The notes beneath the pieces were generated by a model that was not told the DNA's origin, ran no database searches, and saw only the letters and a list, made by a program, of their open reading frames with translations. A program made the position numbers and the translations under genes. A DNA stretch of 37,835 nucleotides from a virus. Shown piece by piece: positions 1 to 37,835 of this stretch. The stretch's first letter is position 1, and each line of letters starts with the position of its first letter. The stretch spans positions 1 to 37,835 of IMG/VR virus record IMGVR_UViG_3300020438_000111. The stretch is one strand, 5' to 3'.

Positions 1-906
1 ATAACGACTCATTACCTCTCTGAGGTATTGTTCTGCTTTAACTTTTGGTAGATTACCAACATCAATGTAGAATATTCTTCTTTCTGGTGCTCTTGACAAT
101 CTGTAGATAACAAGACTATCCTCAATCATTCTAAGTTGATTAAGGGCCTTAATTGCCTTATGAAGATATGAAAGAACAGTTCCTTTATTTCTATCTACAA
201 GACCTGAAGTTACATAAGTGACCGAATCTTTTGATATTTTTACACCTTTAGATCCACCACCACTACTTATCATACCTGTAGGGTAATTTGGTTTTGGTGT
301 GTACACAAAATATTCCTCAATCTCAGGAGTTACAACCTTTTCATTATCACCAGTACTATTGGATTTCACATTCATATAATCATTCTTATTTGACTTCTTC
401 TCTTGTCTAACATATCGCATCTTCATAGGATCGATATATCTTAAATCTTGTATCCCTTCTTCTGGTTTTTTAGTATCAATTACTTTAAAATAATACAGTC
501 TTCCATCAACATACCAATTTCTTAGTATTTCATGCGATTTTTTATCAAAATCTAATATTTCTTTTATATTTCTAAACTCATCTCTAATTGCTTTTTTTAA
601 TTTATCACTTGCATTTAAGTTGGATAATTCAATTTCAATTGGTGAATCATATAGATCACTTACAATTGCTTCATTTATGACATCTTCAATGGCACCATCC
701 GCTTCTGGATGTAATGCCATTTCACGATATCTTTTAATCAAATCAAATTCAGTTCTATAGACACCTTCAATATCTACATAGGATCCATAAAATCCACTAG
801 TAATATAATTATCAACCCCGTCCTCATTATTTTGAGGAATGGGTGATACCACACTAGGGGATTTTTTTTCTTTGTCTCCAATAGAAAAACCAAAAAGTTT
901 TGTCAT
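1..906 (-). CDS. gp20: Portal vertex protein gp20 (C-terminus cut off by window edge)
   Basis: This is the N-terminal 302 codons of the dodecameric portal, through which DNA is packaged and to which the neck is attached. The start ATG is at 904-906 and reads MTKLFGFSIGDKEKK. The frame stays open to base 1, so the gene continues beyond the window (T4 gp20 has 524 residues). The segment around MIEDSLVIYRLSRAPERR, followed by FYIDVGNLPKVKAEQYL, is the strongly conserved core used to recognise T4-like portals. An internal stretch near residues 180-225 is low in complexity (Ser/Gly/Asn) and looks like a surface loop. The gene lies 31 bp after gp19, in the usual T4 order 17-18-19-20. A late-promoter-like octamer and an extended -10 motif lie in the gap. 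Identification is firm; only the C-terminus is unseen. Confidence 0.95.
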   Translation of the reverse strand, partial: MTKLFGFSIGDKEKKSPSVVSPIPQNNEDGVDNYITSGFYGSYVDIEGVYRTEFDLIKRYREMALHPEADGAIEDVINEAIVSDLYDSPIEIELSNLNASDKLKKAIRDEFRNIKEILDFDKKSHEILRNWYVDGRLYYFKVIDTKKPEEGIQDLRYIDPMKMRYVRQEKKSNKNDYMNVKSNSTGDNEKVVTPEIEEYFVYTPKPNYPTGMISSGGGSKGVKISKDSVTYVTSGLVDRNKGTVLSYLHKAIKALNQLRMIEDSLVIYRLSRAPERRIFYIDVGNLPKVKAEQYLREVMSRY

Positions 907-924
907 CGTATAATCTTTTTACCT

Positions 925-942
925 ATTATAGCACTATTTATC
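925..942 (-). promoter_or_regulatory. Possible promoter(s) before the portal gene
   Basis: Two overlapping signals lie between gp19 and gp20: a late-type octamer GATAAATA (935-942, seven of eight), which extends into the last codons of gp19, and an extended -10 TGCTATAAT (925-933). I see no good -35 for the latter. The octamer ends 28 nt before the portal ATG. Confidence 0.45.
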
Positions 943-1531
943 TAATATTTTCACCGCCAGCCGCTGGAGATGTGCCCTTGTAAGCTTCCCACCAATGAAC
1001 TTGCATTTCTACAGTAAACTCTTCAAGAGTATCTGTAGTCTCATAGTTAAGATCAATTGTGGAAATATTGGTTGGCCAAATATCCCAGAATTTGTAAGAT
1101 CTTAAAATACCAGCATCACGATCTAACTGATGAACCGTAGCATCTTTTTGATAGTCTTCTGGACTCTGAAGACCTGTTGCATCCTCCATACTATTAATGA
1201 CATTCATCCACTTTTCAAAAGCAGAACGAATAACAAAATCTGTGTCATTAAGAACTGTGATTGTCCATGTTTCAAATGTTCTATCTCCAGCGATCTTTAA
1301 AATACGACCTCTGAATGGAACTTCGACTGGGGCAACTGTTGATGCAGGAAGTGCTGCTGCCTTAACTAAAAACCTTGATTTTTGCAAGGTATCGTTTTCA
1401 ACGGCAACTGCTGTAGGAAACGCTAGTTCAACCTCAAAGAGATTCGGCCTAGCTCCACCACCAGTTAACTTACTTTTGAAGTCACTGATTTTCCTTAGTG
1501 GAATACTGTTCTGTTGAACTCTACTTGGCAT
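938..1531 (-). CDS. gp19: Tail tube protein gp19
   Basis: The 197-residue protein should form the stacked hexameric rings of the inner tail tube, inside the contractile sheath. It begins MPSRVQQNSIPLRKISDFKS and carries the tube-family core: FRGRILKIAGDRTFETWTIT near residues 74-93, followed by a DTDFVIRSAFEKWMNVIN segment. T4 gp19 is 163 residues, and marine relatives are usually somewhat longer, as here. The position directly downstream of the sheath gene and upstream of the portal supports the call. A Shine-Dalgarno-like AGAGGT lies about 10 nt upstream of the ATG. The gap to gp18 is 22 bp and contains a TTAATTAATTAA palindrome but no evident promoter, so it is probably co-transcribed with gp18. 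Confidence 0.93.
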   Translation of the reverse strand: MPSRVQQNSIPLRKISDFKSKLTGGGARPNLFEVELAFPTAVAVENDTLQKSRFLVKAAALPASTVAPVEVPFRGRILKIAGDRTFETWTITVLNDTDFVIRSAFEKWMNVINSMEDATGLQSPEDYQKDATVHQLDRDAGILRSYKFWDIWPTNISTIDLNYETTDTLEEFTVEMQVHWWEAYKGTSPAAGGENIR

Positions 1532-1553
1532 TGTTTTTGGACCTCTTAATTAA

Positions 1554-4019
1554 TTAAACGTTACCTATTACTTCATCAAATGAAACGCCAGATCTAGTGG
1601 CAACGAATGTCAGACCAATGAAGTTAATTGATCTTGCAGGCTTAATGTATATATCTGCAATAAACTCATTTGAGTCAATAATTGCAGCAGTGTTATTTGT
1701 TTCATCACAAATAACAACATAATCCTGAATACCTCGTTTAGCCTGAACATCACGGAGGAATGGTTCAACAATATTTACAAAGTTAGTCCTTGTAATTTCA
1801 TCGTTGAATTCAAAGAGTTGATCTTTTGCAGCAGCAGAAATTGCATCTTCAAGGAAGATAAACAATCGTCTAACATTGATTCTATCAAATGCAGATGCTT
1901 TAGCAAATCCAGTCTTATCACCGAATAATATTATTCCAGAACCTGGAGAATTTATTACTGGGTTTATTCTTGCAGAATAAAGACGATCTCTTTGTTCCTT
2001 GGTTGGATTATATGCTAATTTAACAGCATTATTAATTGCACCTCTTGCTGTACCAGCAGGAGAGAACCAAGGGAACTGATTGATATCAGTTCTTGCACAT
2101 AATCCAGCAATATCACCATTTAAAGGGATATATCTGAATGTATTTGCAAACCTATCAAACATATACTTATATCCACTATCGAATATGGCATATGATGAAG
2201 ATGTTATTGGTTCATAGAACTCAATGACATTATTTGTGATATCTGCATCACTCAAGACCTGTACTGCATCTTGATCAGAACTATCAGAAATCATTGCTGC
2301 TCTATAAGGAGAAATAAATGCAACCGCATCTTTTCTCAATTCGGCAACAGCAATCAATTTAGTTGCTAATGCAGTAGTATCATCTTTACCGCCCTTAGAA
2401 GATCCTTGAAGTAAGAAATCTACATCAACTGCAGTATCATTCTCAAATAGTGCATACCCACCAACCAAATCATCTAATCCACAATCAAGTGCTCCAGTAG
2501 TGGTTATTGTTGCAATACCAGCATAATCTAAACCACCTGATAAAGTACCATTAACTACTCCACCACCACCAAATACAATTCCTTCAGCTTCTTGATTCCA
2601 AGAAACATCTGCGAAAGGTTTAAATCCACCACTACCACTACCAAATCCAGTAGTTGTAACTCCTGTAGGTTCATTTAATCCAAAGATATACTCTGAAGAA
2701 GTTTCTAAGTATTTTCTCCAATAAGAATCAGATCCAACAGAGAATGTGGCATCAGATGCTTTAGAAAGATTTAAATGTTTTTCTAAAATTGATCCTGCAT
2801 TTCCTGTAATAGTTCCTTTTGCATCAAGTATAACAACATGAAGTTCATCAAATCTTCCACCTCGTGCGGCTACATACTCTGATGTAGTAGGACGCTCTGC
2901 AAGACTGTTCCATTTTATGTTAACAGTTGTAGTTGCTCCACCAACAGTTGCAGTAGAAACTTCAAGTTCTTGTGCATCGAACCAATCTTTTTGTGAAGTA
3001 ACGGATGTTACACCATAACCAGTAGCACTATCATCATGGAAAGTGACATCTCCTGTAGTTCCAAACTTATAGATGCTATTATAATCCTTTACAGTCTCTG
3101 TTCCTAAACCAGAAATATGACTTATGAACTTAACTCCAGCCTTTCCAGATTCAACTTCAGTAACAATTCCTTTGAAGTATCCATCTAGAAGTTGAGTTGT
3201 TCCAGCACCAACTCCAGTTCTGGAAACTACAGTACCTGATGGAACTGCCTGAGTTACACCATAACCAACTGCTAATGCTTTAGCAGTAGTAGTAGTTGCA
3301 CCAATATCAAATGTTGTTGTTAAATCTACAGAAGATAAAGATGATTTATCTAAGGTAATAATACCAGCAGCAATACTTGAAACTTTTGTAGTCTCAGGAA
3401 GAACCCCTGCAACATCACAAACAACTTCTTGTCCTACAACAATTGATGTTGTGACGATTCCAACTGTGGATGCAGAACCAACTAAAACACCACTTCTATT
3501 ATTAATTGCTGGAACAAAAGAAGAAATACCAGTTGTACTTAATTCTAAAATTTGATCTGCTTTACCGTCAATAATTGCAACTTTAACGCCTTCTGCCCAA
3601 GATCCTGGATTCTTTGCAGCAACCGTCACACCAGCAAGAACATTGGTTTCATATCCTAGTTCTTCATAGTGTTCTACACTCTTAATCCTTACACTAGAGG
3701 CAGTTCCTACAAAAGCATTTTTCAACCCAACTCCTGTAGTTGAATTAAAATCATCAGCTCTTACAACATTTAATTGTCCACCATATGACAAATATGATGA
3801 TGCAGTTAACCATGTTTCATACTGTTTATCAGTTGAATATGGTTTCCCAAAAGTATTAAGTAAATCGTTTTCAGTAGTAATCCTTATTGGTGTTCCTACT
3901 GGTCCTTTAGCAAAAGGTCCTACTATTCCACCTATTTTATCGGTAGTTGGATCGACTCTTCCAAGAGTCAAATCAACTTCCCTAACTAAAATTCCAGGAG
4001 ATGCTAGATTTAGTGGCAT
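1554..4019 (-). CDS. gp18: Tail sheath protein gp18
   Basis: This 821-residue protein is the contractile sheath subunit. The N-terminus (MPLNLASPGILVREVDLTLG, then GGIVGPFAKGPVGTPIRI at about 30-47) and the last 110 or so residues (INVRRLFIFLEDAI, then a RDVQAKRGIQDYVVICDETNN block) are the two conserved ends of the phage sheath family that build the inner wall. T4 gp18 has 659 residues. The excess lies in the middle (roughly residues 140-540), which is rich in Gly/Thr/Val and includes loops such as GFGSGSGGFKPFADVSW; this corresponds to the variable outer domains. The start is supported by a strong GAGGGG ribosome-binding site about 8 nt upstream. A near-consensus late octamer lies 38 bp upstream of the ATG. 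Confidence 0.95.
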   Translation of the reverse strand: MPLNLASPGILVREVDLTLGRVDPTTDKIGGIVGPFAKGPVGTPIRITTENDLLNTFGKPYSTDKQYETWLTASSYLSYGGQLNVVRADDFNSTTGVGLKNAFVGTASSVRIKSVEHYEELGYETNVLAGVTVAAKNPGSWAEGVKVAIIDGKADQILELSTTGISSFVPAINNRSGVLVGSASTVGIVTTSIVVGQEVVCDVAGVLPETTKVSSIAAGIITLDKSSLSSVDLTTTFDIGATTTTAKALAVGYGVTQAVPSGTVVSRTGVGAGTTQLLDGYFKGIVTEVESGKAGVKFISHISGLGTETVKDYNSIYKFGTTGDVTFHDDSATGYGVTSVTSQKDWFDAQELEVSTATVGGATTTVNIKWNSLAERPTTSEYVAARGGRFDELHVVILDAKGTITGNAGSILEKHLNLSKASDATFSVGSDSYWRKYLETSSEYIFGLNEPTGVTTTGFGSGSGGFKPFADVSWNQEAEGIVFGGGGVVNGTLSGGLDYAGIATITTTGALDCGLDDLVGGYALFENDTAVDVDFLLQGSSKGGKDDTTALATKLIAVAELRKDAVAFISPYRAAMISDSSDQDAVQVLSDADITNNVIEFYEPITSSSYAIFDSGYKYMFDRFANTFRYIPLNGDIAGLCARTDINQFPWFSPAGTARGAINNAVKLAYNPTKEQRDRLYSARINPVINSPGSGIILFGDKTGFAKASAFDRINVRRLFIFLEDAISAAAKDQLFEFNDEITRTNFVNIVEPFLRDVQAKRGIQDYVVICDETNNTAAIIDSNEFIADIYIKPARSINFIGLTFVATRSGVSFDEVIGNV

Positions 4020-4056
4020 CTTAATTTCCCCTCGCAGTCCAAATTTATTCTAGAAA

Positions 4057-4064
4057 TATTTATT
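4057..4064 (-). promoter_or_regulatory. Near-consensus late promoter before gp18
   Basis: AATAAATA (seven of eight) lies in the 71-bp gap between gp17 and gp18, 37 nt upstream of the sheath ATG. Unlike the gp25 and gp8 leaders, this one includes a strong GAGGGG ribosome-binding site, fitting the high output needed for sheath protein. Confidence 0.55.
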
Positions 4065-4090
4065 AAATTATCTTTTTTACACGCATTTTT

Positions 4091-5743
4091 TTATCGATAG
4101 TCCCACATGTACGATCTATCTCCATATTCATCAGTGTGCCATCTATCTCCATCACCATCTACAAAACTCTCCATATCTTCAAATCCATCAGATACAAAAC
4201 CAAATGGTGCCATATCTTGTTCTATCTGATTTTTTTGTTCATCATATATCCTTTTACGAACATCTTGATCAGACATTTCTTTAAAATAATCCTGACATAC
4301 TAACCATGCAAATATAACAAGACACATTGCTAAATCATCATTACATCCTTCCTCTGCTTCAAAAGAATTTGCCCTTTGTGCAAATGTCGTCAATTCTGAA
4401 ATGATATCATAATCACAAGTAATTAACTTATCATCCTCAAGTAAAGTTTTAAGATTTGAACATCCTAATTTTTTAACTGCAGATGTCATCCTTACACCAA
4501 GTTGAGTTTTCTTACCAGAAAATCCTTGTCCAACTATTTGACCACTTCTTCCTCTCATGGTAGCCATTAGAAGATTATCATATTCCAAATCATAATTTAG
4601 AATAGAAGCTACTTGATCTCCAATATCATTAACTTCAATTAATAAGAATGCTTGATTATATCCCCTCGCAACATCATGTATAATATTAGGAAACAACATT
4701 GGTTTAATTTCATTATTTCTATACTTAGCAACTACCTTATATGGAAACTCTGTCGTATCAAAAACTAAAAATGCAGAATAATCATTTCCCAAACCTCTTG
4801 CCACATCGACAGTAATTATATAATTGTGATCTTTAACTGGATTTTCGTAAATATCCAAACCAGCATTTCTTTGTAGTGGTTCTTCATATACAAGGTTTCT
4901 AAGTTTAGTTGCAGCAATTAAAGTATTAACAGAACCTAAAAACTCACATTCAAACTCAATTTTAAATTGTTGTTCTGATGTATTGGCAATAGTTTGCCTT
5001 TTCCATTCAGCATCTCTTCCTGGAACTTGGGACCAATGAACATCTGTAGGTAGATATTCATTCTTATTTCTTTCCGCATCATGCCAATACCTATAGAAAT
5101 GATTCATACCTCTTGGGGTTGAAACCATTATTACTTTCGTTGTTTTACCTGAAGTAATAGTAGGATAAACTGAACTAAAGAAATCTTCTGCGATATGATT
5201 TGGAACGAAAGCAAACTCATCAAGGAATAGTATGTTAAACGACATACCACGAACCGCACTAGCAGATGTAGATGCTGCTAATATTTTTGATCCGTTTTCT
5301 AATTCTAATGATCCCTTATTCCAAGCAATAATACCTTGCTGCATCCACTTAGGAAGATTCTCATAAGCAGTCTGTAATCTACCTAGTAAGTCTCTAGCAG
5401 TCGCTGCCTTGTTTGCAAGAATACCAATATTCACACTATCATTAAAAACACAATAATGTAAAAGATACGCTACAGACGTAGTAGATTTACCAGTCTGACG
5501 AGGCATCTTACAGATATTAAATCTATTCTCATGGAATCTTTCTATTAATTTCTCTTGAAAATCGTATGGTTTAAACTGAACCAAACCCTCATCAAGAGAA
5601 ACAATCTTCATATAATTGTTAGCAAAATATACAGGGTCTTCCTTACATTTAAGAAATTCTATAATCTGTTCTTCAGTATATTCAATTTGTGTATTTGCCT
5701 TTTTAAGGTTGGGATTACCCAAATACACATCATTATCAGCCAT
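4091..5743 (-). CDS. gp17: Terminase large subunit gp17 (packaging ATPase and nuclease)
   Basis: The 550-residue motor protein docks on the portal, drives DNA into the prohead and cuts the concatemer. The ATPase domain shows Walker A PRQTGKST at 81-88 (T4-like R-Q-x-G-K), Walker B ILFLDEF at 171-177 with catalytic E176, and the coupling motif MVSTPRG at 206-212. The C-terminal RNase H-like nuclease shows its acidic residues at D313 (TVDVARG), E370/D373 (LLIEVNDIG) and D469/D470 (CNDDLAM). T4 gp17 has 610 residues, and the length difference lies mostly at the ends. No intron or intein is visible in this gene, although such elements are known in relatives. It starts 4 bp after the gp16 stop, so the two subunits are probably translated from one message. 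Confidence 0.96.
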   Translation of the reverse strand: MADNDVYLGNPNLKKANTQIEYTEEQIIEFLKCKEDPVYFANNYMKIVSLDEGLVQFKPYDFQEKLIERFHENRFNICKMPRQTGKSTTSVAYLLHYCVFNDSVNIGILANKAATARDLLGRLQTAYENLPKWMQQGIIAWNKGSLELENGSKILAASTSASAVRGMSFNILFLDEFAFVPNHIAEDFFSSVYPTITSGKTTKVIMVSTPRGMNHFYRYWHDAERNKNEYLPTDVHWSQVPGRDAEWKRQTIANTSEQQFKIEFECEFLGSVNTLIAATKLRNLVYEEPLQRNAGLDIYENPVKDHNYIITVDVARGLGNDYSAFLVFDTTEFPYKVVAKYRNNEIKPMLFPNIIHDVARGYNQAFLLIEVNDIGDQVASILNYDLEYDNLLMATMRGRSGQIVGQGFSGKKTQLGVRMTSAVKKLGCSNLKTLLEDDKLITCDYDIISELTTFAQRANSFEAEEGCNDDLAMCLVIFAWLVCQDYFKEMSDQDVRKRIYDEQKNQIEQDMAPFGFVSDGFEDMESFVDGDGDRWHTDEYGDRSYMWDYR

Positions 5744-5747
5744 AAGA

Positions 5748-6179
5748 CTATCCTTTATCCTTTATGAAACCTTGTTTTAACATTTTTGATAACTCTGATG
5801 TGGAGCCAACAAATACTGCATTATTAGTAACATTATTGGTTGTTTTTTGCTTATCTTCATCAACTTCTTTTACCTTTTTCTGAAGTTCCATTAACTTATC
5901 AGTAGTATCAGCAACTGACTTAATAATTTGTCCTGCAACTTCATATGCTCTTGGACTTGCACTCTCACCTGCAAGTTCCATAATACCATTAAGAGATTCT
6001 TGACCCTTTTCGATCAAAGAATATAAATTAGAACGAGTATAATCATAATCTTGTTGAACTTCTTTACTAACATCTCTTAATTTATCTTTCCTTTTTACAC
6101 ACCCATTCTCAGGAGTATCCGATACTTCAATACTGCTAGTATTAAGTGCTTCGTCAATAGGATCATAAGTATTACTCAT
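5748..6179 (-). CDS. gp16: Terminase small subunit gp16
   Basis: The 143-residue protein should form the ring oligomer that regulates gp17 and recognises DNA. The central part (residues about 45-112) is strongly helical with heptad-like spacing (for example ADTTDKLMELQKKVKEVDED), as expected for the oligomerising coiled coil of T4 gp16. The C-terminus reads TNNAVFVGSTSELSKMLKQG, the signature tail of marine T4-like gp16 proteins. T4 gp16 has 164 residues. The N-terminal 30 residues are acidic and probably disordered. It lies 3 bp from gp15 and 4 bp from gp17. Identification rests on the C-terminal motif, the coiled coil and the position. Confidence 0.9.
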   Translation of the reverse strand: MSNTYDPIDEALNTSSIEVSDTPENGCVKRKDKLRDVSKEVQQDYDYTRSNLYSLIEKGQESLNGIMELAGESASPRAYEVAGQIIKSVADTTDKLMELQKKVKEVDEDKQKTTNNVTNNAVFVGSTSELSKMLKQGFIKDKG

Positions 6180-6182
6180 AAT

Positions 6183-6980
6183 TTAAACATCTGTTTGTCT
6201 TGTTGGACTATAAGTTTTACTATCACTAAAATCAGTCCAAGTTTCACTAAATCCAAAATCATCACCTGGTTCTACATCTGCAGGAACAGGTGTTGCCGTA
6301 TACCTCATCTCACGTTTGGCAGTTTGTGTATTTGTATCAGTATACAAATCAGCTTGAACTTTTTTGATAAGGCCGTCAGTAGACTTAGCAATAGGACCGA
6401 ATACGTATGTTTTTGCCGTAAAATTTAATGTGTATATAAGTGCTCTTCTCGTAGAAAAATCTCCTTCATAATCATCTTGAAAGGATATATTATCAAGAAC
6501 AATGGGAATATCTCTTTTTTCTCCAATCGAACTTACTAAATCTACAGTAAGATTAAATGAAGGTTGAAAATATGGTAATATTTGTTCTACAATCTGTAAT
6601 GCATCATCATTCAATTTAGTGAAAATATTTAATTCAAATCCAATATTATATGGAACAGGCATAAAAACTTTCTTCATATTAGTTCCATCTGAAGTTTTAA
6701 ATGTTTGAGTAACACCTGCCTTTCTTGTAGAGTCGTATGAAATATTATTCATTTCAAATGACATTCTAGGAAGTGTTATTTGAATTGGTTTATTTAATTC
6801 TGGTTGCTGTTCTAACCTAGCAAGAAATTTTTGAGCAGGCCCATAAGATAATGGAACTCTCATTTCACTAAATTCTTCACCATCACTTTTTTCATGTTTA
6901 ATTGATATACCGTTGAATATTGTACCGAAAGATATAATAGTCTTTCTAATAATTTCGTGGTAAAAATATGTTCCTAGCAT
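6183..6980 (-). CDS. gp15: Tail terminator / proximal sheath stabiliser gp15
   Basis: At 265 residues it is nearly the same size as T4 gp15 (272), the hexamer that caps the completed tail and binds the neck. The N-terminus has the typical form MLGTYFYHEIIRKTIISFGT, followed by a GISIKHE segment and a conserved VPLSYGPAQKFLARLEQQP block at about 43-61. The middle holds the PVPYNIGFELNIFTKLNDDA and QILPYFQPSFNLTVD motifs seen across T4-like gp15 proteins. The start overlaps the gp14 stop in a TAATG junction, which argues for translational coupling of the two neck genes. Nothing unusual in the sequence. Confidence 0.93.
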   Translation of the reverse strand: MLGTYFYHEIIRKTIISFGTIFNGISIKHEKSDGEEFSEMRVPLSYGPAQKFLARLEQQPELNKPIQITLPRMSFEMNNISYDSTRKAGVTQTFKTSDGTNMKKVFMPVPYNIGFELNIFTKLNDDALQIVEQILPYFQPSFNLTVDLVSSIGEKRDIPIVLDNISFQDDYEGDFSTRRALIYTLNFTAKTYVFGPIAKSTDGLIKKVQADLYTDTNTQTAKREMRYTATPVPADVEPGDDFGFSETWTDFSDSKTYSPTRQTDV

Positions 6981-8383
6981 TATACTTGCCCAAATGGATT
7001 TGATTCACTAAAGTCTAGAATGGAGTCTGCTTCAAACTCAATTTCGCTGTTCTGATCATATTTAGTTAAATTATCACCCTCTGGCACATCACCAATAGTA
7101 TATGAGGCAGCAGAATCAGATCCAACAATGGTTTCACCTTCATAAAATACACCATCTGCATTACCAACTTGAAGTACCATAGTATCTTTATCCCAGTTCT
7201 TAACTCTTCCCGTTGTACTAGAACTTGCCCCAACTACAACTTCATTAAATTGATATGTACCAATTCCAGCAGAACCAGGTGCACCAAAGGTAACAGATGC
7301 TGTTGTATAACCAATACCAGCATCAATAATATATGCATTTGTAACTGTACCACCAGCACTAACTATTGCTCTAGCACTCGCAGTTCCTACACCAGTAGCA
7401 CCTGCTATTGTTATGACAGGAGTAGATGTATAAGTAGTACCTGATGTAGTAATTCCAAGACTTTTAATACCAACACCACTTGTAACTAAAGATGCAGTCG
7501 CTGCAGCTCCAACTCCATGATAAGTTGTAACTCCATTCGTTGCAGTTGTTGCCGCACTTACTATAGTAACAGTTGGTGTAATAGTATAACCAGCACCAGC
7601 ATTGGTTAATAGTATTTCTTTTACTGAATAAACATTATTAATAGAAGTAGTTATTGCTACTGCTGTTGCATTAGTTCCTCCAACAGGAGCGTTTGATATG
7701 GAAACATTTGGAACTACATCATATTCATAACCATCCTGATTTAATAAGATATTTCTTACATATCCAGTAGAAGTAGTAGCGGTTCCAGTTGCAGTATTTC
7801 CAGAAGAATATAAAGTTAAATTTGTAATAAATCCAATATCTTCAATAGTTTCGTCAATCTCAGCAATACTAGTATCAATAATCTCATCCTCATATTCAAA
7901 TAATTCACACTGTAATTGGTAAACATAATTTTTACCTAATTGATAAAAAGGTTTTTCGTGTTCTACAAATTTTATTTCAAATAATCTTTGACCCAGAGGA
8001 AAATATACTAAATCACCTTCTTGTGGTCGAGTACCAACTTCAATCTGACCATCTGGCATTGATATCATATAAGAAGCAATAAAATCTTCAAATCTTTCTT
8101 TTGATATTGTTAATGTCAATTCATCCTTTAAACTAACACCAAATTTAGTCATTATATCTCCAGCACCATCATATCCTTCATATGTATTGACATATGCTTC
8201 TATAGAAAAATTATCATCAAAAGTAGAAGCTTCTACTTCTGTAAAAATACTATCCTTATTAATAATTTTTCTAGGTATATAAGTTACTTCTACACCATAA
8301 ATTGTTAATTGCTCATTGAGTAAATCTTGAATCAATCTTTGCTCATTTGGTGAACCTTGTAAAAAAAAGGGATTTAATGCCAT
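6980..8383 (-). CDS. gp14: Neck protein gp14 with an internal repeat insertion
   Basis: gp14 joins gp13 in the neck that closes the filled head. The N-terminal 185 residues (MALNPFFLQG, then VEVTYIPRKI and the GQRLFEIKFVEHEKPFYQLG block at 131-150) match the gp14 family, and the C-terminus ends SILDFSESNPFGQV in the way of marine gp14 proteins. At 467 residues it is far longer than T4 gp14 (256). The extra length is an internal insertion, about residues 190-430, holding four imperfect copies of a 23-residue unit (208-231, 253-276, 306-329, 347-369). The unit has the form I-x-L/I-x-x-x-G-x-G-Y-x-x-x-P-x-V-x-I; the clearest copy is LLTNAGAGYTITPTVTI. The insertion is probably a surface beta-structured appendage. 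Confidence 0.88.
   Translation of the reverse strand: MALNPFFLQGSPNEQRLIQDLLNEQLTIYGVEVTYIPRKIINKDSIFTEVEASTFDDNFSIEAYVNTYEGYDGAGDIMTKFGVSLKDELTLTISKERFEDFIASYMISMPDGQIEVGTRPQEGDLVYFPLGQRLFEIKFVEHEKPFYQLGKNYVYQLQCELFEYEDEIIDTSIAEIDETIEDIGFITNLTLYSSGNTATGTATTSTGYVRNILLNQDGYEYDVVPNVSISNAPVGGTNATAVAITTSINNVYSVKEILLTNAGAGYTITPTVTIVSAATTATNGVTTYHGVGAAATASLVTSGVGIKSLGITTSGTTYTSTPVITIAGATGVGTASARAIVSAGGTVTNAYIIDAGIGYTTASVTFGAPGSAGIGTYQFNEVVVGASSSTTGRVKNWDKDTMVLQVGNADGVFYEGETIVGSDSAASYTIGDVPEGDNLTKYDQNSEIEFEADSILDFSESNPFGQV
7277..7762 (-). repeat. gp14: Four-copy GxGY repeat in gp14
   Basis: Encodes residues 208-369 of gp14, with four copies of a hydrophobic strand followed by G-x-x-Y and a P-x-V-x-I strand, spaced about 40-53 residues apart. 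The copies have diverged at the DNA level, so this is an old protein-level repeat. Confidence 0.75.
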
Positions 8384-8388
8384 AATTA

Positions 8389-9234
8389 TTAACCTACCAT
8401 ATCCAAAGGAGGTACTTCATATTCAATCATCATTCTTTCACGAAGATAATCAATTTCACGTTGACCATCTTCAAAAATTTCTCTACCATTAAGTTCAATT
8501 CCACCAGGAAGTTTAACACCTCTAAACTTAATTAAATTTTGACCCCATTGTCTTTTGATTAATGCGGTTAGATATCTTTTAACAAAAATATCATTATATA
8601 CTTGAGTAAATGTTGCAGGATCTAATGCCCTATAACAATCAAGAATTAACCAACTACCAGCTTCTTCTGCTCCCCAGTCAATATCCAAATATAATCTATC
8701 TTGTCTTTTATTAAATCTTATTTGCTTATCTGTTGTTAAAAGAAAATCAATAGATTCCAAATAACTTTTAGTCATTGAATATTGAAGCAAATCAACTGAA
8801 TTGAATTGATATAAGTCATTTAAAAATAACTGATATTTTATACTAAACATACCACCTGATATGGTACTAGTATCAAATTTAAATATTTTTTCAACACCAA
8901 CTACAGAATCTGGAACTTGTAAAAAATTAGATGTTTCATACCATTCTGAAGTAATTGTACCAATACCACTAACAGGTGTTGATTCTGCAGAAGTATTCAC
9001 AATACCTACACCGTCTGTATTTTTTGCTCTTCCTCTAGCAATATCATCCGCAGTTATCTTATGTTTAAGATACATTCTTTCAACACCGTCATAATGACGT
9101 TCATTGAATACCTGAATTGCATCATCAACCAAATCATCTATTTGATCATCAGCAACATTAATTTCTAATACTGGAGCACCAAGTTGTCTCTTACAGTAAT
9201 CTATTAATCCTTGTTTGGTACTTGGTTTTGCCAT
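8389..9234 (-). CDS. gp13: Neck protein gp13
   Basis: This 281-residue protein (T4 gp13: 309) should sit on the portal and, with gp14, complete the head before tail joining. It starts MAKPSTKQGLIDYCKRQLGA and continues with the conserved PVLEINVADDQIDDLVDDAI and QVFNERHYDGVERMYLKH segments (residues 21-58). The C-terminal half contains KRQWGQNLIKFRGVKLPGGI followed by ELNGREIFEDGQREI, also typical of gp13. The gene order fibre - 13 - 14 - 15 is as in T4 (wac-13-14-15). Its start overlaps the preceding stop in a TAATG junction, and it lies 5 bp before gp14. Confidence 0.93.
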   Translation of the reverse strand: MAKPSTKQGLIDYCKRQLGAPVLEINVADDQIDDLVDDAIQVFNERHYDGVERMYLKHKITADDIARGRAKNTDGVGIVNTSAESTPVSGIGTITSEWYETSNFLQVPDSVVGVEKIFKFDTSTISGGMFSIKYQLFLNDLYQFNSVDLLQYSMTKSYLESIDFLLTTDKQIRFNKRQDRLYLDIDWGAEEAGSWLILDCYRALDPATFTQVYNDIFVKRYLTALIKRQWGQNLIKFRGVKLPGGIELNGREIFEDGQREIDYLRERMMIEYEVPPLDMVG

Positions 9235-10634
9235 TAGAATGAGCCTCCATCTATGAGTCCTGCAGTTAACGTTCCAGTAACATTAGCAGTAGCAGCAGTT
9301 AAAATTCCTGTAATGTTTCCATTTACCGCAGTAAATTCATTTAATGTTATGTCATCAGAAATATATAGATCACCACCGACATACACATCACTAGTTGTTG
9401 TTAAAATGCCACCAAAGGTGGAAACACCAGCAGTTACAACTAATCCACCATTAGTTATTCTTACACCGCTTCTAGCGGTTATAAGTCCAACTGAATCAAT
9501 ATTAGTTACATCTTCATAAGTTAACGTCCCTCCAATAGAAACATCACTTGCAAATGTAGCAATACCAGAAACATTTAAAGTTGTTACATTTGTTGGGCCA
9601 ATATTATATCTTTCAGTTCCAACTCCAATAGTTCCATTTACCTGTTTATTAACCAACTCATACCAATTACTATTATGGGCATAAAATGCCTTTCCACGCT
9701 CAGTTACTTGTGCAAATAAACCATTATCTGGGTCTACAGGTAAATTACTATAGTTAGTATAGGCAAAAGGTATTTGGTTACTGGTTTCTGCAGCAATGAT
9801 CTGACCATTGGCATCTATTGCACCAGTGAATGTAGAAACACCAACAACTGTTAAACCTGTGCTTAATCCAACATGACCAGCAAATGTTGATATACCAGAA
9901 ATATTTAAAGTTGTTGCATTTGTTGGGCCAATATTATATCTTTCAGTTCCAACCCCAATAGTTCCATTTAACTCTTTATTAACTAATTCATACCAATTAT
10001 TAGAATGTGCAAAATACCCCTTCCCTCGTGCATGAACATGTGCAAATGCACCATGGTAAGTACTAGCTGACGGTAAATCGCTAAAATTGCTGTATAAAAA
10101 TGGTATTACATTACTTGTTGCAGCACCAACAATTCTTCCGCTAACAGATAGGTTAGACCCTAATTGTACCGAACCACTTAAAGTGGAAATACCAGTTACT
10201 TTTAGATTTTCAAATGCACCAGCAGTAATAGTAGCCCCACCTATGGTAGCTATACCAGTGACAAGTAAATCTTTTGTTGTTGTAAGACCAGCAACACCTA
10301 ATGTTCCGACAGTAGCAATGCCAGTAACATTTGCATTTCTTGCAGTAAATTCATCAAGTACTACATCATCATTAATATATAAATCTCCACCAACATAAAA
10401 ATCGCCCCCAGTGGTTGTAATTCCACCATTAGCCGCTAATGTTGTAATTCCAGCAACATAAAGATTGCTAAGAAAAGTAGTAATACCTGAATTATATAAC
10501 TGAGTTACTGATGCAATACCACCAATAACGTTGATAGCATTTTGTGCATTTTCTGCAGTCAGTGATCCACCAAAAGCACTTGCAACTACTTTTACTGCGT
10601 TTGTTTGACCAACTCTAACTTTTATATCTGGCAT
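9234..10634 (-). CDS. Fibre-like structural protein in the fibritin (wac) position
   Basis: The 466-residue protein is built from short repeats of the kind VTGIATVG / VSGISTFAG / VVGVSTFTG, characteristic of trimeric beta-structured phage fibres. An 88-residue block is present twice (165-252 and 275-362). Both copies contain NWYELVNK and the identical stretch NGTIGVGTERYNIGPTN. A second, outer pair (79-108 and 417-446) shares VGGDLYI-x-DD, so the repeat order is outer-inner-inner-outer. It lies immediately before gp13, where T4 encodes the whisker protein fibritin, and has a similar length (T4 wac: 487). No sequence similarity to fibritin is visible to me, so the whisker role is inference from position only. 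A tail or neck fibre that contacts the host surface is the safe reading. TAATG junctions occur at both ends. Confidence 0.7.
   Translation of the reverse strand: MPDIKVRVGQTNAVKVVASAFGGSLTAENAQNAINVIGGIASVTQLYNSGITTFLSNLYVAGITTLAANGGITTTGGDFYVGGDLYINDDVVLDEFTARNANVTGIATVGTLGVAGLTTTKDLLVTGIATIGGATITAGAFENLKVTGISTLSGSVQLGSNLSVSGRIVGAATSNVIPFLYSNFSDLPSASTYHGAFAHVHARGKGYFAHSNNWYELVNKELNGTIGVGTERYNIGPTNATTLNISGISTFAGHVGLSTGLTVVGVSTFTGAIDANGQIIAAETSNQIPFAYTNYSNLPVDPDNGLFAQVTERGKAFYAHNSNWYELVNKQVNGTIGVGTERYNIGPTNVTTLNVSGIATFASDVSIGGTLTYEDVTNIDSVGLITARSGVRITNGGLVVTAGVSTFGGILTTTSDVYVGGDLYISDDITLNEFTAVNGNITGILTAATANVTGTLTAGLIDGGSF
9551..10000 (-). repeat. Direct DNA duplication inside the fibre-like gene
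   Basis: Bases 9551-9670 and 9881-10000 align without gaps at an offset of 330 bp with about 11 mismatches in 120 (hand count), so about 90% identical. Most mismatches are silent or conservative; both copies encode NGTIGVGTERYNIGPTN. The duplication continues at lower identity upstream, covering protein residues 165-252 and 275-362. It is recent or kept similar by recombination. Confidence 0.9.
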
Positions 10635-10978
10635 TATCTAGTTACCCCTTCCCGTACAAGTACCGATCCTTCAACAACAGTTTCAACATTACCACCAGCA
10701 GTGCTAACTCTAATATCATACACATGCCTACCAGGATTTAACGCAGCAGTTTGAGTAGCTGTTAAATTAATTAAAATTTTCCCTTGAGTAGCAGGTGCTG
10801 GAACCTGACAAGTAAAATCTGTTGCTGTTGTGCTCCCAGCCCATTTTCTTATTTGAGCAGTAGGGGTATATCCAGTTAAATTGAATGCAGAATCATCCAT
10901 ACTGGATTCCAAAGTAAAAGTTTGAGAAAATGTACTTCCCGTATTAATTACCAGGTTACTGACATATATGGCAGCCAT
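10634..10978 (-). CDS. Small beta-rich structural protein, unknown function
   Basis: A 114-residue protein with alternating hydrophobic strands and no membrane or signal segment. Recognisable landmarks are VINTGSTFSQTFTLE near the N-terminus, YTPTAQIRKWAGS near residue 40, a TQTAALNPGRHVYDIRV segment and the end VEGSVLVREGVTR. Small proteins ending in this way are common next to fibre genes in marine T4-like phages, and they resemble an immunoglobulin-like or fibre-attachment beta-sandwich; I know no proven role. It is the first gene after a near-consensus late promoter (CATAAATA, 11009-11016) and its stop overlaps the start of the fibre-like protein (TAATG), so it may act as its partner or chaperone (inference). 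Confidence 0.75.
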   Translation of the reverse strand: MAAIYVSNLVINTGSTFSQTFTLESSMDDSAFNLTGYTPTAQIRKWAGSTTATDFTCQVPAPATQGKILINLTATQTAALNPGRHVYDIRVSTAGGNVETVVEGSVLVREGVTR

Positions 10979-11008
10979 GTATTCATTCTCACAGAATCTC
11001 TATATTCT

Positions 11009-11016
11009 TATTTATG
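11009..11016 (-). promoter_or_regulatory. Near-consensus late promoter before the 114-residue gene
   Basis: CATAAATA (seven of eight to TATAAATA) lies in the 44-bp gap after the 67-residue gene, 30 nt before the ATG of the 114-residue structural gene. It would start the fibre-gp13-gp14-gp15-gp16-gp17 block, in which no other gap is long enough for a promoter. Confidence 0.55.
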
Positions 11017-11022
11017 TTTGTT

Positions 11023-11226
11023 TTAACTAGTGGTCTTTTCTAACAATGCTTTCATCAAATCTTTCAGTTCATCAATATCAGATCTCATTTGATCTAATTG
11101 ATTTTTTTGAATTCTATTTTGTTTTATATGCATCAATCTTTTATTATAATCAGAATCATTGCTATTCACAATAGCACCAGATTTTTCATCACGATATAAA
11201 TTAGAATAACCTTCAACCTTTATCAT
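11023..11226 (-). CDS. Small coiled-coil protein, conserved type, unknown function
   Basis: A 67-residue protein in two parts. The N-terminal MIKVEGYSNLYRDEKSGAIV is a compact hydrophilic motif that I recall from small proteins of marine T4-like phages. Residues 37-66 form a heptad-patterned helix (QMRSDIDELKDLMKALLEK) likely to be a coiled coil. The start codon overlaps the stop of the 2437-residue gene in ATGA, so it should be translated with it at a coupled level. That suggests a small accessory or assembly subunit for the large baseplate protein, but this is inference. No catalytic motif is present. Confidence 0.75.
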   Translation of the reverse strand: MIKVEGYSNLYRDEKSGAIVNSNDSDYNKRLMHIKQNRIQKNQLDQMRSDIDELKDLMKALLEKTTS

Positions 11227-14200
11227 TTTACAGCAATTGTTCTAATATCTTTGATTCTTACTGGTTTTGCTTGATTAGTACCAGATATTACTATCTTAAT
11301 AGTATAACCTACAAAATCACCCAAACCATCAGCAGTAAATTGATAATCTCTAAATTCATTATCTAAACTTGCATCAACTTTTGAATCAGGTAGTCCATCA
11401 TTTTTAGCAGGATCTCTTACAACATTACCAAATCCATCACCAGTAGTATCATCTAAATTATCATATCCTGGGAAGAATTCAAATTCTTGAGAAACTCCAC
11501 TAGAATCTGGTCTAATTAATGAATAAAGAACTCTAAAATCTGCAGTCTCATCTCTATAACCAGCTACAAAAACTTTTAGTCCATCAGCAGGTTTATCTAA
11601 ATTGACTTGTTGAGAAACATATATTGCTCTATGCTTATCATATCTCCAAGATCTTGTATCAGCAGAATTAGAATAGTCTGTAACTGGATTATTCATTCTA
11701 TTAGTTCCAAATTCAGAGAATGATGAATCAGTAAGAACAACAGGGGATATGTATTCATTATCTGATGTGAATCGTAATGCTGTAATAAATCCCTTATTTC
11801 TTTCAAGTGTTGTTAAGTATGCATCTGCATTTACTTTAGAGCATACCAATCTAGGTGTGGTTAACTGATTCAATGTATTTAACTGTACATTTTCAAAACC
11901 TTTATCCTCAAAAGAAATTTCATTTCCACCGACACTAGTTCCAGTAACAGTTCTTATAGACGCTGTAGCTTCAGTAAGTGTAGATGGTGTAATTATTCTG
12001 AAATTAGGAGTTATAGAATCAAATTGAATATTTCTAGTTGCTTTTGCTAAAGAACCTCCAGCAAATCCTTCTTCATTAAATGATAATTCTGATATACCAG
12101 ATCCATCAGTAGTTCTATTTTTACCCATAGTCACAGCATATCCAACATAATAGGAATCAAGATCTATAGGAAGATTTGCAAGTTGATGTTGAGTATTTAT
12201 TCTTCTAAGAGATACTCCATTTAATTCATATTTGTGAACTGATGAAGGAGTAAAATGTGGTAATTGTTGTGTACCATCTACGGCTCTAGTAATGTCATCT
12301 AATGTTCCTCCACCAGATCCATTAGGAGTCATGGATTTATATCCAATAATTTCCTCATCTACTTTAACATAACCAGTACTTCCAACTCCTACAGGAATCC
12401 CTTCAAATGTACTAAACACAGAAGTAGAAGCAACACTGATAGATGCAATTTCATCAGAACTTATATCTGCTGACAATAAAGATGGTAATGTATTAGATTG
12501 AATATCACTTAATTCAACTTTATTATTAGAAGAATGCATTGCATGATCAAACTGATTAACAAGGAAATGTTTTCCATCATATGGTGTACCATCTAATTGG
12601 AGACCATCAGCATCAAATACAGGGCCTCCAGCCAAAATAGTTTTTATACCTTCAGTTGGATGTGAATATCTTATAACTCCACCAGCAGGGAAAGATCCTG
12701 TTGCATTTTGTCCTTGTATATTTGAAAGATATAATCTATTAACATTACTATTAATATCCGTAATACTAATTTCAGCACCTCTTCCTTGATTTCCTGCACT
12801 GGTTGTTGCAATACCAACAACATCACCAGTCTTATAACCTTCTCCACCACCACCATTAATAGCAATCGTATTAATAGCATTATCAGTACCACTAACAGTA
12901 ATATCAAGTTTTAATCCTTCACCTTGTCCAGTAATATTATAAGTTTCTACTGCAGAAGAAGCCTTATAATTTAATCCAGAAGTTGTTTTTGTAACAGCAT
13001 ATGCAGAAGCACCCGTGCCTACAACCACTGCACTTACACCGTCATTAGTTGAACCAACTAATTTTCTTCCACTTGTAAGTGTGCTAATTCCAACTCCTCC
13101 AGATCCTATGGTAGTTATACCAACATAACCTGTTTTTGGTAAAGTTATAATAGGATTATTTTCCAATCTAGAAACATAACCATTACTTACATTTAATGTG
13201 GGATTGGTAAAGAAAACACTTCCAGAATTAGAAGTAAATTTAGCTCTGTATAATTTAAACTTTAAATCTTCTCTCTGGCTTGGAGTCCATATAGAACCGT
13301 TTTGAGATAGGAATAAACTACCAATGGCCCATTGTTGAGTATAAGATACAGCCGATGCATCAGGAAGAGATTGTGTATTTATAGTTGTTTCTCCCATTCT
13401 AGCAATCCACATCTCAAACTGATCACTTGTTGGTGCGAGAAGAACAACTGCATATTCAGCACCTGGTGCCAAATAAATTGGTTCATGGAACTTAACATTA
13501 GTAGCTACTTGTGCTGTTGAATTAACTGTAATGTCTTCTGGTAATAGAGTTACTGTCCTACCAAGAACAGTCATAGTTGGAGTACCTAATTCCATTGTTC
13601 TTATTTGAACATGAACTGGTTGATTTCCAGTATCTTTTCTTGCAAAGAAAAGATCTATAGATGTTATAAAGACACCGTGCTCATCATCTCCTGGTCCTTG
13701 ACTATTAGGTGCTTGTATATTTCCAGCAACGGTAAATGATTGTGCTAATGGATCATCTTGTTCTGCCTCAAATTCTGTAATAGTAGTAGTTTCTATTGTA
13801 GTATTAGTAGTCTGTACTTGCCTTGTTATTAAAGTTCCAAAAGATCTATATGTTGCTTGTGCTGCAGATCCCAATGCAGAACCTTTTAGTGGTGTTTGAT
13901 TGGTACTACTACTTGTTAATCTATAAGTTTTTCTTCCTGTAGGAATTCTAACTGTAGGCACTGGATCTGTATGTGGATCTTTTATAAAGAAACTACCTTG
14001 CAATTTACCATATTCATTTGAAATTAATCTCAAATCTTTTACATAGGCTATTGCTCCACTTTCTTGACCAACTAGTTGTAATCCGATGGTTACATATCCA
14101 CTATATAATCCCTGTGCTTCATTTGTTAATGATACTATATCAATATTCAATACTTTAGATGAAGTTGTATATTCATCAGGTATTACCTCCGTTTGTGAAT

Positions 14201-17200
14201 ATGGATTAAGATTGTAAGTTTTATCTGGATTATTAAATGACCCTGACTGATGATTGGATTGTGCAACTCTAAACTCAATTATAGTTTCAACTGCATTTAA
14301 ATCAGAATTCATACTAATTCCTTTTACAGTTTCACCAACTTTAAATGTTCCAGTAGATCCGTATATTTGACCATTTACTTCTGGTGTTATTTCAAGTAAT
14401 TTTGGTATGAAATCTACATCAGAATTTCCATCAAGGAACTGATAATGTCTATTGAAAGGTCTTATTCCATTTACATCAAATTCAGTATTTCTAGATCTCA
14501 TCCATTGCTCATCACCAGCAGAAAGTATTAAATCAAAACTAACAACAGAACCTTGTGTAGTTTCAACATTGGTTTCAGTTCTATTTTGATTACCTCCTAC
14601 CCTACGATTTCTTATTGTATTTGTTAATGTTACATTAGTAATAGATTCTGGTAATCTAATTGTTCTTATCCAAGCATCTACTCTTGGACTTAAATCAATA
14701 GTTCCATTATAAGAAATAACATGGAATGGGTTAATATTCTCAACTCTAGTAGCTAAGGCCTGTTCTAAATAATCAACCTCTTCATATGCTAATGTAACTA
14801 TACTTCCTGTTTTTTGGACATTAGAATCTAACAATTCAAAATTAGTACCAAAATCTAATTCAGAATCAACTATATTTGATGCTGGCATTAATTGATTTTG
14901 AAGACTATTTTTAGCAACAATTGGTTTAATCTCTCCATTTACAGTGTCAACTTCAATTTGTGAAAAATCACTATTAATTAAATCAGTAGTTTTAAAGTTA
15001 TCTGCAAAGAATCCACTCTTAAATCTATCATTTCCTTGGGCATCTTGAATTGTTAATGATTCTGTAGCAATCTCAAGTAATGATAAAGTTGTGACAGTTT
15101 CAAGTTGCTCAATTCTATCTTCAAGAACACCAATATCTCTCATAGTATATCTTCTATTATCAGTCATTATAATCTGAGCATCATCAGGATTATAAAGATA
15201 TGGAGGTAAAATAATTGTAGTTAACTCCATAGAATTATTAATTGCTACTGGAGGTTTAGGATTTATTGAAGATTGTCCTTTTAATAATTCCAAAACTCCA
15301 TATTCACTCAAATAAATCTTATCAATTCTTCCTAGATAATATTCATATCCAAGTAAAGTACTTTCATTAGGTGCCACTAAAAATTGTGGTTCTGTATTAA
15401 ATTTAGTTGTTCTTGCTGCAAAATCAAATGGAGATGCAGTAGTAGATGTAAATGGTGTAGGTCTTGGTCTAAAATCTAATACATCAGTTGCTCTTACTTT
15501 ATTTTCTCCGATTAATGGAATATTATCAGTATAGTTCCTTTTATCATAACTATTAACACTGTATATGTCTCCAGTATCATTAGCAGATACATCATACCTA
15601 TCATAAATGACTAATAATCTTTTTGATGGAATAGATGCACTAGATTTTCTAACTATTCTAGAATAATCATAATATTGATCCCTTTGACCTTGATCTAAAG
15701 TGAAGGATTGTGAAATATTACTATAACTTCCTTCAGTATCTGAATTATTGATTCCTTCAATAAAAGTTGTAATATTTGATTCTTCAAATCTAACTTTTTC
15801 AAAATTAACAAATCTATTCTCATTTAAATATACAATACCCAATTTATTAGAATTACCTGTAGAAGGACTGGATCCTTGATTAGTAACTACTCTTGCTATA
15901 GCTTTAGATTGATCTCCTATTATATTTTCACCAAGAAGAGCATTTGTACCAACATTTGCAGTTGCAGAAAACGAAATAGTATCCAACGTAGGTTGTGCTC
16001 CATCTATAGATTCATAGACTGCTAAAACTTTTACTGCATCTGGAACATTTAAAGAAATTTCTTCATCTTGAACTCTCAAACCATAAGCAACATTATTAAA
16101 TGATAATTTATCATTTAAAGTGTCACCTTCAGTACTTCCTGATTCTGGAAGTCTAGATAAAACCACATCTACAAATTGACTCTTAACATAATTTTTTATT
16201 TTACTCCTAATACCCTGTTTCTTTGCGGTTATTGAAACAACAGTATTTGAATCCGAAGCAGTTAAACCATAAATTTTAACCTCTGATCCCCCTTCCTGCA
16301 GTTCAAAGTTATCACTAGTAACAGTTCCAATACTATTGGCAGCAGTTTGATTTCCATAATGAACTGAATATCTTGGTATACCGTATGCTTCAAAAAATGC
16401 AGTTGTAATTGCTACACTATCACCACCTTTTACATTTAAAATAGAAGTATCAAGAACATTAGCACCACTTACACCCTCACCAGTTATTTGTGCACTAATG
16501 GGAAGAACTGATGATGAAAAATCAATAGACGCAACATTAGGATTTGGTAATTTTTCAAATAACTCACCTTGGTTATCTTTGAAAGTGGATTGTCCCAATC
16601 GTAACTGAACATTCTTTGCACCACTAGTAAGAGCTCCATGATAAACTCCAGCAACATTACTACCAATAGCAGCTACAGTCAATGTTAAACTATCAGCACT
16701 TACAGCTGTAACTCTATTGTAAAAGGGATCAGATTGGTCTTGATTATTAAATATAACAATATCATCAACCTCGATTCCAGTAAAAGGTTGACTATACGCA
16801 GTAATAGTAGCAGCGTTGGCAATTGCCTCATCAATGTTTGGTATTATCCTTCTTTCTAAGGATGCATTTGCAATAAAATCTTCAGTATAAGGAGCTGCTG
16901 CAGTTTGTTTTACCGTTAAAATGTCATTTGAATTATAAGTTTCAACTTGAGTAATAGTTCTTGGATATACTGTATTACCATTAATACTAATAGCTTCTCC
17001 TCTAATAAAAGTACCAGAAGTTTGTCTTAACAAAAGAGTAGTACTCGCACCACCCTGTTGTATCGAATACCCACTTGCACCACTACTTAATCCTTTTATA
17101 TAAGAACTAACAACAACTTCAGTATTACTTACTGCCTGATTTATCGTTAACTTAGTATATGTTTGTACATCATACAATCTAAGATTCCATTTAGTTGTAA

Positions 17201-18536
17201 CTCCAGCATACGAAGAATTCTTTAGAGTACATGAATATACTCTAGCTTCACCTATCTTAGTACCAAGAGCAGCAGTATTTAATTTAGCATATAATTCAAC
17301 TACTTTTCTATATTGAGGTTGTCCAACAAGATTATTAACAACCAAAACACTTCCCATTTCAAAAGGTAAATTTGCAGTGTCAATTTTTTCAACATCTCTT
17401 GGTTTATCTGCATCAAGAATAGTTATAGAATTTGGATTAACATCATATCCTCTAACATATGCTTTACCACCAGAAACTTTGTAGCACATTAAATCTTCAC
17501 TAGGTGTTCCTCCTTGCTCTGTATTTTGTCCTGCAAAAAATACACCATTATTACCCAATCTATTATTTAAAGAATTTTCAAGATCAATATTAAAACGTTC
17601 TACTGAATAATTTCCAGACTCATCATATGTTCTTCCCGCAATCCAATCTCTAATAATATTGTATCGGGTTTTATCGATGATAAACCTTCTATCACCATCT
17701 TGTATTCTTAATATTTCAAAGAAATTTGCAACATTATTATCTGTTAATAATTTTTTAGTTAAAACTAAATCAATTTTAAATCTATCAGCACCTGGTGCCG
17801 CATAATTAGTAAACCCTTTTGCATTATCATATAAAGAATCATCTTCCTTAGCTCCAACTATAGTTTCATTAATTTGAAATCCTACTTTATATGAAGGAGT
17901 ATTTGTATAATTGTCTAATATTATTGTTTGAGCTTGTACATCTACAAAAGTTCCCCTAATAAAATATACACCAGATTCTACATGTGCTGCAGATCCAATA
18001 GAGGTTGCATTAGAACTTACTAGAGTAGCAAAAGCAGTTCCTGCAGTAATTGTAGTATTTCCATATACAATATTTTCAGAACATATTAGAGATTCCCCAT
18101 CAAGAAAAATAGTTCTTGTACTATTATCTTTATCTGCATTGAGATATTTTACGTATATTGTTAAATCTCTTACATCCCCACCATCTGGCAATACTATTTT
18201 ATCAATAGTACCAGTTACACCAGAACTTTGACCTTCTATAACTTTATTGAGAAAACTATCAATATAAACTGAAATATCTGTGCCAAATTGACTAGCATTT
18301 AGTCTAACTGAATTAAAATGTTGATCATATGAAGGTGCACCAGGAATTACTATGGATCCCTCTTTAAATATATGAGTTCCAAATTCTTCTACTTGATTTT
18401 GAAGGATAGACTGTAAATTTGTTAATTCCCTAGCTTGAACTGGAAATCCTGGTTTAAATAAGACCTTGTAAAAATTCTTACTAGGATCAAAATCATCATA
18501 ATAAGGACTTATATTTAAATCTGTTTTCTGTGCCAT
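11223..18536 (-). CDS. Giant DUF4815-like baseplate/tail structural protein
   Basis: A 2437-residue virion protein. Residues 8-67 carry the hallmark ISPYYDDFDPSKNFYKVLFK, then PVQARELTNLQSILQNQ and FKEGSIVIPGA, the start of DUF4815-type phage structural proteins. A later region (about 1615-1775) contains ITSIDLFFARKDTGNQPVHV and a LAPGAEYAVVLLAP motif. Residues about 2043-2095 hold a VDEEIIGY / RAVDGT module that recurs in the gp7-like giant. A G-G-G-E-G-Y unit resembles the repeats in gp14. The C-terminus (VFVAGYRDETADFRVLYSL, then IKIVISGTNQAKPVRIKDIR) is typical of this family. It lies between gp8 and the fibre-like gene, where T4 has gp9-gp12, so it probably forms peripheral baseplate or fibre-attachment structure. 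Exact T4 equivalence (gp9 or gp10) cannot be shown here. Confidence 0.85.
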   Translation of the reverse strand: MAQKTDLNISPYYDDFDPSKNFYKVLFKPGFPVQARELTNLQSILQNQVEEFGTHIFKEGSIVIPGAPSYDQHFNSVRLNASQFGTDISVYIDSFLNKVIEGQSSGVTGTIDKIVLPDGGDVRDLTIYVKYLNADKDNSTRTIFLDGESLICSENIVYGNTTITAGTAFATLVSSNATSIGSAAHVESGVYFIRGTFVDVQAQTIILDNYTNTPSYKVGFQINETIVGAKEDDSLYDNAKGFTNYAAPGADRFKIDLVLTKKLLTDNNVANFFEILRIQDGDRRFIIDKTRYNIIRDWIAGRTYDESGNYSVERFNIDLENSLNNRLGNNGVFFAGQNTEQGGTPSEDLMCYKVSGGKAYVRGYDVNPNSITILDADKPRDVEKIDTANLPFEMGSVLVVNNLVGQPQYRKVVELYAKLNTAALGTKIGEARVYSCTLKNSSYAGVTTKWNLRLYDVQTYTKLTINQAVSNTEVVVSSYIKGLSSGASGYSIQQGGASTTLLLRQTSGTFIRGEAISINGNTVYPRTITQVETYNSNDILTVKQTAAAPYTEDFIANASLERRIIPNIDEAIANAATITAYSQPFTGIEVDDIVIFNNQDQSDPFYNRVTAVSADSLTLTVAAIGSNVAGVYHGALTSGAKNVQLRLGQSTFKDNQGELFEKLPNPNVASIDFSSSVLPISAQITGEGVSGANVLDTSILNVKGGDSVAITTAFFEAYGIPRYSVHYGNQTAANSIGTVTSDNFELQEGGSEVKIYGLTASDSNTVVSITAKKQGIRSKIKNYVKSQFVDVVLSRLPESGSTEGDTLNDKLSFNNVAYGLRVQDEEISLNVPDAVKVLAVYESIDGAQPTLDTISFSATANVGTNALLGENIIGDQSKAIARVVTNQGSSPSTGNSNKLGIVYLNENRFVNFEKVRFEESNITTFIEGINNSDTEGSYSNISQSFTLDQGQRDQYYDYSRIVRKSSASIPSKRLLVIYDRYDVSANDTGDIYSVNSYDKRNYTDNIPLIGENKVRATDVLDFRPRPTPFTSTTASPFDFAARTTKFNTEPQFLVAPNESTLLGYEYYLGRIDKIYLSEYGVLELLKGQSSINPKPPVAINNSMELTTIILPPYLYNPDDAQIIMTDNRRYTMRDIGVLEDRIEQLETVTTLSLLEIATESLTIQDAQGNDRFKSGFFADNFKTTDLINSDFSQIEVDTVNGEIKPIVAKNSLQNQLMPASNIVDSELDFGTNFELLDSNVQKTGSIVTLAYEEVDYLEQALATRVENINPFHVISYNGTIDLSPRVDAWIRTIRLPESITNVTLTNTIRNRRVGGNQNRTETNVETTQGSVVSFDLILSAGDEQWMRSRNTEFDVNGIRPFNRHYQFLDGNSDVDFIPKLLEITPEVNGQIYGSTGTFKVGETVKGISMNSDLNAVETIIEFRVAQSNHQSGSFNNPDKTYNLNPYSQTEVIPDEYTTSSKVLNIDIVSLTNEAQGLYSGYVTIGLQLVGQESGAIAYVKDLRLISNEYGKLQGSFFIKDPHTDPVPTVRIPTGRKTYRLTSSSTNQTPLKGSALGSAAQATYRSFGTLITRQVQTTNTTIETTTITEFEAEQDDPLAQSFTVAGNIQAPNSQGPGDDEHGVFITSIDLFFARKDTGNQPVHVQIRTMELGTPTMTVLGRTVTLLPEDITVNSTAQVATNVKFHEPIYLAPGAEYAVVLLAPTSDQFEMWIARMGETTINTQSLPDASAVSYTQQWAIGSLFLSQNGSIWTPSQREDLKFKLYRAKFTSNSGSVFFTNPTLNVSNGYVSRLENNPIITLPKTGYVGITTIGSGGVGISTLTSGRKLVGSTNDGVSAVVVGTGASAYAVTKTTSGLNYKASSAVETYNITGQGEGLKLDITVSGTDNAINTIAINGGGGEGYKTGDVVGIATTSAGNQGRGAEISITDINSNVNRLYLSNIQGQNATGSFPAGGVIRYSHPTEGIKTILAGGPVFDADGLQLDGTPYDGKHFLVNQFDHAMHSSNNKVELSDIQSNTLPSLLSADISSDEIASISVASTSVFSTFEGIPVGVGSTGYVKVDEEIIGYKSMTPNGSGGGTLDDITRAVDGTQQLPHFTPSSVHKYELNGVSLRRINTQHQLANLPIDLDSYYVGYAVTMGKNRTTDGSGISELSFNEEGFAGGSLAKATRNIQFDSITPNFRIITPSTLTEATASIRTVTGTSVGGNEISFEDKGFENVQLNTLNQLTTPRLVCSKVNADAYLTTLERNKGFITALRFTSDNEYISPVVLTDSSFSEFGTNRMNNPVTDYSNSADTRSWRYDKHRAIYVSQQVNLDKPADGLKVFVAGYRDETADFRVLYSLIRPDSSGVSQEFEFFPGYDNLDDTTGDGFGNVVRDPAKNDGLPDSKVDASLDNEFRDYQFTADGLGDFVGYTIKIVISGTNQAKPVRIKDIRTIAVK

Positions 18537-18542
18537 GTTACT

Positions 18543-20168
18543 TTAAAATTCCAGGATGATCTTAATGTCTTCTTTTTGTCTACTATCTCTAGTGACTAAC
18601 TTTCGATTGTCAATGTATATGACATCACCAGTTGTTTTATTTATCTCTGGATCAGCAAGACCATCGGTAAATTCAACTCCCAAATTTATTTGTTTGGTAG
18701 AATCTATAGTTGTTGTTACTCCACTAAATGAAGTTTGGATACCTTTATTACCTGTTATTGAAGAATCAGAAAATACAAGACCATCTGCCGATCCACGAAA
18801 AGGTGTAAATTTAGAAAAAGTAGCAATTCCAGTATAATCAGTTTGATCGAGTCTATTTCCAAAATATAATGATCTATCTTGACTATACTTCATAACACCT
18901 GTTTCTTTATCATAAGATGATACGTACCCTTGTGCTACTTCATTGGTAGCTGGGTTTGTTTGTGTAAAAGTACTACCTATAGCAGTGCCTGTAAGTGCAT
19001 TTGCTTGACTGGTATTAAATATAGAAGGATCAAATTTAATAGATCCTAATGCTGAATACTGATTACCAGTAAAAATTGCATTTATGGAAGAATATGTGGA
19101 TGGATTCTTAACAATACCAACTTGTGAGAATTTTGTAGAAGTTGGAAAATCTTTTGTTGAATCATCAAATCTAGAATAAATCAATACTCTATCTGCTCCC
19201 AATTCTTTATAGATATCATACCCATGACCTCTTGAAGGAGGAATAATTGGAACTAATTTAGCAGAGGTAAATCCACTTACTTGGAAAGTGGATAAATCTA
19301 CAATACCATAAGTATATCCAGATCCACCAGAAGTAACTACTGCTTTAGTAATTATACCAGATGTAGTTGTAATGGATACCTGACCTCCAGTACCATCACC
19401 TAGAATAGGGACAGTTACAGTTGAATTGGGTTGATATCCAGCACCACCATTTTCAATATATACTTCCTTTATTTGATTGAGATTTATTTCAGAATCTCCC
19501 GCTTCTCTAACACTTTGAATTTGTGAATTAGTAGATGTCTCCCAATCATTAGGTACAACAATATATTCAGTAGAATCAAATTTTATAATATCACTTGGAG
19601 AAATTGAGAATAAAAACTTCCAAACATATCCATCATCTCCAGCTGAATTTGGTTCTAAATCAGTAAAAGTTGGTTCATCTTTAGAAGTACCACCCTTTCC
19701 ATTTGGATTTGCATCCAAAAGTGTTTTATTTTGCCATGCACCAGAAGAACCATTATCGATACAAATATAAACGTTAAAATCACTATTAACTACATAATAA
19801 TTTGTATCATAAAGCCTTGCTGATTGTGAATTGGGAGATTTTGCATCAATACTATAATCTTGACGATACATATCGTAAGGAGTATTAGTAGTCCATTGAA
19901 CTTTTCTAATAACTCTTCTAATATTTGTACTATTGATCTTTTTCCCAAAAAGAGCAGCACTCTTATAAAAACCTTCATATTGAAGATTGTCTACAGGATT
20001 TAATGGTTTATTTGAGACCCAATCAGAAGTTCTACCAAATCCTGGATTTGGAATTGTAGGATTAGATAGTCCTAGAAAGACATAATAAGCATTATTAGTA
20101 TCTAGTACAGAGTCTACAAAATTACCAGCATTTGCTATTCTAAATTGATCTGTTACTTGAGCAGACAT
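18543..20168 (-). CDS. gp8: Baseplate wedge subunit gp8
   Basis: The 541-residue protein matches gp8. The N-terminal region contains NNAYYVFLGLSNPTIPN and later DGYVWKFLFSISPSDIIKF, and the C-terminus ends in a VIYIDNRKLVTR block followed by QKEDIKIILEF; this arrangement is diagnostic. T4 gp8 has 334 residues. Part of the extra length is an insertion at about 238-295 with two GxGY units (IENGGAGYQPNSTVTV and VTSGGSGYTYG), the same module found in gp14 and the gp7-like giant. A perfect T4-type late octamer (20186-20193) ends 17 nt before the ATG, and no Shine-Dalgarno sequence is evident in those 17 nt. gp8 normally forms dimers that bind gp7 and gp6 in the wedge. Confidence 0.92.
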   Translation of the reverse strand: MSAQVTDQFRIANAGNFVDSVLDTNNAYYVFLGLSNPTIPNPGFGRTSDWVSNKPLNPVDNLQYEGFYKSAALFGKKINSTNIRRVIRKVQWTTNTPYDMYRQDYSIDAKSPNSQSARLYDTNYYVVNSDFNVYICIDNGSSGAWQNKTLLDANPNGKGGTSKDEPTFTDLEPNSAGDDGYVWKFLFSISPSDIIKFDSTEYIVVPNDWETSTNSQIQSVREAGDSEINLNQIKEVYIENGGAGYQPNSTVTVPILGDGTGGQVSITTTSGIITKAVVTSGGSGYTYGIVDLSTFQVSGFTSAKLVPIIPPSRGHGYDIYKELGADRVLIYSRFDDSTKDFPTSTKFSQVGIVKNPSTYSSINAIFTGNQYSALGSIKFDPSIFNTSQANALTGTAIGSTFTQTNPATNEVAQGYVSSYDKETGVMKYSQDRSLYFGNRLDQTDYTGIATFSKFTPFRGSADGLVFSDSSITGNKGIQTSFSGVTTTIDSTKQINLGVEFTDGLADPEINKTTGDVIYIDNRKLVTRDSRQKEDIKIILEF

Positions 20169-20185
20169 ATTAATAGTTTTTTAGA

Positions 20186-20193
20186 TATTTATA
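20186..20193 (-). promoter_or_regulatory. T4-type late promoter upstream of gp8
   Basis: A perfect TATAAATA octamer in the 46-bp gap between the gp7-like giant and gp8, again exactly 17 nt before the ATG. It gives gp8 and the following DUF4815-like giant a promoter of their own, 13 kb downstream of the gp25 promoter. Confidence 0.8.
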
Positions 20194-20214
20194 ATAGTTA
20201 ATATAAATGAGAAT

Positions 20215-23200
20215 TTACTCGGCAATAATTGCCCCAGTACCTCTAATTCCCTCATCTCTTCTTGAGATGGTGGGGAATGTAGTTAATCCAGAATTTACAG
20301 TAAGACCACTAACACCAATTGATATTGGATTTGATCTACTAAATGTTCCAGTTAATTTACCCCAAGAGAAATTACCAATTGGACTTGATTCAGATCCAGT
20401 AGCAGCAAGTCCAACAACATTGGTATTATGTGCAATATTACATGTAATAATACCCAAATTGGTACTAGTAGTAATTTGTGCAATTCTATAGATGTTATCA
20501 GCAAATGTTGTACCAATTCCAACTACACCTTTACCAGATTGATAAATTGAACTTAATCCTGTTCCAACAATAGTATTATTGATAGAAATTGGAGAACCAG
20601 CACTCAATCCAGTATGAGTTCCACGAGTATGGAATACAATTGCTAAATCAGTTCCAACACCAACCGCAGTACTAATACCAGTAACAATTCCACTAAATCC
20701 AGTAGCAACACCAATATTTCTAACTAATTCAGTTTTAAATGTTGGCAATGCTGATATAACCTGTGGAGCTGAAGTTAGTGTATAACCTAAACCTGGCATT
20801 GTAATTGTTGGGGTTCCTGTAAGGACTCCATTAGTTATAGTAACAGTTGCTGTTGCGGTAGAACCTATACCAACAGTACCATCTGGTTTAATAAAGCTTC
20901 CTATACCAACTGGTGGTGCAGCAATAGAAATTGAAGTTGTTGCTCCAACATAACCAGATCCCCCACTAACAATAGTGAGTCCTGAAATAGTTCCAGTAGC
21001 AGATACTGTGGCAGTTAATGCAGCAGCAACTGGATTTACACTATTATCAACTATAAATGCATCAAAGTTTGCAGTATATGGTGCATCATAATCAAATAAA
21101 TCAATATTTTCTACATATATTTGACTTGATTCTGTAGATGAGAAATCACTAATAATTTTTGTAGTTGGGAAAATTAATGGCTCAAGTGAACCTCTAGATT
21201 TGTAAATTAATTCTCCATCAACAATCTTATCATGCTTCTTCCTAGTCCAACTTAAAGATCTAGAAATACCTTCAGTGGTTATTCCTGGCCCAACATACAA
21301 ATTAGTTTGTATAGTATCAGCACTATCAAGTAAACTAACAGTCCTATCTTTCTGATTTTTAATATTCCTCAATCCACCCAATTGAACAAGATCTCCTTTT
21401 TCTATAGAAGGTTGTACCGTAGTAATTAATTCAGTATCTAATCCTGGAGAACCACGATAGAAGAATATTGAAATATCATCTTCAGGTTTAGGTGGTTCTG
21501 AGAATACAAATGTTGAACCTCCACCAAATTTATATGCAGTTCCTGGTTGTTGAATTACACCATTCATTACAATTAATAATAAATTTGAAAGATTGATATT
21601 AAATGTTGAAGTTTCTCCAGCACCAACAGTATCAAAACTTAGTAATTCACCACCATATTTTAATTCAAATCTCGTTCTAGATCCATTTTGTAAATTTTTA
21701 ATATCATCAATATAATCAAATTCACCAAATTGCCATGCTGAGAAATTATCATTAAATGTGTCTATTACAGTAAATTTAGCTTCGTCTAATGGATTAGTTA
21801 AATTACGATCTGTTGCCAATCCAACTAATTTAAATACATCACCACGTCTAAATCCATATCCATTTCGTTCAATTTCCCACTTAGTAATTCCAAATAAAGT
21901 GGATCCAACTCCAACTGTGGATGATGCACCAACTTCAACATTCAATAATAATCCAGTTCCACAATCTGTAGTTGAACCTACATCCAATCTAGAAACTCCA
22001 GTTATTCCTAAACCAGCATAAGAAGGTTCTGTAATAATTAATTGTGGATTTGCATAGTTTGTTCCAGCATTGCCAATTGCAAGGCTTAGGGTTCCACCAA
22101 GACCCACTGTAGCATTAACGACACCCCCACTACCTACACTCGATCCAACATTAACGGTAAGAGTATTGGTTGTTTTAGATGTAATTGCTGTAAGTATTCC
22201 AGCAACAGGATCAGTTGCTCTTGGATATGAATGATCAGATTTATAATCATCTTTAGAGCATGTAAAGATTAAAGAATCAGTTCTAAATCCAATATTGCTA
22301 CTAACAGCAAGACCATGAGAAGGTACAGTTAATATTAAATCACCACTGCTAGGATTATATGAAGCACCAGTTGCAGTATATCCTACACCTGCGAAAGATG
22401 CTGCATAGAAACTAGTAGAAATACCACGAACAAATTTATGTGCAAATGGTATATCTGTTACCCCAATAGAAACACTAGAACCAATATATCCTGAACCATA
22501 GAATGCATTTCCATAGAATGGTATAACATTACCACCACCAACATAGACATGTTCAATAGTACTAATTCCAACATTTGTAGTAAATCTATATGTTGGTGAT
22601 GACCCAACATTAATATTAAATTCTGTAGTAGAAGTCACATATACTGCAGTAGTAACACCAGCAATAGGATCACCAACTCTTGGATATTCATGTTGAGTTG
22701 CATGATCATCTTTATCACATGTAAATGTAATGGAATAATTATCTAAAGTAATAGTATCACCAGTTGCCATTCCGTGTGCAGCAGCAAATGTTAACTCTAA
22801 AAGTCCTGTTGTAGGAGTATATGTTGCACCATTAGGTGTTTTTTGATTACCAGATTGTGAACCACTAGTTACATTAACTGCATTATTATCTGCACTTATA
22901 AATCTATGTACATAATCACCATTAGTAACTCTAAGAATACTATAATCAATACTTGTACTACCTAAACCTACTGCTGCTTCTGGGAATATTGTAGTTGTTA
23001 TGCCAGCATGAGGAGCTGCACAAGTAAATTCAAGACCAGCTAATTTAACTTGATCAACTATACCTAATTCAAAATTATGAGCATCTCTTGTGGTTATCTC
23101 TAGAATACCCGTTGAATTATCATAATTTGCTGTAGTTATAGCATTATTGGGTCCTGTAGAAGCAGTTGAAACTAAATTTTTAATAGTTCCACCAACACCA

Positions 23201-26200
23201 ATTTCAACATAAGTATTATTTCCAACGGTAGGTGCATATCCTAACCCTGGAGTAGATCCAAGAGAAATTATTACACCACCTCGTGGTAACTGATTCTCAT
23301 TAATATCGGATTCATTAATAACAATAGTTCCATCAGCAGTAGTTTTAATACCAGTAAATTGAACACTAGTTATTCCTGTAGGTGATGTTTGTTCTATTAT
23401 TTGGAAATTATTTGTTGGATTATTGTCAGAAGTGGGTCTTTGATATATGTTATTAATCAATAACAATCCATTACCACCAGTTGTACCCAAACCAACTGTA
23501 TTTGCTCCACCAACCTTTAAAGTAAATGAACTTTGTATTCCACTAAATTCTGATGAAATATCATCATAAATTTGATTACTATCATAATCATTTCTTAAAA
23601 ATACTCTCCCACCAAACTCTGAAGTTGGGAAAGGTAAATTGCTATCTGTGGTAGTAATTTGTGGATTACCTTTAGGTGCATTTGTAAAATAAACTTGATC
23701 TTCAATAATATTATAAGAACCCCTATAAACCCTAACTGTTGTAGTATTTGTATGTGCAGTTGCAGAAGATCCAACAAATGCTCTTTCAACTTCAACAAGA
23801 CTTGTTGTTCCAATACCAGTAATAGGACCAAAAACATCATCCCCAGTACCAATATCCTGTATTCTCATATATTCATCATCAACTCTAAGAATGTCATTAG
23901 GTGCAAGAGATGATATTCCACTTAATGAGAATATAGTTGATGTTGTACCAATACCAGTGCTGCCAAGAACAGATACAATATTATTTTGTAAAGTATGATT
24001 TACAGGACTGAAAGCTATTGGAGATTGTATTATATTATCAATACTAATAATTGATTTTGTATTAGAAAGACTCATTGAAAGTTTATGAGCATTTCCAGTA
24101 CCAACACCAACAAAAGTAACTCCTGTTCCAGCATTAGCTAATGCTCTAGTTGTTGCAATAAAGAAACTATCTGCATCATCCCTAATGGCAAAGACATTTG
24201 ATGGTAGTGTATGAACACCTGCTGCACTCTCATATTGCATAGGTGTAGATCCTATACCAATAAATGTTGAATTTGCACTATATACCAATTCCTCACCAGT
24301 TCTAAAGTAATGATCATCTATTGTAAATTTACCTGTAACTAAATTAAGTGCATTACTATCGGAAGGATCAAATGTTTTTCCAAAAATAGGAGTATTATTA
24401 GATTTTAATGTAAAATTCTTCATATTAACTCTCTCACCATTTATTGCATTATACTGATATAGACCAATTTCTTCTCTTGCTCTTCCATAATTTAAAGGAT
24501 CTGTTTGAGCAATATTAGAAGTATCAAAATCTTGATAAATTCCCAAGTTAAGTGCAGACACTTCAATATTTGCACTTGTAAATGCACTATCTGGATAGAA
24601 TTTTAATTTAACTTCACTTCCATCAAATACACCACCAAATGTTCCTATACCAGATCTGTCATCACTTAATGCAGTACTACCAATAGATAAAAATGGAGAT
24701 TGTTGAACATACACATCAGTTGTATCATGACTTATAAGAACTTGATGGAGTGCTTTTGTAGATCCAACACTAACTTGAACAACAGACCTACATGCATCAA
24801 ATAATGAAGAAGTTAATCCAACTACATCAAACTCCGTACCTGTCTTAGTTGAATAATTAGATTCGTATAAAGCTGTTCTTTCAGCACCATCTGGTTGAGT
24901 AGGAATCTTAAATTTATAGGTACCAATACCAACAGAAGTTAATCCAAATCCAACAATAGTAGATTTAATTTTTATTTGATCACTTAAATCATTTTCAAAA
25001 TCTATAGAAAATGCTGACCCATCAATACTACCATCAAAGGAACCCATTAAAGTCTCTGATATTGTATCTGTATCAGAATGAGTATCCATATAGAATTGTG
25101 AAACATAAGTATTAGTTCCATCATGATTCACATATAGTTCAACATAATTCATTTCATTAGTTCTTGAATTAACTAACTGATTCCTTACATGGAACGAACT
25201 AAATTTTGTTTTATCAACACTAATAATAGATGTGGTTGTTATCCCACTAACAGCAGTCGTAGCAATTCCAACGTAACTACTTAAATTTACAAATCCCACA
25301 GATTGAGTACCTACACCAGCTATATCAGTTGGGAATGTTGTCTTAATTTCTTTAAGATCATAATCGAAATCATATGGATTAGGTTGAGGAGTAAATCTAA
25401 GATATGATTCTCCCAATCCATCATCAGATATTGTAAATATTCCAAGGCCAGTAGCAGTTTCATCTGGCATATATTTGTTTGTCAATATTACTGAATTGGT
25501 ACCATCATTAAGAATTGTCACTTCTGATAATTGAATATTAGTTTTAGTTAAATTAGAAACTTTATATAATATGTTTTGATAAGAAACACTTGGTGATAAT
25601 TTTTGAATATTTAAAAACTCACTAGGATCACCATCTAAATTTGAAAATTCGTTACTTATATCATCAATTGTTAAAACTTCATTACTCTTAGCAACAATAT
25701 AATCACTTAACTTTACACTATCAAATCTTATAAATTTAGATGAAACTCCTGTTTCACTAAGATCATACGCAGAATCAAAATTATAAATTGTATCAACTCT
25801 ATTATCACTTATAATATCTTGAACAATTGATGTTTGATCTGTACTTCCAATACCTACAACAGTAGTTTGACTAACAACTGTATCTGCAAAATTCTTTAAT
25901 CCACTAGTATGAAGTAAAGAACTTACTGGACTTCTTAATTCTTGAAATTCCTTAGAACTCTTAATAGAATATGAAAGATTTTGATAATAATCATTATCAG
26001 GAGTTACTTGATTATCTTCACTAAGTTTTCCAGTATCGTTAGACCATCCAATATTCTTCTTAACAGAAAAATTGACATCATATTCACCAAGATTATTTGT
26101 TAAACTTGCAATTGTAGCTATAGTTCCAGATTCTTTACCTGAAATAATATCCCCTACAGATAATCTATCTCTTCCCAAAATTTTAATAAAATCATCATCA

Positions 26201-29200
26201 GATTTTGTAATAACTAAATCCAATCTTACAGAATTTCTAATTAATACTTCACCAATAATAAAATTATCTGGTTTCTGTGTTACTGTAAATTGTGGGTACT
26301 TATTTTTGTTTATAAGAACACCTATAGAATTTTGATCCGTTACTGCTATTCCAGTATTAGTGGTTATGCCACTATAATCAACAACAACTTTATCATTTAA
26401 TCCACTAGTATCATATTCTTTAACTTTACCATACCTATAACCATTATCTTCACTATTAAATCCAGATCCTTCTGTTCCCAATCCAACAACACCTTCAATA
26501 TAAACCTCATCATTTACAGCAAAAGGTATAGTATTCCAAGTAGTTGGTGTATTAATAAAACATGTAAATATCCCACTATTATTACTCATTACAGTCTTAA
26601 TACCAATTCCATTAGTATTATCAGTTACAAATAACTCTACTGGAGTATCTGGAAGTCCACTTGGTAAAGCATTAACTTCAATATTACCAATGGATGTTCC
26701 ATTTAAGTTAGCTTTTAATAATCCCCTATCAATTTTTTTTCTAGTGGTTGAATTGACAATCACTACATTTGGTGCTGTTATGTAATCAAAACCACCATCA
26801 GTAACTGTAACAATACCAATGGTATTAGAATCTTTAATAACTATTGATGGTGAAATATATGCAGCTGGTCTTAAAGTATTATCTGCAGAATATTCAAATC
26901 CTTCATTAATAACTCTAATTCTACTAATATTACCAATTTCATTTGATTCTGCAGTTACATATCCTCCTGCACCTTCAGTTGAAGATGTTCCAACAAAGGT
27001 AGGCAATTTTTTATATCCACTACCAGTAGATACAATATTAATACTATCAATACCACCTTTTGTATTGAGTGAATCTGTACTGTATGTAATTGATTCACAT
27101 TGAGATGAAGTATATGATAAACTTTCGGGATATTCCTTCAATGATAAAGTGAACGTTGTATCACCAACACCAGAAAGTGTATATGTTGAATTATATGAAC
27201 TATCAACAAATTTAATTTCTGAACGATTATGAACTGATGGATCTGAAGTACTAATAAATCCAGATTTCTCAAGTGCATAATATAAAACTTCTGGCATACT
27301 ACTATTGTAAGAAATAGTAGTTTTTGCGGTAGTTGCAACACCTACTACTGCTTCATTAGATACATTAAATGCTGTAGTTGCAGTAGAAACAAATTCATTT
27401 TTAAAATCTTTATCATAATACAATTTAAACTTATAATCTTGCAAAGAGGAATGAGTCAAATCAAATACTAAACTATTAGTTTTAACTACATTAATTTGAG
27501 GATTAATTGTATAAAGTCTATGTGTAACTGCTGGATCTGTTGTCCATCTTACAATATTAGGAGGATTGGATGTAGAATCAATATAAGTCTCACACAAATG
27601 AATAGTATTATCATCAACAACATATACAAAATATTCACCCTCAGATAACCCTGTAGGGTAAGTTGAACCTATAGCTAAATCATAATATACCTTATCTCCA
27701 GTTACAAACTTATGACCTGCAATTGTAAAGGCATCAGTAATACTTGAAATACCAGCTTGTGCAACTCTAAATGGATCTGTAAGAATATATCCACTAGAAG
27801 TATTTCTAGTGACTACAACTGAACTAGCCGTTCCAACTCCAACAGAAAGATTTGGTTTAATATCTAAAGTAACAATATCACTTTCCTTTAAATTGTGGTA
27901 AGTTGATACAGAAACAGTAGAATCTAATTTTTGTACTTTTCCAGTTTCTTGTGTATAATTACTTTCTAAAGAATATAAATCACTATCCTGTCCACCAGCA
28001 CGGAAAAATACATTTTGGAAATCCCCACTTGTAGTTCCTATACCAGTTTTAATACCAATTGTATTTGGACTTAAATCAGAAACATAAAGAGTGGTGGGTA
28101 AATTGTATTGAGTAGAAGTAGAAGTATCGGATATTGCAATTTGAGTACCAGCATTTGTTAATGTTACTTGTTCATTTTGAACAAAATCATGTTGTGGTGC
28201 ATAAATTGCTTGTGTTGGAATATCTTGTGTAATTTGAGTATCGCCAAACTGATAAGTTACTGAAGATGATATTCCACTTAAAGTTCCAAATCCAACATTT
28301 TTTGTAGGGTTGAAATATAATTTATTATTTAATTTAGAATCAAAAAATGGTATTGATTTATCAATAACAAATGAATTTGAAATAAAACTTAAACCAGTTG
28401 TTGCAGTGTGAGCAGTTCCTGCAGTACTTCTTCCAATTCTCAATATTTTTTCATTTTCAAATACATTTAACAATTGTACTGTTTCAGATCCTATGTTTAT
28501 TGAACTTCCAATAGAAATATTATTTGGAACACTTGAAACATATATTTCTGTAGTAATTCCACCAGAGGAAGCTGGTAACATTGGTTCTATTAATGATGAT
28601 GTAATAGAACTAACTCCAATAGTATATTGTCCAGTTAAATTTGATAATTCGGTAGATAATCCAGAAACAACTATATTGTCTCCATTATTCCAATCATGAC
28701 TTGGTAATATATTTACATTTTGTTTTCCATCACTACTCCAAGTAAATATTGCACTTTGGTAAGTTGAGGTGGCAGTGCTTACATTTACTATATCCTTACC
28801 TTTTAATGAGGAAACTCTAGCAGAAAGGCCACTACCTTCAGTGCCATCATTATTAAATGTTAAAAGATCATTTATCTTATAATTATCACCTGAATCAACA
28901 ATATTCAACTTAATAATAGATCCTTGTGTTACAGATTCTACCTCAACTTTTTGATTGTCTATTTCATTAGATTCTATAATAAAATCATTATCAACAAATT
29001 TTTCAGCAACTCTATACGGGAATGTATTTCTTACTAAATTAGAATTTTCAAAATCAAAATCTTGTGCTAAATTCTGATCAACTAATGGGGATCTATAACA
29101 ATCTCCAATAAAGTAAGGAAATTCTGGTATACCAGTCGTATTAGCTATTCCTGCAAAATATGCATATGTACCTTCAGGGAATTCTGGAGTTTTACCAAAC

Positions 29201-32200
29201 CTACCGTTGTTTATATCTAAATCACCATTATTAGTAAACTTATAGTCTTCTATAAAATAACCATTATCAAAACCTGCAGGTCTATCAGTTACATTAGATA
29301 CATCTAACTCATATCCAGAAATTAAGCGTCTTGCATCAACAGTTTCATCTGGATTATCGTATCCATATGGGCCATATATTGGATTTCCATCATATGCCCA
29401 TCCAATAATTTTAGAAGCAACAGTAGATGTAGAAATACCAGATACTTTTTCACCAAAAGAATCTCTGATAGTGTTTCCATATCCACAAACATTATAACTT
29501 AAATTATCTCCACTTTCTAGTAATATTTCATCACTATTATATTTTTTACTTATATCAATAGTTAATGGTCTAACATTACAGTCTATAAAGGCATTCTTTC
29601 CTGCTGAGATGACTTGTATTGAAGTATCTGTGGCAGAGTATCCTATTCCCGTTTTAACCACTGTAACGCCTGTTACCTTCTGATTAACAATAGTTGGCCT
29701 TAGTTCAGCACCAGTTCCCATTCCAGAAGAATCGATAATTTTTATAGTTGGAATAGAATGATATTCACTACCACCAAATTGAAGATTAACTCCTGTAATT
29801 CTTCCATCTATAATAATTGGTTCTAATGAACACTGTTTACCATTTTTTACAGTTACTATTGGTTTATTATGGAAATTTAATGTAGTACTACCATATCCAG
29901 TTCCAGCAGCATACAAATAAGAATCAATAATAGAACCTCTAACCGTAGGAGTTAAAATTATCTCTTCAACCACTTGAGTAGTTGTACCCAATCCAACTGA
30001 AGCATATTTTACCGAAACGGAAATATTTGGGTATGCAAAATTCTGATATCCAGATCCTTCACTTTCAAGATCAACAAATTTTTCTTTTTTGAAATTAGAT
30101 GTTATTGTTCCAGCAATTCCAGCATCTGCAAGTTTAAAATTATCATCATCTACTTTAAATACACTATAATAATTTGTTGTTGTTACTATGCCAGTGCTTG
30201 TAGTCAATCCTGAAATAGATCCACTACTATCATCGTGCGTATATACTACCTGATCACCATGATTAAAACCATGACCCTTAAATATAATATTATCATATAT
30301 TGTAGAAATTCCAGATGATGGGACTTTTAATTTTCTATTAGTAAATGTACCCCCATCTACAACATTAATACCACTCAATGTTTTTTCGATAGGAAGAGTT
30401 ATAAATTTATGTACACCACTACTATTAGTTCCATTAAGTGTTATTGTATTAAGTCCTACAATAGAATCATTAGCAGATTCAAAAACTCTGATAGTATTAT
30501 TATCAATAACATGTGCAAAATAGTTTGCATTAGTAACTAATGTAGAAGTTCCTATACCAACACCAATACCCTTACTACCATTAGAATTATAAATTACTTC
30601 TTGATGATTTGTAAATCCGTGTTCGGTTAAAAAAGTAACTGTATTAGTTGTACTACTAATACCACCACCAGCTGCTTCTAATTGTGCATTAAATTCAACA
30701 TCTCTAGATTTTGAAAGAATTAGTGGTTCTAAAACAGCCTTACCATTACCACCACCAACAGCATCAATAGATAATATATCTTTAATATTAAAATTTTGAG
30801 GATCTACAATAACTTCTTTAATAGATCCACTAATAACTGGTTGAAGTAAAGCAGTAGTACCAGCACCACTACTAACAGATAATTGTGGTAAATTTATTAC
30901 ATCATAATCATCTCCTTGATCTAAAACTTTTGTTGATTCTAAAGGTCCATAATATATTTTATCATTTGATTTATAATTAACAATTTCCACACCATTAATT
31001 AACATTCCTATAGTTCCAGGAAGTGTTTTGGTTTGTTCTCCTACTTCAATATTTGATTTGAATGGGAATTTTTTAAATGCATTTTGAGGTCCAATTAATT
31101 TGGATTTTTGAGATGCTAAAGTAAAAGTATGTCCAGTCTCAGTAGTTGTACCAGATACTGATTCTAATTTGATAAAATTAGAAGTATTAACAGTTGCTCT
31201 TGAACCATAAATTCTAATTGTCTGTTTAGTAGAAGACTCACTAGCAATACCAACAAAATATGTTCCACCATTCTCTAATCCAACATATGGATCACTAGAG
31301 GCACTATAAGAAACTTCATCACCGTTGATAAAAGGTACTGCATTATCGAAATACAATCCACCATATTTAAAAGTGGTATGTATTCCTGCTGTTGTAGTTA
31401 CTTCACTTAAAGTGGGATTAATAACAGAAATTACGTTTACTTTTATAGGATATGTAAATGTATTAGTAAATCCAGTTCCTACAATAGATCCTGATGGTAA
31501 AGAATTGGATGCTATATAAAATTCTTCATTTTCATCATCAACATAAACATTTTGTACATCAGAAACAAGATGTGATGCTGATAAAGATGCACCAATACTG
31601 ACAGGTAAATTTAATTTTCTTCTAATATCATATTGACCACCACCTGCAGCAGATAAATCAAGATTAACTCTATTTGTCTTAGTAGTCCACCAGAAAGTAC
31701 TGTCTAATGTAGGTGCAGTAACTTCACCAGTGTCAATAACAGTATTTGAGGATCTTTTAAATAAATCTACATTATCACCCTTCTTTAAGCTAGATCTATC
31801 AATAGTTTGATACAATGGAAGATTGAATGGATTAAAACCAGTAATAGTAAATTCATCATTTACTTGATATCTTACACTTGTATTATAAATCCAAGAGTTT
31901 GCAAATATTTCTTTATCAGTTCTATCTTTTGCTGGATTTTCTATCAAATCTCCAAGATTATTAACAGCAATAATTTGACCTTCATCTACATCAACATATT
32001 TGGAAATCTGATTAAATTCTGATAATACACCATTAAGCCTTACTTCTACTTTCTTAGTAATATCACCATTTTCATATCCAAAGTAAATTTCATCATTTCT
32101 TACACTATCTGTGGGATTTATTTGATCATCAATTCCTGTACAACCATAAAATTGATTGACACTTTTACTAGTATAGTTAATATGGGTGTTAATTCCTGAT

Positions 32201-33246
32201 ATGATAGTACCTGTAGCACCAAATCCTACTGTAGAATCAACAGTAATAATAGAACTACCCACACTAACAGTGTTTATAACTCTTGATGATGGTGTTATTT
32301 TAAAATTACCTTGAATTGCTGGTGTGGAATCATCAAAACCTACAAAAAGTGATATTTTGTAGTACTGTAATGGTTGGCTTGAAGCAGCACTTACCCTCGT
32401 AAACCCTTCTATTTCAGAAATAGACGCATTCGTATCTAAGTCATCTGCTTTATATAAGGTTTGGCCTACTAATTTTGAAATATCCCCCGAAATTACATCT
32501 CCAATTGCAACCTGTCTTCTGATATACTCAGCATCTGAAGGTTTAATTAAGTATTCTTCTAGATTGATTATCTTTGGTTCTTCCCCATATAGAGCATTGA
32601 ATAAAATTCTAAAGGATTCATCAGTTCCTTTTGATTCATATATGATTCTAGATTCCTTTATAAAGTTACCAACATCTAAATCAGAGTCAAAATTAGAATC
32701 TTCTAATCCTGGTGTAAAGGTGAATTTCTGTTTTTTATAGAATTTTTGAAGAAATAATGAACTTAGGTTCTGAATATACGAATCTGTAGCATGACCAACT
32801 ATTCCAGACGAAGAAAATACCAATTCTTCATCTTGCAAATCAGTTCTATATGAAGTGATTCCACTAAAACCACGAATACAACCAGTAAAACTGGTCAAAT
32901 TTGTGCCAATTCCAGTATATGTTATGATTTCATCATCAATTTTTAATAATCCGTACTGTTTTGGAAATCCCTTTGTGCTAGAAACATCAATTGTAGTAGT
33001 TGTAGTACCTATTCCAGCAGAAAGAGTTGTAAATCCAACGACAACTTCAGGAATTAAATTATCTAACTTTAAATATTGATCAAGATTATCGATAATATCA
33101 ACAGGCCCACCTTGATATTCTTGAGAAATGTAATATTGTTTTAAGAAGTCTACAAATTTAGGATTTTCACTTAATACAAAATCAGGTATTTGGTTATCAA
33201 TAATTTGTTGAATCTTTACTCTTGATTCAAAACCAGTCTGTATCAT
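20215..33246 (-). CDS. gp7: Giant gp7-like baseplate wedge protein (4343 residues)
   Basis: One uninterrupted frame of 13 kb between gp6 and gp8, the T4 gene 7 position. Residues 1-275 resemble, from memory, the C-terminal core of T4 gp7: KFVDFLKQYYIS, IIYESKGTDESFRILFNALY (about 200-220) and LVGQTLYKADD (about 260-270). A roughly 60-residue module is inserted near 65-125. The remaining 4000 residues are not in T4 gp7 (1032 residues). They include repeat modules of the H-x-F-x-x-G-D-x-V-x-Y type (about 640-1050 and further copies), many G-x-G-Y units, a YHYH-like domain (about 1279-1387), a triplicated module at about 3372-3705, and an MNGVIQQPGTAY fibre-type motif near 3890. The end, FPTISRRDEGIRGTGAIIAE, is of a kind I recall from marine homologues. 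It follows gp6 by 4 bp. Confidence 0.85.
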   Translation of the reverse strand: MIQTGFESRVKIQQIIDNQIPDFVLSENPKFVDFLKQYYISQEYQGGPVDIIDNLDQYLKLDNLIPEVVVGFTTLSAGIGTTTTTIDVSSTKGFPKQYGLLKIDDEIITYTGIGTNLTSFTGCIRGFSGITSYRTDLQDEELVFSSSGIVGHATDSYIQNLSSLFLQKFYKKQKFTFTPGLEDSNFDSDLDVGNFIKESRIIYESKGTDESFRILFNALYGEEPKIINLEEYLIKPSDAEYIRRQVAIGDVISGDISKLVGQTLYKADDLDTNASISEIEGFTRVSAASSQPLQYYKISLFVGFDDSTPAIQGNFKITPSSRVINTVSVGSSIITVDSTVGFGATGTIISGINTHINYTSKSVNQFYGCTGIDDQINPTDSVRNDEIYFGYENGDITKKVEVRLNGVLSEFNQISKYVDVDEGQIIAVNNLGDLIENPAKDRTDKEIFANSWIYNTSVRYQVNDEFTITGFNPFNLPLYQTIDRSSLKKGDNVDLFKRSSNTVIDTGEVTAPTLDSTFWWTTKTNRVNLDLSAAGGGQYDIRRKLNLPVSIGASLSASHLVSDVQNVYVDDENEEFYIASNSLPSGSIVGTGFTNTFTYPIKVNVISVINPTLSEVTTTAGIHTTFKYGGLYFDNAVPFINGDEVSYSASSDPYVGLENGGTYFVGIASESSTKQTIRIYGSRATVNTSNFIKLESVSGTTTETGHTFTLASQKSKLIGPQNAFKKFPFKSNIEVGEQTKTLPGTIGMLINGVEIVNYKSNDKIYYGPLESTKVLDQGDDYDVINLPQLSVSSGAGTTALLQPVISGSIKEVIVDPQNFNIKDILSIDAVGGGNGKAVLEPLILSKSRDVEFNAQLEAAGGGISSTTNTVTFLTEHGFTNHQEVIYNSNGSKGIGVGIGTSTLVTNANYFAHVIDNNTIRVFESANDSIVGLNTITLNGTNSSGVHKFITLPIEKTLSGINVVDGGTFTNRKLKVPSSGISTIYDNIIFKGHGFNHGDQVVYTHDDSSGSISGLTTSTGIVTTTNYYSVFKVDDDNFKLADAGIAGTITSNFKKEKFVDLESEGSGYQNFAYPNISVSVKYASVGLGTTTQVVEEIILTPTVRGSIIDSYLYAAGTGYGSTTLNFHNKPIVTVKNGKQCSLEPIIIDGRITGVNLQFGGSEYHSIPTIKIIDSSGMGTGAELRPTIVNQKVTGVTVVKTGIGYSATDTSIQVISAGKNAFIDCNVRPLTIDISKKYNSDEILLESGDNLSYNVCGYGNTIRDSFGEKVSGISTSTVASKIIGWAYDGNPIYGPYGYDNPDETVDARRLISGYELDVSNVTDRPAGFDNGYFIEDYKFTNNGDLDINNGRFGKTPEFPEGTYAYFAGIANTTGIPEFPYFIGDCYRSPLVDQNLAQDFDFENSNLVRNTFPYRVAEKFVDNDFIIESNEIDNQKVEVESVTQGSIIKLNIVDSGDNYKINDLLTFNNDGTEGSGLSARVSSLKGKDIVNVSTATSTYQSAIFTWSSDGKQNVNILPSHDWNNGDNIVVSGLSTELSNLTGQYTIGVSSITSSLIEPMLPASSGGITTEIYVSSVPNNISIGSSINIGSETVQLLNVFENEKILRIGRSTAGTAHTATTGLSFISNSFVIDKSIPFFDSKLNNKLYFNPTKNVGFGTLSGISSSVTYQFGDTQITQDIPTQAIYAPQHDFVQNEQVTLTNAGTQIAISDTSTSTQYNLPTTLYVSDLSPNTIGIKTGIGTTSGDFQNVFFRAGGQDSDLYSLESNYTQETGKVQKLDSTVSVSTYHNLKESDIVTLDIKPNLSVGVGTASSVVVTRNTSSGYILTDPFRVAQAGISSITDAFTIAGHKFVTGDKVYYDLAIGSTYPTGLSEGEYFVYVVDDNTIHLCETYIDSTSNPPNIVRWTTDPAVTHRLYTINPQINVVKTNSLVFDLTHSSLQDYKFKLYYDKDFKNEFVSTATTAFNVSNEAVVGVATTAKTTISYNSSMPEVLYYALEKSGFISTSDPSVHNRSEIKFVDSSYNSTYTLSGVGDTTFTLSLKEYPESLSYTSSQCESITYSTDSLNTKGGIDSINIVSTGSGYKKLPTFVGTSSTEGAGGYVTAESNEIGNISRIRVINEGFEYSADNTLRPAAYISPSIVIKDSNTIGIVTVTDGGFDYITAPNVVIVNSTTRKKIDRGLLKANLNGTSIGNIEVNALPSGLPDTPVELFVTDNTNGIGIKTVMSNNSGIFTCFINTPTTWNTIPFAVNDEVYIEGVVGLGTEGSGFNSEDNGYRYGKVKEYDTSGLNDKVVVDYSGITTNTGIAVTDQNSIGVLINKNKYPQFTVTQKPDNFIIGEVLIRNSVRLDLVITKSDDDFIKILGRDRLSVGDIISGKESGTIATIASLTNNLGEYDVNFSVKKNIGWSNDTGKLSEDNQVTPDNDYYQNLSYSIKSSKEFQELRSPVSSLLHTSGLKNFADTVVSQTTVVGIGSTDQTSIVQDIISDNRVDTIYNFDSAYDLSETGVSSKFIRFDSVKLSDYIVAKSNEVLTIDDISNEFSNLDGDPSEFLNIQKLSPSVSYQNILYKVSNLTKTNIQLSEVTILNDGTNSVILTNKYMPDETATGLGIFTISDDGLGESYLRFTPQPNPYDFDYDLKEIKTTFPTDIAGVGTQSVGFVNLSSYVGIATTAVSGITTTSIISVDKTKFSSFHVRNQLVNSRTNEMNYVELYVNHDGTNTYVSQFYMDTHSDTDTISETLMGSFDGSIDGSAFSIDFENDLSDQIKIKSTIVGFGLTSVGIGTYKFKIPTQPDGAERTALYESNYSTKTGTEFDVVGLTSSLFDACRSVVQVSVGSTKALHQVLISHDTTDVYVQQSPFLSIGSTALSDDRSGIGTFGGVFDGSEVKLKFYPDSAFTSANIEVSALNLGIYQDFDTSNIAQTDPLNYGRAREEIGLYQYNAINGERVNMKNFTLKSNNTPIFGKTFDPSDSNALNLVTGKFTIDDHYFRTGEELVYSANSTFIGIGSTPMQYESAAGVHTLPSNVFAIRDDADSFFIATTRALANAGTGVTFVGVGTGNAHKLSMSLSNTKSIISIDNIIQSPIAFSPVNHTLQNNIVSVLGSTGIGTTSTIFSLSGISSLAPNDILRVDDEYMRIQDIGTGDDVFGPITGIGTTSLVEVERAFVGSSATAHTNTTTVRVYRGSYNIIEDQVYFTNAPKGNPQITTTDSNLPFPTSEFGGRVFLRNDYDSNQIYDDISSEFSGIQSSFTLKVGGANTVGLGTTGGNGLLLINNIYQRPTSDNNPTNNFQIIEQTSPTGITSVQFTGIKTTADGTIVINESDINENQLPRGGVIISLGSTPGLGYAPTVGNNTYVEIGVGGTIKNLVSTASTGPNNAITTANYDNSTGILEITTRDAHNFELGIVDQVKLAGLEFTCAAPHAGITTTIFPEAAVGLGSTSIDYSILRVTNGDYVHRFISADNNAVNVTSGSQSGNQKTPNGATYTPTTGLLELTFAAAHGMATGDTITLDNYSITFTCDKDDHATQHEYPRVGDPIAGVTTAVYVTSTTEFNINVGSSPTYRFTTNVGISTIEHVYVGGGNVIPFYGNAFYGSGYIGSSVSIGVTDIPFAHKFVRGISTSFYAASFAGVGYTATGASYNPSSGDLILTVPSHGLAVSSNIGFRTDSLIFTCSKDDYKSDHSYPRATDPVAGILTAITSKTTNTLTVNVGSSVGSGGVVNATVGLGGTLSLAIGNAGTNYANPQLIITEPSYAGLGITGVSRLDVGSTTDCGTGLLLNVEVGASSTVGVGSTLFGITKWEIERNGYGFRRGDVFKLVGLATDRNLTNPLDEAKFTVIDTFNDNFSAWQFGEFDYIDDIKNLQNGSRTRFELKYGGELLSFDTVGAGETSTFNINLSNLLLIVMNGVIQQPGTAYKFGGGSTFVFSEPPKPEDDISIFFYRGSPGLDTELITTVQPSIEKGDLVQLGGLRNIKNQKDRTVSLLDSADTIQTNLYVGPGITTEGISRSLSWTRKKHDKIVDGELIYKSRGSLEPLIFPTTKIISDFSSTESSQIYVENIDLFDYDAPYTANFDAFIVDNSVNPVAAALTATVSATGTISGLTIVSGGSGYVGATTSISIAAPPVGIGSFIKPDGTVGIGSTATATVTITNGVLTGTPTITMPGLGYTLTSAPQVISALPTFKTELVRNIGVATGFSGIVTGISTAVGVGTDLAIVFHTRGTHTGLSAGSPISINNTIVGTGLSSIYQSGKGVVGIGTTFADNIYRIAQITTSTNLGIITCNIAHNTNVVGLAATGSESSPIGNFSWGKLTGTFSRSNPISIGVSGLTVNSGLTTFPTISRRDEGIRGTGAIIAE
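22132..23133 (-). repeat. Triplicated module in the gp7-like giant (CxKDDxxxxHxYPR)
   Basis: Three related units: residues 3372-3460 (22870-23133), 3473-3555 (22582-22830) and 3627-3705 (22132-22368). Each opens with Y-x-x-x-x-G-x-L-x-x-T, then a hydrophobic strand F-T-C. Copies two and three continue with CDKDDHATQHEYPRVGDP and CSKDDYKSDHSYPRATDP and end in NVGSS; copy one keeps only the FTC start and part of the tail. They are 154 residues apart (copies two and three). Confidence 0.8.
29086..29412 (-). other. YHYH-like domain within the gp7-like giant
   Basis: Residues 1279-1387 carry the core of the YHYH domain family: GWAYDGNPIYGPYGY at 1282-1296, then GYFIEDYKFTNNGDLDINNG, RFGKTPEFPEGTYAYFAG and PYFIGDCY. 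The family usually has a Y-H-Y-H signature ahead of this core; it is not present here. The domain is otherwise found in bacterial extracellular proteins and in marine phage structural proteins, with unclear function. Confidence 0.75.
30095..31330 (-). repeat. Tandem H-x-F-x-x-G-D-x-V-x-Y modules in the gp7-like giant
   Basis: Three copies of a module of about 70 residues lie at residues about 640-707 (FINGDEVSYSASSDP), 874-948 (HGFTNHQEVIYNSNG) and 990-1050 (HGFNHGDQVVYTHDD). Each then has a YF/YY strand and an I-D-D-N-T-I-R-V-type strand (VIDNNTIRVFES, VFKVDDDNFKLAD), and most end with G-x-H-K/T-F. Further copies occur near residues 1686-1760, 1846-1914 (HKFVTGDKVYYD, then VYVVDDNTIHL) and 2977-3056 (HYFRTGEELVYS). 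Confidence 0.75.
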
Positions 33247-33250
33247 ATTA

Positions 33251-35218
33251 TTATACTCTTATTAATTGTCCGTTTAAATAACTTGATGTGTAGAAATCTT
33301 TAACAAAGGTTGTTCCAGTTATTTCGTCACCAGAACTAATCACATCTCTAACAATATTTATTTTACTTTTTGAAACGCTAAAATTCAGGTAAAGTTCACG
33401 CAATCCAACAACATCATTTGACTCTGGAATTGCTTGAATTTCTACAATTCCAGTTCCATCAACCGTAGATGTGATATTTGTCGTGGAAATAAGAATTTCT
33501 CCCTTCATATAATCAACAGTTCCTGCAGATTTACTTACAACATTGAAAGATCCATCATTTTGTACCTCTACAAACGAAATAACACCAGTTTTAAGGTTAA
33601 AATCTGGTGTATCTGTTATGTAAACAGGTCTTGAATTTTCAGGAATATAAAAACCAGTTGATTTTATGTTAAATCCTTCAAAATTTACATGAAATCTGTT
33701 TCCATAACATAATTCATACTGTGCAAACTGATTTAGAGCACACTTTAAGTTTCTTCTAATGATAACTTTAGTAATATTTGATGTAATTGCAACATGAGTG
33801 TTGTCAATTATGCTTTGCAACTTACTATATTTGAATCTACCTCCAAATTTGTTAACTTCTAACGAATTTCCGTAAGATGTAAGTGAATTAGCAACTAATG
33901 CATTTAAAGAATTAGCATCTGTGACCCTTGAATCGTTGTAATAGACCGAAGAATCAATTTCAACATACAAAATCTTAAGATCTTCTAATTTTTGGTTAAT
34001 TCCTGATACTGTATATTGCTTTAATTGTGATAATATCCTAGATTTATTAAATCCAGAGACAAAAAAACCATTTTTTGGTTTAATACTTATAATTACGTTA
34101 CCAAATTGAGGTGGATCCATCTCTTCACCACCTACAACAGCTACAGATTCGGTATCTGGGTAGATTTTTTTAACAATTGCTTCATAATCTCGTGGAGTAA
34201 CTGCTCTATACTGTGAAGAATAGGTTCTAGGAGCAAAATATTTAATGGAATCCACAGATTCTATGTCAGATCCGTTTTGTGAATTTAAATTTGTTGTTAC
34301 ACTAGGTAATTGTTTTAATTCTTTAGTTAAAACATTAGAACTAGTTGTGGAATCTCCTGTAATTCTTCCTGCATAAGAAAAAGTATTACCCTTACCTATT
34401 CCATTACCATCTTTTCCATTTGTAATAATATAATTTACTGTAATTACAGTTTCGTTTTCTAATTTTTTACCAAAAAAACCATCACCGAATAATAACTCAT
34501 ATTGCTCATCTTGTATTTCTTGTATCAAATAGATTTCTGATGTAGAATCTATATTTAAAATATTATCAACTATTGTATATTCTGTACCTAAAGCACCTGA
34601 AGGATTAACATCATTTGGCCCATTGATATAAACTTTTAGTGTAGATGTATCAATATTTGAATTATTTAAAATGAATCGTTGATCTAATGATGCATCAACT
34701 ACAAATTGTTTTGATAAGAAAGTACCTTCTTTTATTTGAATATTATTAAATTTTGCAACCCATGAATCGTCTGGTTCTGGATTGTCAGGATCATCTCCAC
34801 TAAAAACTGCAGGTGTTGATACGTTATCTGTTATAGAGAATAGGTAAGAACTATCATTAGTATTACCAACACACACTAGGCCTGGTTTTAAAGTCGCTAC
34901 TTGAGTATTGGTTGCTATATTTACCGTGAATGATACTTGTGCCGTTGCTGCCGTTTTAGAGCGTGGTACGTACCCTATATTTCTTGCTAGTGATACTACA
35001 TTCTCTCTCATTGTTGCAGAATCCAAGAAGGATTCATTCACAACCATATTTGAGTTGAATGCAGTAATGTATGTGTTATATGCTAATGTATCAATTAAAA
35101 TAGAAAAATTAGACCCCTCAAAGTCAAAATCCGTAAAGTTGGAATTAGAACGGAGATAGTCTTTGATTGAGGTCTTTATTTGATCAAAGTCAAGATTTTG
35201 AAATTTAGTAAAAGGCAT
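33251..35218 (-). CDS. gp6: Baseplate wedge subunit gp6
   Basis: At 655 residues it matches T4 gp6 (660), the protein that joins neighbouring wedges into the ring around the hub. The N-terminus (FTKFQNLDFDQIKTSIKDYL, then FEGSNFSILIDTLAYNTYI and ATMRENVVSLARNIGYVPRS within residues 1-87) is highly conserved in gp6. Near residues 238-270 it has the LLFGDGFFGKKLENETVI strand-turn of baseplate J-like proteins, and a RAVTPRDYEAIVKKIYPDTE segment further on. The start lies 1 bp after the gp25 stop and the stop 4 bp before the giant gene, so gp25, gp6 and the gp7-like protein form one translational series. Confidence 0.95.
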   Translation of the reverse strand: MPFTKFQNLDFDQIKTSIKDYLRSNSNFTDFDFEGSNFSILIDTLAYNTYITAFNSNMVVNESFLDSATMRENVVSLARNIGYVPRSKTAATAQVSFTVNIATNTQVATLKPGLVCVGNTNDSSYLFSITDNVSTPAVFSGDDPDNPEPDDSWVAKFNNIQIKEGTFLSKQFVVDASLDQRFILNNSNIDTSTLKVYINGPNDVNPSGALGTEYTIVDNILNIDSTSEIYLIQEIQDEQYELLFGDGFFGKKLENETVITVNYIITNGKDGNGIGKGNTFSYAGRITGDSTTSSNVLTKELKQLPSVTTNLNSQNGSDIESVDSIKYFAPRTYSSQYRAVTPRDYEAIVKKIYPDTESVAVVGGEEMDPPQFGNVIISIKPKNGFFVSGFNKSRILSQLKQYTVSGINQKLEDLKILYVEIDSSVYYNDSRVTDANSLNALVANSLTSYGNSLEVNKFGGRFKYSKLQSIIDNTHVAITSNITKVIIRRNLKCALNQFAQYELCYGNRFHVNFEGFNIKSTGFYIPENSRPVYITDTPDFNLKTGVISFVEVQNDGSFNVVSKSAGTVDYMKGEILISTTNITSTVDGTGIVEIQAIPESNDVVGLRELYLNFSVSKSKINIVRDVISSGDEITGTTFVKDFYTSSYLNGQLIRV

Positions 35219-35219
35219 G

Positions 35220-35621
35220 TTATCTTGTTGCCTCTAAGAGGAATGAATATTCTTGAGTTGGAAACTCTTGTCCTATGATGTCGTAAATTACCGTTACATT
35301 GAATGTATGCGTATCTGGTTGAGCATCAACTAGAATTTGTGCATTGGTAATTCTTGGTTCGTAATCATCTAATGCAATTTCAATTTGGCTCTGAATCGTA
35401 GAAGCAGTACCAAAGTCAACAAATTCAAATAAACTCTTATAGACATCTGATCCAAAGTGCGGATTGAAGAACTTTTCACTCGGTATTGTTTGAACTATAT
35501 TCCTTACAGATTTACGGATTGCATCCGCATTGTTTAGAACTTTTAGATCTTTTGATACGGGATGTGGTTCAAAGGATAAACTAATATCTTTAAATGATCT
35601 TGATATCCTTGTAATTGCCAT
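35220..35621 (-). CDS. gp25: Baseplate wedge protein gp25
   Basis: A 133-residue member of the GPW/gp25 family (T4 gp25: 132). It contains the family core: LKVLNNADAIRKSVRNIVQT, then IPSEKFFNPHFGSDVYKSLF (about 46-65) and IEIALDDYEPRI. gp25 anchors the first sheath ring to the inner baseplate together with gp6 and gp53. In T4 gene 25 lies in a different cluster; here it is directly upstream of gp6, as in marine T4-like phages. A perfect late octamer TATAAATA (35639-35646) ends 17 nt before the ATG. No purine-rich ribosome-binding site is visible in that short leader, the same arrangement as at gp8. Confidence 0.95.
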   Translation of the reverse strand: MAITRISRSFKDISLSFEPHPVSKDLKVLNNADAIRKSVRNIVQTIPSEKFFNPHFGSDVYKSLFEFVDFGTASTIQSQIEIALDDYEPRITNAQILVDAQPDTHTFNVTVIYDIIGQEFPTQEYSFLLEATR

Positions 35622-35638
35622 TGGACAGAGTTTTTATT

Positions 35639-35646
35639 TATTTATA
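35639..35646 (-). promoter_or_regulatory. T4-type late promoter upstream of gp25
   Basis: A perfect TATAAATA octamer (TATTTATA on the plus strand) lies in the 40-bp gap between the 48-residue gene and gp25. T4 late promoters consist of this octamer alone, read by the gp55 sigma factor. Exactly 17 nt separate it from the gp25 ATG. It should drive gp25, gp6 and the gp7-like giant. Confidence 0.8.
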
Positions 35647-35661
35647 CCCAGTTCCTAATAT

Positions 35662-35808
35662 TTATCTACCTTGTCCTCTGTACTTCTTACGAGCCGAGTT
35701 ACGAGAGGTCGCCGTATATTTTGAATGCTTGCCTTTTCCTTGTCGAGTCTTCTTCGGCGGTGACTGTATAAAGTCTCCTCCACTAATCCCACCAGTTGCT
35801 TTAGCCAT
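35662..35808 (-). CDS. Very small basic protein, unknown function
   Basis: Translating from ATG 35806-35808 gives 48 residues to TAA at 35662-35664: MAKATGGISGGDFIQSPPKK followed by a Lys/Arg/Gly-rich tail that ends in ARKKYRGQGR. About one residue in four is Lys or Arg and there is one acidic residue, so the protein is strongly basic and probably unfolded alone; nucleic-acid or ribosome binding is a reasonable guess. I recall short proteins with a K-K-T-R-Q-G-x-G motif and a Y-R-G-Q-G end near gp25 in marine T4-like phages, which supports a real gene. Its start overlaps the stop of the upstream 55-residue gene in TAATG, and it ends just before the gp25 late promoter. Confidence 0.8.
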   Translation of the reverse strand: MAKATGGISGGDFIQSPPKKTRQGKGKHSKYTATSRNSARKKYRGQGR

Positions 35809-35975
35809 TAATTGTCCTCATAAATTTCAGTTTTAATTGTGTCTGGATGAGGAGAACCAGTCTGGTAGTATTCCAGTGCAAAGTCCTCCATTCTGTGAAA
35901 GTATTCTATCTGTCCTAGTCCAGTGAATACTTCCTTATCATCGATGATGATTCTATATAACTCTGGTTTTTTCAT
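35808..35975 (-). CDS. Small conserved-type protein, unknown function
   Basis: An ATG at 35973-35975 opens a 55-residue frame: MKKPELYRIIIDDKEVFTGL, then QIEYFHRMEDFALEYYQTGS and a PHPDTIKTEIYEDN end. The protein is acidic and mixed alpha/beta, with no membrane segment. Its first 23 bases overlap the 3' end of the glycosyltransferase gene in another frame, and its stop overlaps the start of the 48-residue gene (TAATG), so the three are a coupled unit. A weak AAGG lies upstream of the start. The pattern resembles small hypothetical proteins I recall from marine T4-like phages next to gp25, but I know no function. Confidence 0.75.
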   Translation of the reverse strand: MKKPELYRIIIDDKEVFTGLGQIEYFHRMEDFALEYYQTGSPHPDTIKTEIYEDN

Positions 35976-36714
35976 GACCAACCCTTACACGAGGATCGCA
36001 CCAGATTTCAAAACCTGCCTCCTTTGCATCAAGACAGAAAGAAACATCTTCCCCACACATATCTTGTACTTCACCACTTTCGAAGACTTGCATCTTAGGA
36101 GCAAACCATGGATATGGTAAACCTTCGTGTTCAAATACTCCTTTCTTAATTAGAAGCCATCCGAAACCTGTATAGTCTACTGTGAAAGGTTTCTTACGCT
36201 TGGATATACTTTCGATAGTTTCGTGATTCATCACTCCACCGTTGTTACGAAAATCATCCTCCTCTAACCAATGTGCTACAGAAGTAGTCTTACCATCTTC
36301 GGTACAATACCATCCTGCTGCAATGTCCTCTTGCATAAGAACTAATTGCCAGAACTTCTCTGAGTTAAAAACAATGTCACTGTCAATCCATAATTGCCAA
36401 TCATACTTTAACTTTCCGTCCCATGGAAGTTGATTTGGTCCTCGAAGAACGTTTGCACCAAGACACTTACATCTTGCGAAGTTCACCATAGAACTATAAT
36501 CTTGTGATATCTGTATACTTGCTCCTGCCTGAACTAAATCAAATGATAGTTGTACAAAAGTTTTAAGAAATTGGTAAGAAACACCTCTACCAGGTAAACA
36601 GAAAACTACTGATTTTCCTTTTACCATTTCCCTTGCTCTGTCATAGTCCCATTCTTCTGGGGAACTACCTGATGTTTTCGGTGTTTTAGCTTTCACCGTA
36701 AATCCTTTAGCCAT
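35953..36714 (-). CDS. GT-A-fold glycosyltransferase-like protein
   Basis: A 253-residue soluble protein with GT-A glycosyltransferase features: a beta-strand/loop start KSVVFCLPGRGVSYQF (about 34-50), the metal- and nucleotide-sugar-binding DxD motif WIDSDIVF (D111, D113), an acidic GEDVSFC motif with E222/D223 where the catalytic base would lie, and a late histidine in VRVGHEKT (H247) at the place where GT-A enzymes often have a metal-binding His. The donor and acceptor sugars cannot be read from the sequence. It could modify phage DNA, a virion protein or a host surface glycan; the position beside baseplate genes does not decide this. It follows a good sigma-70 promoter about 38 bp upstream of the ATG and overlaps the next small gene by 23 bp. 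Confidence 0.8.
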   Translation of the reverse strand: MAKGFTVKAKTPKTSGSSPEEWDYDRAREMVKGKSVVFCLPGRGVSYQFLKTFVQLSFDLVQAGASIQISQDYSSMVNFARCKCLGANVLRGPNQLPWDGKLKYDWQLWIDSDIVFNSEKFWQLVLMQEDIAAGWYCTEDGKTTSVAHWLEEDDFRNNGGVMNHETIESISKRKKPFTVDYTGFGWLLIKKGVFEHEGLPYPWFAPKMQVFESGEVQDMCGEDVSFCLDAKEAGFEIWCDPRVRVGHEKTRVI

Positions 36715-36751
36715 AATCGAATTCGCTTTTATTGAATACTATAGTATGCAT

Positions 36752-36780
36752 ATCATACAACATTATATAGTAATTGTCAA
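36752..36780 (-). promoter_or_regulatory. Sigma-70-type promoter for the glycosyltransferase cluster
   Basis: In the minus-strand sense there is a consensus -35 TTGACA (36775-36780), a 17-bp spacer and a -10 TATGAT (36752-36757, five of six). Transcription should start near 36745, about 30 nt before the glycosyltransferase ATG. This is the host RNA polymerase pattern used for early or middle phage genes, unlike the TATAAATA boxes elsewhere in the window. A TATAAT also lies within the spacer, without an evident -35. Confidence 0.75.
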
Positions 36781-36953
36781 TAAGATCCATCCCTTATTAA
36801 TTCTCTTTGTTCTGTATAGTTTACCGTAATTTCTGTATAAGATAACTCGGAGTTATATTCCTTATTAAGTAGTTCCCATATGAGGTTGAAGTGCTCCTCA
36901 CTTAATTCTTTAAATATGCAACGATGCTTGAAGTATATGTGATACTCTTTCAT
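36777..36953 (-). CDS. Small conserved-type protein, unknown function
   Basis: The ATG at 36951-36953 opens 58 codons: MKEYHIYFKHRCIFKELSEE, then HFNLIWELLNKEYNSELSYT and an ending QRELIRDGSY. An AGGAAAAAGA ribosome-binding site precedes the start. The start overlaps the stop of the 56-residue AbrB-like gene (ATGA). The stop TGA at 36777-36779 lies inside the -35 box of the downstream sigma-70 promoter. The form (short beta strand with Y-x-I-Y-F-K-H, then a helix with E-E-x-F) is common among tiny marine T4-like phage proteins I recall; no function is known to me. Being co-encoded with an AbrB-like protein raises a toxin/antitoxin-like possibility, but nothing in the sequence confirms it. Confidence 0.7.
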   Translation of the reverse strand: MKEYHIYFKHRCIFKELSEEHFNLIWELLNKEYNSELSYTEITVNYTEQRELIRDGSY

Positions 36954-37120
36954 TCTTTTTCCTGAATGATTATATCCGCCCCATCAATGACCCATTGTAA
37001 TTCTGTGTCTTCGTACCATCCAAATTCATTCATAAGTTCCTCTGGAATTGTTAGATGGTATCTGTCGGTTGCTGTATCAATCTCTATGGTCGAAAATATT
37101 TTATCGAAATTTTTTTTCAT
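36950..37120 (-). CDS. Small AbrB/MazE-like protein
   Basis: The ATG at 37118-37120 opens 56 codons. Residues 20-56 (RYHLTIPEELMNEFGWYEDT then a VIDGADIIIQE hairpin) follow the SpoVT/AbrB swapped-hairpin pattern: strand ending in I-P-E-E, short helix L-x-x-E-x-G-W, a D/G turn and a final strand with hydrophobic triplet. Proteins with this fold are dimeric DNA-binding regulators or MazE-type antitoxins, and they can be this short. Here it may regulate the local accessory genes. The start lies about 119 bp downstream of the hairpin terminator; possible promoter elements in the gap (TTGCTC and TATATA in the mRNA sense) are weak. It overlaps the next gene by ATGA. Confidence 0.7.
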   Translation of the reverse strand: MKKNFDKIFSTIEIDTATDRYHLTIPEELMNEFGWYEDTELQWVIDGADIIIQEKE

Positions 37121-37238
37121 ATTTGTGAAACCCTACATTGCTTTTATATAGTACTGGAAATTTTTATAGAGCAATAGAAATATAGCTGCCTTGGGTAACA
37201 CTTTGTAGGTTAGGGTAGTTACGCAATTTTAATATAAG

Positions 37239-37256
37239 GGGGGCATCAACGCCCCC
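37239..37256 (-). terminator. GC-rich hairpin, probable transcription terminator
   Basis: A perfect 6-bp stem GGGGGC/GCCCCC (37239-37244 with 37251-37256) encloses a 6-nt loop, 26 bp past the stop of the rightmost gene. On the minus strand it is followed by CTTATATTAAAATT, which is T-rich but not an uninterrupted U tract, so it is a plausible though imperfect intrinsic terminator. It separates the incoming gene from the AbrB-like pair. The interval 37121-37282 holds nothing else that I can support. Confidence 0.65.
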
Positions 37257-37282
37257 ACTGTCTGATTTACGAACGACTGACC

Positions 37283-37835
37283 TTAACGTGCGACTGCAAA
37301 TGCCCCATTGTTAAAATTAGCATAAGCAAATGCCCTGCGATTCACAAGTTTAAAATATCCAAAGCGACTGACCATGACATATCCCTCACCCTGAATCGGT
37401 TCGGGGTCTCCCATGATGCAAGTCTGAAAGTCTGACTCGTCTTTGCAACTCTGCAACGCTTGCAACTTAATCTCATTTACTGTATGCCAGAATTCGATCA
37501 GTGACGCATCACATAAACCCGCCCATGCGAACGCATCGGAGTCTATGTCTTTACCCTCACGGATAAGAGCGTTGATGTTGATTTTGATTTTCTTTGCTGT
37601 TCGCTCATCAACGAATTTTACATGCTGTGAAAGTTTCTTTGCATAGTCAACCAAAGTCTCAAGGTCACGGAATGAATCCACACCCTCACCCAACGGGGCA
37701 CCGTATTCGGAACGGATATATGCACGGGGTTGAACCCACTTAACTCTTCCATCCGTGGTTTCTAATTTCTCAGTAAGAGGCATTGCGATTGCATCACGTA
37801 AATCCTCCGCAGCATAATACTTTGTGTGAGGTGCC
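37283..37835 (-). CDS. Unidentified phage protein, 5' end outside the window
   Basis: The stop lies at 37283. The ATG at 37783 is not a convincing start: the frame remains open through every codon to the window edge (reading APHTKYYAAEDLRDAIA before that Met), so the gene begins outside and at least 184 residues are present. The C-terminal part has an EPIQGEGYVMVSRFGYFKLV segment followed by NRRAFAYANFN, which resembles the ends of DUF6267-type phage proteins as I recall them; that assignment is tentative. There are no membrane segments. Its base composition is clearly richer in G+C than that of the structural genes. A GC-rich hairpin follows the stop by about 26 bp. Confidence 0.7.
   Translation of the reverse strand, partial: APHTKYYAAEDLRDAIAMPLTEKLETTDGRVKWVQPRAYIRSEYGAPLGEGVDSFRDLETLVDYAKKLSQHVKFVDERTAKKIKININALIREGKDIDSDAFAWAGLCDASLIEFWHTVNEIKLQALQSCKDESDFQTCIMGDPEPIQGEGYVMVSRFGYFKLVNRRAFAYANFNNGAFAVAR

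Follow-up and report, generated by a model that had tools for sequence, protein, structure and literature searches.

The window analyzed here is a 37,835-nucleotide stretch of viral DNA that makes up the entire record IMGVR_UViG_3300020438_000111, a 37.8-kb fragment of a genome. Its largest open reading frame (ORF), at positions 20215-33246 on the minus strand, starts with ATG and continues without an internal stop for 4,343 amino acids (aa). Based on phrog_2885 and synteny, we assigned this ORF to the baseplate wedge protein gp7, in what appears to be a giant form with a split core. The flanking genes, all on the minus strand, encode gp6 (33251-35218; PF21379, E 1e-17; phrog_219), the expected partner of gp7 in a (gp6)2-gp7 heterotrimer, the wedge subunit and sheath initiator gp25 (35220-35621; phrog_261, E 3e-50), the wedge subunit gp8 with a GSGY-type module (18543-20168; PF09215, E 2e-12; phrog_438) and a 2,437-aa VrlC/DUF4815 protein that is not gp7 (11223-18536; PF16075, E 4e-60). 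The PF21379 and PF09215 neighbours thus confirm that a 4,343-residue ORF lies between gp6 and gp8, as the preliminary description of this DNA had it. The gene order of the window is gp25-gp6-gp7 ORF-gp8-VrlC, followed further on by gp13-gp14-gp15-gp16-gp17-gp18-gp19-gp20, with gp16 and the terminal gp20 fragment of the contig named by position, via synteny with P-SSM2. Next to gp25, positions 35953-36714 encode a 253-aa protein that matches phrog_1574 (E 3e-118), a group without known function, and has a weak match to a family of phage glycosyltransferases.

The window terminase (4091-5743) is 84% identical to that of Prochlorococcus phage P-SSM2, indicating that the contig derives from a P-SSM2-like cyanophage, near the P-SSM2 group of Kyanoviridae. 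The slot order gp25-gp6-ORF-gp8-VrlC is common to the window, P-SSM2, P-HM2, Bellamy and phiM7. Giant gp7 proteins are already catalogued, both as phrog_2885 ('baseplate wedge subunit', 4,179 positions) and as the 5,195-aa 'gp7' of P-SSM2. The gp7 ORF matched phrog_2885 with 3,438 bits over residues 2-4330 (profile positions 2-4178), and since this match runs from end to end, the ORF is not a chance reading frame. The first 900 residues matched 462 phage records, all named as cyanophage or marine virus. An assembly artefact as the source of the open frame was ruled out by the end-to-end profile match and by dozens of independent relatives.

The N-terminal motifs that had been quoted as resembling the C-terminal region of T4 gp7 are present, and BLASTP aligned residues 195-267 with T4 gp7 727-789 (33% identity, E 0.001). 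Profile comparison (hhalign) matched residues 194-300 to T4 gp7 726-813 with P 4.6e-8, while control comparisons of the window core with reversed, column-shuffled or N-terminal T4 gp7 sequences gave no match (P 0.1-0.9). With gp92 of phage phiM7 as a bridge, P values of 8e-11 to T4 643-828 and 5e-15 to window residues 166-318 were obtained. A family of 36 compact homologues from IMG/VR matched the window family over residues 6-318 (P 4e-35) and T4 gp7 over 638-837 (P 4e-17). On the window, the profile of these 36 sequences found pieces at 33055-33222, 32398-32790 and 25831-26106 (E 7e-11, 2e-10 and 4e-15, respectively).

The first two of these pieces delineate what we call core part 1. Its first half, core part 1a (residues 9-62; 33061-33222, minus strand), is a putative helical hairpin that is supported by the compact profile (E 7e-11), by a phiM7/S-CREM2/RHph profile matching the first tile of the window protein (P 1e-6) and by modelled helices. 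Five of its columns (Q19, P21, F34, Y38 and Y39) are invariant among 70 relatives, and the hairpin is predicted to be part of the gp6/gp7 core bundle. Core part 1b (residues ~161-318; 32293-32766, minus strand), assigned by profile comparisons, contains the helices with the pattern Y.SKGT..S..ILF..L and a beta domain, and corresponds to T4 gp7 ~720-837. Conservation along the protein is highest in core part 1, with a mean identity of 61-69% versus ~45-50% in most of the arm. The N-terminal domains I-IV of T4 gp7 (1-640) did not match the window core (P 0.9) and were found nowhere else in seven complete relatives. Because the 242-aa orthologue of phage XM1 also lacks these domains, we do not treat them as defining gp7. 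There is good support for assigning the ORF to gp7, in a T4-type marine cyanophage, and for equating its first ~320 residues with T4 gp7 ~638-837.

An AlphaFold model of window residues 1-420, built with 70 relatives, was of low confidence in the helical core (pLDDT about 35-65). A structure search of the PDB with this model, the helical part of which is weak, returned no gp7 match, and sequence searches of the PDB with the window core or its profile gave chance hits only. We did not read the failed match as refuting the gp7 assignment, given that these helices are expected to depend on gp6 partners. Given the weakness of the window model, the structural comparison was made via a compact homologue (L321), for which residues 1-302 were modelled with moderate confidence (pLDDT 68, pTM 0.37). 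Foldseek with the L321 model returned only three significant PDB matches, 9f4a (Klebsiella phage, E 1e-11), 5iv5 (T4, E 7e-10) and 5hx2 (T4, E 9e-8), and the next-best match had an E of 0.06. All three entries contain gp7 with matching chain length. The structural match to T4 gp7 foreseen in the preliminary description was hence obtained with the compact homologue (E 1e-11 to 9e-8) and not with the window's own residues 1-420. For the family, the likeness to gp7 is thus supported by predicted structure through its compact member.

The third piece lies far from the N-terminus. The C-termini of the homologues RHph_I1_18, phiM7 and S-CREM2 share a segment of the form YYQ..SY..I......HPaG...Fg, like T4 864-890. 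When a profile of these three small homologues was scanned against the window protein in 54 tiles, strong matches occurred solely at tile 1 (P 1e-6), tiles 81/161 (P 4e-9 and 1e-11) and tiles 2321/2401 (P 2e-10 and 5e-10). The last of these contain core part 2 (residues 2401-2478; 25813-26046, minus strand; YYQNLSYSIK...LHTSGLKNFAD), which would be the equivalent of T4 gp7 864-913 and was identified by the compact profile (E 4e-15), the tile scan and a dedicated HMM (p2 HMM). Neither T4 nor S-RIM8 was used in building the p2 HMM, which found S-RIM8 residues 3449-3515 at E 4e-20. It also found eight of eight T4-type gp7 proteins at the equivalent of T4 864-913 (E 3e-6 to 4e-5), with the best noise at E 2. 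Direct profile comparison of core part 2 with T4 was weak (P 0.016), ranking right behind the part-1 tiles; it is mainly the p2 HMM that points to the likeness to T4. Sequence comparison gives good support to a bipartite gp7 core, with part 1 at residues 9-318 and part 2 at 2401-2478, 2,080 residues apart. We found no description of a split gp7 core in the open-access literature.

A different architecture had been proposed earlier, in which the wedge core lies entirely at the N-terminus and a single C-terminal arm begins at about residue 280. The position of part 1, at residues 9-320, agrees with this proposal. However, part 2 is located at 2401-2478 and occupies the matching place in every long relative examined, including S-RIM8, where it was recognized blind. 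A wholly N-terminal core is thus very unlikely. Of the earlier picture of a conserved wedge core plus a C-terminal arm, the N-terminal position of part 1 stands, but half of the extra mass sits between core parts 1 and 2, leaving 'core plus C-terminal arm' unsupported.

It has been stated that gp7 is absent from pelagi- and cyanomyophages and is substituted by VrlC (PMC7029224). This would agree with the fact that ordinary similarity searches failed to detect T4 gp7 in the majority of these genomes, and with the label 'VrlC' on the slot protein of S-MbCM7. However, the gp7-slot ORF was the only match to the core columns of the compact profile in each of eight complete genomes, and with T4 gp7 as query the sole match in P-SSM2 and Bellamy was again the slot ORF. 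Both core parts are found in this ORF alone, and the compact core matches gp7 structures. A separate gp7 gene elsewhere in the genome, which the preliminary description had named as evidence against its assignment, was not found in any of the eight complete relatives. VrlC, in turn, is a separate DUF4815 protein encoded downstream of gp8: PF16075 was not found in the gp7 ORF and is present in the ORF at 11223-18536, and the VrlC of HTVC008M carries the same domain. With the gp7 core confined to the slot ORF and VrlC a separate protein, the statement that VrlC substitutes for an absent gp7 is unsupported; we regard this explanation as the least probable of those considered, and the published claims of gp7 absence in these phages look wrong.

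Several database names at this locus are in conflict. In S-MbCM7 (19983-30584 and 32558-41020), gp7 is named 'VrlC' and the DUF4815 protein is named 'gp7'. The gp7 of HTVC008M (33435-36485) is labelled 'head closure Hc2', yet it matches PF23786 (Baseplate_wedge) with E 8e-13. Wrong names in these two records may underlie the claim that gp7 is missing.

Comparison with relatives placed the additional sequence of the window protein at three sites, located near residue 70, between the core parts and after part 2. In different relatives, the sequence at these sites ranges between tens of residues and over 2,000. Site I (residues ~70-160; 32767-33039, minus strand) holds a beta module that is absent from phiM7 and belongs to the same family as modules at ~320-375 and ~3100; its beta part comprises residues 72-121. 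A module inserted in the N-terminal core had been predicted correctly, although its size is about 90 residues (70-160) relative to phiM7 rather than the 60 given. Site I is empty in phiM7; the window has about 90 aa there, and S-RIM8 has about 600 aa. Site II (residues ~319-2400; 26047-32292, minus strand), defined by the core profile boundaries, is a 2,080-residue insert of beta modules between the core parts, compared with a few tens of residues in T4. Site III is the C-terminal extension of 1,865 aa (residues 2479-4343; 20218-25812, minus strand), delimited by the p2 HMM and by homologue comparison.

In every examined homologue outside the T4 group, core part 1 is at or near the N-terminus. 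The start of core part 2 ranges from residue 219 to 1093 among 181 smaller IMG/VR homologues, which have C-terminal extensions of 1-735 aa, and from 2266 to 2493 in the giant IMG/VR relatives of the window. None of the giant relatives longer than 2,700 aa lacks core part 2. The slot protein measures 528 aa in RHph, 1,006 in phiM7, 1,016 in HTVC008M, 1,937 in S-CREM2, 3,533 in S-MbCM7, 4,067 in Bellamy, 4,343 in the window, 4,454 in P-HM2, 5,195 in P-SSM2 and 6,395 in S-RIM8. In the S-RIM8 protein (18171-37358), ~600 residues separate the first hairpin from the KGT helices, and part 2 is at 3449-3515. Note that the gp7 slot of S-SKS1 (HQ633071, from 20001) is without an annotated gene, and its ORF stops after 707 aa, perhaps owing to a sequencing error.

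The insert and tail are rich in T, S and G, and beta-rich where modelled. Self-BLAST of the whole 4,343-aa chain showed no repeats and tile BLAST few, so that a profile-profile comparison of tiles was required. This revealed HGF..GD.V.Y domains at about 600-715, 840-950, 970-1060, 1830-1910 and 2970-3060, GSGY modules at about 765-850, 1040-1200, 2040-2120 and 4085-4160, and members of the site-I module family at 72-130, ~320-375 and ~3100. A tandem pair of ~100-aa domains (residues ~3445-3544 and ~3601-3704; 22135-22914, minus strand) was detected by BLASTP (E 1e-18) and hhalign (P 2e-35). Regular-expression motif counts for the GSGY class were uninformative. With only a few domain families recurring detectably, the 'about 4000 residues of repeats' described earlier were overstated. 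GSGY-type beta modules also occur in gp8 (19305-19748) and gp14 (7112-7861) of the window, suggesting that several proteins of the tail and neck are decorated with modules of one class.

Within the site-II insert, residues 1272-1367 (29146-29433, minus strand) match the YHYH domain (PF14240; E 1e-22, 81 bits, cut-off 25). The two core parts enclose this domain in the window, P-SSM2, Bellamy, P-HM2, S-MbCM7 and S-CREM2, and a search for it in the phiM7 and RHph_I1_18 homologues gave no match. Elsewhere, a role as metal-dependent tail hydrolase has been predicted for YHYH (PMC7824862).

In six pairs of close relatives, dN/dS was mostly 0.04-0.2 in core, insert and tail alike, with a maximum of 0.34 in one 74-codon stretch. 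Core part 1 often showed 0.04-0.1, and the site-II insert 0.11-0.16 in relatives. These ratios indicate that all gp7 segments are under purifying selection. They bear out the selection proposed for the 13-kb frame, for which the absence of stops by itself had been too strong a claim of proof.

With more than 90% of its chain beta-rich, a YHYH domain and modules shared with gp8 and gp14, the ORF could also be read as a tail fibre or adhesin residing in the gp7 slot, with a vestigial wedge segment, host binding as the main function and the wedge role minor or lost. However, no segment is better conserved than core part 1, and the core is supplied by no other gene. We consider such a fibre or adhesin highly improbable and retain the reading as a wedge protein.

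How does this wedge protein compare with known systems? The closest, P-SSM2 gp7 (PSSM2_111, 5,195 aa, Kyanoviridae), occupies the same slot, is homologous from end to end and has the core parts and YHYH domain in the same order, but shares 57% over the first 400 aa and has arms of unequal length. T4 gp7 (5IV5, 5HX2) likewise lies between gp6 and gp8, and its segments 638-837 and 864-913 follow each other in the order kept in the window. Its core, unlike that of the window protein, is preceded by 640 N-terminal residues (domains I-IV) and followed by domain VI, and the core parts are a few tens of residues apart; the window protein is without the N-terminal domains and has 2,080 residues between the core parts and 1,865 after them. 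Sinorhizobium phage phiM7 gp92 (1,006 aa) and Rhizobium phage RHph_I1_18 EVB91_234 (528 aa) share with the window the slot after gp6, with part 1 N-terminal and part 2 near the C-terminus. They differ from it in having no site-I insert, a site II of ~280-730 aa and essentially no C-terminal extension.

More distantly, XM1 gp17 and TssG of the type VI secretion system (T6SS) are the third chain of a gp6-type heterotrimer and have an N-terminal helical hairpin (PMC10457771, PMC6300606). XM1 gp17, the T4 gp7 orthologue, has 242 aa and no giant insert; its likeness to the window protein is drawn from these papers, not from sequence. It holds two sets of tail spikes via loop 80-106 and the C-terminus 201-242 (PMC10457771), positions of the same sort as the expansion sites of gp7. 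The gp7 homologue of S-CREM2, related to the window gp7 by our sequence comparison, was detected in virions by mass spectrometry with 91 unique peptides (PMC10665884).

In conclusion, the ORF very probably encodes the gp7 wedge protein, with a core in two pieces, and its insert and tail may serve as arms of the outer baseplate. By analogy with the structures of T4, XM1, diffocin and the T6SS, core parts 1 and 2 would fold together. The core would join two gp6 chains as a (gp6)2-gp7 heterotrimer under gp25, six per baseplate, pairing with them in the core bundle and the trifurcation unit, and the contraction signal would travel via the gp7 chain. The beta-rich modules of insert and tail would exit the wedge at fixed surface sites and then return. 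The arms most likely build the outer baseplate, where they would dock receptor-binding parts and touch the cell surface. They may also relay the signal of cell contact to the sheath by way of the wedge, and may do part of what domains I-IV of gp7 and gp10-gp12 do in T4. Cyanomyoviruses lack g10, g11, g12, g34, g35 and g37 (PMC2984593), which makes building or docking the outer baseplate the likeliest job for the arms; by analogy, we give it about an even chance.

More tentatively, and with doubt prevailing, in oceanic T4-like phages the wedge protein itself may have become the outer baseplate, its peripheral layer standing in for the separate tail-pin proteins gp10-gp12 of T4 and relaying the signal of host contact straight to the gp6 ring. 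As part of the same tentative scenario, the loops of a small ancestral gp7 core would have gained beta modules totalling thousands of residues at three fixed sites, the YHYH domain would possibly be enzymatic, and six copies of the protein would amount to ~2.8 MDa.

The most abundant viruses of the ocean include T4-like cyanophages and pelagiphages, the baseplates of which have been described as being without T4 gp7. The 'missing' gp7 appears to be present but hidden in a giant protein, where it is split by giant insertions. This provides one basis for the conflicting names gp7, VrlC, head closure Hc2 and virion structural protein. The domain boundaries define testable parts: a core of ~320 plus ~80 residues, a 2,080-residue insert with the YHYH domain and a 1,865-residue tail. 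The comparison of relatives suggests as a general rule that wedge proteins of the gp7 type expand at a small number of fixed positions.
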